Origin: Progne subis subis
Taxonomy: Eukaryota > Chordata > Aves > Passeriformes > Hirundinidae
Direction of reading: 5' to 3'
NCBI GenBank assembly: GCA_022316685.1
Contig: JAKJHU010001644.1
Location: 1-64,000 of the forward strand
DNA length: 64,000 bases
The notes beneath the pieces are model-generated. The model was not told the DNA's origin and did not search any database. It was given only the letters and a program-made list of their open reading frames with translations. The position numbers and the translations under genes are program-made. How positions within the stretch are numbered: position 1 is the stretch's first letter; each line of letters opens with the position of its first letter. Of this stretch, positions 1-64,000 are shown in pieces.

Positions 1-1
1 A

Positions 2-641
2 AGACATATTCTCCTGCTGATTGGTTTTATCATCACCAACCAAACCATGGTCTGGACAATAGAACACCCAGAAACAGATGCTGCAGTGCAGAAGATGCTG
101 CGATACACTATTGCCCAGCATGACAAAAGTAATTACCATCTGCTCCCAAGACAAATGGTAAAGGTCATAAAGGCAGACAAGCAAGTTGCAGGAGGAATCA
201 AATATAACATAGGGTGAAATTAAAACAAGATAACAAGTATGAACTATGTAACTTAGTGGTATTTCATACACCATGGAGGAACTCAATACAAATACTAAAA
301 GACCAATGCCAAAAGAGTGAGCCCCCAACCAACACTCCTGATCCGAAAAAGACTGATATAACCACTCAAAAATCTCTAACAACTAACTTTAGACATAAAA
401 GTGAAGACCAAGTCACAGAACGGATAGCTGCTGAAAAATTTATAAAACTTCTTATTTCTTTGTTATTACTGTAACCATTCTTTTACTGCCTTTATCCATC
501 TATCTTTATCATTTATATCATCGCAAGCATGTTATTAACACTGTCTTTTCAGTTTTTCAACAGGGAGGGGAGAACAAACTAGACAAAGACAGTAAAGGAT
601 CAGAGGACGATCCAAATAACCTGCCAAACACCCCCCCTTGA
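2..641 (+). pseudogene. Cystatin-like, membrane-anchored reading frame in a provirus (frameshifted)
   Basis: Seen: three overlapping frame segments read as one protein. Positions 2-217 give a hydrophobic signal-like stretch, then a cystatin-type helix (AVQKMLRYTIAQHDKSNYH) and a first inhibitory loop resembling the family QxVxG (KQVAGGIKY). Positions 214-474 give the cystatin C-terminal strand and second loop with the Pro-Trp pair (FHTPWRN) and a closing Cys, then a Ser/Thr/Pro/Lys-rich stalk. A third frame, about 441-641, gives a hydrophobic segment of about 20 residues and a polar acidic tail ending at TGA 639-641. Known: type 2 cystatins inhibit papain-like cysteine proteases and are secreted, with no membrane anchor. 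Inferred: a host cystatin mRNA was captured by a retrovirus and given an anchor. The part matching the middle cystatin exon is nearly absent. The start lies before the window. An ordinary processed cystatin pseudogene would not explain the in-line anchor or the env splice site downstream. Confidence 0.6.
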
Positions 642-764
642 AGGGACAGCAGTTTAAATTTCTTTTATCTTACCCCCCTCAAAAACTCCCCCAGATACCT
701 GTTTCCCGTACCCCTTCTTTTCCTAAAGTTCCCTAGTGCCTAAATAATATGTTGATAGTTTAAA

Positions 765-781
765 CTAGTTTTTCTTTTTAG
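765..781 (+). promoter_or_regulatory. Putative env splice acceptor
   Basis: A pyrimidine-rich tract ends in TTTTTAG at 781, 27 bases before the ATG of the env fragment. Subgenomic env mRNAs of simple retroviruses use an acceptor in this place. The stretch 642-764 is AT- and C-rich and shows no coding signal. Functional use is inferred. Confidence 0.4.
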
Positions 782-807
782 AAGCAAACCCCAAAGGACC
801 CCTCTGA

Positions 808-1578
808 ATGAGAGGCAGTTACCATGTCACAGTGATGTGGATGCTCCTCATACTCCTCATGCTCCTCAACATCAAAGCATGGAAGATCAGAAAACCACCA
901 GAAAATGTATGGGTGACACTTGCCAAGACTCTCCGGCAAGACAATTTGTGCCTGTCCATGGGCTCCGTCAGCAGTCCTCTGTCGTCGTGCCTGGTAGGAA
1001 TCCCATTCGGAATCAACGAGCCATCACCTCTGCATCCCTTTGCAGGGAACTGGCCTGCCCTGCCCACCGCAGAGAAAGGACCAGCCCGAGAAGCCTGGAA
1101 CAGGGTGAAGCTCATACCCAAAGCTACAACAGACGCTGACAAAGAAAACCTAGTAGCAAACTCCGAGTCCCAAGAGCTTGATCTGCTTGTCTCAGCAAAA
1201 GCTAGTTATTGTTTTAATTTTTACTTTCAAAATATGGCTTCTAGTTACAAAAATCAAAGTAAACCCCCTAAACAAAATTTTCAATTCGGTCAACAGTGCT
1301 ACTACACAACAAAAATGCCATTCGACACTTCTGGCTTCCTTATTCCCAGGGCACTTCCCAAGGGCGTGTTCCTAATTTGCGGCGACAGGGGTGGGCAGGA
1401 ATCCCTTCCCGCATCCAAGGAGGTCCATGCACCTTTGGCCGACTTACAACACTCACCCCAAACATTACTCTTACAAGAATGGAAACAAAAAAATAAATTT
1501 GCCCGTCCAAAAAGATCCTATACCCAATTTGATGAAAATTTGATGCCACCCTTTTTGATTGGTGGTGTCCTTGGGTGA
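808..1578 (+). pseudogene. env: env surface subunit fragment (alpharetrovirus-like Env), truncated
   Basis: ATG at 808 opens a frame with a leucine-rich signal peptide (residues about 10-22), then NVWVTLAKTL and a Cys-containing block seen in avian retroviral SU proteins. Between about 1385 and 1500 the retroviral signal moves to another frame (GIPSRIQGGPC, LTPNITLTRM) and then returns with a furin-like RPKRS near 1503-1517. The 256-codon frame is therefore open partly by chance, with two compensating frameshifts. The transmembrane subunit that should follow is missing: an LTR begins a few bases after the stop. The same Env type is recognisable in the remnant of element F (52276-52826). It cannot make a fusion protein. 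Confidence 0.65.
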
Positions 1579-1583
1579 CTTTA

Positions 1584-1811
1584 TGATGCTTGTATCCCCA
1601 GTCATCTTCTCTGTTTGTGCTGTATATTGAGTTCTGTGCCTTTAAGACTGGTTCTAAGAGCAAGGAGAAGCATGGAATTTGTTTTGAGAAAACTGCCTGA
1701 CTCCTACACATTCTTCTCTGGACAGGGTGTTCAGCAGAGAATTTTTTTTGCTTTTTAGTTAGTTTCAGCTAGCTTGGGCAGAGAAGTTCCCTGGACTGGT
1801 TTTGTTGTTTT

Positions 1812-1855
<44 letters not shown>

Positions 1856-2322
1856 GTTTTTTTGTTTGTTTGTTTGTTTTTTTTTTTTGTTTTGTTTGTT
1901 TTGTTTTGTTTTGTTTTGTTTGTTTTTTTCCCTTTTTCTTGGACTGTTTAAACCTGCTCTGGACTGAAAACCCAGAGGAGCACTGGGGGCTGCACCTGCG
2001 GCCCACCGGGGCCTGGACCTCGGCATTTTCCAGCAGCGCCGGAGGCACTGGGACTGATGAGAAACTGAGAGAGAGCTGAGCTCCACCCACAGCAAGAACT
2101 TTCTCAATTTGCCATCTCACTCCAGAACGAGAGGTTTTATTGTTTCATATTATTCATTCTTTAATACTTGTATGCACTTTGTTCGTTAAGTAAAATAGTT
2201 TTTTCCACTTTTCTCCAAAGAAGTTTTTTACTGGACCGGTTGGAGGAGGGGCCACTTGGGTTTGCTTCCCAGAGGGATCCTATTCAGGGGTTTTCTCCCA
2301 AATTTGTCCCTAAACCAGGACA
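1584..2322 (+). mobile_element. LTR of a passerine class II-type ERV
   Basis: Begins TGATGCTTGTATCC and ends AAACCAGGACA, with the AT-rich 3' portion (TTAAGTAAAATAG, CTTTTCTCCAAAG) and the closing GGGGTTTTCTCCCAAA block typical of songbird ERV LTRs. It carries a long poly-T and TTTTG tract inside. It follows the env fragment directly, without the transmembrane region, so either the provirus suffered a deletion or this LTR was joined by recombination. The 5' boundary is approximate. The 3' end abuts the satellite with no visible target duplication. Confidence 0.65.
1805..1931. repeat. Poly-T and (TTTTG)n tract inside the LTR
   Basis: An uninterrupted run of about 40 T, then TTTG and TTTTG repeats. 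Low complexity; its Lys- and Phe-rich translations are not genes. Confidence 0.9.
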
Positions 2323-2941
2323 GAGTGATTGAGACCAAACAGACAGAGATGAAATGAGGCACAATGAAAAGGACCAAAACTTGCCAAAAGTACTCCAATT
2401 CAAATGCTGCAATCAGGCAAGAAGTGGAAATGAAGGAAGGAAGGAGAGAAAATGAAATTGAGGAAATGCAAGCTTAAAATGAAAAAGCAAGAAATGTTTA
2501 AAGCATGTGAAAAGCAAAAAGTGAATGGGATGACAAGAAGTGCAGGGAAAGGGGTTGAAGCTTGCCCAATTAATCTTCCTTGAAACCTTGAAAAGAGGGA
2601 ACAAAGCCTAACAAACGCTCAGGAAAGGAGATACTGTGAGAAACAGTGCAAATGAAAACAACCAAGAATATTTGGAACCAGAGTGATTGAGACCAAATAG
2701 ACAAAGATGAAATGAAGGTTACTGAAAAGGGCCAACACTTGCCAAATGTACTCCAACTCAAATTCTGCAATTAGTCAAGAAATGGAAATAAATTATGGAG
2801 AGGAAAAAATCTAAAAAATGAAAACTTAAAAAAGAGAAAATTTTGAAAGCATGCGAAAAGAAAAAAGTTGATAGTATGAGAAAAAGTGATGGAAAAGGGA
2901 TGGAATCTATCCACATGAATCTTCATTGACTTTGCAAGATG

Positions 2942-2987
2942 CATTCACTTTCCCGAAAGGAAAGTGTTCCTTTTGGGAAAGGGAATG
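2942..2987. repeat. Palindrome in satellite unit 2
   Basis: Inverted repeat built on TTTCCCGAAAGGA and its imperfect complement TCCTTTTGGGAAAG, around a short AAGTG loop. Confidence 0.8.
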
Positions 2988-3710
2988 AAAACTTGAAAAC
3001 AGGGAACAAAGTCTAACAACAATGAGGAAAGGAGATATGATGAGAAACAATGTGAATGAAAACAACTGAGATAATTTGGAACTGGAGTTATTGAGACCAA
3101 ATAGACTGAGCTGAAATGAGGGGCACTGAAAAGGACCAACACTTGCCAAACATATGCCAATTCAAATGCTGCAATCAGGCAAGAAATGGAAATAAATGAA
3201 GGAGAGGAAAATAAATTGAAGAAATGCAAGCTTAAAATGAAAATGGGAAAATTTTGAAAGCACATGAAAAGCAAAAAGTGAACGGGATGATAGGAAGGGC
3301 AGGGTAAACAACTGAAGCTTGCCCAATTTATCTTCATGAAAATCTTGAAAACAGAGAAAAAAAATAACAAACACTCAGGAAAGGAGATATGGTGTGAAAC
3401 AACGTGAATAAATACAAAAAGGAGAAATTTTGGAACCAGAGTGATTGTGACCAAATGGACTGAGCTGAAATGAGGGGCACTGAAAAGGACCAACACTTGC
3501 CAAATGAACTCCAATTCATGTGCTGAAATCCGTCAAGAAATGGAAATAAAAAAAGGGGATGAAAACAAATCCAAGAAATGCAAGCTTAAAATGAAAAAGG
3601 GAAAAATTTGAAAGAATGTGTAATTACAAAATGAATGCAATGACAAGAAGTGCAGGGAAAGGGACAGAGGCTTACCAAATTAATCCTAATTGAAATTGCA
3701 ATATTTCAAT

Positions 3711-3751
3711 CCCTTTCCCGAAAGGAAAGTCATCCTTTCGGGAAAGGGAGT
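3711..3751. repeat. Palindrome in satellite unit 4
   Basis: CCCTTTCCCGAAAGGA and TCCTTTCGGGAAAGGG form a near-perfect hairpin stem of about 16 bp around a 6-7-base loop. This is the best preserved of the three. Confidence 0.85.
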
Positions 3752-4119
3752 GAAACATTAAAATCAGGGAACCAATAAGAACAAATGCTCAGGAAAGGAG
3801 ATATGATGGAAAAGAATGCAAATTAAATCAACCGAGATTATTTGGAACTGGAGTGATCATGGCCAAATGGACTGAGATTAAATGAGGGGCAATGAAAAGG
3901 AAAAATACTTGGCAAACATACTCCAATTCAAATGCTGTAATCAGGCAAGAAATGGAAATAAATGAAGGAGAGGAAAAGAAATGGAAGAAATGCAAACTTA
4001 AAATAAAAAAGGAAAAATTTTGAAAGCACGTGAAAATCACAAAATGGATGGTATGACAAGAAGTGCAGAGAAAGGGACAGAAGCTTGCCCAATTAATCTT
4101 CATTGAAATGGCAAGATTT

Positions 4120-4169
4120 CATTCCCTTCGGAAAGTCTTCCTTTCGGGAAAGGGAATGAAATCTTGAAA
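4120..4169. repeat. Palindrome in satellite unit 5
   Basis: CATTCCCTTCGGAAAG faces CTTTCGGGAAAGGGAATG. The left arm has lost a few bases relative to unit 4. Confidence 0.75.
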
Positions 4170-4374
4170 ACAGGGAACAAAGTCTAACAAACGCTCAGGA
4201 AAGGAGATATGATGAGGAAACAGTGCGAATGAAAACAACTGAGAATATTTGGAACCAGAATGATTGAGACCAAATGGACTGAGCTGAAATGAGGGGCACT
4301 GAAAATGATCAACTTCTGCCAAAATACTCCAATTCAAATGCTAATATCAGGAAAGAAATGAAAATAAAGAAAGA

Positions 4375-5014
4375 TGTTGCGGTTCCTTAAGCGTGGTCTC
4401 CACGCTCGCCCGGGCTAGCTCAGGCACCGCTGTGTGGAAAGGTACGGACAGCTGGCCGTGCCAGCTAACCCGATCCTGTGGGGCCTTGGATCCCACACGA
4501 CCTCGGCAGCAGGCACAGGTGGTGCAAGGCAACGATGGTGGAGATAGAAATGCGGACTTTGCTGAACAGGTCACAAGATTTAATTGGAGCCCCGGCGTGG
4601 GACCTCCTGACCTCCAGGTAACTGCCTAGGCAGAGACCCCCAGGCTGCTTGCCAGCAGCTTTTATCTGGGGGTGGAACCAGGAGAAGAGGCAGTGGGTGA
4701 GCAAATCAGAGATCACTGGGAGGGGTCACATGGATGAATGATATTTTCATAAACCAAACATAAATGATGAGGAGGGACCCCCTCTGGATCTGAACTATCA
4801 CTCAATGCCCTTGGAAGAACTTTCTAGCTCCAGGGGAAGGCCCCAAGATGACAGGCAGACCCCAGAGGAGGGGGGAGAGGGGGTTTGACATATAACGGTT
4901 GGAGGGGAGAAGAGCAGGGAAAGATCATTAGGGGGAACAAACTGGGGTACATAGAACAAACCATAAATTAATAGCACATGCAATAAAACCAAAAGCAAAT
5001 CCCACACCACTACA
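4375..5014 (-). mobile_element. Solo LTR, antisense, about 640 bp
   Basis: On the minus strand it starts TGTAGTGGTGTGGG and ends GGAACCGCAACA, a TG...CA terminal pair. An ATTAAA poly(A)-like signal lies near 4580 on that strand (CAATTAAATCTTGTGACC). Its flanks are the satellite on the left and the truncated leader of provirus A1 on the right. No target duplication is visible, so it probably marks a recombination junction rather than a clean solo LTR. Confidence 0.6.
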
Positions 5015-5017
5015 GAG

Positions 5018-5964
5018 CTCCCCACCAGCTCTTTTAAGGTGGCCCCGAGCTTAGACTAGGCTCCCTTGGAGAAGGAGTTCCAATTAGAATAATGCATAAG
5101 AAAAAGAAGCCAGCAATAGGAGGCACTCATAAAAGCTGACATTGGAGTGCCGGCTAAAGGTAAAGGTGCCTGTAAAACGTCTTGTGCACAAGAACTGTGT
5201 GGGAAAATGGACTGTGTAAGTACCACGGGGTTGAGCAGGCGGGCAGCTGTATGTTTGTGTGTGTGCAGAATATCTAAAATGGGGGCTGGTAGCCCAGACC
5301 CCCAAAGCAAGTGCAAACATCCCAGTACCGCGTTATTGGCTCTCTGTGAGGAGACCAGGTGGGAAAGGAGAGAAGCAAAAAGAGAGAATGAGTGAGGTTG
5401 CCTGGGAGGGACTGGGAGGAAGGGTCCTGGCCCAAGAACCCAGGGCAAGGTCCTTGAGGAGAAGGGAGCGATCTGATCGCTGGGTGAGGTGAATAAGGAG
5501 GGGAACAATTGAGTCACGTTCAATTTTCTTTGAGAAGAAAATAGTTGGTAACTTTAGTACAAGACTAAGAGGGATTGCAAGGGAAAGTGGCTAGAAGGAT
5601 ATAGTCAGGGAAGACAGATGGGGAGAAAGATTGGAATTAGGTGTGAGGCAAACAGTTGGCAAAAGACAAGATAGTGCAACAGAATAATAAGTGAGAGGAC
5701 TGAACCGCACAATGAGGGAGGGAGACCAAGATTCTCCTGGTACTGGGGATTTCTTAGTTTGTTGCCGCCAAAATGAGTCCAAGGAAAAATAAGTCCTTAG
5801 ACCCAGGAGCTGTGAATTAGGAAGGAAATTGACAAGAGCCTGGTATACCTGGGAACAGTGAGGGGGGTTCTCAGAAGGGGAGCATCCCTCAGGACACTCC
5901 ACTGGGGATGATGTTACGATTCTGAGATGCATTTGAATCCTGAAGAAGAAAAAATAAGCAGAAA
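5018..5964 (+). other. A1 untranslated leader
   Basis: Collinear with 49573-50483 of A2. No open frame is preserved in both copies in the sense direction. It should hold the packaging signal and splice donor, but I cannot point to either. Antisense readings are shadows. Confidence 0.6.
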
Positions 5965-6331
5965 ATGATTAATTATTGTATGTTTGAAAGGACAAAGGAA
6001 ATGATTGGGAAAGATAACTTATATTGGCCAAAGTTTGGACCATTTGAAGATTTGATTTACCAGGCTTTGATTTTGTATGTGAATTCAAAAGAGCCATTTA
6101 ATCAGGAAGAAAGTGACTATGCTGCTCTGTGGCTTCTCAGGGGAAAGGGTGAATTTCTTACTTGAAGGCAGGGGAGCAAAGGTCATCTGTTGTATCCTTT
6201 ACAAAGTAGAGGTTGAGCCATCAAAAAAGATAGACTCAAAAAAGATAGCCCTAGGATCCGTTAGATCACCTCCCAGCCCCTTATAGGCAACCTAATCAGC
6301 CCGTTCAACCCCAAGCCCCCGAGGGTCCTCC
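5965..6331 (+). pseudogene. gag: A1 gag, matrix remnant
   Basis: Open from ATG 5965 to 6165 with matrix-like text (KDNLYWPKFGPFEDLIYQAL; YAALWLLRG), then stops. The same matrix region in A2 is open further upstream and downstream. Gamma-type matrix proteins have this 'one Trp-Pro, Tyr-rich' helical start. Element B then interrupts the gene, which resumes at 11804. Confidence 0.65.
6326..6331. repeat. Target site duplication of element B, left
   Basis: TCCTCC here and at 11798-11803 flanks the two LTRs of element B exactly. The uninterrupted A2 copy reads straight through this point near 50900. Six bases is the duplication size of alpha- and betaretroviral-type integrases. Confidence 0.9.
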
Positions 6332-6721
6332 TGTTACCCTGGTTTTTCTGAGCTTTCTTATTAGCCTTCTTGAAATTCATAATGGAGTCAGATCTTTTAG
6401 TTACTGTTCAATATTAGGAGCAGTTTTCTATCTTTCCCATAGATGTAACTTAAACAAACTCTTTGTTTCTCATTCTTTGTCCTTTGTTTGCATATTTCTA
6501 ACCTGAAAAACAACTGTAACTGACAGTGGGTCTGGCCACTGAGGATGAGGGGTGGAAACCCAAAAAGCCAATCTTCTGACAGATCCACAAATGTATAAAA
6601 AAGTAAAGAATAAACAAAGAGGGGCTTCCTTCGCTCTCTTCTCGCTGAGGAGAAGCTGGAAGAACCTCTGCCTGAAAATTATTTATGTCTGTGCGTTATT
6701 GCTTTGTGTGTCTCGGCGACA
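6332..6721 (+). mobile_element. Element B 5' LTR (390 bp)
   Basis: Starts TGTTACCCTGG and ends CTCGGCGACA. A TATA box (TATAAAA) lies at 6594-6600 and AATAAA at 6609-6614. It is nearly identical to the 3' LTR at 11413-11797, with only about ten differences by eye, so the insertion is much younger than A1. Confidence 0.9.
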
Positions 6722-6723
6722 TC

Positions 6724-6742
6724 TGGTGACCCTGAGTGAACG
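6724..6742 (+). promoter_or_regulatory. Element B primer binding site, tRNA-Trp type
   Basis: TGGTGACCCTGAGTGAACG starts two bases after the LTR. It resembles the 3' end complement of tRNA-Trp, the primer used by avian leukosis-type viruses, with a few mismatches. Confidence 0.75.
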
Positions 6743-6961
6743 AATGTTTTGGTGAGGTACTTTTTCCCCTCTGTCTGGGTTGTGTTTATTATGGAGGATT
6801 CTTTAGTCTGGAAACTTTGGGAGGATATCTTGGAGCGGAAAGGTGCTCAGATATCCCAAGACGGCCTTCAGAGTCTATTCGCATGAGGCAGGCGGCATGG
6901 GTTCTTTCCCACTCTGGGATCTATTCTAAATCAAGGAGAGTGGTATGCCCTGAGGGACTGT

Positions 6962-8443
6962 ATGCTGGACTCCCTTGATATAGAATATGATGAAGAACTT
7001 GCAAGGGTGTATTTACAGTGGAAATTATTTGAGAAAGCTGTGTTTAAGTCGACCCCCCCCAGCTCGCAGACTAGCGGCCCCGTTCCTGCGCGGAGGGGTT
7101 CCCCCCCCTTGGGTTCCGGCGCTGCTGTTGGGCAGAGGAGGGGCGGAGCCCCGCCAAGCTCGGGCCCCTTTCTGCCGGCACCCATGCGGTGGAGCCGCCG
7201 GGGCGGGGCGGGGCCGGCTCTGCCGGTCCCCGCACTGCAAGGCGGCCAGAGCAGGGCGGGGCTGGCCCCTCCGGTCCCGTCTGCCCCCACGCCGCCGCGG
7301 GAAGATGCCGGAGGCGGGGCCCCAGTCAGCCTCTCGGCGGGTGCCGCCCTCATGAGCGGGCTGACAGCTTCGCCCCGCTCCGGAGTGGGGGGGGCCGCAG
7401 GCTCCCGGGCCCCCAAGGGACCCCTTCTCGGGGGGGTTCCGGACACTCCGCCTCCCACGCCGGGCCTATGGGCTGTTGGCGATGCTCGCGGGGCGGGAAG
7501 AGGCTCTGAGGCGGCCAGTTCTAATGGGCAGCCGGCAGGGACCGACGCGGCCCCGCCAGGGAAGGAGGTGCGATCTCCGCCCCCGCTTAGAAGCGATGCA
7601 AATTCCCCAGCAGTTGTGCCTGCCGCAGAGGCATCTGACCGGTCTCCGGCGGCCGGTGCGGGCTCCAGCCCCACTACGGATGCGGCAGGCCCGACACCAG
7701 CAGCTGGTCTGACCCCGCCCCTGCTTCCCGCTGTGAGCGCTACGGTGGCAGCTACGGGCGGTGAGGTGTTTCAGCTCAGCGCGAGCGGGGACACAGCTGG
7801 AATGCAGCCGGTCTTTGATAAGAGCAAAAGTTCCCGCCCTGTTGGCTCTTCGACAACAGTTTGGACGCCCCCCCCTTGTCAGGTGACCGTAAGGCCGGAA
7901 GACCGTGGCCAGTTCTGGGATGAAGTAAAGGCTAACGTTGAAGGATTGAGTGCTGGTGCAGGACTTGCAGTGCCTGCATCTGACACTGTGGGGTTTACAG
8001 GGCAGGATAAGGCAGGTGCTACTGCTTCAGCTGAGGGTCTTCAGGCCTTTCCTGTCCTTCAGGGTGCTACTCATAACACCTATCAACCCTTGGCTTGGCA
8101 GGCTTCGACAGAACTGATGGATGCGGATTTTTCGGGACAGATTCACACAATGGTCTCCACACCCACCCTCCCTCTGACTATTCCAAAAGTCACACGAATT
8201 GCTCAACTTGTTCCTTTTAAGTCTTCTGTTCGCAGAACCGAGGACCGATTGCGAGGAGATGGTGGCTTCGGCTTTACAGGGCCACCCCAGGTGCACTGGA
8301 CTGCTGTCCTGACCAAAGACTGTCCTGAGACGCTGTGTACCGTGTCCATGGTTGGTGCCACGCCATTGGAGGTTGAGCTTCGTGGCCTTGTAGATACAGG
8401 GGCTGATGTAAGCATTCTCTCCCTGGATGCTTGGCCCCCGTAG
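6962..8443 (+). pseudogene. Element B gag-pro remnant: matrix, Pro-rich linker, capsid stub, dUTPase tail, protease start
   Basis: One open frame of 493 codons. Residues 1-30 look like the end of a matrix domain; similar text continues upstream of the ATG to a stop near 6880, so the original start was earlier. Residues about 30-270 are a GC-rich Pro/Ala/Gly linker. Around residues 355-380 is a capsid N-terminus (NTYQPLAW). It then passes directly into a dUTPase C-terminus (GGFGFTG, near 8260) and a protease with the catalytic LVDTGADVSIL at 8389-8421. Most of capsid, all of nucleocapsid and the first part of dUTPase are missing through an in-frame deletion near 8100-8110. Confidence 0.75.
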
Positions 8444-8449
8444 TGGCCT

Positions 8450-8644
8450 TTGACCCTGGCAAAGACACCAATCGCGGGCTTCGGAGGAACGAAGCAATGC
8501 TACGTGAGCCAGAATCTCCTGGCCATCACGAACCCGGAGGGACAGACAGCCATAATTTGGCCTCATGTTACTGAGATTCCTCAGAACCTCTGGGGGAGGG
8601 ATGTTTTGGCCACGTGGGGTGTGCGATTGGGAACGGATTTTTGA
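8450..8644 (+). pseudogene. Element B protease, C-terminal part
   Basis: Continues the protease after a stop at 8441-8443, with flap and C-terminal text ending in the class II motif [12 protein letters not shown]. Retroviral aspartic proteases dimerise and cut Gag and Pol; here the halves are in separate frames. Confidence 0.65.
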
Positions 8645-10940
8645 TTGGGGCCACTGTGATGAAGGGCGCAGAGTGTCCCACGCCTCCTTTACAGTGGTTG
8701 GTGGACAGACCCATCTGGGAGAACCAGTGGCCCCTCCCTCATGACAAGCTAATTGCCCTTCATGAACTCGTACAGGAGCAGTTGGATCAGGGGCATTTGG
8801 AACCATTCACCAGTCCCTGGAACACTCCTGTCTTTTGTATCAAAAAGAAGTCTGAGAAATGGAGGTTGCTAGAAGACCTCCGAATGATCAATGCCGTGAT
8901 AGAAGGCATGGGAACATTGCAGGCTGGTATGTGCCTACCATGCTTCCTGCGGACTGGCCGGTCCTCATTGTGGATGTGAAGGATTGTTTTTTTACGATCC
9001 CTCTGCATCCCGATGACAGACCAAAATTTGCCTTCACGGTACCAACAATAAACGATGCAGAGCCCACACAGCGGTATCAATGGAGAGTTCTTACTCAAGG
9101 AATGCGGAATTTTCCAATGTTGTGCCAATGGTATATAGCCCATGCCTTGTCTGGAGTTCGCAAGCAGTTTCTTGATTCTCACGTCTATCATTATATGGAC
9201 GACATTTTGGTGGCTGCGCCCACCCAGGATGAGCTGCTGAGGATACAGCCTCAGTTGTTGAATGCTCTGCATTCACATGGACTGCAGGTAGCTCCAGAAA
9301 AGGTACAACAACAATCCCCCTGGAAATATTTGGGGGTCAAAATTCTGGAAAGGACAATCCGTCACCAGGAGGTGCAATTTGTGCAATCGGTGAAGACACT
9401 GAATGATGCTCAGAAGCTGGTAGGTGTTATCACTTGGTCCCCTTACTTGGGACTGACCACAGCACAACTGTCTCCCTTGTTTGAATTGTTGAAAGGGGAC
9501 ACTGATTTAAAGTCACCTCGTGAATTAACCCCTGAGGCACTAAAAGTGCTGGAGGAGGTTCAGCAAGCTGTTTTAGCTTGCCAAGTGTACCGCATTGAAT
9601 CTTCCATTGATGTCACTGTGTTCATTACCACTCCTGATTTACATCCTACAGGTATCATCAGCCAATGGAATGATGATTGGACTGATCCTCTGCACGTCTT
9701 GGAATGGGTCTTCCTGCCTCATCAGCCGCATAAGACGGCAACGGCGCTGTTTGAATTGATTGTGCGCTTGATAATCAAGTGCCGGCAACGCTGTTTGCAA
9801 TTGATGGGTGCAGATCCCTCAAAGATCATACTCCCGGTTCAGAGGGAGGAATTTGATTGGAGCTATGCGAATAATGTTTCGCTGCAAAGTGCTCTCGAGG
9901 GTTTTTCAGGGCAGATTACTTATCATCTGCCTAGCCACAAGCTATTGCAAGTGGCCAAAAACACTCAATTTTCTCTACGACCCAAAAATAGCCAAGAGCC
10001 AGTGCAAGGACCCACCATCTTCACTGACGGTTTGGGCAAAACAGGAAAAGCCATTGTTACCTGGCAGGATGGGTCTGAGTGCCAGGTTTTGGAAGGCCAT
10101 GAGGATGGGTCAGCCCAAATGATTGAATTAAAGGCTGCTGTCATGGCATTTGAGAAATTTTCCCAGGAACCTTTCAATTTGATCACGGACTCCGCCTATG
10201 TTGCTGACATTGCACAGCGATTGGGTTGTTCAGTGTTGAAGGAGGTCAGTAAACCTGCCTTGTTTAATTTACTGAAGACCCTGTGGTGTGCAATTCAGGC
10301 CAGAGTCCATCCATACTATGTTCTGCATGTACGGAGTCACACTAATCTGCCAGGATTTGTAGCGGAAGGTAACACAAGGGCTGACAAGTTGGCTAACCCA
10401 GCGTGGGTAGTCCCTCAGCCTGATGTGCTCGCACAGGCCAAGGCATCGCTTGGGTTTTTCCACCAAAACGCGCATACGCTGCAGAAGCAGTTCCAACTGA
10501 CGGCCACTGAGGCCAATGAAATTGTTGAGTCATGTGACGACTGTCGCACCCTTGGTGCACCATTGCCAGAAGGGTTTAACCCTAGAGGCCTTAAAACCTT
10601 GGAGCTTTGGCAGACTGATGTCACCCAGGTAGCCAAGTTTGGTCTGCTCAAGTATGTGCATGGCACGGTGGATACACTCTCCTCTGCGATGTGGGCTTCT
10701 GCTCACACTGGAGAGAAAGCCCGTGATGTCATTGCCCACTGGAGGCAGGCCTTTGCTGTTCTTGGCATACCTTCTGCTGTGAAGACCGACAATGGTCCTG
10801 CTTATGCCTCGCAGCAGGTATGGCAGTTCCTACAGTCACATAACTTTGGCATCCCTCATTCTCCGACAGACGATTGTAGAACGCAATCATGGTACACTCA
10901 GACGTGTTCTTCAGAAGCAGAAACGGGGAATGCAGGGTGA
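8614..10940 (+). pseudogene. pol: Element B pol: reverse transcriptase, RNase H, integrase
   Basis: The fingers domain ([31 protein letters not shown]) reads in one frame to about 8930, then shifts to the 693-codon frame opened at 8859. Catalytic YMDD is at 9192-9203. RNase H motifs are TDGLGKTG (about 10022), the conserved Glu (MIELKAA) and TDSAY. Integrase has an HHCC zinc site (FHQNAH...CDDC, about 10459-10545) and catalytic Asp residues in WQTDVTQ (about 10608) and KTDNGPAY (about 10783). A second frameshift near 10865 throws off the last catalytic Glu. These are alpha/betaretroviral-type enzymes. All central catalytic residues of reverse transcriptase and RNase H are present. Confidence 0.85.
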
Positions 10941-11334
10941 AACCCCACACAGTCGGTTGGCAAAGGCTTTGTACACCATCAATCACCTTACGGTGCCGCA
11001 GAACTCAAATAATCCTGTCATTTTGAACCATCATGTCTCGTTGCAGGCTTCGGATGGTGAGCAACAGCCTTGAGCGAAGGTACGGGTCCGAAATTTAGTC
11101 ACCAAGCAATTGGAAGGACCTTATGACCTGATCGCTATGGGGCGAGGGTATGCGTGTGTGTCCACGGACACTGGGACACGCTGGCTACCTTCAAAGTGCA
11201 TCCGTCCTGACCTGCGACCACAGAGGCAGAATTCAGCTGACAGGCAAGGTGGAAGCCGTGATCAACTTGAAAACCACCAAGTGGATGAATCCTCGAGTGA
11301 TCACTCTGATGATTCCTCCACAGACAGTGATTGA
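10860..11334 (+). pseudogene. Element B integrase C-terminus
   Basis: After the frameshift the frame continues with the third catalytic position (IVERNHGTL, about 10872-10900) and runs to a stop near 11073. The DNA-binding SH3-like tail (GPYDLIAMGRGYACVS, TRWLPSKCIRP) follows in the next segment. The acidic end (DESSSDHSDDSSTDSD) closes pol just before the 3' LTR; no env follows. Confidence 0.75.
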
Positions 11335-11412
11335 ATTTGTATATATTCCCTATGTAAAATTGTTCATTTTTCTTTTTCTGTTTTTTCTTTTTTTAAAGTT
11401 AAAAGGGTGAGA

Positions 11413-11797
11413 TGTTACTCTGGTTTTTCTGAGCTTTCTTATTAGCCTTCTGGAAATTCATAATGGAGTCAGATCTTTTAGTTACTGTTCAATATTAGGA
11501 GCAGTTTTCTATCTTTCCCATAGATGTAGCTTAAACAAACCCTTTGTTTCTCATTTTTTGTCCTTTGCATATTTCTAACCTGAAAAACAACTGTAACTGA
11601 CAGTGGGTCTGACCACTGAGGATGAGGGGTGGAAACCCAAAAAGCCAATCTTCTGACAGATCCACAAATGTATAAAAAGTAAAGAATAAACAAGGAGGGG
11701 CTTCCTTCGCTCTCCGCTCGCTGAGGAGAAGCTGGAAGAACCTCTGCCTGAAAATTATTTATGTCTGCGCGTTCTTGCTTTGTGCGTCACGGCGACA
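11413..11797 (+). mobile_element. Element B 3' LTR (385 bp)
   Basis: Starts TGTTACTCTGG after a purine-rich tract (AAAAGGGTGAGA) and ends CACGGCGACA. It carries the TATA box and AATAAA as in the 5' LTR. The right copy of the TCCTCC target duplication follows at 11798-11803. Confidence 0.9.
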
Positions 11798-11803
11798 TCC
11801 TCC

Positions 11804-12883
11804 TGTAAATACAAACACACCCCCTATTCAAAAGGGGCCAGTAGCACATAAAACTAGAGGTGGGGGACAGGGAGAAGTGATGATGGGGATGGGGAAGCAA
11901 AAATGGAAGATGGACTATACCCGCTTAGAAAAGTTCCAATGGCAAACCCAGAACAGAAACCTATTGGTGATGTGAGTGTTCCCCTGAACACAGGGGATGT
12001 TAGGGAGTTTAAGGAGGAGATGGGAAGGCTGCTAGAGGATCCTATTGGAGACGCAGAGGGATTAGATCAGTTCTTGGGGCCGAATATATACACCTGGGTG
12101 TAACTGCAGTCTGTCTTAGGAATCTTGTTTACCATGGAAGAAAGAGAAATGATTATACATTCAGGAATGAGGGTTTGGGATAGAGAATGTCAGGGGCCAG
12201 ACCAGGGGGATCAGAAATGGCCTATGCAAGATCCAGGTTGGAATAATCAGAATGAAAGACACAGGCAGAATATGAGTGATCTCCGGTGGATGATTATCCG
12301 AGGAATCCGGGAAGCAGTGCCCAAGGGGCAGAATATAAGGAAAGCTCTTCGTGAGCACCAAGGGAAGGATGAACCCCTGGCAGACTGGTCAGAAAGACTA
12401 AGAAAAGCCTTGCAGTTATATTCAGGTGTAGACCCCGATACTGCAGCAGGACAGGTCCTTTTGAAAACACAATTTGTAGCTAAGTCCTGGGGGCACATCA
12501 GGAAGAAGCTGGAAAAAGTAGAAAATTGGCAGGATAGAGGGCCTCAGGAATTGTTAAGAGAAGCACAGAAAGTGCTTGTGAGAAGGGATGAGGAGAGGCA
12601 AAAGCCAAAACCACAGATTTTAATGGCAGCAGTCAAGGAAACACAGACATCCATGAATACAGAGAAGCGCTCAGGAAAGAACAAACAACAGAAAAAGGCA
12701 GGTCCCACCTCTGGGGATACGAGACCCACGTGTTTTTCCTGTCACCAAAAAGGACATTTACAAAATTCTTGTCCTACCTCCAAGGATACGGGACCTACTT
12801 GTTTTTATTGCCACAAAATGGACATCTACAAAAATTCTGTAGAAAGAGGCAGCGAGATGAGAAAATGTTTCAAGAAGATTTAG
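11804..12883 (+). pseudogene. gag: A1 gag: capsid and nucleocapsid
   Basis: Resumes gag after element B. The first part (about 11932-12103) ends at a TAA where A2 has GAA. The long frame 12125-12883 holds the capsid with the major homology region and a gamma-type C-terminus (SWGHIRKKLEKVENW). The nucleocapsid has one complete zinc knuckle, CFSCHQKGHLQNSC (C-x2-C-x4-H-x4-C), and a second damaged one (CFYCHKMDIYKNS). Two knuckles are found in several class I ERVs, while murine-type gammaretroviruses have one. Confidence 0.8.
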
Positions 12884-12904
12884 GGGGGTCAGGAGCTCTA
12901 TTTA

Positions 12905-13141
12905 ATGAGGACTGAACACCTAGAAGAGCCCTTGATAAAACTGAAAGTAGGTCCTCAAAATGAAGAAATTACATTTTTGGTGGACACAGAACCTATGAGG
13001 TCGACAGTAAGAAAACTACCACAAGGATATGAAGTAAGTTGTAAATGTGTCCCAGTAATTGTGGTTAAAGGAGAAGGTTTTCAGGTTCCTGTAATTAAAA
13101 ATGTGCAGATTGAAACGGATATAAAATTTTGGACTGAATGA
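12905..13141 (+). pseudogene. A1 protease, active site DTG changed to DTE
   Basis: Retropepsin-like frame (ITFLVDTEPMRST). The catalytic triad Asp-Thr-Gly reads Asp-Thr-Glu here and also in A2 (VDTEATRST), which would abolish activity. The downstream remainder (13142-13430) is in another frame and stops at a TGA, 13425-13427, where related pol proteins have Trp. Confidence 0.75.
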
Positions 13142-14290
13142 TTTGTTATTAATACCAGAAGCTGATTATAATTTATTAGGAAGGGCCTTAATAATAGCCT
13201 TGAGGATTAAAAGAACAACCTGTGAAGGAAAACTTAAAATCTATTCTTTAACTGAAGAAGATAATTTCCAGATTAGTGACACTGTGTGATATACTGGAGA
13301 AGTAGGAAAATTAAACATTCAGCCCATTAGTGTTGAAATACAAAACCCAGAAATCCCCATTCAAGTAAAAGAATATCCAATGTCACTGGAAGGTCGGAAG
13401 GGATTGAAACCGGTAGTTGAGAATTGAGTACATCAGGGGGTGTTGGAGTCCTGTGTGTCACCACATCATACCCCCATCCTGCCGGTAAAGAAGCCTGATG
13501 GCAGCTACCGACTAGTCCAGGATCTCAGAGCGGTAAATCAAAGAACCATTACCCGCTGTCCAGGAGTAGCTAAGCCAGATTCCTCCTAATTACATTTGGT
13601 ACAGTGTCGTGGATTTAAAGGATGCCTTTTGAACTTGCCCTCTGGATGAGGGCAGTAGGGATTGCCTTTGAGTAGGAGGACCCAGATACAGGTAGGAGAG
13701 AGCAATTAAGGTGAACGGCGCTACCGCAAGGTTTTACAGAGGCACCGAATCTTTTTGATAGGGAGTTAGAAAATCTTTGGAAGTCCTTTGAGTTACCCAA
13801 AGGAATTAAACTGCTACAGTAGGTAGATGATTTGTTAGTAGCAGGAGAAACTGAAGAGGAAACTAGAAAGGGTACTATTATGCTTCTAAATTTTCTGGGA
13901 TAATATGGGCTGAAGATATCAAAGTCAAAATTGCAGTTTGTAGAGTTAGAAGTGGGGTATTTAGGTCATTGGATTAGTAAGCAATAGAAAAAGCTAGACC
14001 TTGAAAGGGTTTCAGGAATATTGAACGTGGGAGCCCCAAAGTCTGAAAGAGAAATAAAGCAGTTTTTGAGTCTTTTGAGTTATTTTATTCAGTAGATAGA
14101 ATGGTTTAGTAGAAAAGTAAAATTTCCATATGAGAAATTAAATAGCAATCACTTGAAATGGACTGAAGGGATCAGGAAACTTTTGAGCAAGTTAAAGAAG
14201 CCCTACTGCAAGCTCCTGTACTGAGTCCTCCCAATTTAGACAAGCCTTTTCAATTATTTATTAATACAGTTGATCAAACACCTTATGAAG
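13142..14290 (+). pseudogene. pol: A1 reverse transcriptase, heavily stopped
   Basis: Recognisable blocks are HTPILPVKKPDGSYRLVQDL (near 13469), VVDLKDAF (near 13606), ALPQGFTEAPNLF (near 13718) and VDDLLVAGE (near 13826; the preceding Tyr of YVDD reads as a stop). Stops at 13630-13632, 13673-13675 and 13712-13714 all fall on expected Trp codons. A frameshift separates the first two. Gamma-type by sequence. Confidence 0.75.
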
Positions 14291-14292
14291 TA

Positions 14293-15212
14293 TTGACTCA
14301 AGACTGGGCGGGAAGACAAAAGCCAGTAGGATATTATTCCAAATTATTCTACCTAATTAGTAAGAGTTGGCCAACATGCCTGCAAGCTCTGGTAGTCACT
14401 GCTGTGTTAGTAGAAGAAGCAGGAAAAGAAACCTTTAGGGCACCACTGGAAGTATACACCCCCATAATATTAGGGGAATCCTTGCTAAAAAGGATGGAAA
14501 ATGGTTAACTGATAGCAGAATATTAAAATATGAGGCTATCTTGATAGACTCCCCTGAATTAGAGCTGAAAATGACAAATATACAAGGCCCAACTCAGTTC
14601 CTTTATGGGGATCCCGGGGAAGAATTAATACATGATTGCACAGAGGTCATAGAGTTACAAACAGAAATATGCCCAGATTTGAGAGAACAAGAATTAAAAA
14701 CAGGAGAAAAATTATATAGAGATGGATCATCCAGAGTAGTAGAAGGAAGAAGGAAATCTGGGTATGCCATAATTCTTGGAGAAAAACTGGAAGTAAAAGA
14801 ATCTGGTCCCCTTAGCCCGTCCTGGTCAGCACAAGCCTGTGAACTCCATGCATTATTCTGTGCATTGCTGTTATTAAAAGATCGAGAAGAGACCATATAC
14901 ACCGACTCAAAATATGCCTTTGGAGTAGTGCATACGTTTAGAAAAATTTGGAAAGAAAGGGGACTTCTAAACACTCAAAGAAAAGGAATAGTGCACCAAG
15001 GATTGATAATTCAAATTCTTAAAGCTTTGAAGAGCCCAAAAAAGATAGCAGTGGTTCATGTGAAAGGCCACCAGAGAGGGAGAGACATTAGAATAAAAAG
15101 AAACAATTTGGCTGATGATGAAGCTAAGAAAGCTGCCCTGAGGGAAAACAGCAATGTAATTATGACTTTCAGGAAGCAGGAACACAAAATCAAACACCAT
15201 ACTTTTCTTTAG
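14293..15212 (+). pseudogene. pol: A1 pol connection and RNase H
   Basis: Two frames: 14293-14508 (connection, PVGYYSKLF) and 14541-15212 (RNase H). RNase H motifs are DGSSRVV with the first Asp, QACELHALFCAL with the Glu, TDSKYAFGVVHTF with the next Asp, and HVKGHQRG followed by ADDEAKKAAL. It is open over 223 codons. Integrase should follow directly but is not recognisable. Confidence 0.8.
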
Positions 15213-15515
15213 CAGAAGTAGAAGCCATGAAAAACCTAGGAGCAACTCTAAAAGAGGGACAATGGATTCTCCCTGACAAAACCACAGTTCAAATGGCAGA
15301 AAAAGGCTAGACTCAAGCTTCAAGGGTAAAAGGACCTATACCAAATAAAGATTGGAAAATGTTTTTCAGCACCAGGAGACCTGAAAGTAAAATTAAAAAA
15401 TACTTAAATTTGATTAAACCTTTTTTTTAAAAAAAGGCTTAATTTATTAAAAAACTGAGTTGTAAACAGTTAAAGTAAAATTGTAATTAATCCACAACAT
15501 CAGTGAAGAGAGCAT
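15213..15515 (+). other. A1 pol to accessory spacer
   Basis: A short stretch of pol-like text (MKNLGATLKEGQWILPDK) and then AT-rich sequence with several stops. No integrase zinc site or D,D-35-E core is recognisable here or downstream. Confidence 0.5.
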
Positions 15516-15860
15516 TTGGTGCCAGAGGCTATAACTCATATGGAAAATAGTTTTCAGCTGTGGATTTCACATAATGCTGCAATACATTTGGTGTGCCACC
15601 CACATATTGAAAGAATAACCCAGCCCCAGGATATTCAAGATATCCTTAGTACAGAAAGGTCAGAAGCTGCCATCCCGCAGAGAGAAGTTTCCATGTTTCA
15701 GCAAGGTTGCTGCAAACACGGTCATCAGTGTGAGCGGTGTAAAGCAGTGACCATGAAGTGGCTGAGACAAAGACATTGGCACAGAACAACTGTACCTTGG
15801 GACCAAAGAGATGCAGCTTTTATGATTAACTGTATACGATGTTTTAGTAGAGTAGGGTGA
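15516..15860 (+). pseudogene. Unknown A-family frame 1 (A1 copy, start codon lost)
   Basis: 114 codons, almost identical to the A2 frame at 62702-63073, but A1 has lost the ATG that A2 keeps. It has a His/Cys-rich middle (CHPHIERI; CCKHGHQCERC) followed by a basic aromatic stretch (KWLRQRHWHR) and a closing IRCFSR. The cysteines could bind metal. I do not recognise the family. Position: after RNase H, where integrase is expected. Confidence 0.5.
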
Positions 15861-15869
15861 GACTTTAGA

Positions 15870-16115
15870 ATGCACAAATGGGTTTTAGCACAGATCAACA
15901 TTGATACTTTTATAATAGAAGATCAAGTACAAAGAGCATTGATTTATTTAGCGTATCACATGGAACAATTAGTGGCTTTGAGAACACTGCAAGAACAACA
16001 AAGGATAATGAAAGTAAGATGTGGATATAGTAGGATACCCAGAAAAAACAGAAAAAATAGATTGTCTTGCTTAACCTGTTCAGGTTATAAAACTCCTTTG
16101 ATAGTTAATGATTAA
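15870..16115 (+). pseudogene. Unknown A-family frame 2 (A1)
   Basis: Opens at ATG 15870 (MHKWVLAQINIDT), nine bases after the previous stop, and is matched by a frame at 63084-63255 in A2. Helical and Gln/Leu-rich (EQLVALRTLQEQQ), perhaps a coiled coil. The two copies diverge at the C-terminus. Function unknown; it may be a continuation of frame 1. Confidence 0.4.
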
Positions 16116-16520
16116 ATGTTTGTGGTTTGTAATTGCGACTAACTTTAATTTATTAGAAAAATTAGGCATTCTGGATTGGCTGTCAACAGCAACTCCATTG
16201 AGTTTGGAGTCAGAAGAACACCAGCGGGAAGGGATTAGACACTTCCTTGATCAATGGGAACAGCCTGAACAGATTGAAAATCTTTTAAGATGCCCTCAGC
16301 AACTACCATTAACAGATTTCATTGAGGAAGTACAGTTCCAGAAAAGAGACTGGAAACACCTGTTACTTAAAGAGTCCAAGAACAAGTAACACACTGGGAG
16401 TGTACTAAGCATGGCTTAGAGTGTCGCCCATGGGTTTGTGTTATTTGTACGCTTTGCCTTAATTTGTGGTGGAGAGTAACAAGAGCAGAAGAAAGAGAGA
16501 GACAAATGATTTTACTTGCT
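16108..16520 (+). pseudogene. Unknown A-family frame 3 (A1)
   Basis: A frame with EGIRHFLDQWEQPEQIE that is also in A2 (63259 onward). Past the A1 stop at 16387, both copies keep a Cys/His/Trp-rich block (HWECTKHG, CRPWVCVIC). Further text at 16560-16810 (FTILAFEQVREQTIHS; CGEGICVPRYRHIS) is shared too but broken. Not recognised. Confidence 0.4.
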
Positions 16521-17028
16521 TAGATGGTGTGCATGATGAGTTAACTTTAAAAAGCTTTTCCAGTGGTATTTTTGGAACACCTTTGAGATATGAAGATGGA
16601 ACCTTTTATGCAGCTGTTCAATTAATAGAAAATTTAGACCAATGAGTTTTTACTATATTAGCTTTTGAGCAGGTGAGAGAGCAAACAATTCATAGTATTA
16701 TAGACCACTGTATCATAATTAACGTCCCCTGTGGAGAAGGAATTTGTGTGCCACGCTATAGACACATTTCTTACATGAATTGGCATTGTGAATGTGCCTA
16801 TTGGTGGTGATGAAGACTTAATAATAATCCCCAACGTCAGAGCAAAATCTACCAACAAATAAGGTTGTTAATTGAAGTAGTGAAAATCAAATCTTATTGT
16901 GGTTGGCACATCTCTGGAGCTTTGGTGGTTTAGACTAAAAGAGGAAGTAGCTGACTAACCCAGAGAGAGAGAGAGAGAGGGCAGTGCTGTGAGAACTGTG
17001 AGTAATCTGTGCCATCCCTGAAACAAAC

Positions 17029-17586
17029 ATGAGGCCAAGGGTACCAGTGAGACCAAATGCACCAGTGACTAGATCCCAGGATATAAACTTTGCTGCCAAG
17101 AATCCTGACATCTTGGCCCTTGGCTGCAACCCAAAGGGCCTTGAGGATAGTAGAAAGTCAAAATTCCTGAGGATTATTTTCACTGTGTTTGTCGTGGTGT
17201 CCTTAGCAACTGGCCAAACCTATGGAGCCACTCTGGACAGAGTCCATGAGAGAAGGGAATGAGCAATGCAGGAACAAACAATAATAAAACAAGCAGCACA
17301 AGAGCGGGCAATGAGAGAACAATCGATGCGAAAACAAAGTCCCAATAATGTTGATCCCTGTAATAAATGCCATCACTCCATGTGGATCAAGGACAAGATG
17401 GAATTTGTTTTCACAGCACATCCACATGTTAGTGCTGCCTGCTACGATCGCAGCAATATTACAGAAGTTTGTGTTAAAAATAGAAAAATGGATTGGGTAT
17501 GGAAAAATTTAGGATTTAATGGACCAGCTCCTTATCCTTATAGTGCTCAAATTTGTCCTCAATATGAAAACCTTTTTTTGTTTTGA
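17029..17586 (+). pseudogene. env: A1 env surface subunit, N-terminal half
   Basis: ATG 17029 opens a long leader with a hydrophobic core (IIFTVFVVVSLATG, about residues 48-61). A TGA at 17260-17262 interrupts it, and the frame runs on to 17586 with Cys-containing text (DPCNKCHHSMW; AACYDRSNITEVC) and an N-glycosylation sequon (NIT). Surface proteins bind the receptor; this one is broken. Confidence 0.65.
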
Positions 17587-17754
17587 GAAAGATGAGAATG
17601 GGAATGATCCAAGTATAGGTATAGGAGGTACAGCACTAAGGAAAAAAAAACCCAAGAAAAACGAAAATAAACAAAAGAAATATGAATAAAGGCCATAGGG
17701 AAAGCATTAAAGGAACTGGATAAGCTGTATGAACAATTCAAACAGCACTGGGAT

Positions 17755-18531
17755 TTGCCAACCTCAACTAAGAAACTTTTTGTAGATTTGATGCAAGAAA
17801 TTGCTGCAGAATTAGGATTATCCAAGTGCTTGATCTGTGGGGGACTTAGAATGGCTGAAAGATGGCTGTGGAGAGGTGAGAGTCTAGCTCCAGAACAATT
17901 TTTCAAATGGAATCATACTCAAATTTCCAAGACATTAAATGACCTGAAGGATGGATTAATTGGAACAGTCTGTATAACTTGAGAAGGAAGGGAATATAAT
18001 GAAGTAGTAGGATATGCTCCTTGTATATCTACTTTAGTAGTTAATTCATATAATATAACTAATACCTGATAACTAATAACTTTTATTGTGTATTGAGGAA
18101 TAATAAAAGGAAATGAATTGTGAGTGGAATAATCAAACTGATTTTTGCTGGTATATAGTGAATTACCTCAAAAGTGGGAGGGAACCTGTACCTTAGAAGT
18201 TATACGACCCTCTTTCTTCATCATATCAAGGTCTAGGATCAATATGCTGGGAACACCACTTTATGAGACTCTAGAAAGGAATAAAAGAGATTTAAACCTC
18301 AACTTCCCAAAGGCAGGGGGAAACCAGGAATGGGGGGAAGATGAATGGCTTGCAGAAAGAATCATAACGTATTATGACCCAGCAACTTGGGCTGAGGATG
18401 GATCTTTGGGATATAGGACCCCAATTTATCTATTGAATGGACTGATAAGACTCCTGGTGGTAGTGGAGGTTGTATCAAACCATACTTCTCATGCCCTAAA
18501 GTTACTGGCCAAGCAGCATTCACAAATGTGA
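17755..18531 (+). pseudogene. env: A1 env surface subunit, middle and C-terminal parts
   Basis: Two frames, 17755-17982 (CLICGGLRMAERWLW; FFKWNHTQISKT) and 18145-18531 (WEGTCTLEVIRPSFFI; YDPATWAEDGSLGYRTP). They are separated by a 160-base stretch with several stops. Text of this kind is shared with gamma-type avian ERV envelopes; similarity to the ENS/ERNI group is possible but unverified. Confidence 0.6.
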
Positions 18532-19173
18532 GCATTTGTATATCAAACCAGAATTGCCCTAGATTATCTGTTGGCTGAAGAAGGGGGAGTTTGAGGATGA
18601 TTTAAGGAATCTGAGTGCTGTGTGCAGAGAGATGATCACGGGGAAGCCATCACAAAACTTGCTGAAGAAATTAAAAGGGTGGCATATGTACCTGTTCAAA
18701 AGTGGAATTCTATTCTAAAAACGGATTGGTGGGATAACCTCTTTGGAGGAGTCTGGTGGAAGAATGTGGGATTTATGCTGTCATGTTCTGGATTAGGATT
18801 GTTGTTCTTACCATGCATGATTCCATGTCTTCTTAGACTAATCCACCCAGTGATACAAGGAATGCAAATGACAGCAATGCCCATTGATCCAGAATTGGCA
18901 GCAAAAGGGAAACCAAATCCTTTGATGGTATTAAAAGCTAGACCTACTTGCACTCAAAAGAAGGGACCTGAAGAGATGGTGACTGAACATAAAGAGACTA
19001 TTCTAGCACAAGAGATGTTAACCAAATTTGAGAAGGAATGCGAAAATCTTGATGCAGCACTGGAGATGTTAGAAAAATTAGAGGCTGAAAATAGAGAGCG
19101 TGAAAACCTGGATTATTCAGAATATAGAAGAAATCGAGATTCAGTTTTAATTAAAAAGCGGGAATCAATATGA
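18532..19173 (+). pseudogene. env: A1 env transmembrane subunit
   Basis: Starts with TRIALDYLLAEEGGV, the class I immunosuppressive-type region, then a damaged CX6CC motif (two stops, ending ECC), juxtamembrane Trp residues, a membrane segment near 18766-18840 (LSCSGLGLLFLPCMIPCLL) and a long charged tail with many Glu/Lys to 19173. The final 183 codons are open. The tail is unusually long for a gamma-type Env. Confidence 0.7.
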
Positions 19174-19205
19174 TTAAAAAGAGTAATTTGGGAAATTGTA
19201 ATAAA

Positions 19206-20036
19206 TGAAAATGATTCATACTAATTGTAACTATATTAATATTTTAGAAATATATATTTTAGAAAATAATTGTTATAAAGTAGGAAAGGAAGAAGTAGAT
19301 GTAAGTACTGTTACAAAGCAGATGGGCCCCTTGGCAGATGCTACATGAGAAAAATAAGATACAGGATGCAGTTTGAGATAAGCAAGAGTCTCAAAGCTGG
19401 ATTGGCCAAAGCTGGGATTACTCCAAGGTCGGGAGATGTGCCCTTTGCAGATGTGATGGGATACAGGATGTCTTAAGATAGAACTGGCCTTGAGATGGAC
19501 AAAGTTGGGACTATTCCAAGGCAGGGAGTTTGGGTGGTGGTTTGATCCATGAAATAATTACTGTTTGGAATATAATGCTTAGTTATGTATAACACAAATC
19601 TTAGAGTGCACACAGAGACAGTAAGGTTATTCATAGGACACGAGGAAGATGATGAGCCTTCATCTGAAGAAAACCACCAAAAAGCCAAGAAGACCCCCAA
19701 ACAACAAGTGGAGCATGTGCTATATGCTATGGACATAGCATTTACAAATCAAAGATAGGAAGAGATTTACCGGAAATATAAATGAATACATATTAGCATA
19801 CAGTATATAAGATTAAGTTGGATTACTTTGTTTTGTACGAGAGGTAGGGTGGCAAGCCCCCCTCCGTACCCTGGTCAGTTTTGCTTATGCTTTATCCAAA
19901 CATTACTTATCTTTAATTAATCACTGCTGAAATTTTGCATATGCTTGATTATAAAATGCTACTTAAATAAAATTACATTGCAGCTAAATTTAACTTCATT
20001 GCTTGTTAAAATAGACATACAGAGCTTCATTTAAAA
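19206..20036 (+). mobile_element. A1 3' LTR (about 830 bp)
   Basis: Homologous to the A2 5' LTR at 48681-49520. It starts TGAAAATGATTC and ends near TTCATTTAAAAC. TATAAAA and AAATAAAA sit near 19949-19975. The exact start is uncertain: a second candidate is TGTTACAAAGCAG at 19310, but the match to A2 extends to 19206. Confidence 0.75.
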
Positions 20037-20172
20037 CCCTTCCTTCCTTCCTTCCTTCCTTCCTTCCTTCCTTCCTTCCTTCCTTCCTTCCTTCCTTCCT
20101 TCCTTCCTTCCTTCCTTCCTTCCTTCCTTCCTTCCTTCCTTCCTTCCTTCCTTCCTTCCTTCCTTCCTTCCC
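20037..20172. repeat. (TTCC)n microsatellite
   Basis: About 33 nearly perfect TTCC units, starting exactly at the end of the A1 3' LTR. Confidence 0.95.
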
Positions 20173-20192
20173 TCTTTTTTCCTTATTCCTTT

Positions 20193-20851
20193 TGTGGTGG
20201 TTTCAGGCAGATTTTGGGAGAAATCCTCCCAAGGGGCCCCTCTCCCCTCCCCCAACCGGCTTGGGAAAAAACTTCCTCAGAGAGAAGTGGAAAAAACCTG
20301 TTTATTAAACAGGCAAAGCACTCCCAGCACAATACCCGATGACAAGAGCTTCGTGCCGCTTACGGAGGGATAACAAACTTAAAGAAAGAAAGTCTCCTCT
20401 TGAAGATTGTCAGTGTGCTCCACCACTCTCTCTCTCCGCTGACATTGGAAAAAAAAGATGTGCAGGGCTGGTCTTGGTGGTCTTGGTGGGGTGGGTCCCC
20501 TGTGGAGGCCCCCCGGTGCTTCCCCAGGTCCTCAGTCCGGAGAGGTTGGAACAGTTCCGAGGAGAGGGCAAAAGAAAGAAAAAAGGAAAGAAAAAAGGAA
20601 AAAAAAAAGAAGAAAGCAAAAAAAGCAAAAAAAACCCCTTCAGCTATTCTACAGCATCTAACACTATGCTAGCACTAAACTAAACTAACTGCCCGAGAAA
20701 AACAACAGAGCTTCTTCAGTCTCGCCGAGTTCCAGCTCCCCCGCTTCAAGGTCAGTCCGAGGAGCAGAGTTTTCCTGGGGAAAAACAAACCGCGCTTGCC
20801 CTCCCCGCTGCACCCAACAGACGATTGGGGATACACAGTCACCCCAGGACA
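20193..20851 (-). mobile_element. Solo LTR, antisense, about 659 bp
   Basis: On the minus strand it starts TGTCCTGGGGTGACTGTG and ends CTGCCTGAAACCACCACA, with the closing TTTCTCCCAAAATCTGCC-type block of passerine ERV LTRs. TTTATTAAACAGG near 20299 would supply a poly(A)-like signal on the plus strand only. No internal region is attached, and it lies between two simple-repeat tracts. Lys-rich readings near 20570-20640 come from GA-rich sequence. Confidence 0.65.
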
Positions 20852-20871
20852 CTTTCCTTCTCTCTCTCTCC

Positions 20872-20902
20872 CTCATGTCTTTCTTTCTTTCTTTCTTTCT
20901 TT

Positions 20903-20959
<57 letters not shown>

Positions 20960-20980
20960 TTTCTTTCTTTCTTTCTTTCT

Positions 20981-21032
<52 letters not shown>

Positions 21033-21760
21033 TCCTTCTTTCCTTCTTTCCTTCTTTCCTTCTGTCTCTCTTTCTTTCTTTCTTTCTTTCTGTCCTTCTG
21101 TCTCTCCTTCCTTCGTTCCTTCCTTCCTTCCTTCCTTCCTTCCTTCCTTCCTTCCATTCCTCTCTTTCCTTTTTCTCTTCTCTTTTCTTTTCTTTTCTTT
21201 TCTTTTCTTTTCTTTTCTTTTCTTTTCTTTTCTTTTCTTTTCTTTTCTTTTCTTTTCTTTTCTTTTCTTTTCTTTTCTTTTCTTTTCTTTTCTTTTCTTT
21301 TCTTTTCTTTTTCTTTTTCTTTTCTTTTCTTTTTTCTCTTCTCTTCTCTTCTCTTCTCTTCTCTTCTCTTCTCTTCTCTTCTCTTCTCTTCTCTTCTCTT
21401 CTCTTCTCTTCTCTTCTCTTCTCTTCTCTTCTCTTCTCTTCTCTTCTCTTCTCTTCTCTTCTCTTTCTTTGTCACATTTTTGTTGTTCTTTCTTATTTTA
21501 TAATTTTCTTTTCATATTTTCCTTCTTTTATTTGTTTCTTTTCTTTCTCTCTTATTTTTTTTTTGTTCTTTCTCTCTTTTCTGTCATTCTTTCTTTTCTT
21601 TCTTTTCTTTCTTTCCTTGATTTATAACTTATCTGTCATTCTTTTCTGTCTTTCTCACTTTTTTGTCCTTCTTTTTCTGTTTTTCTTTCTGTCTGTCTTT
21701 CCGTTTTTCTGTCTTTCTGTTTTTCTGTCTTTCTGTCTTTCTTTTCTTTCCTTCTTCTGC
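20872..21760. repeat. Polypyrimidine tract of about 0.9 kb
   Basis: Successive blocks of TTTC (to about 21050), CCTT (21110-21155), TTTTC (21175-21335), TTCTC (21337-21465) and degenerate pyrimidine text. The plus strand is almost purely C/T for hundreds of bases. Ser/Phe/Leu-rich and Lys/Glu/Arg-rich readings on either strand are artefacts. Confidence 0.95.
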
Positions 21761-21960
21761 CATTACCCTCCAAAACTCACTGCCACTCCACCTCAGCCCA
21801 GCTACAAAATTTCTACAAGCACCAGCACCCACCCAAAACTGCCTCTTGCTTGCCCACCATCTACTCCAACACCCTGGAACATCCCATCCCCCCCATTTCC
21901 ATCGCTACCCCTCCACACTTTCAGAAAACCTCTTACACTGCAATCCCCACATTACACTGA

Positions 21961-22122
21961 TCCATCCCATCCCATCCCATCCCATCCCATCCCATCCCAT
22001 CCCATCCCATCCCATCCCATCCCATCCCATCCCATCCCATCCCATCCCATCCCATCCCATCCCATCCCATCCCATCCCATCCCATCCTATCCCATCCCAT
22101 CCCATCCCATCCCATCCCATGC
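21961..22122. repeat. (CATCC)n array, about 32 units
   Basis: Five-base tandem array with one interruption (CATCCTATCCC at 22083). The strand-complementary reading is (GGATG)n. Confidence 0.95.
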
Positions 22123-22988
22123 CTTCTGGTCAGGAAGTCCCCTCCAACCAGCCTTTGGACACTTCCAGCCATTCCAGGACAACTGCAGCTTTTCCTCCCA
22201 CTCTGTGCCAGGGCCCCACCGCCCTCCCAGGGAACAAGTCCATCCCCACATCCCAGCTCACCCTGGCCCCAAGCAGTGCCCAGCCATGGCCTGTGTCCTG
22301 GCGCTGCAGGCCCTTGGCAGGAGTCTCTCCCAGACAGCAATTCCTGCTCTTCCCTGCTCTGGGGCAGCAGCTGCAAGTTGATTTGCTCCCTGGGCTCTGG
22401 CCCAGCCCCAAGCCAGGGCCGGGACCTTTCCCCAGAGCTCTGCCGGCACTGGCTCGCTTCGGCCGCAGCCCAGCAGACGGAGCTCAGAGCTCCCCGGGGG
22501 CTGCGCCTCCTGCCCAGGGACAGCAGCAGGGGCAGCTGAGACTTCTGCCCTGGGGCCAGCAGGGAATGCACCCCAGGGAACGGCTGGGGCTGGGCCAGGC
22601 CAGCTGCGGGCTGGAGACCAGCAAAAGCTTCTTCCCCTACAGGGGCCTTGGCCACTCACCAGGCTCCCCAGGGAATGGTCACTGCTGCGAGGCTGCCGCA
22701 GCTCCAGGAGCCTTTGGACACAGCTCCCGGGAATGCCCAGGCTGCCACTGTTGGGCTCTGTGCAGGGCCAGGGCCTGGACTCCATGATCCCGCTGCCTCC
22801 CTCCCAGCTCAGCCCCTTCTGCAGTTCTCACCCTTGGGCTCAGCCTTGGTGTCTCCTCCAGGTGCTGGCAGAGCTCTTGGGGCCGGGGCAGCCCTTCCCC
22901 ACAGCCTGTCTGCACACAAGCACTTCCAGGGCTCTCTGCATTTCCCTTCCCCTCACTCTTGGCTCACTCACACACCTCCCAACTGAGA
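22123..22988. other. GC-rich segment without recognisable gene
   Basis: Moderately GC-rich, with long open frames in several phases on both strands, as expected where stop codons are rare. No domain, start context or second copy in this window supports any of them. It may be an old repeat or part of a non-coding host sequence. Confidence 0.5.
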
Positions 22989-23604
22989 TGTTAATTTTGA
23001 GGAACTAAGGATTTTTAGGAAAGTTAAGATAATAAGTTGCTGAATTAGCTGAAGTAGATAGGTAATCTTTGTTCGCAGTTAACAGAAGCCGGATCTTAGA
23101 TAAGCTACCTCGGATTTAGTAACTCATTGCTTGTCAACTTTATGTTTATGTAGCTGTGCCTGCAACGAAAAACAAGATGTAGTAAATAAGATATAAGATA
23201 ACTGCAGACTTCCTGCTTGAAGAACCCATTCAATGCAGGAAACTATAAGTTTTACCAAGGATTCTGTGTCACGAATGCATTGAAAAGGTAGAAAGGTCAG
23301 GATGAGGAAGACTCATCTTACTTCCTCATTTTAGGTGACCCATTCCCAGAAGAGACCCCTGACTCATTTTAAGAAACAAAGTATGCATGCTTAATAGCCT
23401 TTTTGCCAATTAGCATACGAAGCGAGGAATGGGAGGTGACAGGGGTATGAATATGCATTTGTATTTTGGATATTCAACACTTCTGTAAATAAAAGGCTTT
23501 GTAACCTGTGAATTTTGCAATGTAAATTAGGGAAATATCCTGCCCTGCTGCCTGGCCGTAATAAACATACACTTTAAACTGTTAGAGAGTTTTTGTTCGT
23601 CACA
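22989..23604 (+). mobile_element. Solo LTR, about 616 bp
   Basis: TGTTAATTTTGAGG at the start and GTTTTTGTTCGTCACA at the end; the last block is typical of avian gamma-type LTRs. CTGTAAATAAAAGG near 23484 supplies AATAAA, and CCGTAATAAACATAC near 23555 a second. No primer site or internal sequence follows. Flanking bases show no clear duplication. Confidence 0.65.
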
Positions 23605-26485
23605 GTTAGGTATCGCTACTAGATCAATACCCATATTTCTTTAATAAGTCACAACAACCCACCTAGAGCGTTGAGCTGCAAGGAGTTCAAAGCTTGTCTT
23701 TCCTTCAGGTGCTGGTCTAATTCTGCCTTCAGCCAACTCTGGATTTGTGTTTATTGTAGAACTTCCTGAGTGTCTAAAACATTCCTTGCATGGTTCTGCC
23801 TTGGGGAGTGGCAACCTCCTTGGTGGCACCTTGGGCTTGGCACACACTTGAGGAGATTGCCTGAAACTTGGGAGTTTTAGATTGCTAATAAAGGAAGAAA
23901 GCTCCTCTTTGTCTGAGTGCAGCCAGTTCTCTGAGCAAAGTAGGTCTCAGGTGACTGAGGAGAGACAGGATAGGGTTGGGGGATGTGGAGCAAAGATATC
24001 CACACTGGGTCACACCTCAAGGCACAGCTTCTCTGACCTGGCCAGACCTCCTGAGGAAAGACCCTGGATCAGTATCAGTCACTTAATGCTGCAATCACCT
24101 CTGCTCTAAAGAGAAGAATATTCCTTGAAAATAGAAATGTGGATTTGTTAGAATCTCTTTGAAATATTTCTCCATAAATCTAGGAAAAAAGACTTCCTAG
24201 TGAACTGCAGCAGACCAGAGGGAAATCAAGGCACAGCCACGGTTTTTGTTGACTGAATGTCTTATTAAATCTGTTGCCAATGTTTCTCTGATTTCTAAGG
24301 TTGTCAGTAAAGGCTGCTTTGTTGTTTTGAGCTCCTGAGAATACCTTGTTGGTATTTCTCCAGTGTTTCCAACTCAAGAGTACACAAACAAATTTAATTC
24401 CTTTAAAATCTGTAATTGAGAGAGTTGTTTGGGGGCTGGGGGTCAGGGCTTGTGTGTCCTGCTTGGCACAGCCCAGGCAGGGCTTTCACAGCCACATTGC
24501 ACACTCCATTTCCCACCTGCACCTGCTGGTGCCTCTGAGTTCTGCTTGCCCAGCCCCAGGGACGCTCCCCTTGTCTGCCCATTCCCCACGGTCTCTGGGC
24601 AGGGATGGCCTCAGTGGGGGCTGCTGACAGCCACAGACACTTGGAGGCTGCTGCTGGGTTTGACTTCTCCAGAGGCTTGTTCAGCCTTCAACTCTTCAAG
24701 TCAGGAATTCAGTGCCCCAAGGTGCATCATCATTCAGAACACCTTAAAAGGCCAAGCCTCTGGGAATAATTTGATTTAAGTTTTCAAATCTTCTGTGGTT
24801 AATTAAACAGATTTTGGAAGTGTGTCCATAGTGAATATATTATATTTACAAAAGGTCCTGCTTAGGATTTTTTTCCTATTAATACATTTATATGTTCAAT
24901 CTCCAATTGACTTTGATCCCAAGGAACTTACTCATGCAGTTTGAATAGATATGAAAATCAAGATCCTTTATGTCTGACTTTCAACCAGATTTTGTCCCTA
25001 CTCCCACCCCACCATTTCCCCCATCCAAGCCCTGGGACTCAGAGCAGCCTTGTGTAAATCTGAGCTCCCTTCACCCCAGGCTGGACCTGCAGGTTTCAAC
25101 TCCTTGGCTCCAACTCCCACCTGCTTTCCTTGGAGAAGGAGCTGCCCGAGACACAGAGGGATGTTCATTTATTGTCAGCCAACAAACCCAAGGAAAGGCA
25201 CAGCTCCATCAAATGCAAAAGTCACTCTTCTCCCTGGCTCTGCCCTGCACCTGATCCCCACAGCCTGTGCTGTTTCCTTCATCCCTCCACTGCCAGGGAG
25301 TTTCTGGGACAAGGGAGCTCTGCTCTGGCTATGGAGGGAGGTGCAAGTGCAGCCACTGGAGTGGGAACCACAACTCATCAGGTTTGTGTCCTTGGAGGGA
25401 CCAGGAACTGGTGAGACTTGGAGGCACAGAAAGGTTTCTCTTCATGGCCAATATAAAAAATGTGAACATGATAAAATTTAATAAACATAAAACCACTTCC
25501 CCTCAGCTCCTTGTGACATCCCAGCAACATCTGACATGTCCACAACCCACAAGTAATTTCCATACAGGAAGAATTTTCAACTAAGACATAAGAAGAGGTG
25601 ATATATAAGATAAAAATAGAACTAAGATCATGACTAAGGTGTTATTTAAACTTCTGAAAAATTGGACAATTCTGTAAAGAACAAAGCATGAAGCCAGTCA
25701 AGGGAGATGCAATGGAATGACTGGAGAGGAGCTGCAGGAGGAAATCTGGGAGCAACAGGAAGGATATAGATCCAGCTGCTCTATATGAAGAAATGCCCTT
25801 ACACATGGCCGTTTAAACAGGAGACCTGGAAACACCTGAAGGAAGATGGCCATGAATTGTTAGACTGAATGCTGGTGGCAAAGGTAGAGGGGAAGATCAG
25901 TATTTCTTCTCCTGCCATCAGCAGGAGAATCCAGTAGATCCAGGAAATTCCTGTTCCTGGTGGGAAAATTTTGCCACTTCTTAAAAGTACTCAAATGATG
26001 CAGATAAAAAAATATTTTCTTTTACATTATGAGAGTAAAAGATATTAAAACCTGTGCCCCCTTCCAGGCAGACATCGTTTGTCTGCCCATGGACAGGCAG
26101 TGCCTCTTGTGCCCTGAGGTGCTGAGATGGGATTGGCATCTCTCAGAGAGGAGCTGAGGGAGAGCAGAGCACCATGCAAGCTGCAGGTCCCTGACAGCCC
26201 CAGAGGGCTCCTGTCCCAAAACCATCTGCTCTGCTCCAGACTGGAACAGGGACCAGCATCACGCTGGGATCATCAGAGAACTGAGGTGTGTGCTGGAATT
26301 CAGTCCCCTCCCCATCCCACAGCAGCCCTACATTTCCCTCCTCAAGCCTTGCTCTCCAGCACAGCCATGGAGGCTCTTTGGGCTCTGGACTTTTACTGCA
26401 GCCACCAAGGGCAGCTGAGCTCTGGCTTGGGCAGAGTCAGCCCTGCCCAGCCCAGGCACTGCCCAGCAATTACTTGTGTGTGCCC
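23605..26485. other. No recognisable gene or repeat
   Basis: 2.9 kb of mixed composition. Open frames up to about 140 codons occur but lack known motifs and have no second copy. Position 26480-26491 (TGTGTGCCCTGCAG) looks like a splice acceptor at the exact edge of the U1 homology, discussed in findings. Confidence 0.5.
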
Positions 26486-28383
26486 TGCAGCTGCGGCCCC
26501 TGCGTCAGCGTGGCCAAGGAGCTGCAGGGGCTGATGCTGCTGCTCTGGGCTCACCGTGGGACATGGGCTGCGCTTCATCCTGCCATGTGGCGGGCGCTGT
26601 GGGCGCACCTGCAGCAGCTGGGCAAGCGAGGCCACCTGCCCTGCTGTGCCTCGTCCCGCTGCTCCGGGCGCTTCTGTGCCTCCGCCAGGCTCCTCCCAGC
26701 CAGAGGGGCCATTCCTGGCACAGCTTCCAGCCCTTCCAGGAGATTGTGTTGGACACCAACCATCCCAGGGAGAAGCTCGGCCCAGCCCAGATCCAGCCTT
26801 CCGGGAGCTTCCACCGCCTCTGACGGCCTCCAACCCTGCAAGTCCCTCCCTGCTCTCAACCACCTCCCTCCCTCGCAGATCCTCCCCAGCGCTGAGACGC
26901 CGCCTCCCTCCCAGCAGCTTGCCACAGCCTCCATCCCTGCTGAGAGCCCCCAGCCCTTCAAGATCCTGCGCCTGCCAAGACCTGTCGCTGGGGCCCAGTT
27001 CCTGCCTCCCTCCCACACTTTCCCTCCTGGAGGCCTCCAGCCCTCCCGGCCTCTCAGGAAAGCCTCCACGCCTGCGCACCCTCAGCAAGCGCTGGACACC
27101 TCCTCCTGCTCCCTTCCACATCAACAGCGTCCCGTGCACATCGAGAGCCCCGGCGTGTCCCAGGGCACTGACACGGCCAGGGAAAGCTGGCAAGCACAAA
27201 CAGGAGCCCAGCTGGAGAAGGAGAGGCATTCCCAGGAGCAGGTGGCTGAGCCACAAGCATCCTGCAGCCACCAGTGTCCAGCGCAGGGCTCCCAGGATGC
27301 TGTGCCTGACTCAGGCAGCAACAGCCCCAGCTGGGTGGCACAGACGGCGCCCACGAGACCATGGCGCTTGCGTGGTCTCCAGGAGGCTGCCCCGAGACGG
27401 TCCCCGCAGCCCAGGCAGGTGGTCACAGGCCTCGGAGAGCCCTTCCACCCTAGGTGTTAAATAAATTAGCATTCCCCCAAAGAGCTGTGGCAGGGTTCCT
27501 GCTGGGAGAGGGCTCTTTTCTTCCCAGGAACTGGCTCAGGGCTGGGCTTGCCTACGGGCTGGGGATGCTGGGCCATTCCCAACGACTCGCTTTAAACTCC
27601 TGTTTGTCCTCTGAGGCTGAGCAAGCATCACGTGCAACCCTCACCCGTGTTTTTGTCATTTCCACTGACATCCTTCTGAGAGAGATGCCTGTGGGGCTGA
27701 CCCATCTACCAGTGCTTGGAGGCTTGGGAGGGACACGGTTACAGCTCCACTCTGCTTCTCCAAACGCCTCCGCTGCGCATCCTTGTGGGACCTGGTGTTG
27801 GAGTGTGTTCATTTGGTTGATACTGTGTTTCCTTTTGATCTTGGTGTTTGGGATGTTTTCTTCCCTGTTCCCCTTGGAAAGTGGAGCACCTTGTTTGTCC
27901 CTGCTTCGCTGCGCCCATCCCCCAGGCTGGAATGGAACCCAACTCTGTTCCACTCCCACCTTCTCCCTGATCGGGGAGTGCCTTGTCCCTGCCTCTAGGC
28001 CCTTCCCCGCTCTGGGAAAAAGGCCTGCGACTGCCGGCAGCTCTGTCTCTCTGGCACCGGCGGCATCGGGGAAGGAGCTAAGGAAGAGCTGCAGCCGGCA
28101 GGGCAGGAGCCCAGAATCAAGCCATGATATGCCCCAGGACAGAGGGCAAGCGCGGTGCCTTTTGCCATCGACGGTCATCTGGGTCTCTCCAAAGAACCAC
28201 CACAAGCAGGGATGGGGCAGGCACGTGGAACTGGGACTTTGCACCTGGCCAGGGCAGCCCCGCTGCAAGAGCAGCCTCTCCAGCGCTTCACAGCGGCCTG
28301 GTGCCTGGCAGAAGTTGATGGGGAGGAAATGACTTGGGTGGGCACAGGGCCCAGCCTGTGTGGCCGTGGCCGTGTGGCCGTGC
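26486..28383 (+). repeat. Segmental repeat unit U1 (5'- and 3'-truncated)
   Basis: Highly similar to 35969-37850 (U2) and 39908-41800 (U3). The left edge lies in the body of the U2/U3 frame, so promoter and N-terminus are absent. The right edge is cut by the LTR of provirus E at 28384, in a CGTGGCCGTG stretch that continues in U2 and U3. Confidence 0.85.
26492..27460 (+). pseudogene. U1 copy of the unknown GC-rich frame, N-terminally truncated
   Basis: Starts within homology at the CGPCVSVAKELQGL stretch and stays open to the same stop (TAA 27458-27460) as the two longer copies, with no frameshift relative to them over 320 codons. The stop overlaps AATAAA at 27460-27465. Upstream sequence is unrelated to U2/U3. 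Retention of the frame in three copies is suggestive, but low stop frequency in GC-rich DNA is an alternative. Confidence 0.35.
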
Positions 28384-28987
28384 TGAGTCATTGAAAACTG
28401 ATATAGTCACGGTCAAAGACCCTCTAACTGATTAAAGTTAGGAAGTGGTATGTTTATTCACCGGTGGGCGGCAAGGGAGTCATCTCCAAAAGGCGTGGCC
28501 GCCCCGAACAAGGCTCTTTGCTCTCTATTTATTCTCCAAGGTCTTACATACAATACATATGCATAACCCCAGCACCTCCCATCCCCGCTCTGTATTAAAA
28601 TGAGGCTGTCAGTCCTTCACGTGTGCGCAGTTCTTCTCTTGAATTGGGTCGGTGGTCTCGAATTGGGTCAGTGGTCTCAAAGGATGAAGTCAGGAGAGTC
28701 TTCATCAGGTCTCTGTGACCCTCTGGCACTGTCCAAGGTCCCCTGCTTTGTGATTGATGGATACCAAGTCCAGGTGCTGGCCATTGTTCTTACTGGTTTC
28801 AATCTGTTCTTATGACGGTTCACTTACTCCACTTTTTCTATAAACAAGCTCATAATATAATAGTTAGCTCTAGCTTGGGCATCTAATAATCATTAACCTA
28901 CCATTTGCTAATCTAACTTACATCTTGATCAATACAAATTTCTTCTAACCCTTAGCTAAAATCTTAACTCTTTAAAGTCATGTATCA
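28384..28987 (-). mobile_element. Provirus E 3' LTR (604 bp)
   Basis: On the minus strand it starts TGATACATGAC after a purine tract (GAAGGAGTGGGGAAA) and ends CAATGACTCA. AATAAA on that strand lies at 28453-28458. It has exactly the length of the 5' LTR at 34953-35556, with about 20 substitutions by eye. Confidence 0.9.
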
Positions 28988-29129
28988 TTTCCCCACTCCT
29001 TCTTCAAAGTTAGTAAATTCTTTTACTAATATGTAAATTCTTCTTCACCTAGCAAAACTGTGGTAGGGGGTCCTTTAAAACTGTACTATATGCTCTTAAT
29101 ATTAAAGTTAAAGCTGCTAGTCACTTCAG

Positions 29130-29740
29130 CATTTTCCAATTCCAAAGAAATATTATAACAAACAAAATCGAATTTATACCAACTAAATAAAAAAACAATA
29201 ATCAAATAAACCAAGGTATTGAGCAAACCAATTGCAGCTGGTGACTACCCCAAAAAGCATATGCCACCAATGATGGGATGGGCCTTCTACTAACTTTTAA
29301 ATACTCTCCGTATAGTCTCTCTGTCATGATGCATTGCAATCAAAGTTCTCTTTCTTTCTAATTTTTTTTTTCTTCTTTTCTTTAATCCATGGTGTTTCAA
29401 TAATTGTGCAACTAAAATTAACTTCATGTCTATAGGCACAGGCAATATTTCTTGAACAGTAGTCAAGTTTGCCTTTATATGTTGGTGGGATACAACATGT
29501 GCCTAATAGGAAAAATCACATTCTTCAATTTTGACAAAGTTACAAATGCACAAGTTACACAGTTGCATTTGTAATTTTTAGCATCTGAATCAGAGACGTA
29601 CAGGAGATAAAATCATAAGCTTTCCCTTGGCACTGATATTTACCAGTCACATTACAATGCAGTGTGCTGCATTAGCTGTGGCTATAGTGATGGTCATAAA
29701 TGCCACAGCTTTCCAGGCTATACCTATTTGATTACCCATT
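29130..29740 (-). pseudogene. env: Provirus E env remnant
   Basis: Near 29720-29580 a signal-peptide-like and surface-subunit start (KAVAFMTITIATANAAHC) can be read. Near 29330-29130 the transmembrane end (HPIIGGICFL; GLLNTLVYLIIVFL) is visible. Everything between, including most of the surface subunit, is missing or unreadable. Confidence 0.55.
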
Positions 29741-29744
29741 ACAA

Positions 29745-30650
29745 TTACAAGCCTTCTTCACTTGTGAGTGATGGATCCAGGTGCTTTGTTCCTTGATCTT
29801 GATTGTATTAAAGATGATGAGGAGCACTTGGAATGGTCTCTCCCACCGTGGTTCCAAAGTTTTTTTCTGCAAAAGACTTAATGTATACATAATCCCCAGG
29901 CTATACATCATGTACTGGTCCATCTAGTTCTCTGGTTTAAGCCCCAGTTTTATAATTTGCTGCTTAATTTGCTACACAATTTTGAAATAAAATCTGGCCT
30001 CCTATCTGAAAACATTGTGGCTGGGACTCCAAAGCATGGTATTATTTTTTATAACACTGCTTTGGTTACCTCTTGCACTTTGGCAGTTCTGGTAGGGAAA
30101 GCTTCTGGCCACCCTGAAAAGGTACCTGTTAATACCAATAGGTATCCATGCCCTCCTTTCCTGGGTAGTTCTGAAAAATCAATTTGCTATTGCTGCCCAG
30201 GTACATATCTTTTCCCAATTTGCCCAAGCTCTGGTTTAAAAATATTTTTGGGATTAGTTTGGAGGCAAAGGCTACATTGGCAAGTCACCTAAATTACTAT
30301 ATTTTACAAATTTCTAGCTATGATTCTATCTTTTCACTAATGACTATAGCATGTAAGTTGGGGAACATAAGTCTTCCTTTCCTTTTATCTGTAATAGCCC
30401 ACCCCTCTTGTCCTTTTTACTGTGCTTTGGCTTACCTTCAATGGAAATTTGCCCATCTGGAATTAAGATTGCCTATCTCACCTTTAGCTGCTTCTTTTGC
30501 CTTTCTGTCCGCCAGCTTGTTTTCTTCAACCAATTCAGAGCTCACTTTTTGGTGTGCCTTGATATGCATGATGGCTACATTTTCAGGTAGCTGGAATGCC
30601 TTCAAGTTTTATTATCTCTTGTGCATGTTTAATACTTTTTCCTTGTCAAT
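29745..30650 (-). pseudogene. pol: Provirus E integrase
   Basis: The C-terminal domain is open at 29732-29923 (KKTLEPRWERPFQVLL; TWIHHSQVKKA), standard for gamma-type integrases. The core is degenerate, with GWPEAFPTRTAKVQEV near 30100 and the second catalytic Asp context (FSDRRPDF) near 30010. The N-terminal zinc site is not clear. Confidence 0.7.
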
Positions 30651-31326
30651 TTGACAGTCCTCTTTCTTTCCAGACGGCTCCAAGTGTATGAACTACCCCA
30701 AATGCATACCTTAAGTCTGGGTAGATATTAACTTTCTTTCCTGTTGCCAGCTCTAAAGCCCGAGTTAAGGCAGTTATTTCAGCCTTCTGTGCTGAGGTGT
30801 TGGTTGGTAATGGTCCAGATTCTATTACCTCTCATCTTGTGGTAACCGCATACCCAGCATGCCTTCCACTGATGACATAGCTGCTTCCATCGGTGGACCA
30901 GGTCTCAGTATTCTTCAAATCTGGGCAACTAGAGTAGGTGGCTTCAATGGCCTCCAGGCACTCATGGATCACTGGTTCTCCCATGCTCCCGCTGAGGAAG
31001 GAAGCTGGATTCACAATGTTAGTTACCACAATCTCAACATCATCTCGTTCTACCATTATGGCTTGGTACTTCAGGAGTCTCTGTGGGGAGAGCTAATGTC
31101 CCCCTTTCACTTTTAGGACTGCAGACACTGGGTGGGATACTAGCACGGTCATCTTCTGGCCTAGGGTGTACTTGCGTGCTTCTTGGATGTTCACTGCCAC
31201 TGCTGCAATGGCTCTGAGGCACCCTGGCTGTTCCTTAGCTGCTGCATGCAGCTGCTTAGGTGACTGCCCTGCGATATGGGCCCAGGTTTTGTGCTGATAT
31301 TCCCAAGGCGATCCCCTGCTTCTCAT
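30640..31326 (-). pseudogene. pol: Provirus E RNase H and connection domain
   Basis: 31093-31326 holds the connection (QPGCLRAIAAVAVNIQEARK; LVSHPVSAVLK). 30832-31056 holds the start of RNase H with STDGSSYVISGRHAGYAVTT. After a stop, the conserved Glu block, a YAFGVVHTLG block near 30700 and HIKAHQK-type text near 30560 can still be read. Confidence 0.75.
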
Positions 31327-32160
31327 GTGAAAACAAAAAGAATGGTTTACTCACGTCTGGAAATCCCAGGGCTGGAGCTGACATGAGGGCCTTCTTTAGC
31401 TGGTCGAAGGCTCGTGTTGCTTCTTTTGGAGATCCCTGCTCCCTTCCATGATCAAGGCACACAGAGGTTTAACAAACAACCCATAGTTAGAAATCGACAG
31501 TCTGCACCACCCTGTCATGCCTAGAAAAGTTCTCAGTTCTTTTACTGTCTGGAGTTTTGGGGTCTGGCATATTGCTTCCTTGTGATCCTGTCCTAAGGTT
31601 CTTGGTTCAGTACTAACCTCATAGCCCAAATAAATAACTGTTTGTTTCACCATCTGGGCTTTCTTCATGCAATATGCATGAAGATATGCAATACCCCTGT
31701 AGGCCCAAAAAGTTTAGGAGGCTTACCATCCACTCCAGACATACCTCTTGAGTTTTGGTGGCTATCAGGAGGTCATCCACATACTGTAACAGTTGTCTTC
31801 CTGATGGAGCTTCCCAGGATTCCAGAACTTTTGCTAGTTGTTCTCCAAACAAGGTGGGCAATTTTTTTTTTTTTATTTTTTTTTTTAAACTCCTGCAGAA
31901 GCACTGTCCATGTGAGCTGACTTTTTTATTCAAATGCAAAAATTTTTGGCTGGCTTCATGGAGAGGAAGGCAAAAGAAAGCATCCTTTAAATCTAAAACA
32001 GTAAACCATGTTAGTTCAGGTGTTAAACAAGTTAACAAAGTGTAAGGGTTGGGAACCACTGGGTATAAATCCTCAGTTATCCTATTAACAGCTATGATCC
32101 ATCAGGCTTTTTAATAGAAAAAAAATTCAATCACTACGCTAATCCCTTAACTTTTCTTCA
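31256..32160 (-). pseudogene. pol: Provirus E reverse transcriptase
   Basis: 31619-32059 has the palm start (VLDLKDAFFCLPLH) and the catalytic LLQYVDDLLIAT near 31770-31800. A low-complexity A-rich insertion (poly-Lys in translation, near 31860-31890) disrupts the domain between them. The thumb follows in shifted frames (TVKELRTFLGMTGWCR). Gamma-type. Confidence 0.8.
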
Positions 32161-32492
32161 GGGGGTATTGCTTAACTCTAACTAGTTGTTTTCCTTTTTT
32201 TTTTTTAAACTTATCTTGCACTGGGGGTGCATTCTTTGCTCTCCTGATATGTTAGAAGCTCAGACCCCAGAAAATACCTGATCTATTATTTTCCTGTAAA
32301 TCTCACCTTCACTTTTAACTTTAGCCTCATTAGTTATCTACATCAAGCTTAACAATTTCACATGTTGTTGATCCTCAACCTCCAAAGTAATCTCTCCATT
32401 TTTAAATACTATTTTTTTTAGGGTTTTTTTTTTTTTGCCTCTAATAGTTCCAATAAATCCCTACCCAAAAGTGCTGATGAAGCATTGGGCAT

Positions 32493-32696
32493 TTATAAAA
32501 ACCTGTGAATTCCCAATTGTTTCCCAAGTTTATATTTCAATGGTCTACAAAAATAGGCTTTTTTAGATTGGCCATTTACCCCTTTTACCATAACATAATC
32601 ATCTGTTATTGGTATTAAATCTTTATTTAACACTGAATATGTTGCCCCTGTGTTCATCAAAAACTTCATTTCTTTTTCTCTGTTCCCTAGTTTCAT
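32493..32696 (-). pseudogene. Provirus E protease, active site Asp to Asn
   Basis: Opens with KEMKFLMNTGATYSVLN: the catalytic DTG reads NTG, which would abolish cleavage. The following flap region (YVMVKGVNGQSKKAYF) is well kept. Confidence 0.7.
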
Positions 32697-32809
32697 TATA
32701 ACTAGAGGGTCTCCTAAGGTAAGATCCTCCGTCCTTCTTAGTTTTTCTTAACATGAGCAAACACTGCCTCCCCGTTGTGATGTCCTCTTCTTTGGTTTGT
32801 TTCTGAGTC

Positions 32810-33060
32810 CATTATGCTGTAGGAACCTTTGGAGAGGGCTCCTCTTCCTCACTGTCACTGCTGGGCAGTGGGAGAGATTTAGGAGTAAGTGGAGTAGACG
32901 GAGTAGGGGATAAAATAGAAGATGAAGCTGAACTTGAAATCAGCTGTGCTTAGACTAGAGACAGAGTTGAAATAGAAATTGCTTTGGTTAAAGATGCAGT
33001 TGGAGTTAAAGGTGGAGCTGGAGTTGAAACAGAAATCTTTGCTCTAAATCAGCTTGATCA
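32810..33060 (-). pseudogene. gag: Provirus E gag remnant, Pro/Ser/Thr-rich
   Basis: A minus-strand frame with PTPSTPLTPKSLPLPSSDSE and acidic text looks like the p12-type linker of gamma-type Gag. Capsid and nucleocapsid, which should lie between it and protease, are not recognisable, so a deletion is likely. Confidence 0.5.
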
Positions 33061-33224
33061 AGGAGTTGTTGTTTACACTGGGCACACTCTCTGTACCGGT
33101 TAGCAGAAGAACAATAGTAGCATCCTGCACAAATTTTACACTGCCAAAAGCACCCAGGCACAGTGACAACTTCTAGATGCACCAAAAGCTGCAGGAAAAT
33201 TCCCAAAAATACAAGATATTCCAT
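33006..33224 (-). CDS. Small Cys-rich frame with signal-like start in provirus E
   Basis: ATG at 33224 opens 72 codons. Residues 1-22 are hydrophobic and signal-like (MEYLVFLGIFLQLLVHLEV). A cluster of Cys follows (CFWQCKICAGCYYC, then CAQC), then a helical, charged end. Spacing C-x3-C-x2-C-x2-C-x2-C suggests metal or disulphides. It lies where gag should start and overlaps the Pro-rich remnant in another frame. It could equally be the corrupted start of Gag. No family recognised. Confidence 0.3.
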   Translation of the reverse strand: MEYLVFLGIFLQLLVHLEVVTVPGCFWQCKICAGCYYCSSANRYRECAQCKQQLLDQADLEQRFLFQLQLHL

Positions 33225-34931
33225 TCACTTCTTTTCGACTTTCTAAATTGTCCACAGCCCATTGCTCCTACTCCAGAGCCACTAGTCTCCCAACAGACAT
33301 CTGATATAAACCTTCTAAATACATTCTCTTATTTTCTCTGTCTATTCACCAGTTTTCTGAATTCACAGACTCCTACAAGTCAAGCCTAAACCACTTAGGT
33401 AAAGGAATTCCTTTTATTCATCTGGCCAGATTGAGTTCTCACACCAAAGTTACCCTTATTTTAATTCCAACAATTTACAGACACAGTTTCCATACCTAAA
33501 ATCACAACTAAGTTCTTGCCAAGGGTTTCTATTCCTTCTTGCCAAACTGGTTCTGTCCTTTGTCTGTCCTAAATCTACTTCAAAAACATTCACGCTTCAG
33601 CTCTCAGAGGCTAATAAATTCTTTCACTCAGATATGCTGCACTTAAAACTTTTAACACAAGATGGATGTTGCCTCAAAAATACAGTTACAATGAACACCC
33701 TCCCGGTAACCAAAACACACACACCACAGTCACAGCGGGGAGGGGGCTTTAAGGGTTTTCATGCACCTCACTCGCTTCGTTTTTCCCCGGCCGTTTCAGT
33801 CTCCTGAAAACGGAACCGCGGGTCCAAACTCCTCAATCGCTTCGTGCTGGTAGCACGTCTCAACAAACTCTCTCACAATCTTTCTCACAGTCAGGATGCA
33901 TTCACACAGTGTAACAACCACAAATCAGGATTTGCCCTTACAATTGCTAGTCCCGGAGTTTAGCAAACTGAGCCCTCTATGGCACAACAAATGGCAAAAT
34001 CCCCTTCTGCCAGCAACAACAATCCGAGCTCTCCACGGCCCGGTACAACAGCTTAACAGCTTTCTCTGCTGGCAACCAAGTACAACTGCCCAGATACCAA
34101 TCAAGCTTGCAAGCACGCTACAGAAGCACAAGATGTGTGTGGGATATCTCCCACGACTTACCAACAACCTTTCCTGACCATGCGTATGCCTTACAGGTCA
34201 AATCACTAACAACACAAACTCTTACAGAACACAACACACACGGTGCACCAATAATTCTTCCACATTCCCACAAAACACAAATCTGTGCACACCACACACA
34301 CATACACACACACACGGCGCGCGCGGAGCCGCAATCAGGATTTTCTGCAACCCATGACGGGACCCTTTGCATCTTAAGACTCAGGCTAGCCGCTCGAATT
34401 ATGGATGACCAAGGTACCTTTAAACCAAAAACTGACAACAAAACCGGTTAACCTATTGCCGCTGTTGCCCCCACCACGGGACACAGATTATCAAGGCACA
34501 ACAAAAACCGGTTGCCGCTCCCCACCACGGGACACAGGTTCAAAAACTGAGAGCAAAACCGGTTATCCTATTGCCGCTGTTGCCCCCACCATGGGACACA
34601 GATTATCAAGGCACAACAAAAACCGGTTGCCACTCCCCACCAAGGGACACAGGTTACCAAACCAAACCAAGCCAAACCAGGCTCTGCAGAGCAACCAAGG
34701 CATGCGTTGTACATGAGACATCTCTCAGTGTCTTACCAACCGCCTATACCAAAAAGGTACCTATTTTTCAAGTATACACATACCTTTTTGTCCGGAGTTT
34801 TAGTAGTCAGGAGTTCTTGTCTGCTGCTGGATGAACAGGTCGTGCAGCGGAGCCCACTCTTCCAGGAATGTCCCGGGGGCGCCCTGAGGGGGTCCTCCAC
34901 CCGAGCTGGTCTCACAGCCGAGCAGAACCTT
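33225..34931 (-). other. Provirus E leader region
   Basis: 1.7 kb between the primer site and the first readable gag-like text. No matrix domain is recognised. It contains a 115-bp tandem duplication at about 34430-34658 and a CA-rich stretch (34280-34315). Confidence 0.5.
34430..34658. repeat. Two 115-bp tandem units in the E leader
   Basis: Each unit contains two ACCGGTT palindromes and two variants of CCACCACGGGACACAG. First ACCGGTT sites lie at about 34443 and 34558. The placement downstream of the primer site on the viral strand fits the packaging region. Confidence 0.85.
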
Positions 34932-34949
34932 CTCCTGGCTGGCTCGCCA
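34932..34949 (-). promoter_or_regulatory. Provirus E primer binding site, tRNA-Arg
   Basis: On the minus strand, TGGCGAGCCAGCCAGGAG, an 18-base match to what I know of the 3' end of vertebrate tRNA-Arg, three bases after the 5' LTR. Confidence 0.8.
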
Positions 34950-34952
34950 AAT

Positions 34953-35556
34953 TGAGTCATTGAAAACCGATATAGTCACGGACAAAGACCCTCTAACTGA
35001 TTAAAGTTAGAAAGTGGTATGTTTATTCACCGGCGGGCGGCACGGGAGTCATCTCCGAAAGGCGTGGCCGCCCCGAACAAGGCTCTTTGCTCTCTATTTA
35101 TTCTCCAAGATCTTACATACAATACATATGCATAACCCCAGCACCTCCCATCCCTGCTCTGTATTAAAATGAGGCTGTCAGTCCTTCACGCGAGCGCAGT
35201 TCTTCTCTTGAATTGGGTCGGTGGTCTCGAATTGGGTCAGTGGTCTCAAAGGATGAAGTCAGGAGAGTCTTCATCAGGTCTCTGTGACCCTCTGGCACTG
35301 TCCAAGGTCCCCTGCTTCGTGATTGATTGGTACCAAGTCCAGGTGCTGGCCATTGTTCTTAGTGGTTTCAATCTGTTCTTATGACGGTTCACTTACTCCA
35401 CTTTTTCTATAAACAAGCTCATAATATAATAGTTAGCTCTAGCTTGGGCATCTAATAATCATTAACCTACAGTTTGCTAATCTAACTTACAACTTGATCA
35501 ATATAAATTGCTTCTAACCCTTAGCTAAAACCTTAATTCATTAAAGTCATGTATCA
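34953..35556 (-). mobile_element. Provirus E 5' LTR (604 bp)
   Basis: The partner of 28384-28987. Its upstream end abuts the TGTGAGGTCACAAATGG that also opens unit U3, so it lies at the exact left edge of repeat unit U2. Confidence 0.9.
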
Positions 35557-35559
35557 TTG

Positions 35560-35694
35560 TGAGGTCACAAATGGCATGACAGCGGCCTGAGGCTGGGCTG
35601 CGATGTCACACCGTGTGGCGGCCCCAGCATTGTGAGGTCACCGGGCCATCCCTATATAAGGCGGGCCGGCCCCACAGCCGCCAGTGCAGTGGCG
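35560..35694 (+). promoter_or_regulatory. U2 promoter: CRE-like sites and TATA box
   Basis: TGAGGTCA occurs at 35560-35567 and 35633-35640, one base from the cAMP-response element TGACGTCA. TATATAA is at 35653-35659. A transcript starting about 30 bases downstream would have a 5' leader of only about a dozen bases before ATG 35695. U3 has the same layout. Proximal CRE-like plus TATA promoters are known from CREM-driven testis genes; relevance here is inference. Confidence 0.45.
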
Positions 35695-36936
35695 ATGGCA
35701 GGTGTCGGAGCCGTGAGCGACGTCAGCGTCCTGCTGGCTGCACTTGCCCTGCTGCTGGCCACTGCGGCTGTCCGCTGGGTCATTGGCCACCGGGCACGGC
35801 AGGGCCGGCAGGCCGGGACTCGGAGGCCGCGCAAGCAGCTCGGGGGCCGGGCCAGGGGCCCTCGCAGGAGCACAGGAGCCCCTATGGCTGCCAGGGCCTC
35901 CGGGCCTGGCACAAGCCCTCGGAAGCATCCCGATGCTCCCGCCACTTGCCCCAAGGGACCCGGCAGCTGCGGCCCCTGCGTCAGCGTGGCCAAGGAGCTG
36001 CAGGGGTTGATGCTGCTGCTCCGGGCTCACCGCGGGACATGGGCTCCGCTTCATCCTGCCATGTGGTGGGCGCTGTGGGTGCACCTGCAGCAGCTGGGCA
36101 AGCCAGGCCACCTGCCCTGCTGTGCCTCGTCCCGCTGCTCCGGGCGCTTCTGTGCCTCTGGCAGGCTCCTCCCAGCCAGAGGGGCCATTCCTGGCTCAGC
36201 TTCCAGCCCTTCCAGGAGATTGTGTTGGACACCAACCATCCCAGGGAGAAGCTCGGCCCGGCCCACATCCAGCCTTCCGGGAGCTTCCACCGCCTCTGAC
36301 GGCCTCCAACCCTGCAAGTCCCTCCCTGCTCTCAACCACCTCCCTCCCTCGCAGAACCTCCCCAGCGCCGAGACGCCGCCTCCCTCCCAGCAGCTTGCCA
36401 CAGCCTCCATCCCTGCTGAGAGCCCCCAGCCCTTCAAGATCCTGCGCCTGCCAAGACCTGTCCCTGGCACCCAGTTCCTGCCTCCCTCCCACACATTCCC
36501 TCCTGGAGGCCTCCAGCCCTCCCGGCCTCTCAGGAAAGCCTCAGCGCCTGCGCACCCTCAGCAAGCGCTGGACACCTCCTTCTGCTCCCTTCCACATCAA
36601 CAGCATCCCGTGCACTTCGAGAGCCCCGGCGTGTCCCAGGGCACTGACACGGCCAGGGAAAGCTGGCAAGCACAAACAGGAGCCCAGCTGGAGAAGGAGA
36701 GGCATTCCCAGGAGCAGGTGGCTGAGCCACAAGCATCCTGCAGCCACCAGTGTCCAGCGCAGGGCTCCCAGGATGCTGTGCCTGACTCAGGCAGCAACAG
36801 CCCCAGCTGGGTGGCACAGACGGCGCCCACGAGACCATGGCGCTTGCGTGGTCTCCAGGAGGCTGCCCCGAGACGGCCCCCGCAGCCCAGGCAGGTGGTC
36901 ACAGGCCTCGGAGGGCCCTTCCACCCTAGGTGTTAA
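35695..36936 (+). CDS. Unknown 413-residue frame, U2 copy
   Basis: ATG in a good context (GGCGATGG). Residues 8-26 form a hydrophobic, signal-anchor-like segment (VSVLLAALALLLATAAVRW), followed by an Arg-rich stretch, a Cys-containing block (SCGPCVSVAKELQGL; WALWVHLQQLG) and a long Pro/Ser/Gln-rich C-terminal half. The TAA overlaps AATAAA at 36936-36941, giving an extremely compact 3' end. The U3 copy has the same length. Many differences between copies change the amino acid, and two other frames are also long, so purifying selection is not evident. It may be a lineage-specific multicopy gene or open by composition. No family recognised. Confidence 0.35.
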   Translation: MAGVGAVSDVSVLLAALALLLATAAVRWVIGHRARQGRQAGTRRPRKQLGGRARGPRRSTGAPMAARASGPGTSPRKHPDAPATCPKGPGSCGPCVSVAKELQGLMLLLRAHRGTWAPLHPAMWWALWVHLQQLGKPGHLPCCASSRCSGRFCASGRLLPARGAIPGSASSPSRRLCWTPTIPGRSSARPTSSLPGASTASDGLQPCKSLPALNHLPPSQNLPSAETPPPSQQLATASIPAESPQPFKILRLPRPVPGTQFLPPSHTFPPGGLQPSRPLRKASAPAHPQQALDTSFCSLPHQQHPVHFESPGVSQGTDTARESWQAQTGAQLEKERHSQEQVAEPQASCSHQCPAQGSQDAVPDSGSNSPSWVAQTAPTRPWRLRGLQEAAPRRPPQPRQVVTGLGGPFHPRC

Positions 36937-36941
36937 ATAAA

Positions 36942-38130
36942 TTAGCATTCCCCCAAAGAGCTGTGGCAGGGTTCCTGCTGCGAGAGGGCTCTTTTCTTCC
37001 CAGGAATTGGCTCAGGGCTGGGCTTGCCTACGGGCTGGGGATGCTGGGCCATTCCCAACGACTCGGTTCAAACTCCTGTTTGTCCTCTGAGGCTGAGCAA
37101 GTATCACGTGCAACCCTCACCGGTGTCTTTGTCATTGCCACTGACATCCTTCTGAGAGAGATGCCTGTGGGGCTGACCCATATACCAGTGCTTGGAGGCT
37201 TGGTAGGGACGCAGTTACGGCCCCACTCTGCTTGTCCAAACGCTCCGCTGCCCATCCTTGTGGGAGCTGGTGTTGGAGTGTGTTCATTTGGTTGATCCTG
37301 TCTTTCCTTTTGATCTTGGTGTTTGTGATGTTTTCTTCCCTGTTCCCCTTGGAAAGTGGAGCACGTTGTTTGTCCCTGCTTCGCTAGCGCCCATCCCCCA
37401 GGCTGGAATGGAACCCAACTCTGTTCCACTCCCACCTTCTCCCTGATCGGGGAGTGCCTTGTCCCTGCCTCTAGGCCCTTCCCCGCTCTGGGAAAAAGGC
37501 CTGCGACTGCAGGCAGCTCAGTCTCTCTGGCACCGGCGGCATCGGGGAAGGAGCTAAGGAAGAGCTGCGGCCGGCAGGGCAGGAGCCCAGAATCAAGCCA
37601 TGATATGCCCCAGGACAGAGGGCAAGCGCGGTGCCTTTTGCCATCGACGGTCATCTGGGTCTCTCCAAAGAACCACCACAAGCAGGGATGGGGCAGGCAC
37701 GTGGAACTGGGACTTTGCACCTGGCCAGGGAAGCCCCGCTGCAAGAGCAGCCTCTCCAGCGCTTCACAGCAGTCTGGTGCCTGGCAGCAGCTGATGAGGA
37801 GGAAATGACTCGGGTGGGCACAGGGCCCAGCCTGTGTGGCCGTGGCCGTGTGGCCGTGCCTGCGCCATGCTGCAGCCAGGGGCTGCCTGGTGCTAGCTGT
37901 GGATTGCCCAAGAGGTAGGCCATGGCCGCTCCCTGCAGTCCGTCCCTGCCCGATTTCCCCTTTGCCCAGGGAGGCTCGAGGGCAGGCAAGTGCAGGCTCA
38001 GGAGCTGATGCTGCCCACTGCAGAGTGTCCTGTGGCTCACGTGGAGGCAGCCAGTGGCAGCTCTGGGACTCGTGCAGGGGCGCTGGGGCTGTGACCCCCC
38101 CACTGCCACCAAAGGCTACGGCGGCTGCCT
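36942..38130 (+). other. U2 downstream region shared with U1 and U3
   Basis: About 1.2 kb conserved in all three units but with indels that break every open frame in at least one copy. Contains TTTGATCTTGGTGTTTGTGATG and several Pro/Ser-rich readings. No supported gene. Confidence 0.5.
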
Positions 38131-39497
38131 TGCCGGCACGGTGGGCTGTGGAGCACACTTTGGGGAGCAGAGGGGACACAAGGCAGGCCTCCACTGAAGG
38201 GCTAGCCTGTGTGGGAAGAGCGGGTAGAGTGAAGGGACGCAGGACGCTGCGAGTGGGGCAGTTGAAAGCAGCAGTTGAGGACAGCCGAAGGGCCAAAGAG
38301 AGCAGAAGAACTTGTTGCACATGAGGAGTGGGGGCTGAAGGTGTGTGCTGGCCTTTTGCCGGTGCCTCAGAGGGACCGGCAACCTGAGCGCGTGAGGTGA
38401 TGGGGAACAAAGACACGCAGAGCTCCTTATGCGTCCAGAGAACATGTGCCTGTTGCTGTGTGGGCAGCTGTGTGAGCTGCTGCCGAGATAGCCAGGGGCT
38501 CTGAGGGCACGCCGTCCCTGCTTCCCTCGAGGGGAAGGACAGCACAGCTGCCGCAGCTGCTTGCCAGGGTGCGTGCGCTTTCATCGCTGCCTTGCAGCAA
38601 TGGGTTGGGAGTTGCCAGTGCCCAGAGCCAAGCTGTCCCTCTCCCGCTGTGTGACTCGCAGCAGGCTGGAAGCAGTGCTAGCACGGCCTGCTGCTGCTGG
38701 CCCTGCCTGGCAACAGCAGAGGCTGGCACGGGCAGCCTCTTGCCAGACTGCAGGTGGCCCAGGCAGGACTGGGCTTTCCGTCGGCAGACATGCCCAAGGC
38801 ATGGGGCCGGGCCCATGCGAGCTGTGGCCATCACTCTGGTGATCCAGCGGCAGCACTAATCCTGCCCACTTACAGCAGCTGGGACTGAGCAGCCAGACAC
38901 GTAGCCTGAGCCTGTGGAATGAAGCTGCTCAGGCAGGGCCAGACCTGGAGCAGGGATTCCACTCCTGGTGTGGCCAGCACATCAGGCCATGCAAGTGTTG
39001 CAGCAAGTGCCGAGGAGGCCAGCGGGTTGCTAAGGTGAGCAGCTCTCCTCTGGAGACAGCTTGAGAGAGAGTTGGAGCTGCTCAGGCTGGAGAAGAGAAG
39101 GTTGTGCGGAGGCCTCCCCGTGCCTTGCAGTGTCTACCAGGAGCTCGTAGGGAGCTGCAGAGGCATTCTGTGACAGCAATTGTAGTGAGAGGCTAAGGGC
39201 TTGGAGCTGGCAGGCAGGTGGGGAGAGCTGCCTGGGCATGGGGAACTGCAGTCGCCTTTGTGTCTGCAGGATCTTGTCCGGCACAGGGCAGAGGCTGTTC
39301 CCAGCCAGCAGTTGCACAGCCTTGGGGGAGCCATGGGCTAGGCATTGTTGGCACCTGACCTCTTCCTGATGTGGCCCGGGCTCCTGGGAGAGCTTGGCTG
39401 CTACAGCCTGGGCTCCCATTTTCAGTGGCAGGCCTTTCCTGGCCACCAGGGCCCTGCTGCCTGAGTGGGTCTTGCCGGCCCTGAGGCAGGCGGTGCT
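38131..39497 (+). other. U2-specific downstream region
   Basis: 1.4 kb present only in U2, because the matching part of U3 is missing beyond element C. GC-rich and CAG/CTG-rich. No domain recognised. Confidence 0.45.
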
Positions 39498-39498
39498 G

Positions 39499-39633
39499 TG
39501 AGGTCACAAATGGCGTGACAGTGGCCTGAGGCTGGGCTGTTATGTCACACCGTGTGGTGGCCCCAGCATTGTGAGGTCACCGGGCCATCCCTATATAAGG
39601 CGGGCCGGCCCCACAGCCGCCAGTGCAGTGGCG
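39499..39633 (+). promoter_or_regulatory. U3 promoter: CRE-like sites and TATA box
   Basis: TGAGGTCA at 39499-39506 and 39572-39579, TATATAA at 39592-39598, ATG at 39634. Order and spacing match U2; a few substitutions lie between the sites and none within them. Confidence 0.45.
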
Positions 39634-40875
39634 ATGGCACGTGTCGGAGCCGTGAGCGACGTCAGCGTCCTGCTGGCTGCACTTGCCCGGCTGCTGCCCA
39701 CGGTGGCTGTCCGCTGGGTCATTGGCCACGGGGCAAGGCAGGGCCGGCAGGCCGGGACTCGGAGGCCGCGCAAGCAGCTCGGGGGCCAGGCCAGGGGCCC
39801 ACGCAGGAGCCCAGGAGCCCCTATGGCTGCCAGGGCCTCCGGGCCTGGCACAAGCCCTCGGAAGGGTCCCGATGCTCCCGCCACTTGCCCCAAGGGACCC
39901 GGCAGCTGCGGCCCCTGCGTCAGCGTGGCCAAGGAGCTGCAGGGGCTGATGCTGCTGCTCCAGGCTCACCGTGGGACATGGGCTCCGCTTCATCCTGCCA
40001 TGTGGTGGGCGCTGTGGGTGCACCCGCAGAAGCTGGGCAAGCGAGGCCACCTGCCCTGCTGTGCCTCGTCCCGCTGCTCCGGGCGCTTCTGTGCCTCCGC
40101 CAGGCTCCTCCCAGCCAGAGGGGCCATTCCTGGCACAGCTTCCAGCTCTTCCAGGAGATTGTGTTGGACACCAACCATCCCAGGGAGAAGCTCGGCCCGG
40201 CCCAGATCCAGCCTTCCGGGAGCTTCCACCGCCTCTGACGGCCTCCAACCCTGCAAGTCCCTCCCAGCTCTCAACCACCTCCCTCCCTCGCAGAACCTCC
40301 CCAGTGCCGAGACGCCGCCTCCCTCCCAGCAGCTTGCCACAGCCTCCATCCCTGCTGAGAGCCCCCAGCCCTTCAAGATCCTGCGCCTGCCAAGACCTGT
40401 CGCTGGCGCCCACTTCCTGCCTCCCTCCCACACATTCCCTCCTGGAGGCCTTCAGTCCTCCCGGCCTCTCAGGAAAGCCTCAGCGCCTGCGCACCCTCAG
40501 CAAGCGCTGGACACCTCCTTCTGCTCCCTTCCACATCAACAGCGTCCCGTGCACATCGAGAGCCCCGGCGTGTCCCAGGGCACTGACACGGCCAGGGAAA
40601 GCTGGCAAGCACAAACAGGAGCCCAGCTGGAGAAGGAGAGGCATTCCCAGGAGCAGGTGGCTGAGCCACAAGCATCCTGCAGCCACCAGTGTCCAGCGCA
40701 GGGCTCCCAGGATGCTGTGCCTGACTCAGGCAGCAACAACCCCAGCTGGGTGGCACAGACGGCGCACACGAGACCATGGCGCTTGCGTGGTCTCCAGGAG
40801 GCTGCCCCGAGACGGCCCCCGCAGCCCAGGCAGGTGGTCACAGGCCTCGGAGGGCCCTTCCACCCTAGGTGTTAA
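39634..40875 (+). CDS. Unknown 413-residue frame, U3 copy
   Basis: Same length, start context and overlapping stop/AATAAA (40875-40880) as U2. The hydrophobic segment is interrupted by an Arg (residues 9-18: SVLLAALARL), unlike U2. Scattered substitutions elsewhere are mostly replacements. No indels relative to U2 over 1242 bases. Function unknown. Confidence 0.35.
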   Translation: MARVGAVSDVSVLLAALARLLPTVAVRWVIGHGARQGRQAGTRRPRKQLGGQARGPRRSPGAPMAARASGPGTSPRKGPDAPATCPKGPGSCGPCVSVAKELQGLMLLLQAHRGTWAPLHPAMWWALWVHPQKLGKRGHLPCCASSRCSGRFCASARLLPARGAIPGTASSSSRRLCWTPTIPGRSSARPRSSLPGASTASDGLQPCKSLPALNHLPPSQNLPSAETPPPSQQLATASIPAESPQPFKILRLPRPVAGAHFLPPSHTFPPGGLQSSRPLRKASAPAHPQQALDTSFCSLPHQQRPVHIESPGVSQGTDTARESWQAQTGAQLEKERHSQEQVAEPQASCSHQCPAQGSQDAVPDSGSNNPSWVAQTAHTRPWRLRGLQEAAPRRPPQPRQVVTGLGGPFHPRC

Positions 40876-42085
40876 ATAAATTAGCATTCCCCCAAAGAGC
40901 TGTGGCAGTGTTCCTGCTGCGAGAGGGCTCTTTTCTTCCCAGGAATTGGCTCAGTGCTGGGCTTGCCTACGGGCTGGGGATGCTGGGCCATTCCCAACGA
41001 CTCGGTTCAAACTCCTGTTTGTCCTCTGAGGCTGAGCAAGTATCACGTGCAACCCTCACCGGTGTCTTTGTCATTGCCACTGACATCCTTCTGAGAGAGA
41101 TGCCTGTGGGGCTGACCCATATACCAGTGCTTGGAGGCTTTGTAGAGACGCAGTTACGGCCCCACTCTGCTTGTCCAAACGCTCCGCTGCCCATCCTTGT
41201 GGGAGCTGGTGTTGGAGTGTGTTCATTTGGTTGATCCTGTCTTTCCTTTTGATCTTGGTGTTTGTGATGTTTTCTTCCCTGTTCCCCTTGGAAAGTGGAG
41301 CACGTTGTTTGTCCCTGCTTCGCTGCGCCCATCCCCCAGGCTGGAATGGAACCCAACTCTGTTCCACTCCCACCTTCTCCCTGATCGGGGAGTGCCTTGT
41401 CCCTGCCTCTAGGCCCTTCCCCGCTCTGGGAAAAAGCCCTGCGACTGCCGGCAGCTCTGTCTCTCTGGCACCGGCGGCATCGGGGAAGGAGCTAAGGAAG
41501 AGCTGCGGCCGGCAGGGCAGGAGCCCAGAATCAAGCCATGATATGCCCCAGGACAGCAGAGGGCAAGCTCGGTGCCTTTTGCCATCGACGGTCATCTGGG
41601 TCTCTCAAAAGAACCACCACAAGCAGGGATGGGGCAGGCACGTGGAACTGTGCCTTTGCAGGTGGCCAAGGCAGCCCCGCTGCGAGAGCAGCCTCTCCAG
41701 CGCTTCACAGCAGTCTGGTGCCTGGCAGCAGCTGATGGGGAGGAAATGACTTGGGTGGGCACAGGGCCCAGCCTGTGTGGCCGTGGCCGTGTGGCCGTGC
41801 CTGCGCCATGCTGCAGGCAGGGGCTGCCTGGTGCTGGCTGTGGATTGCCCAAGAGGTAGGCCATGTCCGCTCCCTGCAGTCGGGTCCCTGCCCGATTTCC
41901 CCTTGACCCAGGGAGGCTCAAGGGCAGGCAAGTGCAGGCTCAGGAGCTGATGCTGCCCACTGCAGAGTGTCCTGTGGCTCACCTGGAGGCAGCGAGTGGC
42001 AGCTCTGGGTCTCGTGCAGGGGCGCCAGGGCTGTGACCCCCCACTGCCACCAAAGGCTACGGCGGCTGTCTTCTGGCATGGTGGG

Positions 42086-42768
42086 TGTCTCGGTTTGAAA
42101 AAAAGACAGGTGTCTGCTAAGGAGAGGCAGGCCTCTCTAGGAAATGAAGAATTCAAATCCTTCCCTCTGTGTTATTGTAATTTGGAAGATTAAAAAAAAA
42201 ACCAAAACTTTTCGGTCAGAGCTATGGGGAAAAGGAGTAATAGTCCTTTACTAGTAGATATAACAGGACAGACAAACAACAACAGCAATTATAATAACAG
42301 TAAAACAGATCCAAGAAACCCGAGGGCAAACGGTGGAAAGTTCTTGCGCTGATAGCTGGAAGCTGGAAGCGGTGGACTGTCCTCGGTAGGCAGGGGGGTG
42401 TCCTGGCAGACGAAGTGAGCAGTGCCGGAGAAGCCGCAGCGGCTGTACCAGGGTTGACCCAAAATCCAGCAGGACAGCGAAGAAACTCCGAATTCCTGGG
42501 CACTCCAACAGATGGTAGAATTCCCAGGACCAAACTCCTCCGTTAACCGTGGACTCCAGGCAGCCAGCAGTCACTCAAACTGTGCTCCCCGCAAGACTGA
42601 GAGCCGTGAGCCCGCACCTCAGCTCTCTCCGGAACCTCCTCCATTCCCCAAAACCAAGTGATCAACTTCTTTTGTCAGGTTAAGCACCGCTTAACTATCA
42701 GTACATAAAAGTCTCCTAGAAACTCATGGGGGAGGGAAAAATTTTACAGGAGAACTTAACCCTCAACA
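42086..42768 (-). mobile_element. Provirus C 3' LTR (683 bp)
   Basis: On the minus strand, TGTTGAGGGTTAAG to CAAACCGAGACA. It pairs with 47985-48672. A purine/G-rich stretch precedes it on the viral strand (GGGAAAAATTCGGGGTGG). Confidence 0.9.
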
Positions 42769-42878
42769 TTATCCACCCCGAATTTTTCCCACACCAACAG
42801 ATTATATTGAATTTAAATCTTTAAATAATATACATATATATATACATGTGAATATAAATACAGACACAGTCACAGTGT

Positions 42879-43670
42879 TCACCGAAAAACAAGGTCCCCT
42901 TGAGGTATGCAGCGGGTCTCTCCATCCTTTTGCATCACCCACCATGTGCAGCCAGGTCCCTGAGCAAAAACAACCCCACGAGCGGGATTGTCTTTGCTGG
43001 AGGCAGAATTAATCCAAGCAGTTTTTCCCAGCATTCCTCTCATGTGAACCACTGGAACCTTATCTCCATCTCTTGTTCTCAGGGGCTCAGATTGGGCGGG
43101 GCCTGCTCGGTTGGTAGAACCTTGAGTGTTCACTAACCAGGTGGCCTTTACTAAATTAATCTCCCAGTTCTTGAAAGTCCCCCCACACAGTGCCTTCAAA
43201 GTGGTTTTAAGCAGGCCATTGCACCGTTCAACTTTCCCGGCTGCTGGCGCATGATAAGGAATATGGTACACCCACTCAATGCCATGTTCTCCAGCCCAGG
43301 TGTTTATAAGGCTATTCTTGAAATGAGTCCCATTGTCAGACTCAATCCTCTCAGGGGTACCATGTCTCCACAGGATTTGCTTTTCAAGGCCCAGGATGGT
43401 GTTCCGGGCAGTAGCGTGAGGCACAGGGTAGGTCTCCAATCATCCAGTGGTGGCTTCCACCATGGTCAGCACATAGCGCTTGCCTTGGCGGGTTTGGGGA
43501 AGGGTGATGTAGTCAATCTGCCAGGCTTCCCCGTACTTATATTTGGACCATCGCCCGCCATACCATAGGGGCTTCACCCGCTTGGCCTGTTTGATGGTAG
43601 CACACGTCTCACAGTCATGGATAACCTGAGAAATACTGTCCATGGTTAGATCCACCCCTCGGTCTCGTGC
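42879..43670 (-). pseudogene. pol: Provirus C integrase (two stops)
   Basis: 43440-43655 carries the zinc-site end (CETCATIKQAKR) and the first catalytic Asp (WQIDYITLPQTRQG). A TGA at 43440-43442 follows. 42879-43439 carries the second Asp (ESDNGTHFKN), the Glu (KVERCNGLLKTTLKAL) and the C-terminal domain. A TGA at 43671-43673 separates RNase H from integrase. Both stops fall where the family has Trp. The D,D-35-E residues are all present. Confidence 0.85.
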
Positions 43671-44834
43671 TCACTTATAGGTGGCATCTCTGCCCTGATG
43701 GCCTGAGGCATCATGGGCCCATCGAGCTAGGAACAACTCTCCCATGTGTTGCCAATCTAAATCTATCTTTGACACCTCTATCTTTGCAGCTTGATCTACC
43801 TGCTCGTTGTTTCGGTGCTCCTCATTAGCCCGACTCTTGGGGACATGGGCATCTACATGATGGACTTTGACAGGTAGCTTCTCTACCCGAGTGGCAATGT
43901 CCTTCCACTCATCTGCAGCCCAGATTGGCTTTCCCCTGCGCTGCCAACTGGCCTTTTTCCACCTGTCCAGCCAACCCCACAGAGCATTAGCCACCATCCA
44001 CGAATCAGTGTAGAGGTAGAGCTTTGGCCACTTCTCTCTTTCAGCAATGTCCAGGGCCAGTTGAACAGCTTTGAGTTCAGCGAGTTGGCTTGACCGACCT
44101 TCTCCTTCAGTGGCTTCTGCAACCTGTCGTGTGGGGCTCCACGTGGCTGCTTTCCACTTCCGGTTCATCCCTACGATGTGGCAGGAACCGTCAGTGAAAA
44201 GAGCATAGTGTGTTTCTTCTGCTGGCAGTTGGTTGTATGGTGGAGCTTCTTCAGCACGTGTTACTTGTTCCTGCTCCTCTTCATCTGTGAGACCAAAATT
44301 TTCACCTTCCGGGCAGTTTGTAATTATCTCCAAAGTCTCAGGGCGATTTAGGTTTCCAATGTGGGCACGCTGAGTGATGAGGGCCATCCATTTGCTCCAC
44401 GTGGCGTCGGTGGCGTGATGAGTGGAGGGAACCTTTCCTTTAAACATCCACCCCAGCACCGGTAGTCGAGGTGCCAGCAGGAGTTGTGCTTCTGTGCCAA
44501 TCACCTCTGAGGCAGCTTGAACTCCTTCACAGGCGGCCAAGATTTCCTTCTCTGTTGGAGTGGAGTTGGCTTCAGACCCTCTGTAGCTTCGGCTCCAGAA
44601 TCCCAGTGGTCGGCCCCGAGTCTCCCCAGGCACCTTCTGCCAAAGGCTCCAGGCCAGGCCATTGTTCCCAGCTGCTGAGTAGAGCACGTTCTTCACATCT
44701 GGTCCCATCCTGACTGGGCTAAGGGCCACTGCATGAGCAATCTCCTGTTTGATCTGGGCAAAAGCTTGTTGCTGCTCAGGGCCCCAGTGGAAATCATTCT
44801 TTTTTTCGAGTGACCAGGTAAAGAGGGCCCACAA
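43671..44834 (-). pseudogene. pol: Provirus C RNase H and connection
   Basis: 387 codons. Connection (FHWGPEQQQAFAQIK; PLGFWSRSYRGSEAN), RNase H with LFTDGSCHIVG, QLAELKAVQLAL, YTDSWMVANALWGW and HVDAHVPKSR, then the integrase zinc site start (HDASGHQGRDATYK). A frameshift in an A7 run near 44800 separates it from reverse transcriptase. Confidence 0.85.
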
Positions 44835-46008
44835 TCTGACTACACTCGGGAATATGCATCCTCCAGAATCCTATAGCACCTAGAAAAGCTTGTGTCTCCT
44901 TCTTATTGGTTGGTGGAGACATCGCTGTGATCTTGTTGATGACATCGGTAGGAATCTGCCGCCGTCCATCTTGCCACTTTACTCCCAGGAACTGGATCTC
45001 TAGGGCATGTCCCTTGACCTTGCTCTGCTTGATGGCAAAACCAGCTTTCAGGAGAATTTGGATGATCTTCTCTCCTTTCTCAAACACTTCCATTGCCGTG
45101 TTCCCCCACACAATGATGTCATCGATATACTGTAGGTGGTCCAGAGCCTCACCCTTTTCTAGTGCAGCCTGGATCAGTCCATGGCAGATGGTGGGGCTGT
45201 GTTTCCACCCCTGGGGCAGTCGGTTCCAGGTGTACTGCACGCCCCTCCAGGTGAAAGCAAACTGAGGCCTGCATTCTGCAGCCAGAGGAACGGAGAAAAA
45301 TGTGTTAGCAATGTCAATGGTGGCGTACCATTTTGCTGCCTTGGACTCCAGCTCGTACTGGAGTTCCAGCATGTCCGGCACAGCAGCGCTCAATGGTGGA
45401 GTCACTTCGTTCAAGGCACGGTAGTCCACAGTCAATCTCCATTCTCCGTCAGACTTGCACACAGGCCAGATGGGGCTGTTGAAGGGTGAGTGGGTTTTGC
45501 TGACCATCCCTTGGCTCTCCAGCTCACGGATCATCTTGTGGATGGGGATCACGGCATCTCGATTTGTCCGATAATGTCGGCGGTGCACCATCGAGGTGGC
45601 AACTGGAACTCGTTGCTCTTCTACCTTTAGAAGTCCTACTGCAGATGGGTTCTCCGACAGTCCAGGCAAGATATTCAATTTCTTAATGCCCTCTGCCTCC
45701 ACAGCTGCTATTCCAAAAGCCCACCTGAGTCCTTCAGAGTCTTTGTAATAGCCATTCCAGAGGAAGTCTATGCCCAAAATACACAGGGCCCCTGAGCCAG
45801 TCGCAATTGGATGTTTCTGCCACTCCTTCCCGGTCAGGCTCACCTCGGCTTCCAACAGAGTCAATTCCTGTGATCCCCCTGTCACCCCGGCAATGGAAAT
45901 AGGTTCGGTCCCCACATATTCCGATGATATCAGTGTACACCGTGAACCAGTATCAACTAAAGCTTCATATTTCTGTGGCTCTGATGTGCCAGGCCATCGG
46001 ATCCACAC
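44794..46008 (-). pseudogene. pol: Provirus C protease and reverse transcriptase
   Basis: Residues 15-30 hold the protease triad (EALVDTGSRCTLIS, intact DTG). Reverse transcriptase follows: HSPFNSPIWPVCKSDGEWRL, TIDIANTFFSVPL, RLPQGWKHSPTICHG and the catalytic LQYIDDIIVWG near 45120. All catalytic residues are intact over 404 codons. Confidence 0.85.
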
Positions 46009-46062
46009 CGTCCTATAGACCTGGTTTTCCCGTGCCTCTCCCTGGCTAGAGGCAGGGCCCCT

Positions 46063-46559
46063 CTAGCACCGGTCATTATTCCCTTCCTGGGCATACATGG
46101 TAGAGGTTCCTTCACAGGGATCTGACATATCCTCACTTCTATAATACCTGGCAGCTTGGTCATGCAATGTTGAGGCTACCTTCATCTTAGTGGAACCCCC
46201 TCGGTTAGTGTTTCTCTCCTTGAGCTCACGCACCCGTGCTGCCAGGGCAGAAGTGGGTTTCCCATGCCACCTTCCCATGTCTTCCCCATGGTCACTCAGA
46301 AAGAACCACAGGTCAGCTCTTGGGGTGTATACTCTCTCTCTCTAGCTGGGGGCCGTTGAGCTCTGACTCTGGGGCCTGTAACTCGCACTGGTGCCACATG
46401 GGAACTGTTCTTCCTCATCTCCTCCCTCACCTCCCTTATCTCCTCTGTCACCTCCTCCATCTTCTCCCTGAGTTCCTTAGCCACGGCAGAGACCTGAGCC
46501 TGCATTGGGCCACTGATCATACTCTCGTAATTTCTAAGCTTGTTGGCTACAGAACCCAC
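46063..46559 (-). pseudogene. gag: Provirus C gag, C-terminal part
   Basis: Follows the TGA at 46566-46568. 46296-46559 encodes an amphipathic, Glu/Arg-rich helix (AVAKELREKMEEVTEEIREV) likely to form a coiled coil. 46063-46278 is a shifted continuation (SALAARVRELKERNT). No zinc knuckle is visible; spuma- and ERVL-like Gags often lack one. Confidence 0.6.
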
Positions 46560-46565
46560 TGTCTC

Positions 46566-47903
46566 TCAGTTGTTATCGGCATTAATTGGTGCAATGAATG
46601 TGGTGTATTGAGATGGTCCTAGAGTTGCCAGATTCCACAGCATTTGCCCTGTGCACCTGACTTTGTCGGGGTCATTATCATGCTGTCCACCCCTCCCAAA
46701 GAGTACCTCCAATACTGCCACTTCTCTCAGCTGTTGGATCCCTTCCTCAAGGGTCTTCCAGCGCATTCTGTGATGGTGCTCCTGCATTCTGTCTCTGTGG
46801 ACAAACCTCTCCCTTACATTCATTAAAAGCCGCTCCCAAAGGGAAAGGGGCCTTGGCTCCCTTACGAATACCTGATTCACACCTGAGTCCTGGGTCAAGG
46901 GTCCCAAATTCCTTGCCTCACTACTATCTAGCTGCACGCCTGTACCTATAAGGTCCCAGACCCGAAGTAACCAGGCTGTATAAGCCTCACGTCCCCGTTG
47001 TGCAAGATCTTTTTGCAGATTACGAAGACTTTCATATGTCAGGGACTCAGTGATGATCTCAACCTCTGAGTCCCCCACGGGTTGTGAGGGCCCTCCTTTC
47101 TTATCCTTGTTGCCTGGGTGCTCTGATTTCACCTTATACTTCTTTGTTTCCACAGGGGCCACTGCTGCTGGCTGTGGCTGCCCCTGTGGTTCAGCTGGAA
47201 CCTGGACGGTTGTAACATCTGTGGGTTCCGCTGCTGCACCATCAGACTCTCCTTTGTCGGGGCAGGGGGAGGGTTTCCCAGCAGCTGGGGCTAATGAGGC
47301 TACTATAGGGGAAAGGTACTCCCTCAGCATCTCACCTATCTCCTTCACCCAATCTGGGTGGTTTATTCCTGAGGCAGGCTGTGGGGCAGGGTCAGGCTGT
47401 GGGGCAGGGTCAGGCTGTGGGACGGGCTCAGGCTGTGGGACAGTATCCTTATTCTCTAGGGGAGGTATCAGGGTGGTTATCCAGGTCAGTCTCCCCTTAT
47501 CTCTAAATGCTAAACAGAACAGGCATACCAGCAACACCAGCCACTGTATGATGTCATTAACATTCAGAGATTTGAACCCTTCAAAGACTGGTGGGGTAGG
47601 CCCAAAGAGCTGGGTGAAGGGTTGGGAAAAGGTTTCCCCTGGTGTCATGTCCTCATAGTAGGTACCGTTGTTAAAGTAACCCCAGAAACACACAGTCAGT
47701 GTATGATAGCCCTGAATCCATGTGCCTGCCTTCCAGAGAAAATTAAAAATCCACAATTTCCTCACTTCGTTAACCCATATAGCAAACTGGCTGACAGCTA
47801 CAGTAACCTTAGTTACAGGGCCCATGTTTAGAAAAGGGCCTGCAAATGGGAGGAATACGGCCACACCCACATGCCACCCGAACCAGACAAAGGCAGACCA
47901 CAT
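46566..47903 (-). CDS. gag: Provirus C gag with hydrophobic N-terminus
   Basis: Open from 47960; the first ATG is at 47903-47901, about 60 bases after the primer site. The first about 150 residues carry several hydrophobic, Trp/Phe-rich segments (WSAFVWFGWHVGVAVFLPF; IIQWLVLLVCLFCLAF) with a glycosylation-like NGT between. Then come repeated Pro-Gln-Pro-Asp units, and a capsid-like block typical of bird ERV Gags (LTYESLRNLQKDL; AWLLRVWD; PLSLWERLLMNVRERF; GIQQLREVAVLEVLFG). There is no myristoylation Gly. The stop at 46566 probably replaces Trp. The hydrophobic part could be a membrane-targeting module or an acquired leader. Confidence 0.65.
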   Translation of the reverse strand: MWSAFVWFGWHVGVAVFLPFAGPFLNMGPVTKVTVAVSQFAIWVNEVRKLWIFNFLWKAGTWIQGYHTLTVCFWGYFNNGTYYEDMTPGETFSQPFTQLFGPTPPVFEGFKSLNVNDIIQWLVLLVCLFCLAFRDKGRLTWITTLIPPLENKDTVPQPEPVPQPDPAPQPDPAPQPASGINHPDWVKEIGEMLREYLSPIVASLAPAAGKPSPCPDKGESDGAAAEPTDVTTVQVPAEPQGQPQPAAVAPVETKKYKVKSEHPGNKDKKGGPSQPVGDSEVEIITESLTYESLRNLQKDLAQRGREAYTAWLLRVWDLIGTGVQLDSSEARNLGPLTQDSGVNQVFVREPRPLSLWERLLMNVRERFVHRDRMQEHHHRMRWKTLEEGIQQLREVAVLEVLFGRGGQHDNDPDKVRCTGQMLWNLATLGPSQYTTFIAPINADNN

Positions 47904-47961
47904 GATATCCAGTACACAACAATGTAGGCACTTAAGAACTGTTATTCCCTTTTCTCTCAAT

Positions 47962-47979
47962 GCCCCATGTTGGGCGCCA
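47962..47979 (-). promoter_or_regulatory. Provirus C primer binding site, tRNA-Lys type
   Basis: Minus strand TGGCGCCCAACATGGGGC, one base from the tRNA-Lys1,2 site, five bases from the 5' LTR. Confidence 0.85.
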
Positions 47980-47984
47980 AATTC

Positions 47985-48672
47985 TGTCTCGGTTTGAAAA
48001 AAAGATAGGTGTCTGCTAAGGAGAGGCAGGCCTCTCTAGGAAATGAGGAATTCAAATCCTTCCCTCCGTGTTATTATAATTTGGAAGGTTAAAAAAAAAC
48101 TTTTCGGTCAGAGCTATGGGGAAAAGGAATAACAGTCCTTTACTAGTAAATATAACAGGACAGACAAACAACAACAGCAATTATAATAACAGTAAAACAG
48201 ATCCAAGAACCCCGAGGGCAAACGGTGGAAAGCTCCGGCGCTGATGGCTGGAAGCTGGAAGCGGTGGACTGTCCTCAGCAGGCAGGGGGGTGCCCTGGCA
48301 GGCAAGGTGGGCAGTGCCGGAGAAGCCGCAGCGGCTGTACCAGTGTTGACCCAAAATCCAGCAGGACAGCGAAGAAACTCCGAATTCCTGGGCACTCCAA
48401 CAGATGGTAGAATTCCCAGGACCAAACTCCTCCGTTAACCGTGGACTCCAGGCAGCCAGCAGTCACTCAAACTGTGCTCCCCGCAAGACTGAGAGCAGTG
48501 AGTCCACACCTCAGCTCTCCCGGGAGCCTCCTCCCTCCCCCAAAACCAAGTGATCAACTTCTTTTGTCAGGTTAAGCACCCCTTAACTATCAGTACTTAA
48601 AAGCCTCCTAGCAACTCATGGGGGGGGGGGGGGGGGGGGCGGGAATTCTACAGGAGAACTTAACCCTCAACA
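47985..48672 (-). mobile_element. Provirus C 5' LTR (688 bp)
   Basis: Pairs with 42086-42768. It differs by a G tract of about 18-19 bases at 48620-48638 (the partner has GGGGGAGGG) and scattered substitutions. Confidence 0.9.
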
Positions 48673-48680
48673 ATACTAAA

Positions 48681-49520
48681 TGAAAATAATTCATGCTAAT
48701 TGTAATCGTATCAATATTTAAAAATATATATATTTTTAAAAATATTTGTCATAAAGTAGTAAAGGAAAAACTAGATGTGATTATTGTTACAAAGCAGATG
48801 GGCCCCTTGGCAGATGCTACATGAGAAAAAAGATACAGGATGCAGTTTGAGATAAGCAAGAGTTTCAAAGCTGGATTGGCCAAAGCTGGGACTACTCCAA
48901 GATCGGGAGATGTGCCCTTTGCAGATGCTATGGGATACAGGATGTTTTAAGATAGAACTGGCCTTGAGATGGACAAAGCTGGGACTATTCCAAGGCAGGG
49001 AGTTTGGGTGGTGGTTTGATCCATGAAATAATTACGTTTTGGAACATAATGCTTTGTTATATATAACACAAAACTTAGGGGCGCACGTGTAACCAGTAAG
49101 GTTATTCATAGGACGAGAGGAAGATGATGAGCCTTCATCTGAAGAAGACCACCAAAAATCCAAGAAGACCCCCTAACAACAAGTGGAGCACGTGCTATGT
49201 AGTACAGTGACGTAGATTTTACAAATTGAAAATAGAAGGAGATTTACAAGAAATATTAATTAATATGTATTAGCATACAGAATATTAGTTTAAGTTGGAT
49301 TACTTTGCTTTGTACATGATGTAGGGTGAGACACACCCCCCCACCCCGTACCCTGGTCTTTTTGCTTGTGATTTATCTGAACATTACTTAACTTTAATCA
49401 AACACTGCCAAATTTTTTGTATATGCTTGATTATAAAATGCTACTTAAATAAAATTGCATTGCTGCTAAATTTAAATTTGTTGCTTATTAAATTAGATGT
49501 ATTGAGGTTCATTTATAACA
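48681..49520 (+). mobile_element. A2 5' LTR (840 bp)
   Basis: Starts TGAAAATAATTC and ends TTTATAACA, followed by the primer site. TATAAAA near 49432 and AATAAA near 49448. Matches A1's 3' LTR over its whole length. Confidence 0.8.
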
Positions 49521-49523
49521 ATT

Positions 49524-49543
49524 TGGTGCTGAAACCCAGGAAC
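49524..49543 (+). promoter_or_regulatory. A2 primer binding site, tRNA-Phe-like
   Basis: TGGTGCTGAAACCCAGGAAC, similar to the tRNA-Phe complement with a few mismatches that look like C-to-T or G-to-A changes. Three bases after the LTR. Confidence 0.6.
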
Positions 49544-50333
49544 TCCAGCCTGGGGAAGGACGGCCAGTCTCAGGAAGGAGCTCCCCACCAGCTCTTTTAA
49601 GGTGGTCCCAAGGTTAGACCAGGCTCCCTTGGAGAAGGAGTTCCAATTACGATAATGCATCAGCAAAGGAAGACTGCAATAGGAGGGACACACAAAAGCT
49701 CCTGTTGGAGTGCCAGCTAAAGGTAAAGGTGCCTGTAAAACGTCTTGTGCACAAGAACCATGTGGGAAAATGGACTGTGTAAGTACCATAGGGCTGGGCA
49801 GGTGGGCAGCTGTGTGTTTGTGTGTGTGCAGAATATCTAAAATGGGGACTGGTAGCCCAGACCCCCAAAGCAAGTGCAAACATCCCAGTACCGCGTTATT
49901 GGCTCTCTGTGAGGAGACCAGGTGGGAAAGGAGAGAAGCAAAAAGAGAGAATGAGTGAGGTTGCCTGGGAGGGACTGGGAGGAAGGGTCCCAGCCCGAGA
50001 ACCCAGGGGAAGGTGCTCGAGGAGAAGGGAGCGATCTGATCACTGGATGAGGTGAATAAGGAGGGGAGCAATTGAGTGAAGTTCAATTTTCTTTGAGAAG
50101 AAAAGCTGGTAACCTTTAATTGCTAACTTTAGTAGTAGACTAAAGGGATTGCAGGGGGAAGTGGCTAGAAGGACATAGTCAGGGAAGAGAGATTGGGAGA
50201 AAGATTGGAATTAGGCATGAGGCAAACAGTTGGTAAAAGACAAGATAGTGCAACAGAATAATAAGTGAGAGGATTGAACCACAAAGGGAGGTGAAGGAGA
50301 CCAAAATTCTCCTGGTACCGGGGGTTTCTTGGT
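49544..50333 (+). other. A2 leader
   Basis: Collinear with A1 5018-5810. No coding signal. Contains CTCCCCACCAGCTCTTTTAAGG near 49580 where the A1 homology begins. Confidence 0.6.
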
Positions 50334-50483
50334 TTGCTGCCACCAAAAACGGGTCTGAGAAAAAGTAACTCCTTAGACCCAGGAGCTGTGAATTATGAAG
50401 GAAATTCACAAGAGCCTGGTATACCTGGGAACTGTGAGGGGGGTTCTCAGAAATGGAGCATCCCTCAGGACAGTCCACTGGGG

Positions 50484-50822
50484 ATGATGTTACGATACTG
50501 GGATGAATGGGAATCCCGAAGCGGAAAAAGTAAGCAGAAAATGATTAATTATTATATGTTTGAATGGACAAAGGAAGTGATCCAGAAAGATAATTTATAT
50601 TGGTCAAAGTCCGGATCCTCTGAAGGTTGGATTTGCCAGGCTTTGAATTTGTATGTGAATTCAAATGAATCTTTTAATCAGGAAGAAAGTGAATATGCTG
50701 CTCTGTGGCTTCCCAGGGGAAAGAGTGAATTTGACACTCAAAGGCAAGGAATCGAGGGTTTTCCGTTCTATCCTTTACAAACAAGAGGGCAAGCAGCCAA
50801 CAAAGACAGACACAAGCCCTAG
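50484..50822 (+). pseudogene. gag: A2 gag, matrix
   Basis: A frame open from 50334 with first useful ATG at 50484. Preceding text (QKWSIPQDSPLG) is also matrix-like, so the true start was upstream and is lost. It holds MLRYWDEWESRSGK, KDNLYWSKSG and YAALWLPRGKSEF. Better preserved than A1. Ends at a TAG 50820-50822. Confidence 0.7.
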
Positions 50823-51035
50823 GATCTGTTAGATCACCTCCCACCCCCTTATAGGCAACCTAATCAGCCCGTTCAACCCCAAGCCCCCGAGGGTCCTCCA
50901 ATAAATGCAAACACATCTCCTATTCAGGAGGGGCCAGTAGCACATAGAACTAGACGTGGGGGGACGGGGAGAAGTGATGATGGGGATGGGGAAACAAAAA
51001 CGGAAGATGGACTATACCCGCTTAAAAAAGTTCCA

Positions 51036-51475
51036 ATGGCAAACCCAGAACAGAGACCTATTGGTGACGTGAGCGTTCCCCTGAACACAGGGGATGTTAG
51101 GGAGTTTAAGAAGGAGATGGGCAGGCTGCTAGAGGATCCTCTTGGAGTGGCAGAGAGATTAGATCAGTTCTTGGGGCCGAATATATACACCTGGGTGGAA
51201 CTGCAGTCTATCTTAGGAATCTTGTTTACCATGAAAGAAAGAGAAAAGATTAGACATTCAGGGATGAGGGTTTGGGATAGAGAATGTCAGGGGCCAGACC
51301 AGAAGGATCAGAAATGGCCTATGCAAGATCCAGGTTGGAATAATCACAATGAAAGACACAGGCAGAATATGAGTGATCTCTGGTGGATGATTATCCGAGG
51401 AATCTGGGAAGCAGTGCCCAAGGGGGAGAATATAAGGAAAGCCTAAGTGAGCACCAAGGGAAGGATGAACCCCTG
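51036..51475 (+). pseudogene. gag: A2 gag, capsid N-terminal part (interrupted by F)
   Basis: Open 51036-51446 with capsid text (REFKKEMGRLLEDPLG; FLGPNIYTWVELQSIL; MIIRGIWEAVPKG). A 1-2 base lesion ends the frame just before provirus F, which inserted in the GAACCCCTG stretch. Confidence 0.8.
51471..51475. repeat. Target site duplication of provirus F, left
   Basis: CCCTG here and at 59619-59623 flanks provirus F. The empty site in A1 reads GAACCCCTGGCAGAC near 12374-12388. Confidence 0.85.
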
Positions 51476-52202
51476 TGTATCTGGTTTTTTCCCCACTCCG
51501 GGCGGGAGAGGACCTCTGGCTAGCTCGGTCAACACAGATACAGATGTTTCCAGTTCGTTTCGGCTTCGGCTTAGCAGTTGGACCCCGTATGTTGAGACAG
51601 TCAACGGCAGCAGAAGAGAAAAGGCTGGCTCTCAGCTTAGCAGGTTAAAAGATGTTATTAGCTCCAGAGTTGAGAAGCAGAGAGCTCCGAGCTCAGAGGC
51701 GAGAGCTCAGAGGCTGGGAGCTGAGCGAGGAGCTGCTCGGAGAGCTGCTGGGAGAGAGCTGCTGGGAGAGAGCTGCTGGGAGAGAGCTGCTTAGAGAGAG
51801 TTCGAATCTCCCTCCTCTCCCTTATAAGCGGGGGAGGGGTTCCAGGGAGGATACAACAAGACAACAAATCAGGGGATCCAGGGGGTAACAAGGTGTGCCC
51901 ACCCCCAAGCCTTGGACCAACCACCTCCAGAGGAAAAGAATTCCCCCAGGCTACCTATCTACCCGAAGCCCTCTCCCTGAGGTTTCGCAATCTGGGAGGG
52001 ACCCCTGGAGTGATAGACAGGCTGCCCCAGAGTGAGGGGGGGCAGAGGGGATGTTACATGCCATGTGAGGGGTGGGATAATTGACACAAAACACCTTATT
52101 ATACAGACGACACAAAAGGGATACAAAATTGGGGATACAGTGAAATGAACCATAACATAAACTTCTTACAAAAACCTAATAAAACAGTTCTGCACCACCA
52201 CA
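51476..52202 (-). mobile_element. Provirus F 3' LTR (727 bp)
   Basis: On the minus strand, TGTGGTGGTGCAG to AACCAGATACA. Preceded by the polypurine tract AAAAAGGGGGAGA. A TATA-like CTTATAAGG lies near 51829. The poly(A) hexamer is broken relative to the 5' LTR: plus strand GATGTTATTAGC near 51651 versus GATGTTTATTAGC near 59075. Confidence 0.9.
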
Positions 52203-52275
52203 TCTCCCCCTTTTTGTTTTAATACAGGAGGAGGGCTGGAACGGAGGAGGATGATATTCAAAGTCCGGGTAACTC

Positions 52276-52826
52276 TCAGTGAGCCCACTCTGGCTGAGTG
52301 GGCCACTCCATCTGAGGTTCTTCTTCTGGGTGTCTCCTGTTTCTGGGTTTTCCTCCAGTTCCATGTTTTCCTCCCATCCAGGCACGGATTGATACAGCAA
52401 CTTGGTTCACAGAGGGGGCATGTGTGGTGCTAGAAATTAATCTACCTAACATTTTTTTGACGATACTAAATCCAATTAAAATTAACAGAATAACAAACAA
52501 CAAACAACAAAACTGATTTCAAAATTGAACCCACCCAGCCCGAAATTCCCCAGTCCCCAAACAATCCATTCAGCCAGTCACCAGTCCTCTCTCTTGATGT
52601 CATTCACCATGTCTCGGATGTTCTGGATAGCTTTGTGGCCTGCCCCATTGCCCTGGTGGCTTTGGGCTGGGGCACCAACCATCCAGAGACAGGTGCAGTG
52701 AGACTGGCAAGCAGGAGGATGCTGAGGAGCAGGTGGAACTTCCTCAGCACAGGGGACTGGCGCTGGACAGGCTCTGTCAAAACTAAAAGAACTAAAACAA
52801 ACAATCAGCATTCGAGCAGGGGTCAT
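52276..52826 (-). pseudogene. env: Provirus F env remnant (signal peptide joined to transmembrane end)
   Basis: 52604-52804 reads a signal peptide (KFHLLLSILLLASLTAPVSG). 52578-52620 then gives the membrane-proximal region (NIRDMVNDIKREDW) and 52520-52276 the membrane segment and tail (FVILLILIGFSIVKKMLG). The surface subunit and the fusion peptide between them are absent, in agreement with a large deletion. No functional Env is possible. Confidence 0.7.
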
Positions 52827-53731
52827 TCAGGAAAGCGAAACCATCCTGGGAAAAATCTTCCCTCCTTTTCCTCCTGAAAGCTGCCTGAGTAACCTGTGGC
52901 AGTTTCTTTTTCTCCTCTGAGACCTTCGGGACATAGGGCCTCACCCATTTTGATGGTAACCATCTCGGCCCCGTGGGGGTGGACACGCAAGCGTACCCAC
53001 GGCCCCACGTGACCAAATCATGAGGTCCCTCTGTCCCTTCCAGTTTCAGGGTCCCGGACCATGACTGGCGGCCTCTCTTTGATGTTTAGCTGAGGGTTTG
53101 CCCCGAAATGACGAACGATCGGAGGGTTAAAAACTCGAAGGTGCTGTTTAAAAAATTCAGTGTGAATAGAGCCCTGGCCAATCGGGTCTGTGGTGTTTTC
53201 TGTTTTCAACAACCGGTTGTTGTTGGTTGAGGACCCTTTTGAATTCCCTGTGGGCCCTCTCCACCACTGCTTGGCCTGTCGGGGAATGAGGGATGCCTGT
53301 TTATGTCCCACTCCCCATTGCTGCAGGAAGCTGCAGAAATTCCTTGGAACGGTATGCTGGGCCATTATCAGTTTTTAATTCTTTTGGGATGCCCATGAAG
53401 GAGAAAGCCTGGATGAGGTGTTTAATTGCATCCGAGGTCTTCTCCCCTGTGTGGGCGGAAGCGAAAACTGCACCGGAGAAAGTGTCCACTGACACGTGCA
53501 CATATTTAGATAGGCCGAATGGGGGATATGTGTCACGTCAGTCTGCCACAGCTCACAGCTGTTCAGACCTCTGGGGTTCACTCCCGCACTTAAGGTGGGA
53601 AGTGCATGATGGTTACAGGAGGGACACGTAGCCACAATGGCCTTAGCCTGTTCCCGGGTGATGTGAAACCGGCGAACAAGGCCAGGTGCGTTCTGATGGT
53701 TGAAGCTGATGGCTGAGCTTTGCCTGCTCAA
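52792..53731 (-). pseudogene. pol: Provirus F integrase
   Basis: 53375-53731 has the zinc site (FNHQNAPGLVRRFH...CPSCNHH) and the first Asp (ELWQTDVTHIP). 53301-53501 has ASAHTGEK and the second Asp (LKTDNGPAY). 53018-53365 has the core end. 52792-53016 has the C-terminal tail (WGRGYACVSTPTGPRWLP). Spread over at least three frames. Confidence 0.8.
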
Positions 53732-54197
53732 AAATGCTTGGCAATGGGGGCCATCGCTGCAGGAGCAGCAAGAGCATCAGCCCTTCTTGTTCTCCCTCAG
53801 CTATGAAACCTGGCAAATCGAGTGTGTGATCTCGTATGCATCACAAAAAATGGCTGCTCTCTGTGGGAGACAAGCTTAACAAGCTTAGAAAGCAGCTCAA
53901 ACAGTGCTGTGTTAGACACTTCCTGCAGTATGGCCTGATCTGCCCTTGATACCACCCCCGCTACATAAGCGGAAGTCTGTTACTAAATTGAAGGGTTCAG
54001 GGAACCTTTCAAAAGCCCTGACAACAGCGGCACAACTCAGCAACCTGAGGTGATCCCTCCACCTCGGCAACATCTGCCTCCCACTGCTGAGTCTGAGGGT
54101 CCTTCCAAGTCATAACTGACTTGTGGGACCTTCCGGACGCGTTCCGTGAAAACTGTCAGGGCCTCTAAAGGCTTCCTGCTCCGAACATCTTTCAAAT
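53732..54197 (-). pseudogene. pol: Provirus F RNase H
   Basis: Only fragments read: the end of the domain (FFVMHTRSHT near 53840) and ALFELLSKLVKLV near 53890. Multiple stops. Confidence 0.5.
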
Positions 54198-55816
54198 TCA
54201 GTGTGAATTTGGCATCCTGATTAAAAATTTTGTGGGCTGGCCGATGAATTGAGATATTGCCCAGTGAAGGAATCTAGAGCAAACTGGCAGTGCTTCGTTT
54301 TCCTGAAGCAGGTGTTCTAACATTGCCTTTGTAATTTGGCCCGATCTTAATCCCATTGGAATGTGAATGCATTCAAAAATCACACCCTGCCAATTCCCTG
54401 ATCCGACTCTGGCTTTTCGGATCAGTTCAGCCACCAGTTCCTGTGGACGTGTCATTCTCTTGGACCTTTGATGGCTGAGGAAAGACCCATTCTATGATTA
54501 GAAGCGGGTCCTCTCTGCCCTGGTCCTTTTTGATGTTATTTCTCCATGGAAAATGACTCCATGTAGGTGTGGCAATTTCCCCATTATTATGAATTTGAAA
54601 GGCAGGTCCGGATCCACACCGGTGGGCCTGCCGAGTGGACATAGGATGCTGTACCTTTCCAGCGCTCCTTCGCTTCCGGGGTAGTTCCCTGGGAGAACTC
54701 AGCTCCTCTCCCCCCTTTCAATAAATTGAAAGAGGGGCTAGGTCCTCGGTGTGAGGCCTAGCCAGGGTCTCACCCAATTCAATGCCCCACACAGCTGATG
54801 GACTTCTGCAAGGGTCTGAATCTGGCCTTGATTTCCAATTTCTGCGGCCACAATGGTCCGCTTGCCAATTCCAGCCCAAGGACTTCCAAGTGGCATCCTT
54901 TGAACTTTGTCTTCCTGCAGCTCGAACCCTGCAACAACCAATGCATTAATTGTCAGCTCAAGCGCGTGTGACAAGACATCATCGGTGGGGGCCACACAAG
55001 CACATCATCCATATATTGATGGATGATTGCTTTCTCTGTGGCTACGCGGACCGGGGACAGCAAGGAAGCCACATACCACTGGCAGATGATAGGTGACACC
55101 TTCATCCCTTGGGGTAAAACCCTCCAATGGTAGCGTTTCCTCGGGGCCTCTCGGTTAATGGTGGGAACCGAGAATGCAAAACGTGGTGCGTCGTCAGGGT
55201 GTAGGGGAATATGGAAGAAACAATCTTTTATATCTATAACAGCCAATTTCCAATTTTGTGGGAGCATGGTCGGGGTAGGCATCCCAGGTTGAAGAGAGCC
55301 CATGTCTTCTATCACGTTGTTAATTTGTCTGAGATCCTGGAGGAGTCTCCACTTGTCCTTCCCCGGCTTCTGGATAACGAAAACCGGCGAATTCCAAGGG
55401 CTGGTGGTCTCTACAATGTGACCCTTAGCTAACTGCTCCTCCACGAGCTCTTCGAGCGCCTTCAATTTCTGTTTTGAAAGCGGCCACTGTTCCACCCACA
55501 CTGGCGAATCTGTTTTCCAATTCAGCTTGTGGGTAGGGCGCTCCTCAGCGACCGCTGCCCAAAAATCCTGTGGGGGGTCTGGGATGTCAATCGTGACTCC
55601 CCACTGGGCCATCAGGTCTCTCCCCAACAAGGGTTCCCTATAATCCAAAACAAAAGGGCGTAAACTGGCCAATTGCCCTTTTGGCCCCTTAATTTGCACC
55701 ACACTCTTTGATTGTTTGGCCAATTGCATTCCCCCTATTCCTTGCACGTGTCCTGCCACGTTTTCCAAGGCCCAACGTGACGGCCAGTGCTTAGCTGGAA
55801 TTACAGTCACGCACAC
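54198..55816 (-). pseudogene. pol: Provirus F protease end and reverse transcriptase
   Basis: 54953-55816 carries the protease C-terminus ([14 protein letters not shown]), fingers ([33 protein letters not shown]), [13 protein letters not shown] and catalytic [13 protein letters not shown] near 55010. 54738-54995 is the thumb (shifted frame). 54427-54642 and 54198-54455 hold connection text (LLIIEWVFPQPSKV; RPQELVAELIRKAR). Class II-type enzyme. Confidence 0.85.
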
Positions 55817-56417
55817 CCATGTCTAGGAGGCCTGTGATGTTAATGGCCTCATCACCCACCTGTAATTCACATCCCACCTGGGGTTTCACTTCTGTGATGC
55901 TGTGCACAGGACAAGCTGTTGGTATGTTATCTTCTTCCAGTCGTTCCCAGGTGGGTATGATCTGGGCAACTATCTGCCCTTTAGGTAGGAATGTTGGTGG
56001 GTGAGTGCAGCGTAGCCAGAGAACGAATTTTCCAGGATTGTTATCAAGTGTTCCTGGAAGAATTTCGATCTCTTTTGGGGTGTGTTTGCAGTCCCCCACA
56101 ACGATGAGCTTACCTTTGACCCTTGGCCAGGTACCCTGCTCACTGTTGTCAACTGACACAAAATTCCAGTCGTCGTCTTTCAGGTGCAAACCCTCCGTGA
56201 GCTGCAACCTGTAGGGGGTATATTTAGAATTGGTTGTCAAAATCGGTTGTGCCATGTCATGATCCGTGTAAGTCATTTCCAGTGTGTTATTTTTGCTGCC
56301 ACCCTGAATGGGGCAATGCAGCTTCTCCTTCTTTTTCCCTTGGCTCCCTTTCCCCTCCCCTCCTGCCCGGTCCACCCCATTTTTTTCCTCACGCAGGGTG
56401 GACCTGCGCTCTTTCAC
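55791..56417 (-). pseudogene. Provirus F dUTPase-like region and protease start
   Basis: A 208-codon frame. Residues about 110-150 resemble a retroviral dUTPase tail (ILPGTLDNNPGKF; LPKGQIVAQIIP). It ends in the protease active site GLLDMGV, where DTG reads DMG, followed by a frameshift. Confidence 0.65.
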
Positions 56418-56435
56418 CAGTTTTTTTGTGAGGGT

Positions 56436-56600
56436 TTAAACCCTCTCCCTTTTTCCCCTTCCCCTCCCCCTTTTTTGTTTTTGAGGTCCTCTAATTCTTT
56501 CTTGAGGGGGCATTTGGAAACCCAATGCCCCAAATTCCCGCACAAAAAACACTTCTGGGAGCTCTGAGCAGAAGGCTTCTTCCGGTGTTCGGTGTTTTTC
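56436..56600 (-). pseudogene. gag: Provirus F nucleocapsid zinc knuckle
   Basis: The minus strand near 56550-56505 reads CFLCGNLGHWVSKC, a complete C-x2-C-x4-H-x4-C knuckle, followed by a Lys/Arg/Gly-rich tail. I see only one knuckle. Confidence 0.75.
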
Positions 56601-56731
56601 GGGAATCTTCCGCTTCCAGGGCTGCAACTTGATGAGGTTTGGGCCGCGGACCTGTAGAACTCATTAAAGGAACTTTACCTGACATACCTGAAGCATGTCT
56701 GGTAAGGTTGGTTTGGGGTTTAGGGGTAAAC

Positions 56732-57400
56732 TTAAAATCGCAGCACGACATAAATCATTTGCATTTGAAAACGCAATCTCGTTAAAATGTGTTCCCGAGC
56801 CATTTCATTTTTGACCTGAGCTTCAATAGCTCGGGACAGTCTGCCTACAAAATCTGTGAAAGACTCCCTTTGGTCCTGCTTGATTTTCGAATATGAAATC
56901 GCAGGACCTTGTGTTTGCATGCTGAAGAATGCAGTCAGGGCTGTCTCTCTCACTACATGGAGGCACTGGACAGGAATGACCACTTGGTCAGTGGCTTCTG
57001 CCCACTGCCCCTCCCCAGCCAGGTGGTCTAGAGTGATGGGGTTTCCCTGAGCATCAGCTCTAGTGTTAACATTGTTGAGAAGCCCTGGTAAGGCATCCTG
57101 GAGCAGCTGTTTCCAAGCTGTGACCCATAGGATATACTCCATTGGGTTCAACAAACAAGAAAACAGGTACTTTAAATCAGCAGGCACCACCTCCTCTGCA
57201 GAGAGATCTGCTCTGAGAAGCCCCCTGAAATATGGCCCATCTGGGCCATATATCCTGTGAGCTTTGCAGATCTCTTTGATGGTGGCTCGGGGAAATGGAT
57301 GGTACTCTGCCCTGTTGTTACCCCCGCGGGCATTGCGGAAGGTAACAGGGGCAAGGGTGGGAATGGAGCAGGAGCTGGCAGCAGTATGTGCCCGTTCCTG
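56732..57400 (-). pseudogene. gag: Provirus F capsid
   Basis: Part of an open frame running from 57982. ATIKEICKAHRIYGPDG, PMEYILWVTAWKQLL and the major homology region (KQDQRESFTDFVGRLSRAI near 56880-56830) define a class II capsid. The frame is lost at the nucleocapsid. Confidence 0.8.
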
Positions 57401-57982
57401 CTCAGGCACTTCCGGGTTTGAGGGAGCTGGGACGCCCGTGCCCTGAGGCACTTGGTTGCCTGGCAACTGCGTCCCTGCAGGGGGTGCGGTTTGCCCGGGG
57501 GGTGACGTCATCGAGGAGTGGGGGGGTGGGGGGGATCCCGGGGGAGCGGGCTCGAGCCCCTCCGGGGCGGGCGGCGGCGCGGCGGCTGCGGGGGGGAAGG
57601 GGTGCCGCAGTGCGCACGCGCAGCACGGGGGTTGGGGGGGCAGCGGCGGCGGCGGCGTGCGGCGCGGCCGGCCCGGCGCCGCGTGGGGCGGGGGCGGGGC
57701 CGCGCGGTCGGGGCCGGCACCACGCGGGGTGGGGGCGGGGCCGCGCGGGTCGGGGCGGGGGGCGGACGGGGCGGGGCCGCGCCGCGCGGGGCAGGGGGGG
57801 GCGGGGTCGCGCGGCAGGCACCCGACGTCACAGGGGTAAGGCGGGGCGGGGGAGGGGGGCGGGGCGGGGCCGCGCCGTGCGGGCACCACGTCACCGGGGC
57901 AGGGAGGGGTGGGCGGCGCTGAGGGGGCGGGGGAGTCCCCTGCCATGCGGTCGCCGCCATCTTGGGAGCCCCAAGGGACCAC
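57400..57982 (-). other. Provirus F Gag linker, extremely GC-rich
   Basis: About 550 bases of G-runs on the plus strand, encoding Pro/Ala/Arg-rich text in all frames (PPPLPPQPPCC and similar on the viral strand). Matrix and capsid are in different frames across it, so an indel lies within. Element B gag has a similar linker near 7050-7850. Confidence 0.7.
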
Positions 57983-58148
57983 GTGGCTTCAGACCCAGTT
58001 CCCCCCCCCACAGAAAAACGAACGCGGCATTTTTGAACGGGACACGGGGACCGGAGAAAGGAGGAGGGGGGAGGAGGAGGGGGAGAACACGTTTCTCGGC
58101 TGGGCTTTTCCTGCACTCCCTTTTGAGACTGAATTGCCGAATTTACTT

Positions 58149-58398
58149 TTGTTGCTATAGTAAAATACTTTGTAGCTTTTTTGTCTCCAGTTCGAATGAG
58201 CCGAATTAATTCTTTTTCTACAGTGCCGCAGAAGTCGGCACTGCAGACTCTGTCGGGAGAAACTTGGGGAAAATGCAGATGAACCCAGCGAACAAAACTT
58301 CTTAACTCGCCGTTTGAGATTTTCAATTTGGCCTCGTTAACAACAGAAGCATAGTTATAATACAACCTTTTCTGAGCAACCGTTAGCTTTCCACCCAT
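58149..58398 (-). pseudogene. gag: Provirus F matrix
   Basis: ATG at 58398 with MGGKLTVAQKR: Gly2 would be myristoylated for membrane targeting. Betaretrovirus-like matrix text follows (ELRSFVRWVHLHFPQVS; GTVEKELIRLIRTGDKK). The frame remains open far into the linker, to 57508, but in the wrong phase for capsid. Confidence 0.8.
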
Positions 58399-58878
58399 GT
58401 TTTGATACTAAGTTGCTTTTGAACCCAAACCCAGATGAAAAGCACTCCCCCCTGCGGACCCCGTTCGCTCAAAATCACAGGAGGTTTAACCCTTTAGCTG
58501 CGCAGCTATTTTTGGAGGATTTTTTCCTCCCCAATGGCTTCCCCCTCCCTCGGGGGAACCCTAAAACCAGTAAATATGTCCCGTTGTGGGTATACTTACC
58601 TGTTCCTGTGCCTGGGGGGTGCGTGGGTCTGGATGTTCTGCTGCAAGAAGGACTCCGGTCGGGGCCCCAAAGCTGCCCTTCTTTCCCCTGGAACTTGCCT
58701 TGTTTAAAAGTCAATTTCACAGGGGTGCGTGACGCCCAGAGACTGTTCTTCGGGCTAAATCAGCCCCAGTCCGTTCGCAGGGTCCGCCTCGTCTCCAGTG
58801 GACCCTGCGTGGGCACCAGACGCTCTGTCTCCGTGGAGCCGTGTCCACGTGGTCCAAGCTTTCTGCCGGCGTGGTCCG

Positions 58879-58896
58879 CCCCGAGTTGGAGCGCCA
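58879..58896 (-). promoter_or_regulatory. Provirus F primer binding site (tRNA not assigned)
   Basis: Minus strand TGGCGCTCCAACTCGGGG, three bases from the 5' LTR. It has the TGG start and position of a primer site; I cannot assign the tRNA with confidence. Confidence 0.6.
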
Positions 58897-58899
58897 AAA

Positions 58900-59618
58900 T
58901 GTATCTGGTTTTTTCCCCACTCCGGGCGGGAGAGGACCTCTGGCTAGCTCGGTCAACACAGATACAGATGTTTCCAGTTCGTTTCGGCTTCGGCTTAGCA
59001 GTTGGACCCCGTATGTTGAGACAGTCAACAGCAGCAGAAGAGAAAAGGCTGGCTCTCAGCTTAGCAGGTTAAAAGATGTTTATTAGCTCCAGAGTTGAGA
59101 AGCAGAGAGCTCCGAGCTCAGAGGCGAGAGCTCAGAGGCTGGGAGCTGAGCGCTGAGCTGAGGAGAGCTGCTGAGAGAGCTGCTGGGAGAGAGCTGCTGG
59201 AGAGAGCTGCTAGAGAGAGTTCGAATCTCCCTCCTCTCCCTTATAAGCGGGGGAGGGGTTCCAGGGAGGATACAACAAGACAACAAATCAGGGGATCCAG
59301 GGGGTAACAAGGTGTGCCCACCCCCAAGCCTCGGACCAACCACCTCCAGAGGAAAAGAATTCCCCCAGGCTACCTGTCCACCCGAAGCCCTCTCCCTGAG
59401 GTTTCGCAATCTGGGAGGGACCCCTGGAGTGATAGACAGGCTGCCCCAGAGTGAGGGGGGGCAGAGGGATGTTACATGCCATGTGAGGGTGGGATAATTG
59501 ACACAAAACACCTTATTATACAGACGACACAAAAGGGATACAAAATTGGGGATACAGTGAAATGAACCATAACATAAACTTCTTACAAAAACCTAATAAA
59601 ACAGTCTGCACCACCACA
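58900..59618 (-). mobile_element. Provirus F 5' LTR (719 bp)
   Basis: Pairs with 51476-52202. It keeps AATAAA on the minus strand near 59080 and CTTATAAGG near 59240. It differs from its partner in the number of short GAGAGCTGCTGG units. Confidence 0.9.
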
Positions 59619-59623
59619 CCCTG

Positions 59624-60125
59624 GCACACTGGTTAGAAAGACTAAGGAAAGTCTTGCAGTTATATTCAGGTGTAGACACCAACACTGCAGCAGGACAGGT
59701 CCTTTTGAAAACACAATGTGTAGCTAAGTCCTGGGGGCACATCAAGAAGAAGCTGGAAAAAGTAGAAAATTGGCAGGATAGGGGGCTTCAGGAATTGTTA
59801 AGAGAAGCACAGAAAGTGCTTGTGAGAAGGGATGAGGAGAGGCAAAAGACAAACCCACAGATTTTAATGGCAGCAGTCAAGGAAACACAGACAACCATGA
59901 ATACAGAGAAGCGCTCAGGAAAGAACAAACAACAAAAAAAGGCAGGACCCACCATTGGGGATATGAGACCCACGTGTTTTTCCTGTCACCAGAAAGGACA
60001 CTTACAAACTTCTTGTCCTGCCTCCAGAAGTACAGGACCCACTTGTTTTTATTGCCACAAAAGGACATCTCCAAAAATTCTGCAGAAAGAGGCAGCAAGA
60101 TGAGAAAATGTTTCAAGAAGACTAG
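59624..60125 (+). pseudogene. gag: A2 gag: capsid C-terminus and nucleocapsid
   Basis: Resumes after provirus F. Capsid end SWGHIKKKLEKVENW, nucleocapsid knuckle CFSCHQKGHLQTSC and the start of a second (CFYCHKRT), which then shifts frame. Confidence 0.8.
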
Positions 60126-60147
60126 GGGGGTCAGGGGCTCTTTAATG

Positions 60148-60667
60148 AGGACCAAACACCTAGAAGAGCCCTTGATAAAACTGAAAATAGGTCCTCAAGA
60201 GGAAGAAATCACATTTTTGGTGGACACAGAAGCTACTAGGTCCACAGTTAAGAAAACTACCACAAGGATGTGAAGTAAGTTGTGAACGTGTTCCAATAAT
60301 TTGGGTTAAAGGAGAAGTTTTTCAGGTTCCTGTAATTAAAAATGTACAAATTGAATAGGATAAAAAATTTTGACTGAATGATTTGGTATTAATACCAGAG
60401 GCTGATAATAATTTATTAGGAAGGGACTTAATAATAGTCTTGGGGATTAAAAGAACACCCTGTGAAGGAAGACTTAAAGTACGTTCTTTAACTGAAGAAG
60501 ATAATTTTGAGATTAGCGACACTGTGTGGTATACTGGTGAAGTAGGAAAATTAAACATTCAGCCCATTACCGATGAAATACAGAACCTGGAAATCCCCAT
60601 TAGAGTAAAACAATATCCGATATCACAGGAAGCTCGGAAGGGATTGAAACCGGTAGTTGAGAATTGA
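60148..60667 (+). pseudogene. A2 protease, active site DTE
   Basis: ITFLVDTEATRSTV near 60209: the same Gly-to-Glu change as in A1. 60383-60667 carries the rest of protease and the start of reverse transcriptase, with NLLGRDLIIVLGI, and ends at TGA 60665-60667, shared with A1. Confidence 0.75.
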
Positions 60668-61391
60668 GTACATCAGGGGGTGTTGGAGTCCTGTGTGTCA
60701 CCACATCATACCCCCATCCTGCCGGTAAAGAAGCCTGATGGTAGCTACCGACTAGTCCAGGATCTCAGAGCGGTAAATCAAAGAACCATTACCCGCTTTC
60801 CAGGAGTAGCTAAGCCAGATTCCTCCTAATTAGATTTGGTACAGTGTCGTGGATTTAAAGGATGCCTTTTGAACTTGCCCTCTGGATGAGGGCAGTAGGG
60901 ATTGCCTTTGAGTAGGAGGACCCAGATACAGGTAGGAGAGAGCAATTAAGGTGAACGGTGCTACCGCAAGGTTTTACAGAGGCACCGAATCTTTTTGGGA
61001 GGGCGTTAGAAAATCTTTGGAAGTCCTTTGAGTTACCCAAAGGAATTAAGCTGCTACCGTATGTAGATGATTTGTTAGTAGCAAGAGAAACTGAAGAGGA
61101 AGCTAGAAAGGGTCCTATTAAGCTTCTAAATTTTCTGGGAGAAAATGGGCTGAAGATATCAAAGTCAAAATTGCAGTTTGTAGAGTCAGAAGTGTGGTGT
61201 TTAGATCATTGGATTAGTAAGCAAAAGAAAATGCTAGATCCTGAAAGGGTTCCAGGAATATTGAATATGGGACCCCCAAAGTCTAAAGAGAAATAAAGCA
61301 GTTTTTGAGTCTTTGGGGTTATTGTAGGCAGTAGATAGAAGGGTTTAGCAGAAAAGTTAATTTTCTGTATCAGAAATTAACTACCAATTGC
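60668..61391 (+). pseudogene. pol: A2 reverse transcriptase
   Basis: Shares with A1 the stops at 60870-60872, 60913-60915 and 60952-60954 and the frameshift between the first two. 60958-61296 is open and keeps an intact LLPYVDDLLVA catalytic block near 61050, unlike A1. Confidence 0.8.
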
Positions 61392-62547
61392 TTGAAACGG
61401 TCTGAAAGGGATCAGGAAACTTTTGAGCAAGTTAAAGAAGCCCTACTGCAAGCTCCTGTACTGAGTCTTCCCAATTTAGACAAGCCTTTTCAATTATTTG
61501 TTAATACAGTTGATCAAGCGGTTTATGAAGTATTGACTCAAGATTGGGCAGGAAGTCGAAAGCCAGTAGGATATTATTCCAAATTATTGGATCCAGTTAG
61601 TAAGAGTTGGACAACATGCCTGCAAGCTCTGGTAGTCACTGCTGTGTTAGTAGAAGCCCAAAAAGTAACCTTTGGGGCCCCACTGGAAGTGTACACACCA
61701 CACAATATTAGGGGAATCCTTGCTAAAAGGGCTGAAAAATGGTTAACTGATGGCAGAATATTAAAATATGAGGCTATCTTGATAGAATCCTCTGAATTAG
61801 AGCTGAGAGTGACAAATATACAAAGCCCCACTCAGTTCCTTTATGGGGACCCAGGGGAAGAATTAATACATGATTTCACAGAGGTCCTAGAGTTACAAAC
61901 AAAAATATGCCCAGATTTGAGAGAACAAGAATTAAAAACAGGAGAAAAATTATTTACAGATGTATCATCCCAAGTGGTAGATGGAAGAAGGAAATCTGGG
62001 TATGCCATAATTCATGGAGAAAAACTGGAAGTAAAAGAATCTGGTCCCCTAGCCCGTCCTGGTCAGCACAAGCCTGTGAACTCTATGCATTATTCTGTGC
62101 ATTGCTGTTATTAAAGGATCGAGAAGGGACCATATACACCAACTCAAAATATGCCTTTGGGGTTGTGCACACATTTAGAAAAATTGGAAAGAAAGGGAAC
62201 TTATAAACACTCAAAGAAAAGGATTAGTGCACCAAGGATTGATAATTTAAATTCTTAAAACTTTGAAGAGCCCAAAAAAGATAGCAGTGGTTCAGGTGAA
62301 AGGCCACCAGAGGGAGAGAAACATTAGAACAAGAAGAAACAATTTGGCTGATGATGAAGCTAAGAAAGCTTCCCTGAGGGAAAACAGCAACGTAATTATG
62401 ACTTTTCAGGAAGCAGGAACACAAAATCAAACACCATACTTTCCTTTAGCAGAGGTAGAAGCCATGAAAAACCTAGGAGCAAGTCTAAAAGAGGGACAAT
62501 GGATTCTCTGTGACAAAGCCACAGTTCAAATGGCAGAAAAAGGATAG
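61392..62547 (+). pseudogene. pol: A2 pol connection and RNase H
   Basis: 61392-62114 holds the connection (ALLQAPVLSLPNLDKPFQLF) and RNase H start (KLFTDVSSQVV, where the usual DGSS Gly reads Val), then shifts frame. 61907-62206 and 62263-62547 hold QACELYALFCAL, YAFGVVHTF and VKGHQRERN with ADDEAKKASL. Confidence 0.8.
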
Positions 62548-62701
62548 ACTCATGCTTCAAGGGTAAAAGGACCTATACCAAATAAAGATTTTAAAATTAT
62601 TTTGACATGAGGAGACATGAAATTAAAATTAAAAAAGACTTAAATTTGATTAAACCATTTTATTGAAGTCCAAAATACAGTTTAAAGTAAAAATGTAATT
62701 A

Positions 62702-63073
62702 ATGCCCGACATGGCTGAAGAGAGTATTTGGTGCCCAGAGGCTATGGCTCTTACGGAAAATCGTTTTCAGCTGTGGTTTTCACATAATGCTGCAATACAT
62801 TTGGTGTGCCACCCACATATTGAAAGAATAACACAGCCCCAGGATATTCAAGATATCCTTAGTACAGAAGGGTCGGAAGCTGCCATCCCGCAGAGAGAAG
62901 TTTCCATGTTTCAGCAAGGTTGCTGCAAACACGGTCATCAGTGTGAGCGGTGTAAAGCAGTGACCATGAAGTGGCTGAGACAAAGACATTGGCACAGAAC
63001 AACTGTACCTTGGGACCAAAGAGATGCAGCTTTTATGATTAATTGTATACGATGTTTTAGTAGAGTAGAGTGA
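62702..63073 (+). CDS. Unknown A-family frame 1 (A2 copy, intact from ATG)
   Basis: 124 codons from ATG 62702 (a second ATG is at 62711). His/Cys-rich core (HLVCHPHIERI; CCKHGHQCERC), basic-aromatic stretch (KWLRQRHWHR) and IRCFSR at the end. The upstream pol in the same element has many stops, whereas this frame is intact and nearly identical to A1 15516-15860. No family recognised. It may be a distinct accessory gene or a highly derived replacement of integrase. Confidence 0.5.
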   Translation: MPDMAEESIWCPEAMALTENRFQLWFSHNAAIHLVCHPHIERITQPQDIQDILSTEGSEAAIPQREVSMFQQGCCKHGHQCERCKAVTMKWLRQRHWHRTTVPWDQRDAAFMINCIRCFSRVE

Positions 63074-63083
63074 GACTTTAGAA

Positions 63084-63255
63084 TGCACAATTGGGTTTTA
63101 GCACAGATCAACATTGATACTTATTTGGAACAATTTAGGATAAAAGATCAAGTACAAAGATCATTTATTTATTTAGCATATCACGTGGAAGGATTAGTGG
63201 CTTTGAGAATACTAGAAGAACAACAAAACATAATAGCAGTAAAAAAACAATGCTG
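63084..63255 (+). CDS. Unknown A-family frame 2 (A2)
   Basis: ATG 63084 (MHNWVLAQINIDTYLEQF), 57 residues, helical, rich in Gln, Glu and Ile/Leu (GLVALRILEEQQNII). Starts 11 bases after frame 1 ends. Homologue of A1 15870-16115. Confidence 0.35.
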
Positions 63256-63860
63256 ATGGGAAGGGATTAGACACTTCCTTGATGAATGGGAACAGCCTGA
63301 ACAGATTGAAAATCTTTTAAGAGGCCCTCAGCAACTAACACTATCAGATTTCAAGGAGGAACTGCAATTCCAGAACAAGAGACTGGTAACACGTGTTACT
63401 AAAAGAGTCCAAGAACAAGTAACACACTGGGAGTGTACTAAGCATGGCTCAGAGTGTCGCCCATGGGTTTGTGTTATTTGTACACTTTGACTTTATTCGT
63501 GGTGGAGAATAACAAAAGCAAAAGAAAGAGAGAGACAATTGATTTGTTTAACTTGCTTTTGACTGCGTGCGTGAACAGTTAACTTTAAAAAGCTTTTCCA
63601 GTGGATTTTTTGGAACACTTTTGAGATATGAAGATGGAACCTTTTATGCAGCAGTTCAATGAATAGAAAAATTAGACCAGGGAGTTTTTACTATATTAGC
63701 TTTTGAGCAGGTGAGAGAGCAAACAATTCATAGTATTATAGACCAGTGTATCATAATTAACACTTGCTGTGGAGAAGGAATTTGTGTGCCACGCTATAGA
63801 CACATTTCTTACGTGAATTGGCATTGCGAATGTGCCTATTAGTGGCAAAGAAAACTTAAT
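63256..63860 (+). pseudogene. Unknown A-family frame 3 (A2)
   Basis: Reads EGIRHFLDEWEQPEQIE and HWECTKHGSECRPWVCVIC to a TGA near 63489, then broken text FTILAFEQVREQTIHS and ICVPRYRHISY to about 63840. Homologous to A1 16225-16810. Cys/His/Trp-rich. Unknown. Confidence 0.4.
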
Positions 63861-64000
63861 AATAATCCCCAACATTGGAGCAAAAAGCTGTTACCAAATC
63901 AGGTTGTTAACTGAAGTAGTGAAAAAGCAAATCTTATTGTGGCTGGCACATCTCCAGAGCTTTGGTGGTTTAGACTAAAAGAGGAAGTAGCTGACTAACC

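What the first reader, a model, noticed from the sequence alone, without database searches (positions are those of the whole stretch)
2..641. A cystatin with stalk, membrane anchor and tail between pol and env of an avian ERV
Seen: a signal-like start, a cystatin helix and first loop, then the second-loop Pro-Trp block and closing Cys, then a Ser/Thr/Pro/Lys-rich stalk, a hydrophobic segment and an acidic tail, followed 140 bases later by an env splice acceptor and Env ATG. Known: secreted cystatins block papain-like proteases such as cathepsins and have no anchor. Inferred: host gene capture by a retrovirus. A membrane-bound cystatin on infected cells or virions could protect Env from cathepsins or affect antigen processing. 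The part corresponding to the middle cystatin exon is missing, so the capture may have used an aberrant mRNA. I know of no described retrovirus with such a gene.
Basis: partly seen in the sequence, partly recalled or inferred. Interest (0 to 1): 0.88.

Follow-up and report, generated by a model that had tools for sequence, protein, structure and literature searches.

The report
Membrane-anchored cystatin in a bird retrovirus
A bird genome, probably a swallow's, carries about a hundred copies of a broken retrovirus fragment that holds a protease-inhibitor gene (a cystatin) with a membrane anchor between its replication and envelope genes, a cargo that our searches did not find described in any retrovirus.

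Summary
Two separate reading-frame pieces of window 2-641 both match chicken cystatin best; a third carries the anchor and tail. The window copy is frame-broken, but the same assembly holds at least 97 copies. Of 56 read with flanks, 28 have an unbroken frame of 216 codons or more: signal peptide, cystatin domain, Thr/Pro/Lys-rich stalk, transmembrane helix, mildly acidic tail. RNase H lies upstream in 56 of 56, Env SU downstream in 55 of 56. Barn-swallow gene models show the same neighbours.

Corrections. No whole middle exon need be missing: about 20 residues between the two inhibitory loops are gone, also in two swallow models, which leaves a compact, plant-cystatin-like domain. The copies are not independent proviruses: they share flanks, pol starts inside RT in both loci read that far, and no Env TM subunit was found. 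Since amplification the gene drifts neutrally, like integrase and env.

Best reading: fossil of a retroviral accessory gene captured from a host cystatin. Inhibition of papain-like cathepsins at membranes is plausible but untested. Nearest precedent: KIT-ligand between pol and env in crocodilian ERVs. Eight paper searches showed no retroviral cystatin.

The parts
2..217 (+). N-terminal part of the captured gene (from codon 4): signal peptide, cystatin helix, first loop QVAGG
   Evidence: open frame 2-214; PF00031 24.3 bits; chicken cystatin E 0.0012
208..474 (+). C-terminal part of the cystatin domain (Cys, Pro-Trp loop, closing Cys) and Thr/Pro/Lys-rich stalk, in another frame
   Evidence: open frame; chicken cystatin E 0.011
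435..641 (+). transmembrane segment (about 453-509) and mildly acidic tail, in a third frame
   Evidence: open frame; hydropathy peak 2.04 over 19 residues in an unbroken relative
766..781 (+). pyrimidine run and AG, putative env splice acceptor
   Evidence: sequence; exact TTTTTAG/AAGCAAACC in 49 of 56 copies, an AG at the same place in 6 of the other 7; swallow proteins join env here at residues KQTPKDHSE
808..1578 (+). Env SU frame, RPKR furin-like site at about 1504-1515, stops soon after it
   Evidence: swallow relative P0001 73% identical and Avian_gp85 48.7 bits; the window frame itself only 15.2 bits, below cut-off
1613..2322 (+). LTR-like segment between env and the repeats; identity as this virus's LTR not shown
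   Evidence: sequence; no second copy upstream in L064 or L065
2323..4373 (.). five to six imperfect tandem repeats of about 350-410 bases that follow the unit; 39 of 40 copies with enough flank reach them

Best explanation
Window 2-641 is a frame-broken copy of a retroviral accessory gene: a host cystatin captured by an avian class II (alpha/beta-like) retrovirus between integrase and env. Unbroken copies encode a 216-residue type I membrane protein: signal peptide, compact cystatin domain, flexible stalk, one transmembrane helix, short tail. It was probably made from its own spliced mRNA. Shown: domain identity, anatomy, gene order, copy number, presence in a barn-swallow assembly. Inferred: it put a cysteine-protease inhibitor on membranes shared with Env (cell surface, endolysosome, virion), where its two loops would plug the cleft of papain-like cathepsins and so spare Env or disturb antigen processing. 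The carrier then lost its 5' part and Env TM; the remnant was multiplied about a hundredfold together with its flanks by duplication in the host genome, and its copies now decay neutrally. The captured-gene identity I put at about 0.85, the cathepsin-inhibitor mechanism at about 0.35; the single score below is for the identity and history together.
For: Chicken cystatin E 8.9e-11 and PF00031 31.9 bits for one unbroken natural copy; both window pieces hit the same protein. Order RNase H - gene - env SU in 55 of 56 flanked copies, same strand. 28 of 56 unbroken over 216 codons or more; Q[V/I]AGG 28 of 28, Pro-Trp 28 of 28, second Cys pair 27 of 28, hydropathy peak 2.04 at residues 155-173 of one copy. 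Swallow models P0004 and P0007 join this gene with env, P0009 joins RNase H, gene start and env. An acceptor-like ATAG/AACAC lies about 36 bases before the ATG in 47 of 56 copies, and 5 of 5 swallow models with the gene change from other sequence to this one at that point.
Against: No complete provirus and no independent insertion was found; all copies examined look like one amplified unit. Nine of 56 copies lack the acceptor-like AG, and exon borders of the swallow models were inferred from proteins, not seen. No purifying selection on the gene among 28 copies (N/S 1.42 of neutral, p 0.14). First loop is QVAGG, not QxVxG, and no Gly precedes the helix, so inhibition may be weak. Host donor not identified: that search never ran. 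AlphaFold model uninformative (mean pLDDT 33).
Confidence: 0.72

Rival explanations
1. Captured cystatin used as a binding module, not an inhibitor: the fold was kept, protease inhibition was lost, and the membrane protein acts as decoy, attachment factor or immune ligand.
For: First loop QVAGG departs from QxVxG; no Gly before the helix in the copies read; first-disulfide loop absent. Excess of amino-acid over silent change in the cystatin part (29 to 4, p 0.11) would fit a changing binding face, but is not significant.
Against: Pro-Trp second loop 28 of 28 and Q[V/I]AGG 28 of 28; compact cystatins without the first-disulfide loop, such as plant cystatins, are inhibitors (recalled).
Confidence: 0.25
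2. Not viral cargo: a host membrane-anchored cystatin or a retrocopy of one landed between pol and env of an already endogenous fragment and was amplified with it.
For: All copies examined derive from one unit with shared non-viral flanks; no independent provirus with the gene was found.
Against: The gene fills the interval between the integrase stop and the env acceptor, same strand, with an acceptor-like site of its own in 47 of 56 copies. No membrane-anchored cystatin turned up in the paper search made for it, and the second protein search returned only five barn-swallow models of this same gene.
Confidence: 0.13
3. Host use: the bird has taken over the amplified gene as a membrane inhibitor, for instance against other viruses.
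For: 35 of 107 rows are open over 228 codons or more without a stop; signal peptide shows 18 amino-acid to 1 silent change (p 0.021).
Against: Whole-gene change is neutral, like integrase (0.95, p 0.76) and env (1.03, p 0.93) in the same copies. Intactness is not special: integrase 15 of 56, env N part 38 of 56, cystatin 28 of 56. The signal-peptide value is one of four segments tested, uncorrected.
Confidence: 0.08

Closest known systems
KIT-ligand ORF in crocodilian ERV CrocERV29 (Chong et al. 2014, PMC4299795; abstract and passages read)
   Same: [quoted passage not shown] ORFs kept unbroken in several copies among decayed ERV genes
   Different: cytokine ligand, not a protease inhibitor; authors report purifying selection, not found here; here the carrier fragment is truncated and multiplied by duplication
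nectin3 in CrocERV31 (same paper, passages)
   Same: host membrane-protein gene in an ERV
   Different: replaces env instead of preceding it
Bracovirus (polydnavirus) cystatins (PMC2553070, search listing and start of abstract only)
   Same: cystatin gene carried by a virus that acts on an animal host
   Different: DNA viruses of parasitoid wasps, not retroviruses; no membrane anchor mentioned in what I saw
Chicken egg-white cystatin (PDB 1a90, 1yvb, 1a67)
   Same: best sequence match over helix, first loop, Pro-Trp loop and closing Cys
   Different: 24 chain residues with the first disulfide (recalled) are replaced by 4; chicken cystatin is secreted and has no anchor (recalled)
Compact cystatins: Adhiron/phytocystatin scaffold (PDB 4n6t)
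   Same: aligns over residues 30-100 with only a two-residue gap after the helix, none between the loops; E 8.2e-07
   Different: lower score than chicken cystatin; plant origin, so a likeness of plan, not descent

Membership tests
Cystatin superfamily (PF00031) | profile score above the curated cut-off | tested here: met
   24.3 bits for the window piece 2-214; 26.6, 31.9 and 32.3 bits for three unbroken copies; cut-off 22.2. Two of the three also pass SQAPI, a relative
Cystatin superfamily (PF00031) | first inhibitory loop QxVxG (motif recalled) | tested here: inconclusive
   QVAGG in 27 and QIAGG in 1 of 28 unbroken copies: Q and last G kept, third position A instead of V
Cystatin superfamily (PF00031) | second loop Pro-Trp | tested here: met
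   28 of 28
Cystatin superfamily (PF00031) | inhibits papain-like proteases | not testable with these tools
   needs an assay
Type 2 (secreted) cystatin | two disulfides | tested here: not met
   first pair's segment absent in the alignment to chicken cystatin; second pair in 27 of 28
Type 2 (secreted) cystatin | secreted, no membrane anchor | tested here: not met
   hydropathy peak 2.04 over residues 155-173 after the domain in L038; same segment visible in the unbroken frames
Retroviral captured accessory gene | lies between pol and env on the same strand | tested here: met
   RNase H upstream 56 of 56, env SU downstream 55 of 56
Retroviral captured accessory gene | own splice acceptor and mRNA | tested here: inconclusive
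   ATAG/AACAC before the ATG in 47 of 56 copies, missing in 9; no RNA data
Retroviral captured accessory gene | present in independent or complete proviruses | tested here: not met
   shared flanks and truncated pol; other genomes not searchable as DNA
Class II (alpha/beta-like) ERV | pol and SU relatedness | tested here: met
   RNase H-integrase 48-52% identical to another pol in the window that I take for class II; swallow SU relative Avian_gp85 48.7 bits, cut-off 32.2; window SU itself 15.2, below cut-off. No tree was built

The most novel reading that the evidence does not exclude
A retrovirus of birds made a membrane-anchored compact cystatin, a new class of retroviral accessory protein that travelled with Env and blocked endolysosomal cathepsins, shielding Env in endosomes or blunting antigen processing; some of the unbroken copies may still be expressed in living birds.
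Probability: 0.3. Interest if true: 0.87.

Novelty: new variant of a known kind. Interest (0 to 1): 0.7.

Why it matters
Host genes captured between pol and env without loss of env are called rare in the one paper that I read on this (PMC4299795). Here the cargo is a protease inhibitor turned into a membrane protein, which would tie retroviral entry or antigen presentation to host cathepsins. Unbroken natural copies make fold and inhibition directly testable. The case also shows one truncated provirus fragment multiplied about a hundredfold by duplication rather than by retrotransposition.

Tried and rejected
Loss of the middle exon: rejected, because only about 20 residues between the loops are gone, the alignment to compact cystatins has no gap there, and the same junction is read by two swallow models, P0004 and P0022. 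Exon borders of cystatin genes are recalled, not looked up.

Mobile family of independent insertions: not supported here. Six of the more damaged copies proved to be the same unit at 96-97% identity; two of them (L066, L070) are rearranged upstream. The 5' side beyond pol was read in two loci only (L064, L065).

Purifying selection: tested twice, not found for the gene. (spanning-tree count): gene 0.80 (p 0.16), signal peptide 9.3 (p 0.004), cystatin part 2.3 (p 0.12), TM and tail 0.54 (p 0.026), integrase 0.72 (p 0.005), env 0.89 (p 0.41). (each variable site once): gene 1.42 (p 0.14), signal peptide 7.35 (p 0.021), cystatin part 2.47 (p 0.11), stalk 1.60 (p 0.48), TM and tail 0.68 (p 0.28), integrase 0.95 (p 0.76), env 1.03 (p 0.93); the gene read in the two wrong frames gave 0.71 and 0.85 (p 0.14, 0.43). 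The two counts disagree on integrase and on TM and tail, so I rest nothing on them.

Env TM subunit: two TM pieces (from P0014 and P0015) searched against all 71 held loci gave nothing better than E 1.4. An alignment of whole Env ran further in L060, to residue 313, through stops; the TM-only search does not bear it out. Loci L005-L020 hold little sequence beyond the SU end.

Structure: the only job folded the fused swallow model P0022 with 7 rows, mean pLDDT 33; no fold search was made with it.

Other searches without relatives: first piece in proteins, 4 scans of viral contigs. Host donor: a Pfam Cystatin search of the same genome was asked from then on and never answered. No age in years was computed; the LTR pair needed for dating was not found.

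Full report
WHAT IS IN THE WINDOW. The window begins inside a gene. Three overlapping reading-frame pieces lie on the + strand. The first, 2-214, holds a signal-like start, a helix and KQVAGGIKYN; it passes the Pfam Cystatin cut-off (24.3 against 22.2 bits) and its best PDB hit is chicken cystatin (E 0.0012). The second, 208-474, holds CNLVVFHTPW and a closing Cys; its best PDB hit is again chicken cystatin, at the end of the chain (E 0.011), while Pfam gives no Cystatin hit. The third, 435-641, holds a hydrophobic segment and a tail. A pyrimidine run with AG ends at 781, the Env ATG is at 808, and the SU frame runs to 1578 with RPKR near its end. The pieces were searched apart. No second cystatin copy was found in the window, and pol of this virus is not in it because the window starts downstream of it.

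UNBROKEN RELATIVES. The window is G000:C718 of a 1.166-Gb assembly in 2896 contigs. A search with the first piece lists 107 rows at 97 distinct places, a lower bound; 35 rows have an open frame of 228 codons or more without a stop. Six more came later. Four of the 60 are contig ends at one and the same base of the gene, the window itself among them. Of the 56 with flanks, 28 have an unbroken frame of 216 codons or more from the ATG. The window copy belongs to a subgroup that shares a frame-breaking change; unbroken copies exist. One of these, as it stands, gives chicken cystatin E 8.9e-11 and PF00031 31.9 bits. Across the 28: start Met 28, Q[V/I]AGG 28, Pro-Trp 28, second Cys pair 27. The stalk of one copy, residues 108-150, has 8 Thr, 5 Pro, 6 Lys and 2 Ser; the tail has 6 acidic and 4 basic residues.

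THE MISSING PART. The unbroken copy aligns to chicken cystatin in two stretches, residues 26-77 with chain 7-58 and 82-107 with chain 83-108, so 24 chain residues are replaced by 4. That stretch carries the first disulfide of type 2 cystatins (recalled). To the phytocystatin-based Adhiron 4n6t it aligns over 30-100 with a two-residue gap after the helix and none between the loops. The two swallow models that read across the junction, P0004 and P0022, show it too. So the domain has the compact plan of cystatins that lack this loop. An aberrant mRNA is not needed to explain it.

GENE ORDER. With separate protein queries, RNase H lies upstream in 56 of 56 copies and env SU downstream in 55 of 56; the miss, L035, carries an ERVL-like insertion before env. 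Between RNase H and the gene lies integrase, open over 285 codons or more in 15 of 56. About 36 bases before the cystatin ATG, 47 of 56 copies read ATAG/AACAC and 9 do not. Five of five swallow models that contain the gene change from other sequence to NTN.. at this point, as if an exon began there; exon coordinates were not seen. This agrees with a spliced accessory mRNA but is no RNA evidence. The env acceptor-like string is exact in 49 of 56.

SWALLOWS. A search of 5.8 billion proteins with the SU frame gave 21 hits, 11 of them from barn swallow; P0004 carries a Cystatin domain together with env, P0007 the start of the gene with env, and P0009 RNase H, the start of the gene and env. A second search from P0007 returned five proteins, all from barn swallow; two of them, P0022 and P0023, run from this gene into another ERV's pol instead. 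Gene models may jump between neighbouring ERVs, so they support linkage more than structure. Their cystatin pieces are 89-95% identical to the best copies held here, none identical.

NOT A MOBILE FAMILY ANY MORE. The copies share more than the virus. Downstream, 39 of 40 copies with enough flank run into the same tandem repeats, and two of three longer pieces match the window for about 3 kb at 94%. Upstream, the two loci read that far share about 3 kb more beyond pol, at 88-96%, and pol starts inside RT in both. Six of the more damaged copies are 96-97% identical to the same unit. Median divergence among 56 copies is 3.5% over about 3 kb. The TM subunit of Env gave no hit better than E 1.4 in 71 held loci. 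So one 5'-truncated, TM-less fragment was multiplied with its neighbourhood. This weakens any claim about how the virus spread with the gene. It does not touch what the gene is.

SELECTION. Counting each variable site once, the gene shows 91 amino-acid and 23 silent changes among 28 copies, 1.42 times the neutral ratio, p 0.14; integrase 0.95 (p 0.76), env 1.03 (p 0.93). A spanning-tree count gave 0.80 (p 0.16), 0.72 (p 0.005) and 0.89 (p 0.41). The present copies drift. Selection during the viral life cannot be measured without the donor gene.

HOW IT MOST LIKELY WORKED. The anatomy is that of a type I membrane protein with a protease-inhibitor head. In the membrane system used by Env it could meet papain-like cathepsins in endosomes, where several viral envelope proteins are cut, or at sites of antigen processing (recalled). 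Both inhibitory loops survive, the first with a mild change, and no Gly precedes the helix. Inhibition is likely enough to assay, not to assert.

KNOWN. Chong et al. 2014 describe a KIT-ligand ORF between pol and env of a crocodilian ERV, and nectin3 in place of env (PMC4299795, abstract and passages); its main text holds the word cystatin 0 times. Viral cystatins are known from bracoviruses (PMC2553070, listing and start of abstract). Eight paper searches showed no retroviral and no membrane-anchored cystatin in their listings; the library holds open-licence papers only, so subscription papers may differ.

Noticed in passing
window 6332-11799: A class II-like ERV with an LTR pair (6332-6723 and 11413-11799, 95% identical) sits inside a gamma-like ERV; in L062 the sequence matching window 6334 runs straight on to 11798, the empty site.
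   Followed up: partly
window 5015-6331 plus 11798-16960, and 49578-64000: Two copies of the same gamma-like ERV region, 88-93% identical, point to a duplicated block.
   Followed up: no
window 51476-52202 and 58900-59618: A 97.7% identical direct-repeat pair that looks like the LTRs of a further insertion in the second block.
   Followed up: no
window 42086-48675, minus strand: ERVL-like element with terminal repeats about 92% identical; a relative of it is inserted just before env in L035.
   Followed up: partly
window 26483-28383, 35959-37859, 39898-41800: GC-rich segment in three copies, 96-97% identical, with long open frames on both strands; nature unknown.
   Followed up: no
contigs C655, C718 (the window), C737 and C1567 of G000: Four contigs start or end at the same base of the cystatin gene, probably an assembly break in the amplified unit.
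   Followed up: no
whole genome G000: Many unbroken Env frames of 427-577 codons related to finch and thrush proteins; 145 rows, 97 of 4681 candidates scored.
   Followed up: no
codons 1-23 of the gene, 28 unbroken copies: Signal peptide has 18 amino-acid and 1 silent variable change (p 0.021, uncorrected), unlike integrase and env.
   Followed up: partly
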